Positions 1 through 64,000 of a stretch of 64,000 nt of DNA are shown piece after piece. Numbering within the stretch: position 1 is the stretch's first letter; every line of letters begins with the position of its first letter. The DNA is from Spongilla lacustris (taxonomy: Eukaryota; Porifera; Demospongiae; Spongillida; Spongillidae). A model generated the notes under the pieces. That model saw only the letters and a program-made list of their open reading frames with translations. It had not been told where the DNA came from and did not search any database. The position numbers were made by a program, and so were the translations under genes. The stretch is from positions 9,716,309 to 9,780,308 of the forward strand of contig OX442417.1 of the NCBI GenBank assembly GCA_949361645.1. The letters run 5' to 3'.

Positions 1-1203
1 TGAAATTTAAAGTTATTAGCACTTGGCTGCAAACAGTACTCAAATTGTATCTCAATGATAGTCGAAATGTTCAAGGTACTTAGGTACGTAAGCTAGAGCA
101 GTGATCATATACATGTAACTCATATAGATTTATGATCTCTGGCTAGAGCATGTGGCGCTTTCACCATTTAAAAGTTCTAAAAGCTGGATTTCATGGCGCA
201 TTCAGATTATTTTACCTCCTTGGCTGGTTGGAAATCTATAGTACGGAGATCTTAGTGTGGGATGGTCATTCTGCAATCCACTGGGCCCAAAGACACCACC
301 TTCTTCCTGACAGCAAGAACAATTGCCCACGTTGTGGAAGGGATATGAATGTTGTATAGAGAGTGTCAAGAAAGTGGCGTTGACCTAGTAAAGGGTGTCG
401 GAATGAGGTATCTTTGCGTGTCAGAATATTTGTAATTTGTTGAGTTATAGCAACTGTAACACTGATCATAGGCCCTACCTTTAGTAATCTCGTAGTGACA
501 TTATTATCTGTGCAGCCAACAAAAAAAACCTACCACGATCATTTTAGAGGTCCACCTGCTGGCACGCGAGTACTACGGATTTTCCCGTATATCAAAATGA
601 CAGAATGTTTCGGCTAGTTGGGCGTAGCCCAATTGTACTAGTACACGCGTAACCAGACCTGCCAACCCTCATGCATTCGCCGTGAGACTCACGCATTTGA
701 CGTCTCTCTCACAATTGAAATTTATATATCTCACGCCCGAAAGTATTCGAACTCACGCACAATAAATTCACAGCAAAATTGTAACGCAGGCTGCACTCAT
801 ATACGCATCATTAGGCCTCCCCCCCCTCGCTCGTATATTTGGGCTAACGCAAGGGGACCCTTTACCCCCCCGCTCGTACCCCCCCTCGCTCGCATGTTTG
901 GGGTAGGATCGAATCATTAATTATTTATAATCACACGCTTTACTCGCCTCGCTCTAACTCTGCAAAACTAAATTTCGGGCGTTCAATAAAACCACAAATT
1001 CCCGCTTCACGACGAATCTGGGAGATGCCGTTCCACTGCCGATTGTAGTTGCGGCGCCAAATCGACTCATTGATTCGCTGCGGCACCGCCAACCATCCAC
1101 TGAAGGTTGTCTAATATGTCTACGTAAATCTTCATGTTTTGTATTTTGGCGGGTTGGCAACCTGCGATCTAGGATAACCGATTTTGTGAGACCGTCACTT
1201 CAG
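1..1203. other. Non-coding stretch, no gene recognised
   Basis: Only short chance frames are seen. Two C-rich blocks with the word CTCGCTCG lie at about 820-900. No splice-flanked coding block, RNA gene or clear repeat boundary was found. Confidence 0.4.
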
Positions 1204-1624
1204 CAGGGGCGGATACAGGATTTTGTGTTAGGGGGGGCATATAGGGATGGGAATGGGGGCGTGCCCCTCCGAACTTGCCAGGTTGTCTGGGAAAGCGCAG
1301 TAAGCACCATCATCTACGCCCCAAACCCTAGCCACTGGTTTTTTATTTTTATTTTTGCACTTTTGGAAGTTATAAAACAGGTATTCACAGATACAAATGA
1401 TTAAAGATACCTATAACAGTCACACTTCACAAATAGGGTCAATTTAAAGCATCCTCCGAGGGTATTTTCGACTATAGCTGTCAATGATAGCATCAATATT
1501 AAGTTCAATATCTTAATTTGTGCACATACAATAACATTAACGCATTAAATCTGTCTTCTCCCATAGTGCTGAGATAGACATTTTTAAAAAATTCTCAAAA
1601 AGGAATTAGCTCTTTCCACTTTTT

Positions 1625-1668
1625 CGTACATTGCGAATTTCAATTGAAATTGAAATTCGCAATGTACG
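1625..1668. repeat. 44-bp near-perfect palindrome
   Basis: The segment starts CGTACATTGCGAATTTC and ends with its reverse complement. It can fold into one hairpin and runs straight into the 24-bp tandem array, which begins with the same GTACGAA word. Confidence 0.7.
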
Positions 1669-1895
1669 AATGAACGCTGAACGAATGTACGAACTGAATG
1701 TACGAACTAAACGCTGCACGCTGAACGAATGTACGAACTGAACGCTGAACGAATGTACGAACTGAACCCTGTACGAATGTACGAACTGAACGCTGAACGA
1801 ATGTACGAACTGAACGCTGAACGAATCTACGAACTGAACGCTGAACGAATGTACGAACTGAACGCTGAACGAATGTACGAATTGAACGCTCAAAA
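1666..1895. repeat. 24-bp minisatellite inside the MITE
   Basis: About nine copies of a 24-bp unit built from GTACGAACTGAACGCTGAAC plus GAAT, with a few substitutions. 24 bp is a multiple of three and stop-free on both strands, so long repetitive frames (MYELNAER repeats on plus) appear by chance. I do not regard them as a gene. Confidence 0.8.
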
Positions 1896-2069
1896 GCACA
1901 ATATAAAAAGTGCCACATGTCAGGGGTGATACTTAGCACGTACAACAAGAGCTAAAACAGTCCGGCGCTGATGACATGTAATTAAATTCATTTACAATAG
2001 ACAGGAGGCGTATCCTTATTAGTTATGGGGGGCATAGGCCGGGTTTGCCCCCCCCTGTATCCGCCACTG

Positions 2070-3048
2070 ACTTGTCGCAGGCACTGGTTACTAAATTGAT
2101 CCCCTAGTCTCGTACCCAGACTACAAACAGACCGCGCTACCGGACATTTATTAAAAGTTCACTACCCAGGATCTGACACGCAAAATCGTTCATTGTTGCC
2201 ATAAGCTATAAGTAGGTACCGGCATATTTCACGTACGAGTACCGAAATATTGGTGATCCAATATTAAGTAAAAATTGTGACGCGGGTTGCAAATTGTTCA
2301 GGTGCATTAAATTCGAGTAAAAGCTGGTTTGTGTTCGTTTGATGGCTGTCGTGGACTGTTTCTGGATTTATCGGTATGTCGATACATTGTCTATGCTATG
2401 ACACAGCTCTGGTTTATTTGAAACGTTTTGTTCAAAATTTCTGGCGCGTAGAAAAAATATGTACCCTTTAGGTTTGGTAGAACTTTTTTGTCTTTAGAGG
2501 TACCGGGAAACCGATCAGATTTAGGTACTCCCCAGGTCTTAATCTATATGGATTTCAAATTTCACGAACTTTGGTTGATGCCCAAAGCGTCATCCAACAG
2601 CCTATGTGTTTAAATATGGCACGTGCTATTCATGAAGCCAACTGACGTCAAACGTTATTAGGTGGTTAAGCACTGCCCATAAAACATAGTTTTGCAACTT
2701 TTTAAGAACATTTCTTACCTTTGAGTACCGTATTGCAATAACAAAGTTTAACTCTAAATAAAGACTACCATTATTTTCGAGGTACCGTAAAAAGAAGCAT
2801 TTCTAAACGCAGTTTTGCTATAAATCTACATACTATGAAAATACCTTAATTTTTGGGCGATGCCCAAGGCATACCCCAGATTTTCTCAGGTAGTGACTCG
2901 TCCCCAGATATCATATTGTACATTGCCGCGAAAATGGAACTAACGCATGACTGTGCAACTTTCCAGTGTGCTTACAGCCCTACATGTAACCCTTTTAAGA
3001 TGTTAGCATGCTGCAACGATCTGTTAGTGTGTCTTTTTCCAAATTAGG
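2070..3048. other. Non-coding stretch upstream of a decayed gene
   Basis: AT-rich with only short frames. The word GGTACC or GTACCG recurs (about 2213, 2500, 2783). No supported gene. Confidence 0.35.
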
Positions 3049-4275
3049 ATGAAGACTGCAGAAGATTTTAAGAAGTTGATTGAAGGTTTTAGTGGTGATA
3101 TCAGTGCAGACAATGCACTACAGGTTTCAGCAATAAGAAATGGCTTGGTAGTGCACATATATACAAACATAATGCAGCAAAGCATTTTTAAAACTGCCAA
3201 AATGGTGGCTTTTATTCATGAAGGAGTATGTGGGAATATTAATGAAGCTCATGGTGAGAATAAAAATTATGAAGAGCATCTTGAAAGCGTTTGGGAAGAT
3301 ATTGTTAATCTATTAGAGGATGAGTTTTCACTTCCTATTCAAACCACTGCTATACCATCTGTGTACTTATACTTGTCAAACCTCTTTGAAATTAAGAACT
3401 CCTTGCAAGAAATGTGGAATAAAGAGACAAAAACTAAGAGAATTACTCATTTCAAAGCGGATGCTCAGTCGCAAGTATCAAACTGTTATAAGTAAGCAAC
3501 ATGACAATCGTAAACTTAGACAAGCTTTGCCGGAGCAGATTGAAAGAAATTTGCATGCACATTTTAAAAAGGAGATAAATCAAAAAGATGCCACTTTGAA
3601 GCGGTTGGCAAATGAAAACTTATTATTAAAAAACACAGGTAATTTGCATAAAATAGCTTCATTAAAACATTCTTAGGTGAAAATGAGGTCTGCTCATAGG
3701 AAACGTGAAAAGTAAAGAGTGTGCTCTGAAGAGAAGTAATGCCATTATAAGTAAGAAGGTCCGCAATCTTGAGTTGGAAAATGAAGCATTAAGGGCTAAT
3801 GTGGATTAGAACCACAATTTAGCACAATGCATCAGTACTAGACAAGACAAAAAAACTTACAGTACAGCATGTCGTAAAACAATATTCTTGCCTTCAGTAT
3901 CAGGTGCCTGTATCAAGTGTATGTAATGTTATACATGTATAAGCCGTTCTTGAGCACCTTGGAAATGTAACTGTAGATTGCCTTCCTGATCCTCAAACAG
4001 TTAGTTACTTTGCCTATGAATTAGGCATATTAAAAGCTGGTGAAATATTGTATGATAATGATAATGTAACCCTTTCATGGGATTCAATATCTGTGGAGGG
4101 ACGTCATATTAATGAAGTTCATATCAGCATTGCAACAGTTACTCCCACTTCCTATGTGCTACAATTAGGTATGATTATGCTTCCACGACCCCATATTCAG
4201 ACCTGTTTTAATGTTATTGTAAGTTCATACTGCTACTTATTGGAAACGAGGAAGCAGTCAAGAAGATGGAGATGA
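3049..4275 (+). pseudogene. Decayed transposon-type gene, unidentified family
   Basis: Plus-strand coding-like pieces follow each other with broken frames. The first, from 3049, has 148 codons and starts MKTAEDFKKLIEGFSGD. A Lys/Glu-rich helical piece lies in the next frame (about 3500-3676), then a coiled-coil-like piece near 3720-3800. A last piece at about 4040-4190 contains LSWDSISVEGRHINEVHIS. That last segment resembles a block (acidic, then WD, then EG-H-NEVH) that I associate with repeat-encoded proteins of invertebrate genomes. I cannot name the superfamily. The several frame breaks argue for a dead copy. Confidence 0.4.
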
Positions 4276-5063
4276 TGTTTCAATGACGCTATATGAATTC
4301 TTAGTTGACTATATCACAGATGACTTGTACATTAGTGAAATTGATGTATAACACTATTCTATACTTCTTATGTGTGTGCAAGACTTGTAAAAAAAATTTG
4401 GTGTGATTATATTATAGATTGTAGTTGCTATAGCGAAGAGAACAAAAACCGTCACAATTTTTTATGCGCTACCGCATGGATTGCCATAGCCGCAAAATCC
4501 GATGTTTGGATCGCTATAACTTTTTCACTGCTTATGCAAATGCCACGTTTCACATATCATTTTAATTCATTTAATCTGCTCTTTAAGGCAGTACCAAACT
4601 TGGTGCAAAATATTGCGTTTGAAAAAAATTTACCCGTACCTACTATAAGGTACACTATGTAGTAAGAGCCCCGTCACCACGGCGCCCTTTCTCTTCCCCC
4701 GCCTACTAAATAGCTGGGGACGCCGCTCTCTACACACAAGAAAGACTTTTCTAATCTTGGACACATGACTATACATATAAAGACATCTATCTATAACTCG
4801 CCCAAGTTACCATGCACTTACACGCACGGACTTTAAGGATTTATTCATAACTGAAGGACTGTAAAACATTATGACTCATATTTCTAAAACATTCCAGACC
4901 CTCTGTCTGTGCAAGGGTATGCAACGCTGGTCTACTTTCCACATGCACCATGCCGTTTGATGAAACCCAAACCAAATCAAGAATCACTTGAGGATATGTG
5001 GTTTCAATGTGTTCCCAGCACAGCTAAATATTAGAACCACAGCATCCAATTGACATTATTTAA
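4276..5063. other. Non-coding stretch
   Basis: A 96-codon frame at 4372-4662 has no recognisable domain and AT-biased composition. Nothing else can be supported. Confidence 0.3.
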
Positions 5064-5330
5064 CATGAAGTTGGATTATGGTGGGGATAAGGAGCCAAAC
5101 TACACCTGGGAGACATTGTCTCTGCAGCTGCTGATGTCCTAGAAACAGACATGTCATCAGGTTTATAATAATGCATTTAATTCACTAACTATGGCTGTGC
5201 ATTGACAATGATTGGTCTGATCGCATCCTGATGACATGTCTTTTTATAGGACATCAGCAGCTTGCAGAGACAACAACATCCCAGGTGTAGTTTGGCTCAT
5301 TATCCCCACCCTAATCCAACTTCATGATGT
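5064..5330. mobile_element. Foldback MITE, about 267 bp
   Basis: The left arm begins CATGAAGTTGGATTATGGTG. The right arm ends with the reverse complement of nearly the same sequence (CACCCTAATCCAACTTCATG). The arms are about 100 bp and about 90% alike, around a 65-bp loop. There is no coding capacity, which is typical of a non-autonomous hairpin element. The terminal target duplication is unclear. Confidence 0.65.
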
Positions 5331-5826
5331 GAAGCCAAGCAGTGTATTCATACCTAGTGGTTAAATCATCAATATTAAGCATTACTGGGTCAAAGGAAAC
5401 ACACTGTGAGGCCTCCATCTAACGTTTTCTAAGGGTTCATACCAAGCCACCATCTGAGTGCTGTTAGGAAGTCATTTTGATCAAGGAGTAAGTTCATACA
5501 GAGTCATAAAAACCAAGCCATTGAACATGGCTTTATAGGCAGAAAACATGAAGTTCAACTGCCTCTTCATTACCTTATCAACAAAAGCTAAAGAAACAAG
5601 AAAGCACTTATCAAATGACTCCAAAGGTGCAGAAGAACACTGATTGTGTATCTGCCTGTCAGCAAAGACCTATGAAGGATGGGGCACCAAAACTACATGT
5701 ACATGTATATATCCTAGATTTATATCACATGGCTGATGACTGTGTATTGTTGCAAATGCGTGCTTATGAAATATGGAAAATATAAATAATTTCAAGGCTA
5801 TTCACAATAAAGAGTACTTTTTTTAA
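5331..5826. other. Non-coding, 3' side of the NLR gene
   Basis: No convincing exon on either strand. If the tentative last NLR exon is right, this would be its 3' untranslated and downstream region. No clear AATAAA was found on the minus strand. Confidence 0.3.
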
Positions 5827-5896
5827 TCAAGTACTTTGGAGAAAATGAAAAACAGCTACTGAATTGATTGAGGCTGTAAGAATTTTTTCTTTCAGA
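5827..5896 (-). CDS. Tentative last exon of the NLR gene
   Basis: An acceptor CACTTGCAG precedes a phase-2 compatible frame of 22 codons ending in TGA (after joining: S-LKEKILTASINS...). A second acceptor (CTTACAG) just downstream opens another frame that also stops quickly. Neither tail looks like a leucine-rich repeat, so this exon is only a candidate. Confidence 0.25.
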
Positions 5897-8800
5897 CTGC
5901 AAGTGAAATCATTCTTGTACATGTGTAGTACTATGTTAATGTTTATACCTTGCAATATTCTTGAAGTGGTACTATAATAACATGTGCAAACATAATACTT
6001 ACCTCAGCTTTTCTATGAAGGGTATCTTCATAATAAATCTCTTCAGAGCCAACAACTTATCAGCATCATGTAGATCATCTCTAATGCTGAAATATAAAAC
6101 ATCATTGCAAAACATATCACACATAACACCACTTACATTAAATTTGTCACTTTATTCAATGTAGCAGACATGAGATTTTGTGTGATAATATCCAGTCCCT
6201 CAGTAGCTAGTTGACACTCCAATGTGATATTGGTTACAATGTCACTTGCAATGGCCAGACAATGTCCTATTGCACAATAATCAGTCAATTTTAATGTCTC
6301 ATTTCTAATTGTTAGCTCCCCTTGAGCTTTACTGAACAGTTCTCTGCATCTTTGGCTGTTTTGAGACTCAAATATGCAATGTAATGCATTGAGGTTAACC
6401 TTCTTTTCAAATGAAAACTGTCCCAGTAGTGCATTGTCCAATACTGCCTTCCACTGGTCCACATTTTCAAGCTTTGTCAAACCACAATAGAACTTTAGGA
6501 CCACACCCATATGAGGGCTCACTGAGTGCTCCTTAACAGCTGCAAGCTGCTCCTCAGGACCAAGTATGCTCATGTGGTAGGCAGCCAAGAACTCCTGGTT
6601 GGTCAGGTGGGGAAAACTGTATGCAGTTTCTGAGCACTCTACTCCATCCTTTTCATCCACTATCAGAAGACCTAAGGTCTCCACTTCAGTGGCACTGACA
6701 CCATCTGCTATATCGTATTGTGACACATCAGTCCTTGAAGCAGCCGTCCTATTGTAGGCCAACTTGCATATCTTTTTTAATATTGCAGCTTCAGGCTCTG
6801 GCACACCTCCTAGTCCAATCACTTTCTGATTTCTTCCTTTCTTGTCATAATATCGTCGTAGAGTCATGATGGTAAACTGAGTGTATACTTCAGTTTCAGT
6901 TTTGGGCAGTGGTGTGGAGGCTTTACGATTGTCATATAGAAAGATAACCATGACAAGATGAAGTGGAAGGTAGCACATATGTCTTATGCTTTGGTGCTCT
7001 TTGAGGTATGCTTTCACCTCTCCTGCTTTGGTGATGTCATCTGCATAGCTTCTATCTATGTACTCCATCACATGCTGCTCCAGGAACCCAAGCACTTCAG
7101 CTCTGATTGTGACACTCTTCCTGAGGTCAATAGAAGCATTGGGCCTGGAGGTTATAAAAATCAGTGAGCTTTGAAGTTCTACTCCTCTGAGTAATTGTTC
7201 AAACCAGGAACATCCTGATGTGGTGAATGGGGCAGAGTACTCATCTAACCCATCAAATATGAAGCAGATATCTTCACCAAAGTTACTGATTATATCACTT
7301 GCCAACCTTTGCATACGAAAAGTTTCTAAAATGGAGTTGAGGTCTTCTATTGGTCTTGAATAAAATTTACGAAGAGAAACAAGGAAAAGATATTTCACTG
7401 TGCCTAGAATCTTTCCTTCACTCCAATCTCTGCTCAGCTTCTTCACTAATGTGGTCTTTCCACATCCTGGTCTTCCTTCAAGTAATATTCTGGTACCAGG
7501 TTTAACATTTTCCATTGCTCCAAATAGTATGTTGTAGTCCACTGCTTCTTTTGTTTCAATAATGTCATCTGCAGATCCTCGAATGGTTTCCAAATAAAAT
7601 TTGGGTTTCTGAGGGTGTTGTTCTGTTGTATCTTTAACTAGTGCTAGATTGATGAAAGTAAACTTTGGAACAGGAGGCCAGTCTGGTGCCACTGGATTAT
7701 TTCTTGTGTACTGATTCTTTAAAGCTTTTTGACATTTATCTACAAAAACAATACATGTAATCAAGTGCTTTTGGGAAATAACTCTAATCACACTTATATG
7801 TAGACCGTATGTGTGCAGCAATGCTCACAAAAAGAAATGTTTTGCTTCTTTTGTGAATAGTTCATAATTGGATGGTCAATTTAAACTCTAAACTGAGATT
7901 TTTTAAATAATGGTTTGAATTGGATAACCTTTTGCATGTAATAAGTTTGCAATTTTAAATGACTAAATTTTGCAATTTTAAATGACTAATTTTAATTTAG
8001 GCACAGAGTACATGACTCATGAGGACTAACTAATATGAAGCATATATCTTTACCAACGTTACTAAATAGATAGGTCCTTTTCTGCTTTAAATTGTATCAA
8101 GACACTGCATTGGTCTACAACAGCTCAGGGAAAGCTTGAAAACATGTTAATGTTAGGTTCAAGAATGTGTGGCTCAATGTAAAGGGAACATACATGACTA
8201 TGAAAACATCATCGATGATATGGAGAAAAATTAAAATTAAGTCCAACAGAGAAATTATAACTTAGAAAAGTGCTTTTAAGTTGAAGAATGAATGACACAC
8301 TAAGTGGTATACAGAATTTCAATTGTAATTAAAGTTTCAGTTTTGCCATCCTCAAGCTCTCACATTAAATGGAGGAGTGTACATTTGGACACAGTTGATA
8401 AATAGGACCCCTATAAAAACAAGACCTTTTTCATTATTATTACTATCATACATATATATCTCCCACCATTCATATGAATTGTGTCAGCTTCCTCTTCTCA
8501 TGCTACCTTGGGTGGGAGTAATACCAACTGTAGCTTTAGGTTTAGCTTAGCCACATGGTTCATCCTATTATCTCAATTAAGGGAGAAACCATATGCCTTT
8601 ATAAAAGCGGGGGAGGTGGTTAACTCGGTTAACTTTGGAACTTCAGAATGATGTAAATGTTGTTGTTAAATTAGTTTTACACACAAGATCGTAACAATAT
8701 ACATGCACAATCAAAGCGGGCACCAACACCATGGAAAAGGTATTGTGTGTATATAGACGTTATCGTGTATACGTGTGTATAACATCTCAATACGCAGTGT

Positions 8801-11800
8801 TATACACCATTAATTGATGTTATACACAGTGCAAACAGCTGACAGGGTGCCAAAAATAGCTATTAGGTGTCGCCAATTATCACATTGCCCACCCGCAAAG
8901 AATGCATGACATCACCTGAAAGGGGCTCAACATTCAGTTTGATTGCATATTGACCATATGGCTTCAGAGCTACATGTATGATGTGTTAACAGGCTCAGTT
9001 GTCCTACATGGTTAGTGCATGTACATGTACATGTTACATGGTACACAAATAAAGTGCATATATGATATTTTCGTTTTAGCAAATCTGACATTTATACCCT
9101 GGGTGAAGGGTGGTGAGGATGGAGGAGGAGGTGGAGGAAGAGGGAGGAATTAGATTCTAAAAACAAGGGGAGAGGGAGGGGGTGGAAGGCTGGATCCTGT
9201 GGTTGTGTAAATGTAGCAAATGTATACAATTAAACTATATGTAAATGACACCACATTGTACATGTATGTATTGTTGAGAACTCTAAAAATAGATTTTAAA
9301 TGACAGCCATCACCAAATGCCTTCATAACGATTCATGTGATATTTTGCGCACGCACACACACAAGCACACACGCAGGTACATGTAAATATTTTTGCTACT
9401 GTAAATCTATTTTGATGAAAATGAAGGCCTGTTGCAGCAAGCTTAAATAAGCATAAGAGAACCATAAGCTAGATACATTCATGATGAATCCCTGGCAGCT
9501 AAGCTTCTTTTAAATTGATTAATTTAGGGTACTCAAAACCTGCTAGCTGCTGTGCAATTCTATTGATGCATTTCTTGAGGTTCAAAGATATTGGTGATTT
9601 TCAATTGCAGTTGCATAACAGATAGGTCCTTTTCGAAATTCTGCTCTAAAAAGTACTGTACATTGGACTACAACAGCTTATGAAAAGCTTGAAAATGTGC
9701 TAATGTTACATAACATTCCCTTTTTGCTATCACTGATGCGATTCAATAATCAATCAGTTTAATTTGCATGCTGTTCATCTGAGATATTCAAAGTCGGCAC
9801 AGTAACTCTGTGATGCATAATTTTAGTTCAGTAAAAAGTAATGTAACATTGGAGAGATCACAGAAGTAAATAATATCTTAAATAACAGTACAGATCTATA
9901 TTATTTAGCAAAACTACCTGCCTGAACTTGCTATATGGACCATCGTATTGCAAAAGCTACCACACATGGTAACTGCTACATGGAGATTAACTGCCACCAC
10001 ATCACACTACACCAGACAGTACTTAAAACAGTGTAATTGGTGCAGTGAGGATGTCCAGGTTAGGCAGAAAAGAGCACCTCACATCAGGTGAGAATGACCT
10101 TCCTGCTGAATAGCTCACTCTGAACTGATTCAGCCAAGAGGGTACCATACTATAGATGATCCGATTCCCTTCGCATTAAGACACCTAAGATGGCAGCTCA
10201 GGGGAAAATGTAGCACACTAATCAAGGACTGCTTGCATGTAGATAATGTTAGAGGTGTTCCTCCTGTACAACCAAATCTTTATCCATCCAGACCACAGTC
10301 TGAGGTGGATCCAGGATTTTGGGAAGGGTAATAACTATATTCACATGTGGGGGATGGTACGAGAGGGGGTGTGCCTCTTTACTTTTCCTTTTTACTTTTG
10401 CATTTATTTAGCATCAAGATAAACATACTTTTGACAGCAATGTCAATTCATAACTACCTACGGCATCACCGTCATGATATAAGCACATCTTGCTCATTTT
10501 ATGACTTGTTAGATCCTTAAATTTTTTACATTTGAATCGTCTAAATAAATTTTTAATGATTAATTTTCATTTGTCAGATAGAATGTACATGTACATGTAT
10601 GTAAAGATTAGCCCCCTGACATGACTCATGGATGAGGATTGACATGCTGCAGTTATGAAGGACAAAGGCTGCACTTTTTAGGTTCAAGAATGAGTGGCTC
10701 AATTATTATTTTTATAAAGTAATTTGGGAGTTGCTACATCGTCCAAATACCAGGCTTGAAGGAGGATTTCAGCACACTGCATCTGCATCCAGGTATACTG
10801 GAGGGGGCGTGTATCTTTTTTATACATTTGTGTAACAGTAGTGATAACAACTTAACATTGATAACTACCAACGACATCACCATCATTATAAGCATGAAGC
10901 ATGATATTTGGATTGATTAATAGAAGCCTGTGTGGCCGATAGACTCACTGCTAGAGCAATTACACAAAGCCGGTGTGAACGCATGCTGGTCTAAATGACA
11001 GATACGACACAGAGTTCTTCTTGATGGGTGGTACATGCAGCTTGATTGCCCTAAACAAAGTCTAGATTACCTGACATCAGGCCCATTGCCATGGGGGAGA
11101 CAATGAGGAGGCTGACAGGTGTGCCTTGGTGAAGGAAAGGGCAGCTGAGTTCTTCCATAGATATTGTACAGAATAATAATATTATTCCGTATAATATCTA
11201 TGGTTCTTCCAAACCCTGCAGCTGGGTGTGGCCTGTTGTGCAGTGGCAAGGACTGCTTGCCAGGTGACAATATTAAAAGTGTTCCTCAATTCCACCCTAT
11301 GCATCACCCATCCAGTGCTCCTCAATGCCGGCATCCCCTGAGAGCATGGACCACCTTCTCTGCCACTGCATCTCAGGCCACACCCAGCTACAGGGATTGG
11401 AACCTGGATATTTATTTTCCCATATAACTTAATAACGAAGACAATAATTTGTATTCTTATTATCATAACTACCTGCAGCAGGATACAACATGTATATAAA
11501 AAGTTTGAACTCTCATCTGCCATACTTTGTTCGATGTCATGCATGTAACATACAGGAGCAGTACCAGGACAATGCAACCAAGTAAATGTTGCACTAATAC
11601 ATGTAAGTAGCTAGCAATTATGTCATATAGCACTCCCATAAGATGATATAAGATAACATACCTTCCTGGGCAGGCACTGGATTGGTTGGTATAGATTGAG
11701 GTGGAGCTGTGGAGACAAAGAATGTGCTATAGGTGGACATCTGCAGACATTCCGGTATATCTTAGCTACGTACATTGTGTACATGTACAAAATTAACCAA

Positions 11801-14800
11801 TTTTGCTGCTGATCATACAACCAGATTACATCAAACTTTCACACTCTGTGAAAAATACATATCTCATATCCATGCAACTGAAAACAATCCACTGGTTTGA
11901 TACTTTCGTCACTGGCCTACTCTTTAGTTCAACTCTCTGCAGCATGCATTATGCTACATATACAAACCACAAAAATAAACACAAGGGACAGCGTCCACCA
12001 AAATTCACCTTCTGGTTTTTAAAAATATGTTGAACAAATATCTACATAATGGTATAACCATTTCTTTTCAGAAACTTATTTCTCTATGTTAAATATTTTC
12101 CATGTCATGATTGCAACAACTGCTAACCCAATGGTTTAGAATTCCCACATTTCATATGGATGTTGAAAACGTGTCTCTAATTCAGGGCACATTAATTTTT
12201 GTCATCCATTGTGGTGATACAGTTGATGTGTTTTGATTTGAGCCAATGATATAATCCCTACCTCCACTAAGTGGGATGTGATTTGCAAATCACATGAGCA
12301 TGTAGTTTGTTCAACTGCGTCTCTATAACTTATGAAATACAATTTTACAATCAAAACATATATCAATAGCTAGCTACATGTTCACATGTAGTGGACTTGA
12401 CTGAGTATACTAATTTGACATATTTTCAACACTTTTACATGCATGTGAAAAAATGTGGATTTTTAACCCGTTGTGTTAGCAATTATGCATACACGACATG
12501 AATAATTACATGTAGAACACCAAAATCAGTTTTTCTCATTACAGAGCCCGACCGTTTATACAGAAAAGTATCAGCTGTATTCTACGAAAAATATTCATTT
12601 ACATTTACATAGTGTTATAATTTATCACTCGTTATAATATTAATAATTGAATTGGTGGCTGGTTGTGAAAACCAAATTCCCATGATCACAGATCAAAAGG
12701 AATCTTATTAGTTTGTTAGCTTAAGGTGTGGAACATGTACATTGTCTGCAAAAGGCCACCTTTGTTGTGTACACTGTGGATACATGTACATATGTATCTA
12801 GTGACATGTTGAGTGCCATGGCAAGTCATCAAGTGGGACACATGGTAGCCCTTTCTGCTGCACAAATAAATGCAATGTGTACCTTGCAACATTATGGTTA
12901 AATGGTTACTTTCTCATCTGCACCTAAACTGCTGTACATTTTACAAATGTTCTATTGCTTTGAATAAGTTATCGAATTAATCAATTCATCAAATTACAAA
13001 CCAGTACCTAAGCAATATCACAAGTTTACCTGGAACAGGTATCCTAGCAGCAGATGAGTTACTTGATGTGATTAGTGGTGAGTCTAATAGAAATAGAAAA
13101 TCTGCTGTTAATAATTTTCAAAACCATAATGTTGCAATTCATAAGTTCAGACAAAACTATAAATGCAGCACACAATAGATATCGCCCCGTACATTACTAT
13201 TGGCACTCACATTTGAACTCCGAATGAGGGAGATTACGATACTCCTGATATCCTTATTACACTCCGCCCTCCTTACTAATGAATGATATTACCTCACCTC
13301 TCCCTCTTCACCTTACAAATTTCATGCTTCTCCTCTGATATCTTCCTATATGAATCACATTCCTAATGAAAACTTACATGTATACCAGAAGGGTCTACCG
13401 TTAAAACATCATGCAAGTGACTATGACGCTACATATATTTATGATGAAGCAGTTTAGTAATGGGACTGCATGGTAAGTTACTCAGTACAATAGTAGAGAT
13501 ACAACCATATTGAATGACTTTTCACACAACATTTTAAACAGTTTAAGATCAAAATCACTGGGGCAGATGTATGCTTGAATATTTTAATGGCAAGGTCTAT
13601 GGAGGGGGTTTATGGTTGCCTAGTATATGTAGGTCGGACGTACGAGCAACAGTTAAAGAGTACAAATGGGTACTAGCTAAGAGCCTATGTGAACTACTGC
13701 AATTGTTTACATGTACATTCCAATACATGTATGTCATTTGTTTTCAAATCTGTCATTTTCACTTGGAGGTAACAACAGTCTGTATTTGTTTAAAACTTGT
13801 CCACAGAATGCAGGGTTATTTTACTGTACTGAGGCAGCACAAGCTAGGCTATGCAAAGTATCCTCCATATTTGTCCATGTACTTCATTATTGGGTAAAGA
13901 TCATACACGTGTGTGTATGTGTGTGTGTTGTGTATATGCATATGCATGTGTGTTTTGTGTGCATACATGTACATGTGTGTCTGTGTGTGTGTGTGATTAC
14001 ATGTGATTCAGTTTAACCTGCATCATGGTGTATGTGTTGTTGATGACGAATGTATTGTGTACGTGTTCATAATGTCACAAGGTTGATATACATGTGTGCA
14101 TGCAGTGTGCACAACTCTGCAGGACAGTATAAAGGTTGCATCTCCACGCTAGTGTCATGTCCATGTTATATATACCTTTGTGGTATGTACTCCACATTAG
14201 AGGAAAGTTAAAGAAGAATGTGTTTCAGGGTTTAATTGTAAGTGGGGTTGGCATACTGACAATTATGACAATCAAATCTTTCTTATTCATGTTTGTGTAC
14301 TCATCTGGCTGGTTATGATGAAGATTGGCCCTGATGTGTTGTTGGTCACATTCTACTTGACCATCATAAGAAAATTTTTACATCAGTTTGTTTAGCTAAT
14401 ACTTATAATCATTCAGATGGTTAAAGAACTCTGATATCACATGGCACCAGTTAGTCTAATAGCTTCCTGCCACTATTGAGCCACACCATCTCACTGGGAG
14501 GGTCTGGTATCAGTGCTAAATATGCAGGTTAGGGTAATAGTGCATGTAAGTCTAATCATATCTACAGTGTAAAAGCATGTCAGCAGCTTATACACAGTTT
14601 CCTGCACAACACATAACAGTTGTACACCATGATGATGTTGTGTTAGACGTGCATAATTATTCCTATATTTAGCACTGTATAGAACGTCATTACAATTATG
14701 TTGCTAAATATAGGAATAATTATTGTATCTCCACTGAATCCCTTGTTCCCTTCCTTTTTACACCACCATTGCCTTCAAATCCTATATACCACTAACTTTC

Positions 14801-17800
14801 TCAGAGAGAATATTTTTTATATCTTGTATACTAAATTTTATATCAAGTGGTTCTTTTGCTGATCTTTGTCATTATATCTTTTGTACGACAATGACTGCAC
14901 ATTTCATGAATTGTTATGCACAATAATGTATTATGATAAATGATGTATAATGTTGGAATGGCTCATGTACACTGACATGCTTGCTTAGTGCTCCATCACT
15001 GTGATGTTTTTATTTTGCAGTAGTCTACAGCTATTTTGTTCAGTTTAATGAGCAGGCTCAATATATGAAAGACAATGCACCCAAGACAATTGCACTAATA
15101 CATGTACATGTAAGTGAGAGATGGCATAAGATAACAAACCTTCATTATGACTTTCCACCAGGACAGGCACTGGATTGGTTGGTAGAGATTGAGGTGGAGC
15201 TGTGGAGATAAAGAATGTGCTACAGGTGGACATAAGACATATTCCAGCCTATCTTAGCATGAACACAATGTTCTTGTATTTTAATCAATGCTTAGTATAT
15301 ATACATGTACAGCTATCAAACAAATGTGCTGCAGAGCATGAGCAAAGGTCACATTTCTTTCAAACTCTATTCAAGTGTCGGCGTCACGAATTACAGACGC
15401 TGATGCTGATGCAACATCACATTTTACACTGCCCGGCCTAGCTTAAGTGATCTAGCATCCCCCCAGGGCCTGCCCACCCTGAACTGAACTACCATGATAA
15501 CCCATCAGATAGCAAGAACTTCTATATAATAAGCATCACAAAAGTGCAGAGTATCTAATCATATGGTTCATTACATTGTTTTATAAACAAACGAGAGTTA
15601 CACTGTAGGTCATAAGGGATACCTCCCTATGAGAGGTAGGTCATAAGGGATGCCTCCCTATCAGAGGTAGGTCATAAGGGATGCCTCCCTATGAGAGGTA
15701 GGTCATATGGGATGCCTCCCCTATGAGAGGTAGGTCATAAGGGCTCCCTGTGAGGGGTAGGTCATTAGGGATGCCTCCCTGCAATGGGTAGGTCATAAGG
15801 GATGCCTCACTATGAGAGGTAGATCATAAGGGATGCCTCCCTATGAGAGATAGGTCATACGGGATGCCGAGCCCTATGACGTCATAAGGGATGCCTCCCT
15901 ATCAGAGGTAGGTCATAAGGGATGCCTCCCTATCAGAGATATGTCATAAGGGATGCCTCCCTATCAGAGGTAGGTCATAAGGGATGCCCCTCTATCAGAG
16001 GTAGGTCATAAGGGATGCCTCCCTATGAGAGATAGGTCATACGGGATGCCGAGCCCTATGACGTCATAAGGGATGCCTCCCTATCAGAGGTAGGTCATAA
16101 GGGATGCCTCCCTATCAGAGATATGTCATAAGGGATGCCTCCCTATCAGAGGTAGGTCATAAGGGATGCCCCTCTATCAGAGGTAGGTCATAAGGGATGC
16201 CTCCTTGTAAGGGGTAGGTCATAAAGGATGCCTCCCTACGAGAGGTAGGTCATAAGGGATGCCTCCCTATGAGAGGTGGGTCATAAGGGATACCTCCCTA
16301 TCAGAGGTAGGTCATAAGGGATGTCTTCCTATCAGAGATAGGTCATAAGGGATGCCTCTCTATCAGAGGTAGGTCATAAAGGATGCCTCCCTACGAGAGG
16401 TAGGTCATAATGGATGCCTCCCTATGAGAGGTGGGTCATAAGAGATACCTCCCTATCAGAGGTAGGTCATAAGGGATGCCTTCCAATCAGAGATAGGTCA
16501 TAAGGGATGCCTCCCTATCAGTCGTAATATGGTCATAAGGGATGCTTCCCTATGAGGGGTAGGTCATAAGGGATGCCTCCCTATGAGGGGTAGGTCATAA
16601 GAGATGCCTCCCTATGAGGGTAGGTCATAAAGGATGCCTCCCTATGAGAGGTGGGTCATAAGGGATACCTCCCTATCAGAGGTAGGTCATAAGGGATGCC
16701 TTCCTATCAGAGGTAAGTCATAAGGGATGCCTCCCTATCAGAGATAGGTCATAAGAGGTGCCTCCCTATGAGAGGTAGATCATAAGGGATGCTCCCCTAT
16801 CAGAGGTAGGTCATAAGGGATGCCACCTTATGAGATGTAGATACCTCTCTATGAAAGGTAGGTCATAAGGGATGCCTCCCTATCAGCGGTAGGTCATAAG
16901 GGATGCCTCCCTATGAGAGGTAGGTCATAAGGGATGCCTCCCTATAAGAGGTAGGTCATAAGGGATGCTCCCCTATCAGAGGTAGGTCATAAGGGATGCC
17001 TCCCTATCAGCAGTAGGTCATAAGGGATGCCTTCCTATGAGAGGTGGGTCATAAGGGATGCCTCCCTATTAGAGGTAGGTCATAAGGGATGCCTCCCTAT
17101 CAGAGATATGTCATAAGGGATGCCTCCTTATCAGAGGTAGGTCATAAGGGATGCCTCCCTATGAGAGGTAGGTCATATGGGATGCCTCTCTATGAGAGGT
17201 AGGTCATAAGGGCTCCCTGTGAGGGGTAGGTCATTAGGGATGCCTCCCTGCAATGGGTAGGTCATAAGGGATGCCTCACTATGAGAGGTAGATCATAAGG
17301 GATGCCTCCCTATCAGAGGTAGGTCATAAGGGATGCCTCCCTATGAGAGATAGGTCATACGGGATGCCGAGCCCTATGACGTCATAAGGGATGCCTCCCT
17401 ATCAGCGGTAGGTCATAACGGACGCCTCCCTATCTGAGGTAGGTCATAAGGGATGCCTTCCTATGAGAGGTGGGTCATAAGGGATGCCTCCCTATCAGCA
17501 GTAGGTCATAAGGGATGCCTTCCTATGAGAGGTGGGTCATAAGGGATGCCTCCCTATCAGAGGTAGGTCATAAGGGATGCCTCCCTATCAGAGATATGTC
17601 ATAAGGGATGCCTCCCTATCAGAGGTAGGTCATAAGGGATGCCTCTCTATCAGAGGTAGGTCATAAGGGATGCCTCCTTGTAAGGGGTAGGTCATAAAGG
17701 ATGCCTCCCTACGAGAGGTAGGTCATAAGGGATGCCTCCCTATGAGAGGTGGGTCATAAGGGATACCTCCCTATCAGAGGTAGGTCATAAGGGATGTCTT

Positions 17801-19666
17801 CCTATCAGAGATAGGTCATAAGGGATGCCTCTCTATCAGAGGTAGGTCATAAGGGATGCCTCTCTATGAGAGGTAGGTCATAAAGGATGCCTCCCTACGA
17901 GAGGTAGGTCATAATGGATGCCTCCCTATGAGAGGTGGGTCATAAGAGATACCTCCCTATCAGAGGTAGGTCATAAGGGATGCCTTCCAATCAGAGATAG
18001 GTCATAAGGGATGCCTCCCTATCAGTCGTAATATGGTCATAAGGGATGCTTCCCTATGAGGGGTAGGTCATAAGGGATGCCTCCCTATGAGGGGTAGGTC
18101 ATAAGGGATGCCTCCCTATGAGGGTAGGTCATAAAGGATGCCTCCCTATGAGAGGTGGGTCATAAGGGATACCTCCCTATCAGAGGTAGGTCATAAGGGA
18201 TGCCTTCCTATCAGAGGTATGTCATAAGGGATGCCTCCCTATGAGAGGTAGGTCATAAGGGATGCCTCCCTATGAGAGGTAGGTCATAAGGGATGCCTCC
18301 CTATGAGAGGTAGGTCATAAGGGATGCTCCCCCATCAGAGGTAGGTCATAAGGGATGCCACCTTATGAGATGTAGATACCTCTCTATGAGAGGTAGGTCA
18401 TAAGGGATGCCTCCCTATCAGCGGTAGGTCATAAGGGATGCCTCCCTATGAGAGGTAGGTCATAAGGGATGCCTCCTTATAAGAGGTAGGTCATAAGGGA
18501 TCAGAGGTAGGTCATAAGGGATGCCTCCCTATCAGAGGTAGGTCATAAGGGATGCCTCCCTGTCAAAGGTAGGTCATAAGGGATGCCTCCCTATGAGAGG
18601 TAGGTCATAAAAGATGCCTCCCTATGAGAGGTAGGTTATAAGGGATGCCTCTCTATGAGAGGTAGCTGGTCATAAGGGATGCCTCCCTATTGAGTGCAAA
18701 CATGTACGCTATCAATAGTTCAGATACTATTAGCAGTCAAACTTACGTTGGCATATTGGGCAATAGGTAGTTCTTATTTCTTCTGCCAATACTGATTTGC
18801 CAATTGACTTGAGGGCATCAATGAGCTTCTTCCAGGAGCATGATACATCTGACTCCAACCATAACTGTACTAAATCATATCTGCATTCTGCCACCTGCCC
18901 TCGGTTATTAACATCAATCTCTTTTATCTTTGGAGCACTGATATCCAATTGGACTCCTAGTGACTTCCATTCCACCACATCTTTTAAAGCATTCAGCACG
19001 TTTTTATGTGTGAAAGTTGGATCTACAGAAAATTGAAAAAGACTCACTCTGAAACTAACAGATAAATCTACATGTACTTACATGTATACCATTGGTACAT
19101 GTATGTTTTCACACCAATTACACCAATCATTACAAATCAAATATCTGTAGCACATGTAGAGGTCATCTTACGGTCTTACCTTCACCTAGAGGTCCGGGGT
19201 TCACCTCTACATCTCCGGATAATAATATTAGTAGCTGCCGTAGCCACACCATGGATATTATCAAAGTTAGTACATTTACAACCTTTCCAGCTGCTCCGCT
19301 CATGTGACCAGGACAGTGATATGGTTCATACGTTTGCTGCGAGGGGAGGCAAACACTGATCAAATATATCAGTTGGCTAAATCTACGCACTTGAACACAC
19401 ACCTCATTTAGCCCGTGTGGTGTATCAACTAGTTCAACATTGACGTTCAACCACTTTTCATTGTTCTCAAAGCACAAAGATATTCTGACGATTACGTATT
19501 TGAGTTTCTCGACGTAAGTACTTCTATCGGATACCTTGCAGACATCTTTTCCTCTCCACTTTCGCTTCACGTTGACTGGACTATGCTTCTCGTCACCACA
19601 GCTAACGTTTCTACGGCTAACAAACGTCCCGATCCTTGCTCTGTACGTAGCTAGGTCGACTCCCAT
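5827..19666 (-). CDS. NLR immune receptor gene: 2A leader - Death - NACHT - LRR
   Basis: Exons read on the minus strand join without a frame break: 19666-19180, 19022-18747, 15199-15140, 13083-13030, 11706-11662, 7739-6137, 6086-6003, then possibly 5896-5827. All introns up to the NACHT exon are phase 1; the later ones are phase 2. Every boundary has GT and AG. The product order is leader with 2A motif, Death domain, Pro/Ser linker, NACHT ATPase and an LRR-like start. NLRs of this kind are cytosolic sensors that oligomerise through NACHT and signal through Death; sponges and other invertebrates have large families. Which ligand it senses cannot be told. The LRR part looks very short, so the gene is either truncated or continues in exons I missed. 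Exon predictions come from consensus and phase only. Confidence 0.75.
6003..6086 (-). CDS. NLR exon: 84-nt LRR-like exon
   Basis: The exon is flanked by ATATTTCAG and GTAAGT and is exactly 84 nt (28 codons), phase 2 to phase 2, the usual size of one leucine-rich repeat exon. It encodes IIRDDLHDADKLLALKRF and so on, following CQLATEGLDIITQNL at the end of the NACHT exon. Only this one repeat exon is seen. Confidence 0.6.
6137..7739 (-). CDS. NLR exon: NACHT ATPase domain
   Basis: A 1603-nt exon (phase 1 to phase 2) coding about 534 residues. It opens after TTTTTGTAG and closes at AAT|GTAAGT. Walker A is GRPGCGKTT (about 7450-7476) and Walker B is DICFIFDGLDEY about 75 residues later. Downstream are the helical and winged-helix type regions of STAND ATPases (FITSRP sensor, FPHLTNQEFLAAYHMS). 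The block HLTNQEFLAAYH is typical of NLR NACHT-associated helices. Both catalytic motifs are intact, so ATP binding and oligomerisation are plausible. The frame is also open upstream to 7821, but the acceptor and phase place the exon start at 7739. Confidence 0.9.
8068..9712. repeat. Pair of diverged 90-bp direct repeats
   Basis: 8068-8160 and 9620-9712 share GATAGGTCCTTTTC, then CTACAACAGCT, then AAGCTTGAAAA, then GCTAATGTTA-like words in the same order. They are likely two old copies of one repeat; no ends could be set. Confidence 0.5.
10308..10905. mobile_element. hAT-like MITE remnants, two partial copies
   Basis: GGTGGATCCAGGATTTTGGG at about 10311 matches the CAGTGGCGGATCCAGGA type end. 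A block with GGGGGTGTGCCTC, then CATAACTACC, then CATCACC recurs at about 10800-10905 as GGGGGCGTGTATC, then GATAACTACC, then CATCACC. Both copies are eroded. Confidence 0.4.
11157..11202. mobile_element. 46-bp palindromic micro-insertion with 8-bp direct repeats
   Basis: The sequence between two copies of GTTCTTCC (11149-11156 and 11203-11210) is a nearly perfect palindrome: ATAGATATTGTACAGAATAA against its complement. An 8-bp duplication around a palindrome is what a tiny hAT-type MITE would leave. Confidence 0.55.
11662..11706 (-). CDS. NLR linker exon, 45 nt
   Basis: CTCCACAG|CT...GAAG|GTATGT, phase 1 to phase 1. It encodes PPQSIPTNPVPAQE. It is a near copy of the 60-nt exon at 15140, and flanking intron sequence is also shared, so the two arose by segment duplication. 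Low-complexity linker between the Death and NACHT domains. Confidence 0.65.
11707..13029. other. NLR intron, nothing recognised
   Basis: AT-rich, with scattered TACATG words. No exon or RNA gene was seen. Confidence 0.4.
13030..13083 (-). CDS. NLR linker exon, 54 nt
   Basis: CTATTTCTATTAG|AC...CCAG|GTAAAC, phase 1 to phase 1. It encodes SPLITSSNSSAARIPVP, a Ser/Pro linker. It differs in sequence from the two Pro-rich exons around it. Confidence 0.6.
13084..15139. other. NLR intron, mostly plain sequence
   Basis: GT-rich microsatellite at about 13906-14000 and a truncated MITE at about 14650-14795. Some plus-strand frames of 60-108 codons (13571-14318) lack domains and splice context and are not called. 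Confidence 0.4.
14650..14795. mobile_element. Truncated copy of the MITE seen at 54.95 kb
   Basis: A palindrome ATAATTATTCCTATATTTAG...and its complement is followed by CCCTTGTTCCCTTCCTTTTT, then ACACCACCATTGCCTTCAAA and TCCTATATACCAC. The same order and words form the right arm of 54953-55197. The left outer arm is missing here. Confidence 0.6.
15140..15199 (-). CDS. NLR linker exon, 60 nt
   Basis: TTATCTCCACAG|CT...GAAG|GTTTGT, phase 1 to phase 1. It encodes PPQSLPTNPVPVLVESHNE. The Pro-rich linker follows the Death domain. It is paralogous to the exon at 11662. Confidence 0.65.
15600..18690. repeat. 31-bp minisatellite, about 100 copies, in an NLR intron
   Basis: The unit is AGAGGTAGGTCATAAGGGAT plus GCCTCCCTATG. 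Units vary by substitutions, short deletions and a variant with GACGTCATAAGG. CATAAGGGA and TCCCTATG inside each unit are near-inverted, so each unit can form a small hairpin. Marker variants recur about 1.47-1.53 kb apart: GAGCCCTATGACG at 15869, 16051 and 17369; GTCGTAATATGG at 16521 and 18025; GGGCTCCCTG at 15741 and 17210. The array is therefore largely a tandem duplication of a 1.5-kb block. It lies between the Death exon and the first linker exon. Confidence 0.95.
18747..19022 (-). CDS. NLR exon: Death domain
   Basis: A 276-nt exon, phase 1 to phase 1, bounded by TTTTCTGTAG and GCCAAC|GTAAGT. It encodes PTFTHKNVLNALKDV then EWKSLGVQLDISAPKIKEID, VAECRYDLVQLWLES and SWKKLIDALKSIGKSVLAEE. 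The W..LG..L.I...KI, then EC....L..WL, then W..LI.AL..I....LA pattern is the six-helix Death fold. After the intron join the protein reads ...NPGPLGE-DPTFTHK. It should recruit Death-containing adaptors. Confidence 0.85.
19180..19666 (-). CDS. NLR first coding exon: leader with 2A skipping motif
   Basis: The frame opens at an ATG in strong context (AAGATGG, 19666) and encodes MGVDLATYRARIGTF... It ends with a hydrophobic stretch and LLILLSGDVEVNPGP, then LGE and a consensus donor GAAG|GTAAGA at 19180. The Pro after the skip site is residue 159 from the first Met. A second Met at 19303 (weak context) would give a 38-residue signal-like leader ending in the same motif. A 66-nt stop-free stretch at about 19345-19410 has a GT donor and a CCCCTCGCAG acceptor and could be a retained or optional intron that keeps the frame. 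Either way the NLR body would be released starting with Pro. Transcription start not seen. Confidence 0.7.
19190..19216 (-). other. 2A ribosome-skipping motif GDVEVNPGP
   Basis: Nine codons match the 2A core D(V/I)ExNPG|P exactly. They are preceded by the leucine-rich LLILLS stretch usual for active 2A sequences. In 2A the ribosome fails to join Gly and Pro, giving two proteins from one frame. The motif sits on the Death-NACHT gene and there is no reverse transcriptase downstream, so it belongs to the NLR and not to a LINE. Confidence 0.85.
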
Positions 19667-20759
19667 CTTGTCAACAACCTCCGCCGCCCCCGGAAAATAT
19701 TAGCACTAGTGTAACCGCATGAGTATATTCACGCGTTTTTATTTTTATTTTATTCTGCGTAACAATAATAATCATTTCACCAGTAATTAAGTGAACATAC
19801 ATTTAGGCTCATATGGGATTAAAGTCCAGTAACCGGCATCAGGGATCTTAACATGATATCATTGGCTCTGGCATTAGAACGGACAAAGGATGATGCCAAG
19901 TTTGCAATACAAGCTGCAGCTGGATGGTTTGTTGGACAGGTGTACAATGTGCAGCATAACATATGGTAATGTGGTACACAGGCCTAGGTGTACAATGTGC
20001 AGCATGTGGTTTACGGAGACCACCAAGCCTAGGCTTTGGATTCAGCTGCAGTTTGGTTGCCATGACTTTCCCCGTGTGAGGAGTGGGTGGAGTTCAATAA
20101 CACCAGCACATTCTGCAAGTTCCCCCCCCCCCCCCCCCCCCCCCCTACATGTGTTGAGTGGTTAGGATGCAGTTTGCAGTTTTAGGTACCCCTATTCTAG
20201 ACACACCATCACATCCTAGCACCTCTCAACACATGCACACACAATAGCATCACACAACACATACCACCAAAATTAGCAGCCTGGAAACACTGCACCACCA
20301 AAAGATATACTAAGACTTACATGAACATCTAGCTCTTGTTGTACATACTCATACCCCAAACAATAACCCCCAACGTACCCTGACACCAGGTGTGGGAATA
20401 AAGGAACAACACTTGTCAGCTGAGCCAGGTGTGTGTTCCTCTGCCCCTCCTCCCTCACCATCAAGGGCGGGAAGCTGTGGTGACCAGCTCCCCTGATGGG
20501 ACAAAGGAGAGGGACTTGGCTGAAGCAGACTGAGGTGTGGCCACACACATGATGGAGGTGCTGTCAGCAACAGCCACAGGGCCAGTGGCCACACTCACTG
20601 TGGGCGGAGCTCTAACCTGTTGCCTAGGATTTGGTGCTCTTCTTGATTGTTAGGGAGGTGTGGTTAGCTTGCTATGCAACTGTGCTTGCAAGTGTTTGCT
20701 AGTTTTTAGCACACAATGTGCATGGTGCTAATATGCCATGTGTTGCTTCAATAGGCGAG
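19667..20759. other. NLR upstream region and faint Ig-like remnants on plus
   Basis: The 5' side of the NLR gene; no TATA or clear promoter was recognised. On the plus strand near 19860-19930 a frame with SLALALERTKDDAKFAIQAA looks like the end of an Ig domain that lost its Cys. A 24-base C run lies at 20122-20145. GTGTACAATGTGCAGCAT is directly repeated at 19939 and 19988. Confidence 0.3.
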
Positions 20760-21030
20760 TTTGTATAGCGCGCGAAGCGCGCAGTACGGCGCCTCGTCCA
20801 CGAAGCGGACTCGGGACAAGGCCGTTCAATTTTTTTTATTTCGACAGGCTTCTTCATTGGAGAGTGTGCGTTTAGCACGAGGGGTGTAATTTGACACCGG
20901 ATTCGTTCTCCGGGTGGAAAGTTGGTCCCACCCGCGCGCTTCCTCGACCCTACGGGGCCCCCTCGGGCCCTCCCTACCTTCCCTCAGTCCTAACTTACAC
21001 CTGCTTCGCAGTCTTAGAGTAGCTTCTTAG
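20760..21030. other. GC-rich island, unidentified
   Basis: GCGCGCGAAGCGCGC palindrome, GCGGACTCGGG, CCCACCCGCGCGC and CTACGGGGCCCCCTCGGGCC contrast sharply with the AT-rich surroundings. No tRNA, rRNA or protein frame was recognised. It could be the end of a repeat element. Confidence 0.35.
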
Positions 21031-21139
21031 AGGTAGGTGGCTGCAGTTTCCCAGGATGACCCGGACAGACAATGGAGGCAGATCATGTGGCAATAGGGAG
21101 GAGGAGGGATACGTGTAGTGCAGTGAGCAATGGTCTGGA

Positions 21140-21645
21140 AAGGTAATGTATCAATGGTACATGGAGAGAGGAGGGGCATCAATAATCCATGGAGAGAGGA
21201 GGGGTATCAATGGTCCATGGGGAGAGGAGGGGCATCAATGGTCCTTAGAGGGAGGAGGTGCATCAATGGTCCATGGGGGGAGGAGGGGCATCAATGGTTC
21301 ATGGAGGGAGGAGGGGCATCAATGATCCATGGGGGGAGGAGGGGCATCAATGGTCCATGGGGGGAGGAGGGGCATCAATGGTTTATGGGGGAGGAGGGGC
21401 ATCAATGATCCTTGGGGGAGTAGGGGCATCATTGGTTTATGGTGGGAGGATGGGCATCAATGGTCCATGGGGGGAGGAGGGGATCAATGGTCCATGGGGG
21501 GAGGAGGGGCATCAATGGTCCATGGAGGAAGGGCATCAATGGTCCATGGGGGGAGGAGGGGCATCAATGGTCCATGTGGGGAGGGATAGAGCATCAATGG
21601 TCCTTGGGGCGCGTCAATGGTTCTTGGGGGGAGGAATAACATCCA
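21140..21645. repeat. 28-bp G-rich minisatellite
   Basis: About 18 variable copies of CAATGGTCCATGGGGGGAGG plus AGGGGCAT. The unit holds runs of 4-6 G per copy (possible G-quadruplex). The repetitive frames on both strands (for example INGPWGEEGHQ) are by-products. Confidence 0.9.
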
Positions 21646-22020
21646 TCCAGGAGCACATGCTTGTTGATAAGTTTGGCCATTCACTTGACAAGATGAGGCT
21701 TTAGTTTGAAAGGATGTCGGCCATTATTCCTACTATGTTGTACCTCATAGAATAACCTTGCATCACTACATGAGGGTATGTTTGCAATGCAATATAAAAA
21801 CATTTCTCGAGCCAACATGCTGCCACTTTTGATCACTAGGGTGGAGGGTATGATATAGATGGCATAGATAATCCATTCAAGCCTCCAATTTCAAGGAGCA
21901 CGTGGGTGCTGATGTGTGGAGTATGAAGGTGAGGGTGTGGAGAGGAGGGAGGTGGTCCATCATGTCCGACATGATGTTAGGGTGTAGGAGGTCCTGTGTA
22001 GTTTGGTGTTAGTGGAGGTC

Positions 22021-22310
22021 AGCATGGGCGTATGCAGGGGGGGGGGGGACCACCCCCCTTCCCAAAATGAGGTCACCAGTTTTTACTATTTGTTCATTAC
22101 TCCACTTGGATTTACTTTACGTGGACAGCACCCCCCCCCCCTCCCACCCCTCCAGCTCGTTGAATCGGCCAAAGGCGGACAGCACCCCCCCCCCCCTCCC
22201 CGCTCGTTGAATCGGCCAAATCGCGTAATCCATAATTTTGCGTGACGTAAGGTCACCTTGTATAAAATTTTGACCCCCTCTTTCCCGAAGGCTGTGTACA
22301 CCCACGAGAT
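22021..22310. mobile_element. C/G-run MITE-like insertion
   Basis: It starts at GCATGGGCGTATGCAGGGGG and holds two direct copies of a 45-bp block with GGACAGCACCCCC and GCTCGTTGAATCGGCCAAA. The same GGGGTGCTGTCC block recurs near 47260. Its insertion splits the arm of the inverted repeat described above. Confidence 0.45.
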
Positions 22311-22709
22311 GGTCTGGTGATGATGTGGGAATAGGCATGATACTGTAATGTCTGCTATGCATAACGGACAATATAGGTACCCTCACCCTGGAGAGACCAT
22401 TAATATATATTGTCTGATCACTAAGGTGGAGGGCATGATGTAGATGGCAAAGATAATTTCTTTGATCCAAATGTCAAGGAGCATACCACCAACCACACAT
22501 ACAGCTGAATGACTGTATGGTATATCTGGTAGCTCTCTCCTTGTAGATTGCTGTGTGTCTTCTTGTCACTGTAGAGCAATCATGTGTGTCTAGCAGTAGC
22601 ATGCATGGTATGTGGGGGCATGAGTGTGGGAGGATGCACATTAAAGATGAGTGATGTACAATTAGTCATGTGGATGTGTGCATCGCTGGGTACATATAGT
22701 GTTAATCAT

Positions 22710-22750
22710 TGTGTGTGTGTGTGTGTGTGTGTACATGTGTGTGTGTGTGT
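22710..22750. repeat. (GT)n microsatellite
   Basis: Two GT runs separated by ACAT. Confidence 0.9.
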
Positions 22751-23265
22751 CCATGTCAGTCATTATGCACCACACCAAGTGATGGTCCAATCTGCCAGGT
22801 CTGTGTCTTACCATTAAACACCTGAACAGCAGCCAAGGTATTCCCACATCATCACCAGACCACCTCCACTAACACCAAACTACACAGCACTCCTACACCC
22901 TAACATCATTTCGGACATGATGGACCACCTCCCTCCTCTTCACACCCTCACCTTCATACTCCACACATCAGCACCTATGTACCCCACACCTTTGCTCATG
23001 ATGTAAAAAAAGTCTTTCTGCTAGTACTAAAAGGGAGGCTATTACCCTGTCCCCCACCACCCTGCTATTACCCCATGTAACTCAATTGCTCAGAAAAAGC
23101 CAGACCACTGACGAAAGTGCCCCTTTGTGAACTGCACAAGCGCAACACCACCGTGTGCATCAAGTCATATATGATTTAGACACAAGTTAAGCAGACCCCA
23201 TCACCATGGTAGGGGCATAGATTTGTCCATAACTCACATAGAAGTGTTGGTTTTAAAAAAACTTG

Positions 23266-23275
23266 CACGCACACG

Positions 23276-23307
<32 letters not shown>

Positions 23308-23308
23308 C
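23266..23308. repeat. (CA)n microsatellite
   Basis: CA run with CG interruptions. Confidence 0.9.
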
Positions 23309-23315
23309 CCCCTTT

Positions 23316-23371
23316 TGTATCCTCTGCTTAATACGCCCCCCCTAACTCACAATCCTGGATCCGCCACTGGT
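23316..23371. mobile_element. hAT-like MITE terminus
   Basis: On the minus strand it reads CAGTGGCGGATCCAGGATTG then a G run, the same end as the element at 1.2-2.07 kb. The other end was not located. Confidence 0.5.
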
Positions 23372-24619
23372 GGAGGTGAAGCAGTTCTCAGAGTGTAACC
23401 ATTCATGATGGGAACGAATTACCCAATGACTAGCAACTTCCAATTCCATGCATGGTTACATCATTGTAGAATATGATGAATTTGCTTGGTTGGGCTGTAC
23501 AAATGTCAATGGTTATGGATGCTGAGGCTGGCTATGTCATGATAACCTTATTCCATCCACCTTTACCTTTCTAGAACCCTCCCCCCACCCACTTTCTTGG
23601 TGTGGACATTTGGGCCAAAACTGCACACTAAGTTTAGATTAATGTATTGCAACATAGGACTGACACAAAGACTTCAGCAACCATACTGAGGACAACATAT
23701 GGGTGCTGTTGAATATATCAATCAACTTAAAATGAATAATGAAAAATTGTATTTTTCTTTCAAACCAAAAATAAGCCAATATTTATGCATGGACTTTGTT
23801 TTCACAAATTTACAAAGGGATTTTAAATTTTAAAAGTGGATTAGTAAAATACAGTTGTCAGAACTCACAGAAAATAATCCGCTTTTTTATTTTTTAAATC
23901 TGGGCTCAAGTCTTGCCCGTTTTTCAGAGAAGCTGATTTGTATTGTTTGCCATACATGCATGCATGCAGTAACGATCAAGTTGCATGTTGATGTTTTAGT
24001 GTCCTGTACAAAAGAATATAAGAGTGTCTAGTACTTTCGCCTCACAGTTATCCTTACATGGACCTATAGGTGAACACCTTTTCCTTGCCTGTGATGAGGA
24101 TGACCATATTCTATGCATGTGAATCTGATAATATTATTGTGGCAACCAAATATTTACGCGATCGTCTTAAAATAGATCTTGAAGTGAGAGCCTGTCCAGG
24201 GTAACTTGACTGTAAGGCCTGATGCTTTAGGTTTCCGAGCATTTAGTAACAATATTAGTAATGTGATGCAATATTCATTCATTTATGTATTCTTAGTTAT
24301 ATAATGAAATTATTGTATTTTAAATTTTTTAATTTGATTTAATATTAGCGGTCGGGTGCTGAACAGCTGAACGACTCGTAGACATGACATGCTTGATTTG
24401 GTTAGGTGTGGGCCTTACAAGTCGTCCTTTCTCAGCAATATCAACGTAAGTCATTCCACGGGGTCATGTGAATTCTTTGAGTGTCTGCAATCCATACACC
24501 ACGTGAAGGCATGATAATTTGCGGGGCGCATGGCTTCAAAAATGTGAGGGCCTCTGTAAGGGGTGCTCCGTAGCATATATAGCCATACATGTAGGTCTGG
24601 TGTATTGCTTCGTTCTAGG
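23372..24619. other. Non-coding stretch
   Basis: AT-rich; no exon, RNA or clear repeat recognised. Confidence 0.35.
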
Positions 24620-24875
24620 CCTACATGCAGCCAATTCGCTTATTAGGGATACGGAGCAGTTGGCGAGGTAATCTGGACCAAGGACGTTGCGCAGTACATC
24701 GGGGCTGGCTCCAGTCCGTACCACTGTGCGGTCACGTACAAATCGGGCACGGGAAGCAGTCTGTTCTTCAACGTTACCATGCAATGACGGTGACCTGGGG
24801 AGCTACACATGTACCGCGCAAATCTCATTCCAATTGTGACATGCCCAGCAACTGTTCGAGTACTCAAAGCTGGTG
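24620..24875 (+). pseudogene. Ig-like receptor exon remnant
   Basis: One plus frame reads GAVGEVIWTKDV...SSPYHCAVTYKSGTG then SLFFNVTMQ. After a frame break another reads NDGDLGSYTCTAQISF. The W...Y-C pattern and D-G-D-L-G-S-Y-T-C are the core and F-strand of Ig domains. The frame break and a downstream stop make it a broken exon. It fits with other Ig/FN3 pieces at 25.8 and 30.5 kb on the same strand. Confidence 0.45.
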
Positions 24876-24887
24876 CGTACATGCGTG

Positions 24888-24889
<2 letters not shown>

Positions 24890-24928
<39 letters not shown>
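24890..24928. repeat. (GT)n microsatellite
   Basis: About 39 bp of uninterrupted GT. Confidence 0.9.
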
Positions 24929-24930
<2 letters not shown>

Positions 24931-25245
24931 ATGTGTGTGTATGCACTGTAATATGTATGTTTATATATGCATGTGTGTGTAGACATTACTTCAGCTTTCC
25001 AGGGACATTTAATGGTTTTGCCACATTGTACAAGTCATTATCTGTTTAGGTCGAAGCTTGAAGACCTAACTGCATTCGCTGCTCTTATAGTAGCTTTTCA
25101 AATTGGATATACCCAATATGTTTAACGTGGCTAAATCATTAGATATTAATCGTCTGTGGTGAAATACATGCCTTTAATTTTCTGTATAATGAATCTGTCA
25201 TACCATTTTGTTCAGTAAAAGTCCTTACCTGTTTGGGCTCAAGCA

Positions 25246-25560
25246 GGGCCGAATACAGGACTTTATATGTTAGGGGGGTATATTGGAGGGGGAGGGGGAG
25301 GCGTGGTGTTGTTGCTCCAAACAAGCAACAGAAGTGCACTAAGCCATCCTCAGTGGGAGAAAACCACAGCCACTTTTTATTATTTGCACTTTGGAATTAG
25401 ATGATTAAAATATGCATGAAACATATATGTACATGTACCTGTAACTCACAATTCACTTATAAACATCCATGGAGTTGTCAGCTATATACAGTAGCTGTCA
25501 TCAATGTCACTATTATTCGAATCTCTGCTGAGTTTGCCAACGAACTTTTTAAAGGCAGTA
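25246..25560. mobile_element. hAT-like MITE, partial copy
   Basis: CAGGGCCGAATACAGGACTT, a G run and an inner block with CCACTTTTTATTATTTGCAC, then GTCAGCTATATACAG match the left half of the element at 1204. The right end is missing. Confidence 0.5.
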
Positions 25561-25819
25561 TTTAATAAAGGGGTTTACATATATACTAATACAAATATCC
25601 CAGCGCGTAGCACGGAAGCTCTGTGGTACTGTTCAATCTCTTTTTCATCATGAACTTGTATGCACGTGCACGCTTGCAGATAAATGAATTAGATTGTTGA
25701 TTTAACATGCATAGATCTGCATGTATATTAATGGCCATTTCCTTCCTTCTTCCCCTCCTCCATCACTTTCACTTTTGATCCATCCACCACCCCCTCCCTC
25801 CCTGCCCCTCCTCCATTCC

Positions 25820-26045
25820 CTCCCACAGTCATAACATCGGGTTCCCAGGCCATGTTACAGTGTATGGCTACCCAGCGCTGACAGATGTGACCATCCCGCG
25901 AGGCACCAGCACATCTAACACCTCCCCTCCACACAACTACATATCCTGGGGGCTACCTCTTCAACACAGCCACTTATGGGATGTCCTACAACCTTCCAGT
26001 GCAAAGCAACCAATGGGTTTGGAGCAACCACATTTCAAGTGATGA
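25820..26045 (+). pseudogene. Ig-like receptor exon remnant
   Basis: Preceded by an acceptor-like CCTCCCACAG. The first frame reads ITSGSQAMLQCMATQ then stops; the distal part, in another frame, reads TTFQCKATNGFGATTFQV. Both Cys-bearing strands of an Ig domain are visible, but the frames no longer agree. Confidence 0.45.
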
Positions 26046-26519
26046 CATGTTCAGTAGAGTGGTGTATGTGTTGTGTGCATGTGTGTGCAGGTTTGTGTTA
26101 GCATACATGTATGTGTGAGGGCTGTGCTAGTATGCACATGTTCTATTTACCAGATTTCACTTTCCTCACTATGAGGTTGACTGTACACATATGTACACTC
26201 TGGTGTGTAGTAATAATCAAAGCATGCCAAGCTCACAGATGACTTTTCCTAACACAAACCTGGACCTGATATAACCCAATGGTTTCTTTCAGTTGTTACA
26301 AATGCCATGCTTGGAATCTGTTTTTATTTTTCCACAAGTCTGCATGTCATGCATTTTGTACATGCACTTAGCATGTACATGTACATGTACAATGTGTGCA
26401 CACAAGAACATTCATGTAGTCATTTCTAACAGTAGGGATAAGGGGAGGGGCCTAGTACATGTATTTAGTATTGGGTAAGGGCAGGAGAGAATTCATCCTA
26501 GGAGCTGTAAATGTAAAAG
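26046..26519. other. Non-coding stretch
   Basis: GT-rich and TACATG-containing sequence between the Ig remnant and the retroelement. No gene seen. Confidence 0.3.
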
Positions 26520-29385
26520 ATTAATAATTCAACAGCGAGTTCAACCTCACCACAGTCACCAGGGCACACCGAGCTTTCAGTGCCGTGTTGTACTGTAAGT
26601 GCAGCAGCTCCAGCGTCAAGTGTACATCCTGCATATGCGTCAGGCTTAAGAGACCCTGCACAAGCTGTGAACCAAGAAAACACGATATCTGTTCAACTTC
26701 ACACCTTGCAGGGCGGAAAGGCGGATGCATCGAGTCCTCGGCAAAGCCGCCTCCCGCGATGTCCCAGCCCTCCTCCTCGCTGCCAGAGCCACCTTCCTCA
26801 TCACAACAGTGCTCAATCTTCAACATCAACACCTCCTGTAACGTCTTGATCGTCTTCCATGCCACCACAATCACCCACTTCCTCACCGCAAATGCACACT
26901 TCCCTACCGCGGACATCCCCACCTGAGCCTCCCTTTACATCGACGCAGACGTTTACTGCCTTCTTTACTACAGCAGCTGCCTCTAATGCCACAGCCATCA
27001 CAACTGCAACCTCTGCCATCACAACGGCAACCTAGTCCACCACAATCCCTTGGTCCCCCTTCCACGTCGAGATCGTGCCACCGCCCAAACCGCTCGTTTA
27101 GAAAGCAATGTCCTGTACCTGGATGCCCAGAGCGAATAGCCCCAACTACATGTACATTGTATGTGGCCATCTCATATGACTATGCATGCCCAAGGTTTAT
27201 TTCTGGGAGATGTTCTTTCTATGTAGTTGACAGAACAAGATTTATTTATTTGTCTGGGTTGCTTACAATTGGTTGTGAATTCTTAAGTGGCCACTCATTC
27301 CAGACACTGTATTTCCCCTTCTTCATCTCCAGGAGACCATGAATCCAACAATTGATTCAACTACTTTACACTGAGGTCTATCTTGACTGAAAACTCAGAC
27401 AAGGCCTGGCTGAAACTTCTTATGTTACCCAAGTGTGTGCTCTTTAAAGCGTAAAGGTAGACATCTAAAACCCACAAAGGTATCTACTCTCAGATCTCTG
27501 GTCCTAAAATGAGTTGGGAATCCTTTGGAATCGGGCTAAGGAAAAAGCCATGGCATTCCTAATCGGTATGACTCGGATCCAAAGAGAGCCATGGAGTATG
27601 CTGTAACACTAGCAAGGCTTGGTATGTACATTGTACATGTATGGGAAAACATGTCGCACTCTTCTCTCTGATGGTGTAGCCCCCAACAATGACTCAACAT
27701 GGCAAATGATCAAAGACTAGCACCCAAGTTGCCCACCCCCTCCTATCCCAGATTTGTCAACCTGCACACCTCTTTCCCTTGGCTTCAATTTTGACATAGC
27801 TTCCATCTTGCTCTCTTTCCCGAGGGGTACAGCAGCGGGACCATCTGGCCTTAGAATCCAATATCTCATTGATATCATCAACATCCCTCTGCCTATTTCT
27901 ATCAGTGCTTCCCTAAGAAGCATTGTCGACCTTTTAGCTTCAGGAAAAGTCCCAAAGAAAGTGTCGCAATTTCTAGGTGGAGCCAACCTGACGGCCTTAA
28001 ATAAATTCAAACCCAACTGCCCTGCAGACATACATGTACATGTAAGGCCCATTGCAGTAGGGGAAACCGTTAAAAGACTAACTGGAAAGTGCCTTTGCTC
28101 CCTTGTCAAAGAATAGCATGAGACTACTTCCAACCACTTCAACTTAGGGTCGCTTGTTCTGCAGGGTCTGAAAGTGCGAGATCTTCCGTCGGACCAACAC
28201 TGCAATGTTCTCTACTTCAATGAAGGTTTCCCATGCCCCACACTTGGACATTCTTGGTGCTCCCATTGCGGATTACCTGCATTGTGCTAACTTCATTTCT
28301 GCAAAGCGCAACGAGGCAGTGAAGTTGTTGTCCAAAATTAAAGACATTGCAGCTGTTGACCCTGAGGTAGCTTTTAATATTCTCCACATGTGTGTAGCCT
28401 TTTGCAAGCTGGTGCATTTTGCAAGGAGTACGCCCCCAAGCCTAGCCTTTGACCCTTTGACAGCCTTTGATGCCGAAGTCAGAGAATGTTTTGTCTTCTC
28501 CTTTGTACTGGATCTAACTGACTCTTCTTGGCAGCAGGCTCAACTGAGTCTGAAGTATGGTGGGCTTGGTCTACGTTCTGTTGCACTCCACTCTAGTGCA
28601 GCCTACATGTACATTGTATATTGCCTCAGTTTGTGCCACTGGTTGTGCTATAGCGGGTAATCACCACCTTACTCGTGCTATTGACACCTTCAGTACCCTA
28701 GTCTTTCCACAAGATACAGTGTCACACTTGACATCACCTGTTCACCAGAAAAAACTTTCTAGTTGTATTGATCTCAAATGCTTTAGGTCTCTATTGGATG
28801 CTTCCTCTGTAGCCAATAAAGTTTGCCTTCATTCTGTATCGGTGCCCCATGCTTCTTATTGGCTTACTGTGGTACCTACAATGGAGTTAGGTTTACATCT
28901 GGACCCAAGTGAGTTTTGTGTAGCAATTCGGTGGTGGTTAAGTGTGGACATCTCTAGAGGGCTCTCATGTCCTCTTTGCACTGACATAGCTTTGGACCCA
29001 CTTGGTCACCATGCAGCTACATGTACATGTACATGTAGGCGAGGGGGTGATGTGGTTCTCCGCCATAACCATCTGCGGGATGCTTTTGTCGAGCTTTGCC
29101 ATCAAGCACATTTAAGGGTAAAGGTGAGGAAGGCAGTGGTCTTACACCTGACATGTCTCACAACCGACCAGCCGATGTCTTAGTGCAAAATTGGTTGAGA
29201 CATGTGGTAACTGGGGGAAGGAGGCGGTCAACACATTTGCGCTACTGGCCCGCCGAATAGCCATGCATTCAGGGTATGCGAGGAGCAAGGTCACCCATGA
29301 CCTATACAGCAAGATGAACCTCACCTTGACAAGGTCCATTGCTCAAGCCATCCTAGTTATGGGTCTTGGTGTGTGAACTTTAGCT
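26520..29385 (+). pseudogene. Broken R2-like (RLE-type) non-LTR retrotransposon
   Basis: Same family as the element at 48.2-51.4 kb but in pieces. From 5' to 3' there is a Cys-rich CXC-like stretch (CKCSSSSVKCTSCICVRLKR), a Ser/Pro-rich part and a C2H2 start (CPVPGCPERIAP). Then come the pre-RT block (SGLRIQYLID, GANLTALNK, RPIAVGE), the thumb-like part (DILGAPIADY, QQAQLSLKYGGLGLRS), the zinc knuckle (CPLCTDIALDPLGHHAATC) and an RPADVLVQNW motif at about 29166-29195. The catalytic RT core, including the GDPLG and YLDD motifs, is deleted between about 28116 and 28150. Five insertions of TACATG type (27149, 27629, 28033, 28606, 29022) break or lengthen the frame relative to the 48-kb copy. Confidence 0.8.
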
Positions 29386-29524
29386 TGAACATATAGCAAG
29401 GTTGTATTAATGTATCAGTCTATTATTATTATTATTATTTTAATAATTCACTGAGACAAAATAATGTACCTCCATCTCTTGAGCACCCACCCCTAGAATT
29501 ACAGACTGTTCTCGTGTAGTCACA

Positions 29525-29815
29525 TACCCACTGTCCCTCTCCCTCCCCTCTGTCCCTCTCCCTCCCCTTAGTCCCTCTCCCTCCCCTCTGTCCCTCTCCC
29601 TCCCCTCTGTACCTCACCCTTCTCTCTGTACCCCCTCCCCTCTGTCCCTCTCCCTCCCCTCTGTCCCTCTCCCTCCCCTCTGTCCCTCTCCCTCCCCTCT
29701 GTCCCTCTCCCTCCCTCTGTCCTTCCCCCTCCCCTCTGTCCTTCCCCCTCCCCTCTGTCCTTCCCCCTCCCTCTGTCCCTCCCCCTCCCCTCTGTCCCTC
29801 TCCCTCCTTCATCAA
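29525..29815. repeat. 19-bp C/T-rich minisatellite
   Basis: Variable copies of CCCTCTCCCTCCCCTCTGT. A pure pyrimidine/purine strand bias over about 290 bp. Confidence 0.9.
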
Positions 29816-30524
29816 AGCTTGCACATTCTACAGGTACATATCCTGTTGTGTCATAGCAGAAGGGAGGTGTGGTCAGAAGGGTTTTTGGTTTGAGTTGTCC
29901 CATTCTGCCTCAACCAACTCTGATGAAGGGGAGTGGCCAAGTATGTACAGTCAATTTAATGAGAGATGTGTTTTGTGTCCCTTCATACATGTAGTACATG
30001 TAGGTACAGATCTGTGTGTGTGAGTGTGCACGTATTCAGATTGTTTTCTGTATGACACAGGAACTTCAAGCATATGTACATTGTACTATATTCATCATTA
30101 CCTTGCTGTTAATGGATTAAGTGTGTGTTTGGATGTTGGTACATGCCGTTTACTCACATCCTCCTCCCCCTCCCATTACATGAGAGGGGGAGGAGGGTAG
30201 TTTTGGTCCATCACATCCTGCCATTGATACCTGTCACATACCTGAGCGATATCACTTCTGTGTCATCACTGTTCTGGGCAAGGGAAAGTCAATACAGTGA
30301 ATATCACATGTACCCTCCCCCCACACATGTACTATTGCTCAGGTTAGGACAGTCAAGGGGAAAGAGTTGAGCGGGGATATGGTGGAGGGGAGGGGATGAA
30401 GATGGAGAGGAAGGGGGAGGAGGTGAGAATGGTATAGAAATGAATGCAGGATGTTCTGTAACTGATGTGTCTGCAGGTCCAAGACCTTGTATGGGTATTA
30501 TAGTGTGCTTCCCTCTTACATGTA
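29816..30524. other. Non-coding stretch with a purine/pyrimidine hairpin
   Basis: CCTCCTCCCCCTC and GAGGGGGAGGAGG at 30160-30196 form a perfect 13-bp stem with an 11-base loop. Other purine-rich tracts lie at 30360-30425. No gene. Confidence 0.5.
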
Positions 30525-30775
30525 GGTCCAAGCACAGTTACTATGGTAACAGCCACTCCAGTCTCAGCTTTGTCACATGTCATTGCATTCGTATGGAGCC
30601 CCACCCCCTATGCCTCAGGCTACCTTGTGTATGCCTATTATGGGGGCATTCACTGTCAACATCACCATGGTGACCTCTGCTAGCATCATGTGACCTGCAA
30701 GACTCCATACAGGCATACAACATCACTGGCTTCTCCGTATCACCAGCTGTGGTGGTATATGCATACTGCTGTAAG
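30525..30775 (+). pseudogene. FN3-like receptor exon remnant
   Basis: It follows a TACATGTAG acceptor-like site. The frame reads PSTVTMVTATPVSALSHV then FVWSPTPYASGYLVYAYYGG and stops; a shifted frame continues DSIQAYNITGFSVSPAVVVY and a donor-like CTGTAAG. W-x-P...G-Y-x-V-x-Y is the FN3 B-C strand pattern, and Y-N-I-T-G is the E-F strand pattern. One frame break. Confidence 0.5.
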
Positions 30776-32739
30776 TTTTTGTTACTGGGGTGTGGAGTAG
30801 CAAATTGTTTTGTTGTACAGAGCAAACATAAAATGATGATGGTGGTATGTGTGTGGTTGTGTGTTGACATTAGGGAAGAGGGCTCACATGACCTACCTGT
30901 ATGCATGCTTTATGCTACATGTATGAGGGGGGTACTATCATATGCATGATATGCTATGTAAGCACTGGATGTGTACATGTAGTGGGGCAGCTGTACCAAA
31001 TGATGAACAGAGTACTCCAACCAGCTGTGCAGTGTGAATGTCATTATGATCACACAGCCCAGGGTGGTACAGGCATGGGTGTGTGGGCGTGGCAGGGGAG
31101 GGGCACACCACTCAGTTCACATAGCTCTCTCCCTTAGTTTCTAGGACTTGATGTTGAGTATGTACTTTGGCAGTACTGGAACAAGATGGTCATGTCATCG
31201 TATATGCCAGCCTCAGCCCCAGCCTCAGAAAATCATGTATATATAATTATTGTAATATACTAGTTTGCTTGTTGCAGCTTTGCTTGCAAAATATATAATT
31301 ATTCACTACGTAAAAGAATTCACATGTGTGTACACGTTATCTCTCTCCAGCTGGAGCAGAAAGACATAAACGTATTAATAGTGTAGAGAAGGTCCAATGC
31401 AACTATATACATGCAGTACATAAGTTACTGCACGTTGTTATATTAGTTCGGCATTATATCAAGGCCGTAGACAACGGGGGTGCTTGGGGGTGCTGAAGCA
31501 CCCCCAAATTTTTTGGAGATCTTTAAAAAAAAGAAGCAGTTTTCTTGCATTGATGGTGTAAATTTTGACGTGAGTGGTATAATTACAGGTATGTGTATAA
31601 TCATGCATATAAAAAAAGAATTAAAGAAAGTATGCTTTAAGCTATTTATATTATGTGCACTTTGATGTATTTCAAAAGTCCTGCATGGACTAGGAGTATA
31701 GAATGCGCTACCCCAACTCATATCACCAACAATCGGATGCCAGTTCCTGTGAGCTCTAAGTCTGTTGCAATCCCAGAACCACACAACTATGGATATGCAC
31801 TGGTACATGTACTTGCTCAACAGCCTACCATATGCATCTACCTGTTATTAGAGATTGTGAGAGTTCTACAAATGAATGTGCTTCTACATAGATGGTCATA
31901 TATATACATACATGCATGTACTCAATGTGTCCTGCCACTGACATGGGGACACCGAATCAGCCCAAATTTAACTGATTTTCCTAAGCCTACTTCTGGGTCA
32001 CAACATTCTACATGCAACACCCGTATGGTATACTGTCCCTATACAATGCACATATAAGTTGGTTGCTAACCACACCGGGCTCAGTTTATGGTTAAAATCA
32101 AGATTTGTTGGTTTTTACTCTTCAAAATGTATTTTGGTTTTGAATTTTGAACTAGTCATTGGGAAAAAAATGTTTGCCAAATGCAATTTGAACCTACAGT
32201 CGTATATGCTTTCCGTTTCATGCACATACAGCATCCGAGATCCATCTCACCATGTCAACAGGCTTTTACAGCTACTTTTTGGGACGTGACCATGTAGCTT
32301 TGAAATACTACACCAATTACATTAACTTGGCTTCAGTACATGAACAAAAATTCATTATGACCATATTTAAGGTCAACTGATCTCTACCTTAGACTACCTA
32401 GAAAACAATATTGAATTACAAAACCACAAACCAATATGTTAGTCAGTATTGACTGCCAATCTGCCATGCAAGCAAATTAGCACACACAAAAAAATTAAAG
32501 TTCATAACATAAAGCAAACAACATCTTCCGATAGATTTGAACTCCCTGGTAGAAGGAAAAAAAAAAAAAAAAAAGGACGATTTCAAGTAAAATCAACCTC
32601 TGGATTCGAACCCAAAAAACGTGCTTCACACAAACACAAACACACACACACACAGACACTCCACCGTTTCTATATATATTAAAAGGTCCAACATTTGAGA
32701 AATATATAATAAGCACACAATTAACCCCCCTCCTGCCCC
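30776..32739. other. Non-coding stretch with a MITE end
   Basis: At 31465-31510 the sequence GGCCGTAGACAACGGGGGTG with a GGGGGTGCTGAAGCACCCCC palindrome is a common hAT-like MITE terminus. A TIR partner was not found. A run of 20 A lies at about 32556-32575. No exon recognised. Confidence 0.4.
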
Positions 32740-35277
32740 CTAAAAGTCAGAACTGGAAGGAGAAAAAAGTGTTCCTATTATGGAGGCTGCATTGCCCCTT
32801 TGTACAGCAACTGAAAGACGTTGGAGCAGGTAGCTGTAACTTTCTGTGTCACAAGTTGTGGCTGAAAGCCTGTGACCTAGCTCCTTCAGGAAGATCAGGG
32901 AAAGAGGGCTAACTACACCTGATGTTTCATAGGCAATAGGGATAAAACATATGTCTGGGTGTCCCTCCAGATATGAGTATTTGACCTTTTTCCAGTCCTC
33001 TGCCTGACTGGTGACAGCACCTGCTGCCATAGTGGACTGTGCCAGGTAAGATGGAGCATAGGTGTCAGAACAGATGGCATCCCAAACCAAAAGGTTCCCG
33101 TTCTTCCATGGGACCATTGTGATGCAATCAGGACGTTTCCCATCAGAGCTGTCTAGGCCTGTGGGTTCTAGTCTGGATGAGATGTGGGAGGTGGTCAGGG
33201 CTCAATGGATGATTTCATTTAGAGCAGCATGACGATAATGATGACCAGTACTAAACCGACAGCTGAGACCATGACCAGACCAGATTGGTCAACTGCTGCA
33301 TCACGATGCTGGCAAGAATGTGGCCTGCGAAGAGCTGCTCCAAGTCAGAGACCAACTGCCACTCTAATTGTCTCATTGTCCATTCTTAGGCCCAGTGAAG
33401 AGTTAGGGACAGCATGAAGCCAGGCACCAGACTCCTTCCTGGAGACAGCCAGTAGGCGAGCCCTAGTAATGGCATCAGAGGCTTGGTCTAACAAGGCTGC
33501 AGAGACTGCCTCTACCCTTGGAGTGTCCCATGCTTTTTGGGAAGAAGATGCTTTGTCCTGAGGAGGAGGTTGTTGATGGCCCTGTGACCACACAAAGATA
33601 GCTTTGTCCTTGTTAGGAAGGTCTGCTGAAATAAGACGTGGTGGTAGGATCATGTTGACATGGTCCTGAGAGCTGTGTACAAACGCAAGGAAAGCTGATG
33701 GTGTGAAGTCGAACTGGAAGTGTGGCCTGAGTCCAGGCTGCTTCACTAAGGCAGATATTCATGGTGAAACAAAGAATTCATCATCATAGCATTGGAGTGT
33801 GGTTGAGAGAAAACAGGATGATGTCCGCCGCAGGTACAGAATCTTTGGGATGGCAAAAGCATTGTAGAGTAAGAGGATTGCATCATGTGAGAAAATGTGC
33901 TGCAATCTCTCCCCCATTAAACTTAGTAGCCCTGTCTTCTTGGAGATTGAGGCATTGATAGAACTGATATTACCAATTGGGGATCCCAGTAAGGTGGTAT
34001 CACGAGGGTCTTTGAACCGCGCATTGGGTAAAAGCAGCAGCATGTCAGAACGGATAGATGGGTCATTGGTGATAATTTCAGTCTTTGCATGGTTCAGCTT
34101 TAGGCCAAGCTGCTATTATGCCCACGGGAGACATCAGAAAGGCTACTCCCAAAGGTGACATCATTCAAATAGCCTATTATGAGTTCAGAGGTCAGCTCAG
34201 AGATCAGGTTGAGCAGAGTGAAACAGAAGAGGAGAGGGCCTAGAGGATCTCCCTGCTGTACACCTTCTGCTCCCCCAAATTAGGGAAGATGGAGAGCAGT
34301 AGGCTGAGTGCACCAAGGGGTAGAGCTCAGGAAGTAGCTTTTTAACAACCAACAACATCTTATCACGTTGGATAGAATTGAAGGCATTGCTAAAGTCTAG
34401 CTTTAGAAGCAGCATATCAGGTGGTAGAGAGTGCAGGTACTGTCTGGCAGCGTAAACTGCAGCTTCTGCTCCAACCTTGACACCAAAACCTAGCTGCTGC
34501 CGGGCGAGTAGAGATGACATGTTATCAGTGACTTTGTTACCAGCAATCTTTGCAACAAGGCGGCGTAAAGTACAGCCAACAACAATAAGCCTTATGCCTC
34601 TATCTTTCGTTTCCAAAGCAATCAGATTTGCTCCGAAGAAAATGGGACGAATAGAGGTTGGAACCTTTCCCTGCATTACTAGGCTGGAAAAAAGAGACAA
34701 GGCTCTGAGCAGTGATTTACCTCCATTGCCAGCTTAAGGTCCAATCAAATCCTTGAGATGTTGTGGCCTATAAGACCATCTGGACCACCTGCAGAGCCAT
34801 TGAGAAAAGACCCGATTGCTGATGCTACTTCCTCTTCAGAGATAGAAAGCAAGGTGGATTCATTGTCAGTAAAGGGTGAATGCAATTATCAGGAGGCAGT
34901 GCTGGATGCTTTTGGAGGAGGGCATTGTAGGTGGTGTCATTGAAAGGAACAAAAGTGTCCTCAGACACACACAACCGAACAAACAGACCAGGCTGAAAAA
35001 TACTAGTGACTGGTGGTTTGTGGGAGCCAGAACAGCGTAAATTTGTTGGGCCATGCATGCGAATTACCCCCGCCTTCGTCAGGGAGACATTATGATGGCA
35101 AACCGTGCAAGTAGGAGCTGAGACAGACTCTGGCGATTGAGAAGTGCTGTTGTTTGCATTAACCAGATCCTCTGACAGACTGCTACATGAAATGTTTATG
35201 GTATTTATAACAGTAATATTATTGTGGGTTACAAAAGTGACAACTGAATTAAACCTCAAAACAGGAAAAGTTGACAT
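32740..35277 (-). pseudogene. Degenerate RLE-type non-LTR retrotransposon, second family
   Basis: Read on minus: a zinc-finger-like CTVCHHNVSLTKAG...RCSGSHKPP (about 35115-35020), the RT block GKVPTSIRPIFFGANLIALE, then LLKLDFSNAFNSIQRDK (motif A, D present), and [13 protein letters not shown] in a shifted frame near 34255. Next come YLNDVTFG near 34160, a block ending LGSPIGNISS near 33975, and the C-terminal part WKNGNLLVWDAICSDTYAPS near 33100. At least four frame shifts or stops are present. It differs clearly from the 26.5- and 48-kb copies. Confidence 0.75.
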
Positions 35278-36247
35278 GCATATGGCTGCTAAACAATACT
35301 GTAGCTATATGTAATTGGTATTAATAGATATTACATCAACAATGCTTATTAATAGTCAGCTTGTGAGTTTTAAGAGTAGGAATTGGCATCAGATGGAAAA
35401 TTCTGTGTAGGTTTGCTTTGCTTGCTTGTGCCATTAAACTAAACAGTGAAACCCTTGTAATGTGAACCCACCTCAAGGGTTCTGATTATTGCACTGTCTG
35501 TACTTCAGGGGTTGATATTCAATGTTAAATTTTAAAACCTGTCCACTAGATGATGCATTTTAGGGTGTCACATCGTAGTTATGTAGTTGAATATGCAGCG
35601 TACATTGTCATGAATATTGTATATCACAATATAATAGTTATATAAAAAACAATTACGCATACAAACATAAATAATGGTGTCCTTTAGTATTTCCTCCTAC
35701 TGGCACAGTGGTGCTGCTGCAACCTACATAAATTGGGATAGAAGAAGTAAATTGTTCAAATGTACATGTAGGCCATCCTACATGATGATGTGTAGTGCGG
35801 TTGACCACTTCATTATTTATAAAGTTATTTTAATGATAATCATACGCAAAAACAAGTGTGAGCAACTTAGTTCTTTGATTCTTACAGCTCAGGTATGTAT
35901 TAACATGCATGTATCTTGACATGTAACAAAACGTAGTAATTACAGCATACTAGAGTTAGTCTGTCTCATCCAAGTAACTTAGTGAGTTTTAGTCTACAAT
36001 AAATTTTGTTTCATATCCGCACACTGTTCATTACCCCATTCTCCTAAATCAAAATGGTATGTATATGTTTAATACTACCATTGACGCAGTCACCTGACTA
36101 ATTTTGCACGAGCAAACTTGAATCAATTCTGATCTAATATAAGATCATATCCCTAAGTCAGCAATACCAATTTTGATCTCTATTCCCTAGTTAATGTATA
36201 GTTGATATCCAAGATAATTATTGATGCATGCTTACCTGTATCACAAA
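35278..36247. other. Non-coding, 3' side of the receptor gene
   Basis: AT-rich; no exon or RNA recognised. A donor-like ACAG|GTAAGC just after the receptor stop codon (about 36234) may mark an intron in the 3' untranslated region. Confidence 0.35.
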
Positions 36248-36321
36248 TCAGTACAAAGTTGACGCACGCTGTGCTACATAGCCGTACCCACTAGATGCCG
36301 GATCCTTCTTATCCTTGTGAT
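36248..36321 (-). CDS. Receptor last exon: cytoplasmic tail
   Basis: TTTCACTTTAG|AT joins in phase 1 to give D-HKDKKDPASSGYGYVAQRAS-TLY-stop. The GYGYV Tyr pair is a possible phosphorylation or adaptor site. A stop in this frame at TGA (36248-36250) supports the phase chosen. Confidence 0.65.
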
Positions 36322-39300
36322 CTAAAGTGAAACAAAGGTATAGTTAAACGTCAGCCATGCGCAAGCACACAGAGGATAAGGGCATAGGTCTTATTGCAAC
36401 TTGTAATATCCATGCCAGTTTTTAACTTCTTGTCTATAACATTTTGAACAACTGTCTTGCTGAGGTGGATCAGAAATATGTACATGACACAATTTAACCA
36501 ATTGGTGCCTCAATGCAGTTCGAAATAGGTTACTATGATGAAATACAAATACAGCTGGGTACATTGCACTCGAGAAATATTTTGTGCCTACCATGGGTCA
36601 TAGCATACATATTAACTGCCTGAAGATTGCTTCGTACATGTACCTGCGTGGGAAAATATGCAGTTATAAAATAAAAAGAATTATAACTAAGTCAAATTCC
36701 TGTAATGATGTCTACATTATTGTTTGGGGGGAGGTTGAGGTGATGGAAGGGAGGTATGCTATATACCAATCCAATTTATTCACTGGAACCTATCTACCTA
36801 CCATACCCTTAATTGTAAGAGGACTCAATTTGGGGGCTGCAAGATTCAACTACACATTATAATGTATTATTGTATAGATGACTTATCCTTTTTAAGTGAG
36901 TGAATATTTCAAAGACTTCAGACTCAATCAAAATGACACCTACAGCTGCCCTCCGGCTCAAAATTAAGAACACACATATTTGGCAAGCTTTAGCCCAAAT
37001 GCACAATGAAAGATAAATCATAATTCTATATCATTGCAAGGAATAAGTTTCTAATGTATACTACATTTACATTCCTGTCACGAGAGAATCAACATAAGGG
37101 TGGAGTATGTTATCTATTATTGTTGCCATTCAATATCTGATACTACCTAGGATTATTTGAACCATCATTTACATGTACTCTATTGGTATAATTTTTTTTG
37201 TTTGCTCTGTAAATTCCCCTCCCTCCCCACACACACACACAAATAAACATTGTGTTTAACTTCAGCTCCTAACTTACAATATTTTCCGGCACCTTGTTCA
37301 CTGCAATAGAGAAATTTGGATTACAACTATGCCTGAGTAATACAAACTGTGGTACTATTACCCAGACCCCATATAAATTCTGCAATAGGCAGAATCTCAG
37401 GGCTAGCACCTATATGCAGGTATTGAGTGGCAGGAAAGTTTGTGCACCTAGTAAAGAAATATTTGTAAGTTACTTGGGATGGACTAACTCCAGTAAGATT
37501 ACTAAGTATTGTACTCTCATTAAATGTCAATATACATGCATGTAAATGTATAGCTGAGCTCTACAAAAATAATGAATATCATGCAAACAAACCCTTATAT
37601 CGACTTCTCCTTGATAAGTAGACAATACATCCTATCATCATAATCAGAGCCACACCTCCAACAATAGCCCCGCCTATGATACCACCAATGATGGCAGCCA
37701 CAACAACTGTAAAAGAGGGGGGAAAGGTCAGTTGTGTGCAGCAATTACACAGATACAGTCATTGTGCAATACTCATTATTTAAATACAACATGTTATAAA
37801 GGGCATACAACAATGTATTCACAGCAGTATCGTGATTTGTGTGTCATACGTGGAAATGATGTGGGTGATGGCTGATTGCAGAAATCTTGCACTTAAAAAA
37901 AAAAGAACAGCATAGTGACACAGTGAAGGTCAAAACTCTGAACTATGACAGTACCTAAGGATAGGCTTTTATTAGTGACTGCTGGTATTATTGATACTTT
38001 CCCATCACCACCAATGTCGTACACTTGTACTGTGTACTGTGCTAAGCTCGAACAATTGGAGGGGGCAGGGCACACAGATGTGTTGACCATACTGTCCGTG
38101 TCCCTTGGAATCACTATGCAGAAGGATGTGCCACTACTGGGGTCAGTGAGCCAAGCCAGGCATCCAATAGCTAGGGAGCCATTATTGAAAATACAGTGCA
38201 GTCCAGTGGTTGAACCAGTGGAGGAGGCAATGCCAGCAACATCAAATGTGCCTAAGATGAAGAAGTCGTAACACCAGTGGATGCATGCATGCACCACTGC
38301 TACTTACTTAAGGGGACAGTAGAGGTGCTATTCCCATACATGTTATATGCAATGATATTGAGAGTGTAGTAATATTTTGGAGGCAATGTAACCGTGGCAG
38401 TATCAGGTAGATAGGAAAAGACGAAGGATTTTGATCCGGTTAATGCCACCACACTGTAGTAACACACTCCATCTTGATGCTGAAATGGTGAATTCAACAA
38501 TATACTAACATATACAATCATGAGACAGGTTACCAATTTATTTTCATTTGTGTACATATATATCACCACAGCACAGCAATTCCATGGTAAAGTAAGGTGA
38601 ATACATAGTGGCAGAGCTATATTTTATTATCAAATAAGTCGTATACTTCTAGCTGCACCTTCTATTTAAAAAATTGATTCGGATAGCCATTCAGCTAGTA
38701 TGCTACAGTACCACATGCAATTAATGGTTTCACTTACAATGCTAACAGTAACATTGTTCGTTGAGGAGAGTGGAAATGTAACAACAACCTGAGATATGAT
38801 GGCAGGGGGTCCTAATGCGAATTTATTGGGAAGAGAAATGAGTCAAAAATTAAGTGATTGCAGTCTTACATGTACATATGTCATACTTCAATTAAGCATG
38901 CATGTATTCCAAATAGTCAATATTTGCTCTATACATCATAGCTGCACATTACCTCCCAATAACTCCACCGTTGTGTTGCTTGTGCCTACTGCATTTTGGC
39001 ATGCTGGAACAACGGATGCCTCAAATATATCGCATGCATGTGGCAGGTTGACAACTGTCTGTAGACTCCGTACTGTCATGTTATAAATATTTGCACCCAT
39101 ATCTCTGACTTCCACAAGATAGGTAAAAAGCTGCAACTCAATGGCAGGAGGAGGAGGTCCCCATGTAAGCATGGATGAGGTGGCATTTATAGGCACAGAA
39201 GTGATGTTGGTGGGTGCAGGGGGAGGACCTAGCATATGTAAAGAGTGTGAGGAACTTGTAGACATGCTTTGTTACTAACCCTGCAAAAATAAAAGTGCTG

Positions 39301-39759
39301 AAGAGCTATGAAGAATCAGAGAAGTATCGTAATACTGGCAAACAATGGGTGTTATTTTGGGGAGTCCAGTAGTGGGTGTGGTTAAAGTGGACTGTAGTTG
39401 CGACTCAGAAGATAGTAGAACATCTATGATTTGAGTGCCATTCACTATGGAGGAGTTCATTCCATTTATAAGCCAAACAACTGGTCCTGTTCCATTTATC
39501 ACACAAGTGAACGAAGCTGGTGATCCTGAACATACTGTTGTATTTGATGGACTATCAATCACTTGAGTTAATCCTTGGAGCAAAGAAGAGCTAATTTAGT
39601 ACACATGTAGTGTCATTCATAGAGGGCATTGATGCTCTTGCATGTGCTATGTTGTAACACTCTGCTGTGCTTACCAAAGGGCGTTGACAACAGCAGGATG
39701 AATACAATCGACAAACGTCTGTGACAATATAAAAGAATTTTATGCTCATAAATATGCAT
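36248..39759 (-). CDS. Single-pass Ig/FN3 cell-surface receptor, eight exons
   Basis: Exons on minus: 39759-39675, 39573-39280, 39228-38953, 38811-38738, 38479-38308, 38251-37955, 37706-37593, 36321-36248. Each has GT and AG and a matching phase; most are phase 1, as usual for shuffled extracellular domains. The product of about 366 residues has a signal peptide, one Ig domain, two FN3-type domains, one further Cys-bearing extracellular domain, a Gly-zipper transmembrane helix and a 30-residue Tyr-containing tail without a kinase. Many N-x-S/T sites suggest heavy glycosylation. It is likely an adhesion or recognition receptor; ligand unknown. Confidence 0.75.
37593..37706 (-). CDS. Receptor exon: transmembrane helix
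   Basis: CTTTTACAG|TT to AAGG|GTTTGT, 114 nt, phase 1 to phase 1. It encodes VVVAAIIGGIIGGAIVGGVA then LIMMIGCIVYL and basic SRRSRYK. GxxxG repeats suggest helix packing or dimerisation. The basic stop-transfer end sets the topology, with the C-terminus inside. Confidence 0.8.
37955..38251 (-). CDS. Receptor exon: extracellular domain, membrane-proximal
   Basis: 297 nt, phase 1 to phase 1 (CATCTTAG|GC to TTAG|GTACTG). It encodes TFDVAGIASSTGSTTGLHC, then CLAWLTDPSSGTSFCIVIP, CPAPSNCSSLAQYTVQVYDI and so on. It is a beta-rich domain with several Cys, FN3-like in length and in its Y-x-V-x-V strand, but I cannot assign the fold firmly. Confidence 0.65.
38308..38479 (-). CDS. Receptor exon: second half of an FN3-type domain
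   Basis: 172 nt, phase 0 to phase 1 (CCATTTCAG to TTAA|GTAAGT). It encodes HQDGVCYYSVVALTGSKSF, then TVTLPPKYYYTLNIIAYNMY and GNSTSTVPL. YYTLNIIAYNMYGNS is the F-G strand pattern of FN3 (Y-x-L-x-I-x-A-x-N-x-x-G). Confidence 0.7.
38738..38811 (-). CDS. Receptor exon: first half of an FN3-type domain
   Basis: 74 nt, phase 1 to phase 0 (CGCATTAG|GA to AGCATT|GTAAGT). It encodes PPAIISQVVVTFPLSSTNNV then TVSI. Split FN3 domains with an internal phase-0 intron are common. Confidence 0.65.
38953..39228 (-). CDS. Receptor exon: FN3 domain
   Basis: 276 nt, phase 1 to phase 1 (ATATGCTAG|GT to GGAG|GTAATG). It encodes PPPAPTNITSVPINATSSML, then TWGPPPPAIELQLFTYLVEV and so on. P-x-x-P-x-N-I, then L-x-W-x-P-P and Y-x-V-E-V, is a classic FN3 A-C strand pattern. 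Confidence 0.85.
39280..39573 (-). CDS. Receptor exon: Ig-like domain
   Basis: 294 nt, phase 1 to phase 1 (TTTGCTCCAAG|GA to CAGG|GTTAGT). It encodes TVCSGSPASFTCVINGTGPV, then VWLINGMNS...and ITPIVCQYYD. G-x-x-A-x-F-x-C, then W and a distal V-C, give the Ig core. Confidence 0.8.
39675..39759 (-). CDS. Receptor first exon: signal peptide
   Basis: From ATG at 39759: MHIYEHKILLYCHRRL then SIVFILLLSTPFG, ending TTTG|GTAAGC in phase 1. The Arg pair, long hydrophobic core and small residues near the end fit a signal peptide. An upstream in-frame codon extends the frame to 39804; the ATG at 39759 is my preferred start but is not proven. Confidence 0.6.
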
Positions 39760-39957
39760 CACCCAATTCCAATCCTTATCACGCTTGCTAAATATGTATG
39801 TCAACGTACGTACTGTGAATGCAAGCAGCGAATGAAGATATTATTTGCTACTGCCATTGTCTAATGTATGCTGTTGGTGGCATGCACTTTAAAACAGCAC
39901 AGTAGAATTTTAAAAATGGCCAGTAAAAAGATATAAAAAATAATATATATATTATAT
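39760..39957. other. Receptor 5' flank
   Basis: AT-rich; no promoter motif can be assigned. Confidence 0.3.
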
Positions 39958-40778
39958 GGGATCGTTCACGAGAAAAGGGACCTAGCGCATATTATAAAAA
40001 AATGTTATAAGAATGGCATTACGTAATTGAATTGCTATAACTTTAGAAAGGTTAAAGCTATCAACTTTCTATTTTCAGCACTTCATACTACACTATTGAT
40101 CTATGGTAAACTACATTTTGGGGTCTTGAACATGTTCCGTGTCAGTATAGCTACATCCGATACCCCAAGGGGTTCAAACTCGCCCTAACTTCCGGTAGGA
40201 ATACCCAAATCGCTCCAAATTCGGTTTGTAGATTAGCTATTGGATTGTTCTGTTCGTTAATTTTTATGCCATCTGTTACGGAGATACAGTTTAACAAACT
40301 ACGTGCACGTTTTCGCGCTCGATTCCCGCCAATGATTTGAGCAAATCGCGTCCCGCTGAATGTATGGGGAGGCGGTGGTTATATCATTGGCGCGAATAGA
40401 GCGGGAAATAGTGCACGTAGTTTGTTAAACTGTATCTCCGTAACGGATGACATAAAAATTAACGAACAGAACAATCCAATAGCTAAGGGACCTCTTTATG
40501 TACGAACCGAATTTGGAGCGATTTGAGTATTCCTGCCGTAAGTTAGGGCGAGTTCGAACCCCTTGGGGTATCGGATGTAGCTATACTGGCAAGGAGCATG
40601 CTCAAGACCCCAAAATATAGTTTAACATAGATCAATAGTGTAGTACAAGTTATGAAGTGCCGAAAATAGGAAGTTGATAGCTTTAACCGTTCGAAAGCTA
40701 TAGCAATTCAAACGTAATGCCATTTTTATAACATTTTTTTATAATATGCACTAGGTCCCTTTTCTCGTGAACGATCCC
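39958..40778. mobile_element. 821-bp foldback element
   Basis: Two arms of about 390 bp are inverted and about 90% identical, with a short spacer near 40365. The ends read GGGATCGTTCACGAGAAAAG and its complement CTTTTCTCGTGAACGATCCC. No coding capacity. The flanks are AT-rich and a target duplication cannot be fixed. It lies between the receptor and ASPH genes. Confidence 0.85.
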
Positions 40779-42246
40779 AATTATACATATATACACAATT
40801 ATAATTATATATACGGTATATGCAAGGCTATTCTAGATACAAATAAAATATCAAAGCAGGGAACAACTAATTGGTGGTGTAGAACAAAACACAGGTGAAA
40901 GTTGATTTTGCATGTAATGCTTACAAAGAGTTAGCTGAAAAGATTTTCTAAAAGTTGTCTCGTGTGCATGTACTAATGTTGATCCGGCCGCGTCAGTGGT
41001 CCAGTAAAACGGGCGCCGTGCGGCGGTTTCAACCAGAGTTCTGTTTAGCTGGCCATGCATATGGTTGTCTTATTTCTTATTTCAGATCAATGGAATTGGT
41101 TTGTACTGCATTAGCTCTTTTGTCACATATATATTAATTAATTGCATCGATCTATATAGACTATACGTTATAAGTTAAAGACTGCATGGGACCAAAGTCT
41201 TTAGGGTGAAGCCTACGCCTACGGATGACATGTGATTTTGGTATGTGACCCATCCATACACATACATGGCCTGGCTATTTATCCTGAATCCAACCCCAAT
41301 GGAAGTACTATATATGTGGCTAATGCACCCGGCCTGTATCAAATATCTATATATGCACCTAGTAATGTTGGGGGTGGGGCTATGCGAAATCCATACAGCC
41401 GGTATACATTCCATACTTTTGTTCGTCGTTGCATGCAGCTGTATAGATCGGATTCTCTAACAGTGCACGTGTTCATGTATCGTATGTGCACTATGAAGTT
41501 TGGGAGCGTTTTGTTAGCTTACGTTCATCAGCCCTTCCCCTCCCTCTATTGCATTAATCAGACCAGAGAATGGCAAAGACCTCTGATACATGCATATGGA
41601 TTTAGTTTCACCATCATTCATACCTGCAGTATAATATACAAGGACACTGTCTTGTACATGCGACCATGCAAGCAGGCGGTATTACTTATGCAGCTATACA
41701 TACCTCTGTCCATCCATTTCTGCCAGCATTGACAATGAATTAGCACAGAATGGGTGGGTCTACTCAATGATTATATCATATGTCAATAATATCATTGTCG
41801 TCATCTAGCATCCTGGTAAGAAGATCTACTAAGAGACGTATACATTCGAACGTTCACATTATATCGCACTAGTACTAGTATTTCTGTGCACAGTATACGG
41901 GCGTAGAGTATTGAAATTCTTGAGTGTAAGCGCGCGCGCGTTTGATCCTGGCTCCGCTTGATCTCGATCATTCGGTCGCGTCCCGGTCTTTTACAACTAG
42001 TTTAAAAGCACCACGTGGAAATTTAAGGTGGTCAACATACGTGTGTACAGTTGTAAATATCTGGAATGTAAACATGTTGATGTAACATTATACATGTATT
42101 CATGTACGAGAGCGGGAACTTGAATAAACAGGCCAACTGGATATATGTTTTTCTCAACTGGTTGCATTTGCAGTAGGGTAGAGATTTAAAAAAAAAATAG
42201 CAGGTAGAAAAATGCATAGAAGTAACATACATGTATAAACCGAATA
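40779..42246. other. Intergenic, 3' side of the hydroxylase gene
   Basis: Plus frames up to 166 codons (41232-41732) have no domain or splice context. A CG alternation (GCGCGCGCG) lies at about 41932. No RNA gene seen. Confidence 0.35.
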
Positions 42247-43467
42247 TTAGTATACAATTCGTTGAGAATCTGGTAAATCAGGATGCCATATATCACAAAT
42301 GACCACAACCCTGATGTCTTTTCCAGTGTGTATCACCTCGTGCTCCCAGGAGTCATCAAATATGAATGCCTTTCCCTCCTCCCATGTGCGCCACTCGTTC
42401 GCAACACGTAACTTGGCGCCCCCAGTGTGCAGCAAGGTTAAATGGATTCTGAGTCTTTCATTAGTAGGACCAGTGTGCGGTCGGATATATGTTCCTGGTT
42501 GGATGGCTGAGAATTTAACGTTCATCAAGTCCTGACCACACTCCTGTAAGTGCTTCACAGTCTTAGGGAAGTATGCCTGTGCCAGTTTAGTGTAGCCATC
42601 ATAGCCAGGAATCTTTATCCTCATTTCAGTCCACTTACCTCCGACTTGCAAGTTCTCCTGTGCCTCAGTGAATATCTGAGGCCGCTCTTTCAAATTCAAC
42701 AACAATTCCTCTCTCATGTCGGGTATTCCTTTCTCCAGTTTAGCGACGAAAGGGTACGAGTTTTTGTCGTGCCATGGCTTCGCGGTCAGGCCGCGAACAT
42801 ACTTGTGGACTGGCCTCTGCATAGTGTTATCCCACAAACCCATACGAACTGCATTATCAAACAGCTTTCTCGCCTTCGGTTCGTGGCCAAGGTGCATTAA
42901 AACAATTCCGAATTCATTAACAAAGAATATGTTGGTTGGTAAGATAAGAATTGCCTGCCTGTACAGCTCAAAATTTTCTTTGTCGGTAAATTTTATTTCA
43001 CTTCGTCGAGCATTGAAAGCCTTCAGCGCCTCTCCGTCACCATGGGATACATTTTCCAGCAACAATAGCATGTACTTGATTTCCCCAGTATGGTTCTTGG
43101 ACGAAACTTTAAACTGATCTCCCTTTACAACCACGTCGACCAGGTCGTCTTCCAAATTAATCGGCTGACAATCGATGAAAAGATCTTCGTTAATTTTAAG
43201 TCTTTTGTGGACGTCCTGCCATCGAGATATCAAATTCTGCGCCATATATAGATGATAACGGCTGTAGCATGACTCGTACTGCAGTTGGGCTCCTTCGGAC
43301 TTGCAATACTTTTTCAGAACTTTACATGGATTGTCCCCCTCCTTGAAAACAATATCTTTTTGACCTTTAACGGGTATGCTGATAACGACTGGCGCTTCTT
43401 TTCCTTCAACTGGAAGATGTCTTCGCCAGGATATCAGGCAAAGGCCAAGCAGCAGTGATAGCTTCAT
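42247..43467 (-). CDS. ASPH: Aspartyl/asparaginyl beta-hydroxylase, intronless
   Basis: A 406-residue uninterrupted frame from an ATG that gives a hydrophobic signal or anchor (MKLSLLLGLCLISW). The frame is open further up to 43587 but only this Met gives a leader. A TPR-like helical region lies around residues 160-230 (YRQAILILPTNIFFVNEFGI, HLGHEPKARKLFDNAV). The C-terminal catalytic domain has GTYIRPHTGPTNERLRIHL (His331) and FIFDDSWEHEVIH (His376), the two iron-binding His of the family, followed by R387 for 2-oxoglutarate. ASPH-type enzymes hydroxylate Asp/Asn in EGF-like domains in the ER, using iron, oxygen and 2-oxoglutarate. It is shorter than vertebrate ASPH and lacks a long acidic region. 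The symbol reflects the family, not proven orthology. Confidence 0.9.
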   Translation of the reverse strand: MKLSLLLGLCLISWRRHLPVEGKEAPVVISIPVKGQKDIVFKEGDNPCKVLKKYCKSEGAQLQYESCYSRYHLYMAQNLISRWQDVHKRLKINEDLFIDCQPINLEDDLVDVVVKGDQFKVSSKNHTGEIKYMLLLLENVSHGDGEALKAFNARRSEIKFTDKENFELYRQAILILPTNIFFVNEFGIVLMHLGHEPKARKLFDNAVRMGLWDNTMQRPVHKYVRGLTAKPWHDKNSYPFVAKLEKGIPDMREELLLNLKERPQIFTEAQENLQVGGKWTEMRIKIPGYDGYTKLAQAYFPKTVKHLQECGQDLMNVKFSAIQPGTYIRPHTGPTNERLRIHLTLLHTGGAKLRVANEWRTWEEGKAFIFDDSWEHEVIHTGKDIRVVVICDIWHPDLPDSQRIVY

Positions 43468-44839
43468 GTCACAACCACACCTCCTGCGCGCCACTTTGTT
43501 GATTGTATTTATTATTTGAAATGGAACTAACACTACTACTGATGTCACACATTCCTGTCCAGTAATATGATGCCACCAAACTACCATTCAGTTGAGTAGG
43601 CTTATATGTAGTAGTGGACAAAACTACAACGTCTACATCTCAGTTCTATATTAGTGCAATTGTAGTGCTATACATGCACTACTGTACAGTACATCTTACC
43701 ATAAGCTCATGCGCAGATGAGTATTATGCGATCGAGACAGCAAATAAATAAATAAGGCGGAACCCCGCGGGGCGTAGATGTATTATGTTTAAATGTTCTT
43801 ATTTAATAATTTATTTATTATTGAAGGCGATAATTAAGCTACGTCGATCGATTCTTTTCACTTCCTCATATGTTCTGATCTGTGAGAAAACTGCTGGACC
43901 TGAACATGCTTATCTCTAGAGTAAGCCGGACATATTACTTTAGAAGCTGATCATTTTTATGGTTAGGATATGGCGATTCAATCCTTTGTTTCTACCTTTG
44001 CTAGAAGTAGGCCTAACGTACGTGACTGCGTACGTGATAGCGTGTACGCTTTCATTTGTGATGTAGTAGTGTACATAGATACGGGGTGTACAGTTTGGTA
44101 TCCAGGTGGGCGATAATTGAAACGTGTCTTTCCTTTCCCATGCAGCCCGATTTACCGCGTGTACACTGCTTTAGATACGTTGTTGTTGAGTGCAAAACAA
44201 GCTAATAATATATACAGTTTGCTAGAGACTTTAATAGTAAGTACTCAGTCGTTTGTATACTATATTAATTGCTACACTGTGGTTGAATTGTACTCAGTCC
44301 TTACTGTGTACATGATGTCACAAGTTATGGCACATCGCATTATTTTAGCAATATTTAGATACAAGCTCTGGTAGTCGGGGGGGGGGGGGGCATTTTTGAG
44401 ATAAGATTTTGATGTTATAGGAATTGTGCCATGGGGGAAGTGGAAGTGTGGGTTAGTTGAAGTTTGGATTTTTGTACTGAACACAAGATAGGCATATGTA
44501 AGTGATTAGGTAGCTGATTGCTGCTTGCTGTTGATGGTTGAATGTACATGTAACTGAAATTGATTAATGATTGTGTTAAATTTTTGCATTTATTTAAGTG
44601 TGTGGTTCACAAACATCACATCTTTTAATGCAATAACGATTTATTTGGATACAAAAGGTACAAATCTGTGTGTACATGTATTTCTTTATGAAAGATGAAC
44701 TCAAAAGGCGATGGGGGACAAATTAATACTTAATACCCCCCCCCCCCCCCCCCCTTCTTGAATCATGTGATGAACATTGTGATTATGTTTCCACAGCAAC
44801 CACATTTATACTTGATAGTGAAAGTTATCAGAAAATGCA
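43468..44839. other. Intergenic between divergent hydroxylase and USP genes
   Basis: A likely shared promoter region for two diverging genes. It holds CCGCGGGG near 43766, a possible untranslated exon start after CCCATGCAG at about 44144, a 15-base G run (44376-44390) and a 19-base C run (44736-44754). An acceptor TTTCCACAG at about 44796 precedes the USP start, so the 5' untranslated region is probably spliced. Confidence 0.4.
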
Positions 44840-44896
44840 ATGAGTAAGAAGCCCAATTCAAGGGTGAATCCTGTGAAGAAGATTACTTCATCAAGT
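44840..44896 (+). CDS. USP exon 1 (start)
   Basis: ATG at 44840 gives [19 protein letters not shown] and a GTACAT donor, phase 0. An upstream ATG at 44835 makes a two-codon uORF (ATG CAA TGA) whose stop overlaps the main ATG. Confidence 0.6.
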
Positions 44897-47800
44897 GTAC
44901 ATGTACGTCCAGTATGAAGTGTATTTGGATTTACATTCTTCCTGCAATGTGATGCAGGAGGCCTATAATCCCAAAGTCTACACTGCACCCAGAGGATCAC
45001 CCTCTAGTACTCCACCTGGGATGAAACCTCAGCCTGGCCCGTGGAATGCACCCCCACAGCAACAGGTACGTACATGTGTATTAAGCCCCTCATGTACCTG
45101 GCACATTCCACCTCATACACGATAAGTGTATGGAATTAGGTACTTTGCACGGCAATCATTTAATCCTGCAATTTTTACGTGTACATGTGCATGTATATAT
45201 GCACTTGTGCTCATGTAGTCATTTCTACATGTACCTCAAGTGTTACTGCCTTTAGTTTGATTGTTACTTTTTATTTGCCATCACTATCCATCGAAGGCAC
45301 TTGTGAATTACATGTACATGTACAAACGTGTATAGTATACTTCTTAATTAAAATCAGTAGCTTATTTTGTGTGCGCTTTAATGTGTACATATAGTTTTAG
45401 TGGCTACATTGTATTTGCATACATGGTCATGTACACGTAGGCTAATTGATGGTTAAAGTCCTGAATAAAGGTATATACTGTACATGTACATGTACATGTA
45501 TCATTGGCTCCTTGAAGCCTATTATTGGGCCCTCACAGTCATGTGTACTAAACAGCATTTTGCCTCACTTGCATGTATGTCCACCTTCACATACACATGT
45601 ACTGCAGCCTTCCACCCTCATCCCTAAGGCCACCAGATACTATGTGTAATGTGCAACTCTTCATACACACTGTACCATGTACATGTACATGTGCATGTAC
45701 ATGTACATGGTCAGGTGTGTACGTTTACGTTTTTGTATTTATACTATATTAGGGTCAGATTATTGTATGTTTTGTATCACGGTGAAACACACAAATTCTA
45801 TGACACACTTTGAGGCTTCCTGTCTATATTATCTTGTACATGTACATGTACGAGTACATGTACGAATATACAGTGCCGGCTCGCAAGAGTGAGAAGTCAC
45901 ACCTCGCAACAGTGAAAAATAAGGCACATTCATCTTGGAGTTAGGAAAACTGTTTGTGTTCATAGCGCAACCATACCGCTTTCATCAGTAGAATTCATTT
46001 GGTGATGGTCGGTCTAGATAGATCGATATCGATACATGAAAGCGGTATGGTTGCGTAATAAACACGAACAGTTTTCCTAACTCCATGATGGATACATGTA
46101 TGCCTTATTTTTCGCTCTTGCAAATTGGCACTGTGCATAATAATTCAAAGCTACATAATATTGTAATGAGTGCCAGTTGGAAAGCCACTTAGAGTTAAAG
46201 ACACATTTTCCTGTCTGAAGTGGCGCATTGGAAAGACAGTATTCAATGGCTAATTTAGTGCATCGCCTAGACTGTTGGTTTTTAAGAGGATTCATAGGAT
46301 TTAGCGTGGCACACGTCACATGCTCAATGAATTTATCAAATTCATAATTCATCTCTGGCCAACAATCTCTACAGCTTTGGCCGTATACACATGTATATAC
46401 ATGTACATTGTGTATGTACAGTGTATGTGCATGTACACATGCTGTAGAATCGCTACGGCCCTGATGTACATATACATATACATGTAGGTGTACGTATTCA
46501 TGTATCTATTTGCATATGTACATGTATGTGTACATGTGCATGTATATCATATACATGTACATGTACATGTGCATTTGATATGTTGTTAGCAGTTTTATAA
46601 ATTTACAAGTTGTGATCAGTTGCTCCACTTGATATTGTGTTCAAGCAGCTGCCTTTGAATGTAAATATATGTACATGTACCATCCGATATCAGATTGCAT
46701 TGATCACTATTTCACTAGCTGGCTAAAATAAAATAACTCATTGGTGTGTGCATGTACAGAGTGTATCAGGTGTGTACTGTATGTTTATTTCTTATTAGAG
46801 AAGGCAAGCTAAAGAAAAGCAGACCCATAGCAGGGAGGTAGCAGCTAGGTCACGCTCATCACAGCTACATGTACCTGCAGTGACATCCAATACATGTGTG
46901 TTGTGCATGCATTTGCTGTCTCAAAGTGGTCCTTAATTTGATGCTGCTCACCAGCCACAAATAGGCAGACATTGGGCTCTCCATCAAGTGTGTCTACAAA
47001 CCTTAGGAAAGAGGTATTACATGTGTACTGTATACGGTATACATCCACCTGTATGTGTATTGTTGTAACATGCACATTTGTATATACATTTGTATATACA
47101 TGTACATGTAGTGTGATATTCATGGCGAGTTAAATACTATTATTATGTACATGTTCATGTAGGAATGCGTATACATGTATATGTACATGTATGTGCATTA
47201 TCCTGTACTTCGGGCGGCGGAAGGTATTTTATAGTGGGGGGGTAAAACGAGGGGGGGGGGGGGGGGGTGCTGTCCACGTTCGCTTTATCACTTTCATGCA
47301 GCTGTTAATTAAATTCATTACATAATTTCATACTCAAGGTAAAAGTTGGGGGGGGGGGGGAGGGGTGTTAATATCCCCCCCCGGTTCCGCCACCGCTGTA
47401 CTTTGTGTTGCATGTTAGATTAAGAACTTGTTTCTGAATTTTAGGTACATGTACATACATGTACAAAACATTTGACTGTACAATGTAGTACATGTGATGC
47501 AGCTCACATTCCCATGCATGCTTGCACATGGAAATCGTATATACATGTACAATGAGATTGTGATCAGTGTCTTGGTTTCAGTGCATGTACATCATGTACA
47601 TGTGTATGAACAGCATTGATGAGTTGGCTTGAATGTCTATACTTGTTCAGTGTAAACCATTGCTTTAAGAAATATTGTTCAATGTACATTTGTGCTTGTC
47701 AAGTTTTTTAATACATGTATTTATATTTCGTACATGTACAACATGTAGTGCAGATCGTCACATCGCAGTGGCAATTCGTTTGGTCACACAGTTGGAGTGA

Positions 47801-50800
47801 ATAAACACCAAAGCACGTCAACTGTTCAAGTGAGTTGCAATATTGGTATGCGATTTGCAGTTCAGTTATGCGTTCATGTATTTGATTGATGCCAGCATGT
47901 CAGAAAGTTAAAGTCTTGAGTGACATTACATATAGTGTACATCTACATCTACATGTACATCATATTTAGTGTGTACTGCACAAGTATCAAGTCATAGTCA
48001 TCTTCTTAGTTGGCTTTTGGACTAAGCTGTACATACATTGTATAATTAAACAGTAGGCTGGGGCAGTAACAAATTACATTTGAACGTGGCTGTAGAAAGA
48101 GATTACATGTAGCCCAATAAGTTTTAATTATGATTTTTAACTTTTAGACTTTCACTTCCACTTCAATTATACATGTACATGTATATAGTATTCTACATGA
48201 CCACTTGTGCAAGAAGTCTTTGTTTTATCATTAAAATCATAATAACGGCTATTAATAGTTAAACCATTGGTATATACATAGATAATACAAGGAAGACAAT
48301 AAACACATTATATGTGAAAGTTAGGTCTATGGCGGAGGAGCTATCCTGGAAAGGACAGCTGTGGCATTGGCACAGACCAGGTTGAGATTCAGCCGACCAT
48401 AGATCTCGTTGAGTATGATGGATTTTGGCCGGCATGTGGAGGTAGCAAGTCTGGAGGCTACTGAGGAGATGATGGCAGTGGCTTCCTTTCCCCAAGCCCC
48501 ATAGGTTTCCACTACCATAGGGACACAAACCCACCCTAGTTCTGAACATTTAGGGTCATTTGCTTTGTGCTTTCTAGCCTCGGTGGCCTGGGCAGCAGCT
48601 GTGGCCGACACTCCCGCTTCCAACAAAGTGACAGGATTAAGCGGTGAGGTGATGGACACATCTAATGCTGCAGTTCTGCCCAAGAACCAGTTGGGAAGTA
48701 AGATGTTCGCTGGACGGGTCTTGCTGTGGTCTCTGGTAAGATTGTTGCCAACTTCCACCTTAACCCCTATGTGAGCCCGACGACAGGTCTCCACCAGGAT
48801 GTCCCTAATCCTATTATGGCGGGAGACCACATCACCACCATATTTGCAGGTAATTGCATGGTGTCCAAGGTGATCAAGTGCACTACCTGGGCACAGTGCA
48901 CATTGGGAGCCCTCCGAGGTGTCAAGTCCAAGCCACCATTTGATGGCAACCTGGAAAACTGGTGGATCCATGTGAAGCCCCAAGTTCTCAGAGGGCACAA
49001 CTGAAAGCCAGGATGCAGCATGGGGGGAAGAAACTGACAGAAGACGTGCCTTATCTGCTACAGATGATGAATTCAGTAGTGTGTTGAAAACATGATCATC
49101 CAACTTAGCAGAAAGGGATTTCTGGGAGACTGGTGAAGTGAGGAGAGACTCAACACTAATTGCATCTGCAGGTGAGACCAAGCTGTTGAAGATGTCTACT
49201 GCTTGAGACAGATGGTGAGATGACTGCAGACCAAAGCCAGATGAGCATAAGGAGGAGATAAAAGCTGCTGGTGAGTGGCGGGACAATGACCGAAACCCAA
49301 GGCCCCCTCTACTTGGGCTAAGCTGAGCTTGTTGCCAGGCTGTATCTGACACGTCTACTCCAATGCATCGACAGAAGGTCATTCGGATATCATCATCGAT
49401 AAGAGCAAAGACTTTAGATGTGAGTGTTGATGGAGTTGCCCTTGCCAGATGTAACAGTTTGCAAAAAGCCCCACAAAGACGAAGAAGGATTAATGCAACC
49501 TGTGGATCAACTATCCCAACCTCCTCAAGTTGTGACAATAGGATCTTAGCTTTGGTGTGTTTTTTGGAGATAAAGGAGGAACAAAATTCCTGGTCGCCAA
49601 TGGGAATCCCTAGAATCTCCATATTGGGCTTGTCAGATTTCTTCATGCATAATGGGAACATGTCAAGGCCATGTCGGCTGAACACCTCACATTTAGGCAG
49701 GTTGACAATAATACCTAGAGCAGGGCCTTCCTCCTGGAGCAAAGACAGAATCCTGCATAATGAAGACCTGGGGCCAGCCACAGCCCCATCATCCAAGTAC
49801 CAGGCATGGAATGGGATGTTAGAGCAGGCACTGTCTCTTGCGATTTTCATCACTAAAATGTTTAAAACAAGTGAAAATAGCAGGGGTCCGAGTGGATCTC
49901 CTTGTTGGACACCTGACTCTGATGTCAAGCAGCCTAAATGGTGCCAAAGAAGAGGATGCTGTCCATAGCACCAGCTGACCCAAGGGAGAAGTTCAGGGAA
50001 ATGCTTGGCACACTCTGACAGGATAGCTTGGCGAGAGACCAAATTAAACGCATTTGTCATGTCCACTTTCAAAACACCAAAGTCATTTTCAGACCAGTGC
50101 TGTTCTATACATGTTCTCAAGCCGTGAGCAATCCTTTCAGCACCACAAGGGAGGGCCACACCAAATTGATATGGCTCAAAAAATGATGCCATTTTGCTTC
50201 GAAGGGCAGCACAAAGGCATTTCCCTGTCAGACGCCGTAAGGCTTCCCCAACAGCAATGGGGCGGATGTCTCCTGGTGTGGGCTTGTTTAGGGCAGTTAG
50301 GTTACCTCCTGCGAGGAAGATGGCTACATCCAGTGGAGCACTACCCGAGATCAGCAGATTGATGACAGCACGGAGAGTGTGGAGGAGTGGAGTCTGCAAA
50401 GGAACCTCAGCAGCATCAATCAGGTGCTGTATTCGGAGGCCAGAGGGTCCAGCTGCCGTTAACTTGGGAAAGGATCTGAGAATGTTCATAAGGCTAAGAT
50501 CAGGTGGAAATTTAAAATCTGTGTTTGATGGGAGGGGAATTGCTGGGCAAGCACTACTGGGGTGCTTACTGATGAGTAGCTTCCAAGTGTCATCATTATT
50601 GGGTGCAACTCCAGAAGATATGAGGACTTGGCAGGCCTTTCCGTAGAGACCGTCCTGAGCCAATGAAATGGCAGAAGCCACTTTTCTCCTGCCTGGATCT
50701 TCCTTAGGGTGAGGTGAGCTTGATTTGGATGTAGCACGCCTTACTGCCAGATTCCACAAATCTCCAAGATGCCCACCTGACCACATATCACATAGAACCT

Positions 50801-53800
50801 CCAATGGTATAGGCTTGTTGTGACGACCTCTTCTTCTGGAGCAAGGCAGTACACACTTAGGGAGCATGAAGAGCTTCACCCACGAGCCAATAGAATTCTC
50901 AGTAATCACAGCTCTGAGTGCAGCTGATAGCACACGGGCAAAGGCTGGCTTGGCTTTGTTTGGGATGAATCGAATTGTAGGACATTTGAGGTTGCAGATG
51001 TCCCTGAGGGAAGGCAAATCATCACCTGAAGCACTAGACAGAGGTGTAGCCACTGAAGGTTCAGGTGAGGGAGGGGGTTTTAAACACTTCTTGATATGTG
51101 AGGACTTGTGGGAGATGGCAACAAGGCTAGAGCAGTGGTGGCAGATGTATAGGTTCTGATTGATAAGCCATGTGTCAGGGACTGCACCACAGAATGTACC
51201 TCTGACGTGACCTTCCATGTGAATGCGCCACATGGATGGTGCAATGAGTGCCTGGCAACCCTGGACAATGCAGGGCTTCTTATGGTTGTCGCATTGAGGA
51301 TGTACGGAGGAGTCACTGGAATTTGTTGAAAATAGAGAGGAGGATGCTGTGGGCTGCAGCTGTGATAATAATTATTATACATGTGTACATTTACATGTCT
51401 CTTCATTTTTTATTGATGGCAAATACAAATGTTGTACATGTACATGTATGTTTAGTGTTTTGAATGTACCCTTCCACCCCTCAACACAGCGTACACCTCG
51501 CAATGTTGCCAAAGAGAAGCACATGGAAAGTAAGATACAGGCGGCTCATGACACAAAAGATATTACCATAGCCAAGCTCAGAGCTGATGTAAAAGAGAAA
51601 CAAAATGAACTACATATGGTGAAAGCTTTAATGTCTAGAGAGATGGATCAGGAACGGAACAGGATTCACTGCGAGGCAGAAAAGGAGAAGAGCACTGAAG
51701 TGAACAGAGTCAAAGCTGAAATGACAAAAGAGAAGACAAAGGAGATGGATAAGCTGAAGGCAAAGCTTTTGAAGGAATATGAAGTAAAAGTGAAGAGATT
51801 AAAAGCTGAAATGATTAAATCGAAGGAGAGTGAATTAGAGAGGCTCACTGCTGAAATGGTTAAACAGAAAGAAAAAGAATTAGAGGTCATTAAAGCTGAA
51901 GTGTTTAAGAAAAAAGAAAAAGATAAAGGAATGGAGAGAAAGGCTAGGCTTTTACGGGGGAAAGAAAGGGAATGCAGCATAGTCAGAGCTGAAGTGGTAG
52001 ACAAAAAAAGAGAAATGGAGGCATTCAAGGATGAATTGATGAAAGAGAAAGGAAAGGAAGTGAGCAGACTGAGGGCTGAGATGTTGAAGGTGAAGGATGC
52101 AGAAATATGCAAAGTAAAGACTGAATTGACTGCTGGACATGAGAAAGAAATAAAGCAGCTCAGAATGATGATGACAAAAGAGAAAGAGAAGGAAATTAAT
52201 GAGTTGAGGTTGGAGTTGTTGAGGGAGAAGGAGAGAGAAATTGACGAAATAAAGGCTCAGATGGGGAACCATCTGATACATGGAAATGAGAGGCTGAGGG
52301 CTGAGCTGTTGAAGGTAAAGGATGCAGAAATATGCAAAGTAAGGACTGAATTGACTGCTGAACATGAGAAAGAAATCAAACAGCTCAGAGCAAGAATGAT
52401 AAAAGAAAAAGAGAAGGAAATTAATGAGTTGTTGAGGGAAAAAGACGGAGAAATTGACAAAACAAACCATGTGATGAGTGAGATACTGAGGGTAGAGCTG
52501 TTGAAAAGTGGAGAAAATGAGATTGGCAAGGTCAAGGCTGAATTGAGTATAGAGAAAGAGAGAGAAATGGAAATGTTTAAAGCTGAAGTAATGAAATGGA
52601 ATGAGATTGAAATTAGCAGACTGAGGGCTAAGCTGTTGAAGGAAAAGGATGCTGAAATTTCCAAAGTAAAGACTGAATTGTCTCTTGAACACGAGAAAGA
52701 AATAAAACAGCTCAAAGTAAAAGAAAAACAGGAGAAAGACAGAGAAATTGATGAAATAAAGGCTCAGATGGATATTAAAAGAGAGAGAGAAATTGATAGA
52801 TTGAAGACTGAGAGCCGTGTGATAAATGAAAATCAAAAGGCTGAGCTGTTGAGAGAGAAGGAGAGAGAAATAGAACAGTTGAGGGTGCAGATGATGAAAG
52901 GAAAGGATGTGGAAAAAAGAACAAGTACATGTACATTTAGTGACAGGCTCAAGGAGACTGAGGTACATGTAAGCCGTGGTAGCCCTGGCAAGATCGGAGG
53001 GGCAGAGGGCATAAATCTGGGGGGAGGGCTTTGTATATCCATTAGACAATCCACATGTAACTAGTTCAATTGTGAGCGATTATTAAGCAGTACAACTGCG
53101 AGCCAACGTAAGGAAACATTGTAATATTGTACGTGTACATGTACATGTAAATCTACAGTAAAAATTACCCTATTGGATACATGAAGACCATACATGTACT
53201 TGATTGACATTTATTTACTGCATCTTGCAATTGTGGGAACAACATTCATGTGCCGAAGCATTTATATAGGGGTGGCACAATCGTTCCACTGAACTTGTCC
53301 ATAGCCTAGGGATAAAACTTGTAGTTTTTTTGTGTTTATGCTTTTACGTTGTACATGTACATGTACATGTACATGTAAATGTTGTACATGATGATCTGCC
53401 ATAATGTTATACATTTTCATGTACAAGATAAATATTCTTATCATGTACATGTACATGTAGTACTTGTACATGTACATGTAACTAAGATATGGGCATTGCA
53501 GCCATTTTATTACGCTAATTTTTACAATTCGCTATATGCATGAGCACTACACTTTGCATGTACATGTGTGCATACATTGATTAATAAAAATTGTCTTTGT
53601 TAGCCTTCCACTACAGTGCCCTGTAACAGGAATGCTGATACACTTTGGATTACCACTGGTATAAGGTTAGTACATGTAATTGGTATGATATGAGGACGAG
53701 GACAAGGGTAGTACATGTACATGTACAGTACACGTATGTATATCAGTGTATTGGTATCTTCACTTGCAGATCCAGTGTTGGGGCTTCCTCTGCTCCACGA

Positions 53801-56800
53801 GTGTGTGGGCTTTCTAACCTTGGCAACACATGTTACATGAATGCTGCGCTTCAGTGTCTGTACAGTACCACTGCATTTAGAAATGCATTTGTGAAAGGTG
53901 ATTTGGTTTTAATGTGGATGTCTAATATCTGTGGCACACCTGCATGTTATAATATCTAGTGAGGGCCAATGCCACTGCCATGCTCACCAGATGTGTTTTG
54001 CATTAACTATAGGCAGTTTATGATAGTGTATCGTTATTAAAAATGTGGGTGTTGATGTATGTACCGTTATGTTCACATGTTTACCGTAGCATAAAAGCAA
54101 TTCTTTGGATGAATTTTAGGAGTGCCGTGTGCATATTATAAATTAGATTTTGGTTCCTGTACTGTTTCATTGCATGCTGTTTCTTTCCAAAACAAGTCTA
54201 GTACATGTACATTGTACATCCCATCAAACATTCTTTACCCCCATCCAAAATCATTACTAATTGTACATGTACATTTACATGTTTAAATGGCAACATTGTG
54301 TTTGGTACATGTACATGTACATACACTAAATGTGTGTTTTTAAAATTTACGAACTCCTGCAATAAATCATTATCAAACCTACATGTACAGTACATGTGAT
54401 AAAACATAGCGTAATTCACAGTGCATGAATGAAGGTGCATAACTACATGTAGGTAATGTTACTATGATTCCTCAATTACATATACATGTACATGTAATTG
54501 CCAAGAATCTAATTTTATTGTTGTTTCTTACTGGATTTATGAAAGTGATTTGTCATTTGCAAGGGGAATTTGTGGCTGAACTAATGAACTTGTTGCAAGA
54601 AATGTCAAGTGGGAAGAAGGAAGCTGTGAAGCCACTTCGGCTTAAGGTTGGAACTACATGTACATGTACAATGTACATGTACATGCAAGTATTTGTTCTT
54701 ATGATCCTTGTACTCAAACATACATGTACCACAAATTAACTCCATTCATCACCCTCAAAATTACATATTCACACTCAGTGTCATCATCTGCCCATGACTC
54801 CATGTTCACTTGTTTGGTGTATACATATACATGTACATGTACAATGTACATGTATGTGTGTGTGTGTGTGTGTGTGCCAAGGAAGGTTTGCATTAGGATC
54901 ATCGATTCAATACAAGTAAATAAAATCATTCTCTACATGTGTATGAGAAAGTTGGTGGTACATGTATATAGGATTTGAAAGCAATAGTGGTGTAAAAAGG
55001 AAGGAAACAAGGGTCTAATTATAAGGAAGAACGAAATAGTCCTATATTTAGCACATGACTAATTTAACAAACCCTTCCTACTATGTGTGCTAAATATAGG
55101 ACTACAGGGTGTATTTCGTTTTTCCTTATTATTAGACCCTTGTTTCCTTCCTTTTTACACCACTATTGCATTCAAATCCTATATACATGTACCACCATAG
55201 AGAATGTTTTTTATTTACTTGTTTCATTGCTTTTTATTCATAACTGGATGCTTTCAAGTTAGGATAGATATAATCTACAAGTAAGTATATAATAATTAAT
55301 TTGTGGTGCAACAGACATTTAGTCATTTTAATCTATACCCACCGCTATGCAACAAAATGGCACTGTGATATCTGCTGCTGCAGTGATTTGGGGCAGGAGA
55401 CTGATATTAAAACTAGAAGCTATTCTTAATGATACATGTAGATTGGATGTCTGTGGATACACTTATAGATGTAATTTATCAAGGGAAAGAGACCAAATTT
55501 CAGCTTTGTTTCCCCAGTCCCTGACAAAGTGCTGCATGCTCAAGGACTAATAATAGCCTGGTGGGAAATAAGAAACACTGGTTACTATCTAAAGTATTAT
55601 TTACATTATTACATTATTTGCATTGTAACTCTTTACATTGTACATGCCCTAACTCTGTGGCCACATATAAAAATCCAAGATCACAATAGTATGGTAAATC
55701 CGTAAACAATGCTGTACATGTAAGTATTGAAAAGCATTTTTCTCATTTTTCTATACCCAAGTCTGCTTTTCTGATGATACAGTGAGGGAATTTCTTTATA
55801 TGTGTGGCCAGCACCTCTACAGCAATTGAGTGTTCTGCAAATCAATTTGATCTCAGTTTTTTTTTAAATCTCAACTGGAGGATGCAAATGTAGGCTTGTA
55901 TATACTTGCCATGGAAAATGTACATGTACATGTATGTACCTGTTATTGATATAATGGCTTCCATAATCAACAGCTTGAACAGGCTGTGCTTGGCATTGGT
56001 GGTGAATGCTTGATATGCCCCTTAATCACTATATAGTTTTTCATTTAATTCACTCAACAAGTACTTTCCGTTTCCTGCAAAAATGCCCCTGTTGTAGTGA
56101 CTGTGCATTGGATAGACTATCACTAATGGAATAACTGCTCCTGTTGGAGTGACTGTGCCACTGTTAGAATGTGTGTGCCCCTGTTAGAATGACTGCATGC
56201 CTATTAGAATGACTGCGCCCCTTTTGGAGTGTCTGAGCCCCTGTTGTAGTGTCTGTGTTGTGCATGTGTACCACTATCTCAGAATTCGAAGAAGCCAGCT
56301 TGTGTAAACTATCCATCAGTTACCAACCCAGGGACAACCCACCTGTGTTTGTCTTCACTGGTCAGCATTTTTACATGTGATTGAGAGTTTATTTTCAAAA
56401 ACTAAAAGTATTTTCTATAATGGTACATGTAGTGCATGCATATGGCATTTTATCAAATACCTGTTATGTTGATAATCATGACATTCATAGCACGCCAATG
56501 TGTTGGGTTCACAAGTACGTGTAGCTACGCTTTTAATATTAGTGAAGCTACATGTATGCATTAATACAGACATCTGACATATCAGCTATCACATCTGATC
56601 TCTAGCCACATAAACCAGTACCAATCAGTCAGGGTACCCATCACATGGCGTAGTTAGGAGCAGGTAGCTACGTACTACATACCTATGGTTGACTATATTG
56701 TGTTGAGCCTTAATCGTAACTCTTGTCCATCGAGTATAGCCTTATGTCATTGTCTTTTAGCAGTCCGTTGGACCTTTTCTGGTACTGCTCGATACTTTGC

Positions 56801-59800
56801 ACGTCGAATGGTCCGTTTCTTTTCAGGCTCTGCTTTGTACAGTGCTCTAGCTGGATGCAAAATGTCATCTCTAGTTTGAAGGGCATTTATTTTTGACAAG
56901 GGCTGAAGAGCAACTTCACCAACGTCAAACAACAGTCCTATATTAAAATTAACAATAATTGGCGATTAACAGATGCTAGTGCCCAGACTATACACATTAT
57001 AGCTCTATAATACTGTAGTTATTAGTACTGTTGTTTGTAGACTCTAGCATGTGCAAAATTGTCGAGAGCGAGATTCCTCAGGACTCGTTGATATACGTTA
57101 GTTGCAAACACAACTATTAATATATACATTGTAGCTTCAAGACTATTTGACCACGGAAGCAAGTATGGTGACCAATTCTGAAGCGATTGGTGTGGTTTTC
57201 ATTCCTTAGAAGTGTTCCTATCCCGAGTTATGCGTTTCCAACACAAAAAGTGGCCGACGACAATACGTGAGACTGGGTACGAGTTGAGACAAGTGTTTTG
57301 TTCTCCGCAACCAAGCGGTTTTGTGACGTCCAACAAACGCTAACCTGCATATTTTTAACATCTTCTTCGATAACGAGAAAAATCTAACCGATTCGATCGT
57401 CAGGAGTCCCGTTAGAAGCTGGTCGCATATTTTTTATGACATTCACAATCGGGGTCAAATCCTATATGAGAGTTAACGTAACTCTCGGCATGAAATGTAT
57501 AATTTGGTGGATACATTTGTACTTGCACCCACAGTTGAATTGTCGTTTCAATGCGTATGTACATTGTACACATGTTATGTATGTGTACATGTACATGTAC
57601 ATGGATGTCCAGACAGTTGTAGTACATATATATGTATATACATGTACATGTATGTACATTTTATGTACATGTAAGTTCATGTACATGTACATGAACTGTA
57701 CCTGCCCATGTGCGTGTACATGTACATGTACATGTGTATGTACATGGATGTCCAGACAGTTGTAGTACATATATATGTATATACATGTACATGTATGTAC
57801 ATTTTATGTACATGTAAGTTCATGTACATGTACATGAACTGTACCTGCCCATGTGCGTGTACATGTACATGTACATGTGTATGTACGAGTAGTTGATTTG
57901 AAGGCTTCTTTAATTCAAATGAGTCTACTACAATGTTACATTTACATGTACATGTACATGTACATGTACACGTACATGCACATGTACATGTATATGTACA
58001 TTGTACAACACCAGTTGTAATTCGTTCTGTGCACTATACATGTACTTACATGCAGGTTCTAGTTGAAAACTCATTTCGTGGATTTTCCGGATCGTTGCAG
58101 CAAGATTCTCAAGAATTCCTAACAGCCCTACTAGAAAGGCTTCATGAAGAACTTGGTGCCAAAGTCAGAAATGCAAGTGAGGTTTGTTTGTACACACATA
58201 CACAATATTTACACTGATAAATTTTTAGCCATGGAGGAGGGGGTTCAGTGTCCTCATCTTTGTCACTATTATCAAAACCCACTTCTTTATCCTTTGGGCC
58301 CAATTAAGTGATAAACTCCTCACTCCAAGAGGTTTCAGAAAACTCAGCACAAATAGGAATTTCTTCCTTAGCATCCAGCATTTCTGAAGTAACTTGATCA
58401 AATAGTTCATCCACTTCAGTGTCATCATCATTGTCCTCCCCACATTTGTGCACATCAATGTCACAAAACAGATCTGTGTCATTTGATGCATGTACATGTA
58501 CATGTATTTTCTGCTTAGCCAGTCCACAACATGTAACAAAGGGTCAGTGGAGATAAGTGGAGCAGTAGTGAATCGTGGTACTGGATATGGTACTGCAAGT
58601 ATATCTCAAACTGGAAATCACCATATGGATCATGTTAATCCATAAACAACATGGATTATGTTAATCTATGAATATGATGCTATAAATAAATAATAACCTG
58701 GCTATCTCAATGCATCGTAGTGCAATATTTAGTTATTAAATCTGGATGTCTGCACACCTACTGTAGTAGTTGTTTGTTGATAGGAACAATTGCAAGATAA
58801 TTCCAGCACACAACCAGCAGACATCCTAGTTACCAATTTGGATAGTGCTGCTGTTTGAAATTGCCGTTGCATCCCTGCTTACATGTACATCTAACTACAA
58901 TGTATATTGGAAGCGGGCATGTACATGTACATGTACCAGGGTGTTTCAGCAAAGGCAGCTGAGCACCGAAAATGGCTCTACATGTGTAAGTACAATGTAT
59001 GTTGAGTTGCTCTAATGTATTTCTCTTAGGTAGGTAGTAGCAGAGCTACAATGTATATGGCCACATTAGCTTGTTATTGGTTAGAGCTAACACTTGGTCA
59101 ATCCTAGTCCGCTACTATCCTCAAACATTTTTTTACACATACCCTGTACATTTATTTTTGTGCCTTTGTTGGTATTCATGTACTGTACATTTACATGTCA
59201 ATTAATATATTAATTGGCAAAAAAAATATCCTAGAATTGTCAAACTGGAAATCACTATTATGGTTTAACATCAATTATATGTACAGTGTGTACATGTACA
59301 TGTATCATACATGTATACCACAAACAGGTAGTGGTTTATCATCTCTGGACATTATGATAATATGTGCTGTCCATAAATTAGGAATACTTCGAGTAGAAAT
59401 CACCATTACGGCTTGCATTAAAATTTTAAGACTCACTACATGTACATGTATCCACATGACAATTATCTATACAAAATGATGTCTCAATTGCAATCACTGT
59501 AAAGGTACAGTAGCATGTACATACATGTACAGTGTACATGTACATAACCATGTGCATTTGTGCAGCACACATTTTACTGAAATTACACATACATGTACAT
59601 GTACATGTACATGACCTACATGTGTATACATGTACGTGAGGGTGATGTTCATGATTAAAGTTTTTGTACAATAGGAATCCTTAGTATCAAGAGTATTTCA
59701 TGGGGAGCTGCAAACTACACTTCACTGTGAGAAGTGTCACCAGGTATGTACACGTAACCTACATGTACATTGTATGTGTATTTGCTTTCAAGCAGCAAAA

Positions 59801-60029
59801 TTATTGTTCCATGTTTTATCACATACTTACACATATCCAAACTGTACATGTTAATTCCATGGTGGTTTTAAAACAAAAGGTCAAACAAAATACATTTGCA
59901 TGTACATGTACATGTACATTTGTATTCTTATCATAATTTTGCATTTGCACCCTTTAGATTACCACTAAGTGTGATCCACTTATGTTTCTTTCAGTTTCCA
60001 TTCCATCAGAACCCTCACTAACCCATCAG
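44840..60029 (+). CDS. Ubiquitin-specific protease with long coiled coil, 3' incomplete
   Basis: Eleven exons join in frame: 44840-44896, 44958-45065, 46799-46837, 47749-47829, 51490-52962, 53604-53665, 53770-53897, 54564-54646, 58056-58181, 59675-59743, 59958-60029. The order is a Pro-rich N-terminus, a basic/Ser linker, a Lys/Glu coiled coil of about 490 residues, then a USP catalytic domain with Cys box ([12 protein letters not shown]), QQDSQEFL box, a C-x2-C pair and an LSVSIPSEP strand. USPs remove ubiquitin from proteins. The His box with the catalytic His is not found before 64 kb, so the gene continues beyond or is broken. The second Cys pair of the zinc ribbon is also not seen. I cannot match it to one vertebrate USP. 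Confidence 0.8.
44958..45065 (+). CDS. USP exon 2, Pro-rich
   Basis: TGATGCAG|GAG to CAACAG|GTACGT, 36 codons, phase 0. It encodes [20 protein letters not shown] and a [11 protein letters not shown] end. Confidence 0.65.
45871..46133. mobile_element. Tc1/mariner-like foldback MITE
   Basis: The ends read CAGTGCCGGCTCGCAAGAG and, inverted, CAGTGCCAATTTGCAAGAG. The arms run about 110 bp inward. The left flank is TA; the right flank is TG. CAGTG termini at a TA are typical of Tc1-like elements. The right arm carries a TACATGTA where the left arm, aligned without gaps otherwise, has only the 2-bp equivalent. Confidence 0.65.
46134..46352 (-). other. Unidentified minus-strand coding-like frame
   Basis: A frame from [20 protein letters not shown] through [20 protein letters not shown] and [19 protein letters not shown] runs into the MITE end. 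Its composition is protein-like but no family is recognised. Probably a repeat-derived fragment. Confidence 0.2.
46799..46837 (+). CDS. USP exon 3, 39 nt
   Basis: TATTTCTTATTAG|AGA to GGGAG|GTAGCA, phase 0, encoding [13 protein letters not shown]. Confidence 0.5.
47209..47397. mobile_element. Small G/C-run MITE
   Basis: GGGCGGCGGAAGG at the left and CCGGTTCCGCCACCGCTGT at the right are inverted; long G runs lie inside. It contains GGGGTGCTGTCCACG, shared with the 22.1-kb insertion. Confidence 0.45.
47749..47829 (+). CDS. USP exon 4, Ser/His-rich
   Basis: CATGTAG|TGC to GTTCAA|GTGAGT, 27 codons, phase 0: [20 protein letters not shown] then QSTSTVQ. An acceptor three bases later would put a stop in frame, which supports this boundary. 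Confidence 0.5.
48246..51362 (-). mobile_element. R2-like (RLE-type) retrotransposon, nearly intact, 5'-truncated
   Basis: One frame of 968 codons runs from the Met at 51233 to 48327. The same frame is open upstream to about 51360 and contains the first half of a C2H2 finger ([12 protein letters not shown]...H-x3-H spanning the Met), so the Met is not the true start. Motifs from the Met: CHHC (31-34), [15 protein letters not shown] (about 324), RT motif A VDMTNAFN (D391), [13 protein letters not shown] (441-453), YLDDGA (479-484), zinc knuckle [19 protein letters not shown] (778-796), RLE-like [10 protein letters not shown]...D (840-858). The CXC-like N-terminus of the 26.5-kb copy is absent, consistent with 5' truncation at insertion. 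No poly(A) tail is obvious. It lies antisense in the USP intron before the coiled-coil exon. Confidence 0.85.
51490..52962 (+). CDS. USP exon 5: giant coiled coil
   Basis: A 1473-nt exon after CCTCAACACAG, phase 0, ending GAG|GTACAT (an equally in-frame donor CAT|GTAAGC lies 6 nt on). The 491 residues are mostly Lys/Glu heptad-like sequence with internally repeated blocks (for example [27 protein letters not shown]). There is no stop, although AAA/GAA-rich sequence with repeats is prone to slippage. It probably forms a long homodimeric rod positioning the protease. The long opposite-strand frames (51666-53049) are shadows of this composition. Confidence 0.8.
53604..53665 (+). CDS. USP exon 6
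   Basis: TGTCTTTGTTAG|CCT to ATAAG|GTTAGT, phase 0 to phase 2: [20 protein letters not shown] then R across the junction. Confidence 0.6.
53770..53897 (+). CDS. USP exon 7: catalytic Cys box
   Basis: TTCACTTGCAG|A to GTGAAAG|GTGATT, phase 2 to phase 1. It encodes [20 protein letters not shown] then [20 protein letters not shown]. The nucleophile Cys codon is 53831-53833 within NLGNTCYMN, the USP signature. Confidence 0.92.
54564..54646 (+). CDS. USP exon 8
   Basis: TTTGCAAG|GG to CTTAAG|GTTGGA, phase 1 to phase 0: [20 protein letters not shown] then VKPLRLK, the helix and P-x-x-L-K that follow the Cys box in USPs. Confidence 0.8.
54953..55197. mobile_element. Foldback MITE, second family
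   Basis: The arms start TGGTGGTACATGTATATAGG and end with its complement. Inside are GTGTAAAAAGGAAGGAAACA and an inner TCCTATATTTAGCAC palindrome. The arms are about 100 bp. A truncated relative lies at 14650-14795, where the terminal TACATGTA is only TA. Confidence 0.75.
55198..56740. other. USP intron, no exon recognised
   Basis: Contains a diverged run of a CCCCTGTTAGAATGACTG-like unit at about 56085-56260 (roughly 30-bp periodic). No splice-flanked coding block. Confidence 0.4.
56747..56945 (-). pseudogene. Fragment with YKAxPEKK repeats
   Basis: On minus after an acceptor-like [29 protein letters not shown], then [20 protein letters not shown] and [18 protein letters not shown]. The Y-x-A-x-P-E-K-K repeat is a basic tandem motif I associate with repeat-encoded proteins of invertebrates. 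No other domain is nearby, so probably a transposon gene fragment in the USP intron. Confidence 0.3.
57594..57885. repeat. 143-bp tandem duplication rich in TACATG
   Basis: GGATGTCCAGACAGTTGTAG occurs at 57603 and 57746. The intervening sequence, with many TACATGTACATG palindromes, is almost identical in both copies. Confidence 0.85.
58056..58181 (+). CDS. USP exon 9: QQDSQEFL box
   Basis: TTACATGCAG|GTT to AGTGAG|GTTTGT, 42 codons, phase 0: [20 protein letters not shown] then [15 protein letters not shown]-x-G-x-x-QQD-x-QEFL is the second USP signature (oxyanion-hole side). Confidence 0.9.
58215..58500 (-). pseudogene. Acidic protein fragment, unidentified
   Basis: One minus frame reads [20 protein letters not shown] then [20 protein letters not shown], one stop, then [20 protein letters not shown]. 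Acidic N-terminal regions like this occur in transposases, but no catalytic part is present. Repeat fragment in the USP intron. Confidence 0.25.
59675..59743 (+). CDS. USP exon 10: first half of the zinc ribbon
   Basis: GTACAATAG|GAA to CACCAG|GTATGT, phase 0: [20 protein letters not shown] then CHQ. V-x-x-x-F-x-G-x-x-x-x-x-x-x-C-x-x-C is typical of USPs. Confidence 0.8.
59958..60029 (+). CDS. USP exon 11
   Basis: CACCCTTTAG|ATT to CATCAG|GTAAGT, phase 0: [20 protein letters not shown] then LTHQ. F-L-S-V-x-I-P is the strand after the first Cys pair. An acceptor at 60094 opens VLKHLQKLL but runs into a TACATG tract; it may be the next exon or noise. Confidence 0.75.
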
Positions 60030-61432
60030 GTAAGTACAGTTACAATGTACTTGTATATGAAGGGGAAATTATTAATATACAATTGTGCTTTCAGGTGCTC
60101 AAACACCTTCAGAAATTGCTGTACATGTACATGTACTGTACATGTACATGTACATGTACTGTACATGTACATGTACATGTACAGTATGTAGACGTACATG
60201 TAGTGAATGCATACATGTACATGTACGGTACATGTGTACTGAGTTGCAGAAATGTATGTGCGGTGATGCAAAAATGCAACAGAATATAGTATAGTACCAG
60301 TCAGAAAAAAGTTTCCCTATGTTCCACGTAGTTTAATTATCATGATGTAGAATCATAGTGTGAGACCGTAGCTACATGTACATTGTATACGTACAGTGTA
60401 GTGAAGTTCGTGTACAAATTGAACGTGTTCAGGTAGTAGAATTTGGCCGATTTGTCGCGCAAACACAAGTACATGTACCAGCAGCTTTGAAAGAATGACG
60501 TACATGTACATTGTACATTTCGCACCATGTAATCATGGTAATGCAGGCACGCGTTGTCTCTACATGTACGTGCTTAGCGTATCACCATACTCTACGGTCG
60601 GAAACTTTTTTCTGACTGGTACTGTATACATGTGCATGTACATGTACACTGTACAGTAGCTACAGTCACAGTGATTTGGATAAGGTTTTGCTTTTGACCA
60701 GACATAATAGTCAATACATGATCAGACATGGATAAATTTTGACCAAACACAGTTTAACTGCTAGAATCAAGGAATACAGTTTCAACATTTGTAACAAAAA
60801 CTACTCCGCTAAAAAGCTATCCCAGTCATCAATATTTACAGTGTACAATGTACATGTTGTTCCATGATACATGTAGTTGATACAAATTTGTTGACCCAGT
60901 AATACATGTAAAAGCTTTCAAGTGGTTATTAGCTGGTCTTCAAACTGTATGCACGATTTGCATTTCAAGGCAGCTACTACTTGTAGTTGGGAGTAGCTCG
61001 AAATTTGCGCAGTGTACGCAAAGGTTGGGCTATGCCCGAGGGGTCAACACGAGCTTACATGTATAGCCAGTACGGAATTTCTTAATTTCTGAAATTTCCC
61101 AGATTTCGGCCGGATTTCCCAGATTTCTGCCATATTTCCCAGATTTCTAATCTAAGTTTCTGCTTGATTTCTACCGGTAGTATTTTGTTTCTCCTGAACA
61201 TCTCTTTCCGAAGTCCCGAATATCTATGCATTCTGTTCTGTGCTAGGTGAGTGTCAAGGCTGTCAGGGCTGACAGCGAGTGAGCTATCAGCATTTCTAAA
61301 ATGAATGAACTTATAGCCGAACAACTGTCTTTTACCAGGTCCATGCTGACAGCATTGCATAAAGGAACACACATTGATCTCTATTAGTCTCCAGGCAGTG
61401 GTCCTACAATGTACATGTTGTACAGTGGTGCT
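60030..61432. other. USP intron or downstream, TACATG-rich
   Basis: Dense (TACATG)n palindromes at 60117-60240. A short palindromic block with TTTCCCAGATTTC repeats lies at about 61090-61150. No further USP exon was recognised. Confidence 0.4.
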
Positions 61433-62611
61433 CTTCGAAAGAGGGGAAAATGCAATAATGCGCATTTTTGATAATATCTCATGAATGGTATATAATTGTA
61501 TCATGTCAATTACATTTTTAGATTCAGCATCTATATGTACTTCTGAACGGAGTACATTGGTACATTCACTTTAATCGAATTAATTATGACTTGTAAAGAA
61601 AACAGTGCACCATAGTAAGTAACTGCTGGTCAGGTAGGATGTTCAAGGCTATAACTCCTCTATTCTTTGCAAATAACTACCAATTTTTTTTGTATGTACA
61701 CAATACAGGTGAGTACCTATGATGTTGTATTGAGCTCTTAATCCCACTTGCTGTGGAGATCGGTAGAAAAGTATCACTTTTTAGAAGGAGGTGGGGACTT
61801 TATATGAATTAGTTTGACGTACATGTACGGTTAAAGCTTTTTCTAAATGAGAGGTCTCTGGGGTATCAGTGTAATTTTTTCTAATTTTTTGGCAGCTTGC
61901 TATCAACATTATACAATCTATGAAATGTTAAAAAGCTTAACATTGAAAGCCATTTTTCATTTGTTTGTAGGATTTCTCTGTATATCATAGTAAAAGTGTA
62001 GCAAATAATCAGCGTTTGTACATATACTTACTCTATCAAGTGTTCTACATGTACATGTATAAATGCTTTAAAGTTATGTACAGTGCTTACAAACACAAAT
62101 ATCTTTACTACATGTTTACTATGATACAATGTATACAGAAAAATCCTAAAAACGGGTGAAAAGTGGCTTTCAATGTTAAGCTTTTTTAACATTTCATGGA
62201 TTGCTTAATGCTGATAGCAAGTTGCCAAAAAATTATTTGGATACTATAGGGACCTCTCATTTCGAAAAAGTTAATTTGAACCCATAAGTCCAAGCAACTT
62301 GTCTGAATTCATACGAAGACCCCGCCTCCATTTGAAAAGTGATACCTTCCTACCAATCTCCACAGCGTGTGAGGCTTAAGAGCTCAACACAACACTGTAT
62401 TACATACTCACCTGTATGGGGTGCTTAATTACATGTAACTACTGCAAATAATAGAGGAGTTATAGCCTTGAACAGGTTGACCAGCAGTTGTTTACTATGG
62501 TGCATTGTTTTGTTTACAAGTGATAATTAAATTAAAATGAATTTCTTCTGAGATATTATCAAAAATGTGCATTATTAATAATTTTTTCCCCTCTTTCTAT
62601 GAACACCACTG
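61433..62611. mobile_element. 1.18-kb Tc1/mariner-like foldback element
   Basis: The left end is CAGTGGTGCTCTTCGAAAG and the right end, inverted, CAGTGGTGTTCATAGAAAG. The arms of over 500 bp are inverted and about 85-90% alike. TA lies directly outside both ends (61431-61432 and 62612-62613), the target duplication of Tc1/mariner elements. No transposase, so non-autonomous. Confidence 0.8.
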
Positions 62612-63448
62612 TAGATCGCTACCATCCTAGATCTAGGACCACCGTATTACAGCTTAGAATATAAATTGTAATTTTATTATGGTCTCCAATCTTATTGGAA
62701 TAAACATTACATATAGCTAAGAAGAAAGCACTAAAACAATTTGTTTATTTTCTAATACATGTACAATGTATAACTGTAGCAGAATGAGTTTTTTGCAAAA
62801 ATTGGTGAAAAGTGACGAAAGATAATCGGTTTCTTGTAACTTCACATGTGCTCTATGTCTGTGGAACACATTTTAACATTAGTAAAGCACTGCCCTATCA
62901 CTGCACTCTGATTTATGCATAGATTATGCTTCAGACATTATATATGAATAGATAACGACTTTGGTTTGCTTGAAATCTATAAATGATCGCATTTACATGT
63001 ACACAAAGAACAAAATTAGCATACAGGAGAATTTTTATAATTGATCTAGCTAGACCCAATTATTTATGGTACTGCTACAGGTGTAGTGCTCTTTCCACAA
63101 ATCAAATGAAAATAGATATCTTGTCAATGCCACAGCCCCTTTGTAATGAGACATTAATGCTACTGCCTTGTGTACAACAATGTTATTCTGTGCATGTATG
63201 GCGGCAGTACTTAAGTATCTGCTGCACTATGCCACTTACTCCTACAACGTCTGCTCAACAGACATTAGTCTGGTTGTAATGGTCATTCTCCATTTTGTCC
63301 CTAAACATACATATACTTGTAACAAGATCATAATTCCATATTGAAGTAAATACCCCCCCCCTCCCCCCCCCCCCCCAGTTACAAACCTGTTCTCTTGTCG
63401 GCTCCTGATCACAGCTGAGGGTGCTTTAGCTTTCCTTGTAACTAGTAG
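62612..63448. other. Non-coding stretch
   Basis: AT-rich; C-rich run at about 63352-63377. No exon recognised. Confidence 0.35.
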
Positions 63449-64000
63449 AGGCCTCTGAACAACTTTATTCAGCATTCTCTTCTGCTTCTTGTACGTCCTG
63501 GTCTCTCCTACAGCATTCATTTATCTCCGCCTGACCCGTTCGACTTCAAACGCCCAGACGAGTGGGAGCGTTGGAAACGCCGCTTCGAACAATTCAGAAT
63601 TGCATCAGGATTGTCTCAAGAATCTGATGAGCGTCAAGTAAGTACGCTGCTTTATTGCCTGGGAGAGGAAGCAGAGGATGTGCTCATGTCCACACATGTC
63701 ACGACCGAACAACGGAAGAAATACAAAGACGTGGTTGGGAAATTGGATGGATTCTTCAAAGTTCGGAGAAATGTGATTTTCGAACAGGCCAGATTCAACC
63801 GCCGTAATCAAATGGAGGGCGAGTCAGTAGAACAATATATTACAGCATTGTATACATGTAGCTTTGCAGAGAACTGTGAATATGGCGAGTGGAAGGACCA
63901 AATGATTCGTGACAGATTGGTTGTAGGGATCAGAGATACATCTCTTTCAGAACGTCTCCAAATGGACCCTGACTTGACATTGGAGAATGCCAAGAAGACT
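63449..64000 (+). CDS. Ty3/Gypsy-type Gag, partial, runs off the window
   Basis: The frame is open from a stop at 63446 to the window end, at least 184 codons. It contains LSPPDPFDFKRPDEWERWKR then RFEQFRIASGLSQ, LLYCLGEEAEDVLMST, FFKVRRNVIFEQARFNRRNQ, GESVEQYITALYTCSFAENC, MIRDRLVVGIRDTSLSERLQ and so on. This is the capsid-like Gag of invertebrate Ty3/Gypsy retrotransposons. No ATG precedes the conserved part; TCTCTCCTACAG just before CATTTATCTCC could be a splice acceptor. Protease and RT would lie beyond the window. A domesticated Gag gene cannot be excluded. Confidence 0.8.

Follow-up and report, generated by a model that had tools for sequence, protein, structure and literature searches.

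Short TA-targeted insertions with CATG fillings in the genome of Spongilla lacustris, most likely excision footprints of Tc1/mariner/pogo elements

The footprint left by excision of Tc1 in Caenorhabditis elegans is TACATGTA. The TACATG tracts of the genome studied here are like such footprints in that the TA is duplicated, CA and TG appear to be kept from element ends, and the context lies near CAYATATRTG, but they are unlike them in number, with approximately 200 000 tracts in one genome, in their stacks and mixed fillings, and in having G or A at position -1. Footprints of Tc1/mariner elements were given as 2–4 bp (PMC7913693), and the 5' cut in vivo was placed two or three bases within the element (PMC2642840). 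Passer elements duplicate a TA target and are reported to leave footprints of 0–4 bp, with inverted repeats mostly of <30 bp (PMC9976928). Stowaway and other grass mariner MITEs (PMC4423477, PMC1925063) are TA-flanked and non-autonomous, with marks left by excision. Most of 94 putative DNA-transposon excisions in rice involved a deletion or filler, whereas a uniform CATG dominates here. In a catfish paper (PMC5953449), ‘footprints’ refers to element copies rather than excision scars. No report of genome-scale accumulation of such scars was found in searches of an open-access library, outside of which most subscription papers lie.

Our analysis shows the TACATG tracts to be short insertions at TA, most likely the excision footprints of Tc1/mariner/pogo elements, and most TACATGTA copies are likely scars of excised TA-targeting elements. 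We infer that excision was the source of the insertions, along the following route: an element with CA...TG ends would enter a TA and duplicate it, the transposase would later cut within the element, two or three bases from its ends, and sealing of the break by end joining would leave TA-CATG-TA (+6) or, after a 3+2 cut, TA-CANTG-TA (+7). Two bases per CA... or ...TG end give CATG and three plus two give CANTG, which agrees with the observed ranking of fillings. The initial annotation of this DNA had proposed that the tracts are excision scars, and this reading is supported: the three observations it had named as speaking against itself (insertions not tied to TA, a smooth spread of lengths, and a genome free of Tc1-like elements with CA/TG ends) all failed to appear, and both the flank preference and the mixed fillings add independent support.

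The window, meaning the whole stretch of 64 000 nucleotides that was analysed (G000:C3:9716309-9780308), belongs to a genome of 248.6 Mb in 51 contigs. Composition statistics were based on the window and 19 spots elsewhere, a 20th (contig C8) being too short. The window also contains an ORF at 42247-43587 (minus strand) for an aspartyl/asparaginyl beta-hydroxylase, whose top-ranked named relative, from Amphimedon queenslandica, is 55 % identical and points to a probable demosponge source; a NACHT-domain frame of 563 aa, NLR-like, at 6133-7824 (minus strand); and a tandem array of approximately 100 copies of a 31 bp unit (GTAGGTCATAAGGGATGCCTCCCTATGAGAG) at 15605-18690. The features of a broken retrotransposon copy and of its relative are as follows, the insertions having no strand.

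~27013..29355, plus strand: broken retrotransposon copy, a reverse-transcriptase relative; its extent is that of the tblastn protein match to the ORF at 48327-51371, so that its limits are match limits
48327..51371, minus strand: related retrotransposon ORF of 1014 aa with RVT_1 (Pfam PF00078, E 6.5e-16), the unbroken comparison used in the initial annotation
27149..27161: insertion of +13, CATGTACATTG plus duplicated TA; bare TA in 2/2 sisters
27629..27641: insertion of +13, CATTGTACATG plus duplicated TA; absent in 5/5 sisters
28033..28044: insertion of +12, CATGTACATG plus duplicated TA; bare in 5/5 sisters
28606..28618: insertion of +13, CATGTACATTG plus duplicated TA; bare in the 5/5 sisters covering the site, a sixth stopping short
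29018..29037: tract of three TACATG units, with +12 private; one TACATGTA unit already in 6/6 sisters

Sister copies were found by a genome-wide search, in which the best long DNA matches were 90–91 % identical; six sister stretches over ~28600-29060 and 12 short ones over the other three sites were fetched, picked from 55 and 30 further matches to two parts of the copy, respectively. Private insertions faced bare-TA sisters at four of the five sites, and in the sister on contig C20 the junction at 27629-27641 was one further base shorter. The coordinates and sequences of the five insertions had been given correctly in the initial annotation, and it was right on all five, each of which was private to the broken copy; the event at 29018 was the growth of an existing unit, from one to three, rather than an insertion at a bare TA. 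Protein alignment with the 1014 aa ORF revealed the breaks in the copy and bore out the HVHV and TCTC additions. One sister copy carried a 124 bp insertion (C20:1336653-1336775), which did not lie at a TA and was rejected as a CA...TG element, fitting none.

All five events in the broken copy were two-unit, compared with 8.4 % of tracts genome-wide and with one of nine CA...TG events in the filtered indel table described below (Fisher P=0.003, in a post hoc test). This would be expected if a palindromic unit of 10–11 bp (CATGTACATG, CATGTACATTG) were inserted at TA in one step, the doubles being primary and unstacked, and CATGTACATTG was indeed seen in identical orientation at 27149, 28606 and ~60500. 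We nevertheless consider such one-step insertion unlikely, as single-unit tracts outnumber two-unit tracts by approximately 14 to 1, and mixed unit pairs occur genome-wide in near-equal numbers in the two orders (1461, as 712+749 on the two strands, versus 1116, as 588+528), a strand-balanced pattern as for units added separately.

The initial impression that TACATG tracts are very common was confirmed by a large excess over chance in both the window and the genome. TACATG had 545 matches in the window against 74.6 in 100 shuffles, and TACATGTA occurred 224 449 times genome-wide (0.90 per kb), against a chance expectation of approximately 17 200 when the simulated rate was scaled to the genome; reversed-pattern controls for this genome-wide count and for the two-unit count given below were not clean, as the reversed word also occurs within multi-unit tracts. 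The density of TACATGTA was 3.0 per kb in the window and 0.83 per kb in the 19 outside spots, where there are approximately 71 TA per kb; by extrapolation, about 1.1 % of TA sites bear a tract. Density was uneven, ranging from 0 to 41 units per segment with a median of 4 (51 segments of ≤5 kb each). Dense zones with 30 to 41 CA...TG units per 5 kb segment were seen at window 45000-64000 and at L011:5000-10000, and may reflect age, gene density or local hot zones.

Tracts numbered approximately 203 188 genome-wide, of which approximately 186 105 (~91.6 %) were single-unit; multi-unit matches amounted to 21 261 for two units, 4178 for three (represented by an 18-mer count) and 658 for four. The occurrence of the longer, four-unit arrays and the growth from one unit to three at 29018 are what an ordinary microsatellite would produce, a TACATG hexanucleotide changing in length by slippage. 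This is quite an improbable account of the tracts as a whole, since a bare TA cannot gain CATG through slippage, and single-unit tracts as slippage products are already contradicted. The tracts were not mostly multi-unit arrays of one type varying by whole units; different unit types are mixed in both orders, and the flanks show a transposase-like preference.

Excision footprints, by comparison, agree with the content of the sites. Among the 256 TA-NNNN-TA words in 254 kb, CATG stood far above all others, with 570 tracts on both strands against 68 for the next word. When the 16 terminal dinucleotide pairs were compared over 247 950 bases after satellite masking, CA...TG was the top end pair with 0 bases between (331 vs 17.2 simulated), 1 base (70 vs 12.2), 3 bases (48 vs 17.8) and 4 bases (37 vs 17.0). 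With 2 bases between, it was found 44 times against 20.8 simulated, below the TC and TA pairs; with 5, CA was outside the top five; and with 6 it was top again, chiefly through two-unit tracts. The filling CAGGGTG/CACCCTG occurred 16 times in the masked sample. The duplicated TA was thus accompanied by fillings that match element terminal bases, as CATG, CANTG and CAGGGTG are enriched and resident elements begin with CAG. The word TA-TCGCGA-TA was also enriched (10 vs 0.1 expected), apparently from the TCGCGATA repeat family (L006:7635-8476).

The same picture emerged from alignments in which the motif was not preselected. A first all-against-all indel table was swamped by tandem and simple repeats, and a filtered table was used instead, which held 99 distinct indels of 3–22 bases from 321 kb. 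The insertions proved to be tied to TA, which was the commonest duplicated dinucleotide (17 of 99, followed by AT with 11), and nine of these 17 TA duplications had CA...TG fillings (CATG four times, and CAATG, CACATG, CATGTG, CAGGGTG and CATGTACATTG). Although indels overall spanned 3–22 bases, the CA...TG events took discrete sizes of 6, 7, 8, 9 and 13, with 12 added by the retrotransposon copy, rather than a smooth spread. Comparison of the arms of 34 inverted pairs, some of whose indels are the same events as in the filtered table, yielded CATTG and CACCCTG, and TACATG made up three of six six-base indels; the remaining indels were ordinary, save for a few CA...TG ones. A census of TA-flanked inverted pairs served as a source of examples only, as it counted internal fold-back TAs repeatedly.

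Fold-back elements and MITEs in the window allowed such insertions to be read arm against arm and copy against copy. They are listed here, again without strand.

45869..46133: fold-back ending in CAGTGCC...GGCACTG and bordered by TA at its left but TG at its right; ends read, one arm with a +6 CATG insertion
54953..55197: fold-back MITE-A copy with CATGTA (+6) in both arms, at 54961-54966 and ~55184-55189; empty in the 14.7 kb, L005 and L001 copies
55105..55113: insertion of +9, CAGGGTG plus TA; missing from the other arm
61421..62613: TA-flanked fold-back element with CAGTGGTG...CACCACTG ends (CAGTG type); ends read, same family at L006:784-1789
62127..62133: insertion of +7, CAATG plus TA, in the fold-back at 61421-62613; missing from the other arm and from L006

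Both kinds of alignment bore out the single +6 differences that had been noted among the MITEs, at 45.9, 14.8 and 55 kb. In the MITE-A copy at 54953-55197, the presence of the same +6 at mirrored TAs in both arms calls for either arm conversion or two hits, and the arms look as though one had copied the other. A further fold-back of approximately 1.5 kb, at L010:5154-6635, has nearly identical arms and is therefore probably young.

These alignments also bear upon the possibility that selection has retained TACATGTA, a very frequent palindrome, as a regulatory motif, with no insertion involved. We find this hardly credible, since TACATGTA appears as a private insertion, including in dead element copies, and the existence of empty sites already contradicts it.

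The target context beside the scars was examined at 196 isolated sites, of which 79 made up a strict set after flanks with TGTA, TACA, CATG or GTAC on either side had been dropped. The preference at positions -4 to -1 was approximately [CT]-A-C-[AG]; in the strict set, -2 favoured C alone, with T depleted, and -5 to -8 were near background. CANTG sites favoured T, not C, at -4. As a control, the flank frequencies of 1428 other TANNNNTA sites were within ~0.03 of background. The published Tc1 target consensus is CAYATATRTG (PMC9635669); the scar flanks match CAYA in part, well at -3 and -4, whereas -2 takes C but not the T that Y would allow, and -1 takes G as well as A. Of the trinucleotides ahead of TA at the sites, ACA was found 40 times against 11.5 expected and ATG 35 times against 23.1.

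Elements of the Tc1/mariner/pogo type with TA duplication are present in the genome, where a profile search gave at least 79 matches to PF13358 and at least 157 to PF03184 (DDE_1). The genome thus has elements that insert at TA, carry CA/TG ends and occur as near-identical copies, the candidate donors being a Tc1-like group and a pogo-like element with a DDE_1 domain, E1. Copies of the Tc1-like group (the L026 group) were 97.9–100 % alike, and comparison of copy with copy placed the left end at TA followed by CAGTAGAGG in nine of nine copies, with differing flanks; spacing was of the DD34E type, the final D and the E being separated by 34 residues when counted by eye. The right end was not reached within ~9 kb of the left end, where there is a 165 bp tandem array, and no inverted-repeat ends were found within 1.5 kb at eight DDE_3 loci. 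This Tc1-like element (L026, L028, L029, L031-L034, L036, L027, L040-L043) is unusually long, running for ~9 kb from its left end with no right end found, and its copies are 98–100 % identical where compared. In a second group the exact string matched two of five loci. Among the PF03184 matches listed, 11 shared one score and open frames of 552 aa, and five had frames of 567 aa.

E1 (C1:4431139-4434800) reads TA, CAGTAGCTGC...GCAGCTACTG, TA, with ends CAGTAG...CTACTG and inverted repeats of ~1 kb, and its end is 80 % identical over 69–70 bp to the left end of the fold-back at 45869-46133. Set against the Pogo/Passer type (PMC9976928), E1 has TA target duplication in common and a likeness in its Pfam DDE_1 domain, but its inverted repeats of ~1 kb compare with <30 bp in most Passer elements. 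Exact E1 ends numbered 18, of which 12 formed six pairs ~3.65 kb apart, in a pattern that itself required TA. The E1 flanks were unlike the scar flanks, with A at -3 in five of 17 distinct flanks. As its ends are few and its flanks lack the scar preference, E1 is not established as the source, and the small number of recent E1 copies beside that of the scars suggests that most scars are old or derive from other families, some now gone. An element of ~1.23 kb with both ends read was also seen in the C6 sister of the broken copy, between GGA-TA and TA-TCTC. Its ends are mutually inverted, the left beginning GTG... and lacking CA, the right being ...CACTG; the corresponding place reads GGATATCTC in two of six sisters and GGACATCTC or GAACATCTC, without TA, in four. 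It occupies a different TA from those of the scars in the broken copy.

Host repair, in which a TA-directed break of other origin is filled by a CATG palindrome with no transposon excision, would account for the fact that no element–scar pair was found, for scar flanks that are unmatched by E1 flanks and for the regional swings in density (from none to 41 units in 5 kb). It is very improbable in our judgement, because it demands an enzyme not yet known in a genome whose resident elements already have the required target and ends, and because the CAGTG and CATTG fillings match 3+2 cuts of the resident CAG and CAT ends.

With excision as the preferred source, repeated hits would be the main source of the two- and three-unit tracts. 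Neighbouring units numbered 79 against 26.9 expected from random hits at local density (a 2.9-fold excess, the maximum of 200 simulations being 39), which slippage in a microsatellite would also produce, and the re-hit rate per TA was 4.2 % against a baseline of 1.1 %. The probability of three or more units given two was 0.206, compared with 0.084 for two given one, and mixed pairs made up 10.8 % against 14.3 % expected, an expectation based on raw CATTG/CAATG counts from which chance was not subtracted. This array excess and the shortfall of mixed pairs, the latter again in keeping with a microsatellite, indicate that separate hits, which can account for most pairs, were joined by slippage or by bursts within one family. 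The earlier suggestion of stacking by re-insertion is thus supported in part: it fits the mixing of units for most pairs, but all five events in the broken copy are double, and the growth at 29018 started from an existing unit, as slippage could also bring about.

A scar sets CATG beside its own TAs, in agreement with the flank preference at three positions out of four, which would make scars somewhat favoured as next targets. We tentatively propose a feed-forward process, somewhat more apt to prove wrong than right, in which excision scars rebuild most of a half-site, draw the next insertion and so seed microsatellite-like TACATG arrays; it is modestly supported by the 1.5-fold excess of ATG ahead of TA.

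Taken together, if the excision reading is right, an apparent class of hexamer microsatellite would be a fossil count of DNA-transposon excisions, which are otherwise invisible once the element has gone, and excision would become measurable apart from insertion across a genome. It would also show how departed cut-and-paste elements made frameshifts and in-frame insertions, and would offer a testable route for the birth of microsatellites. Should the feed-forward process be true, the approximately 1.1 % of the genome's TA sites so converted would be the record of a long war with cut-and-paste elements.
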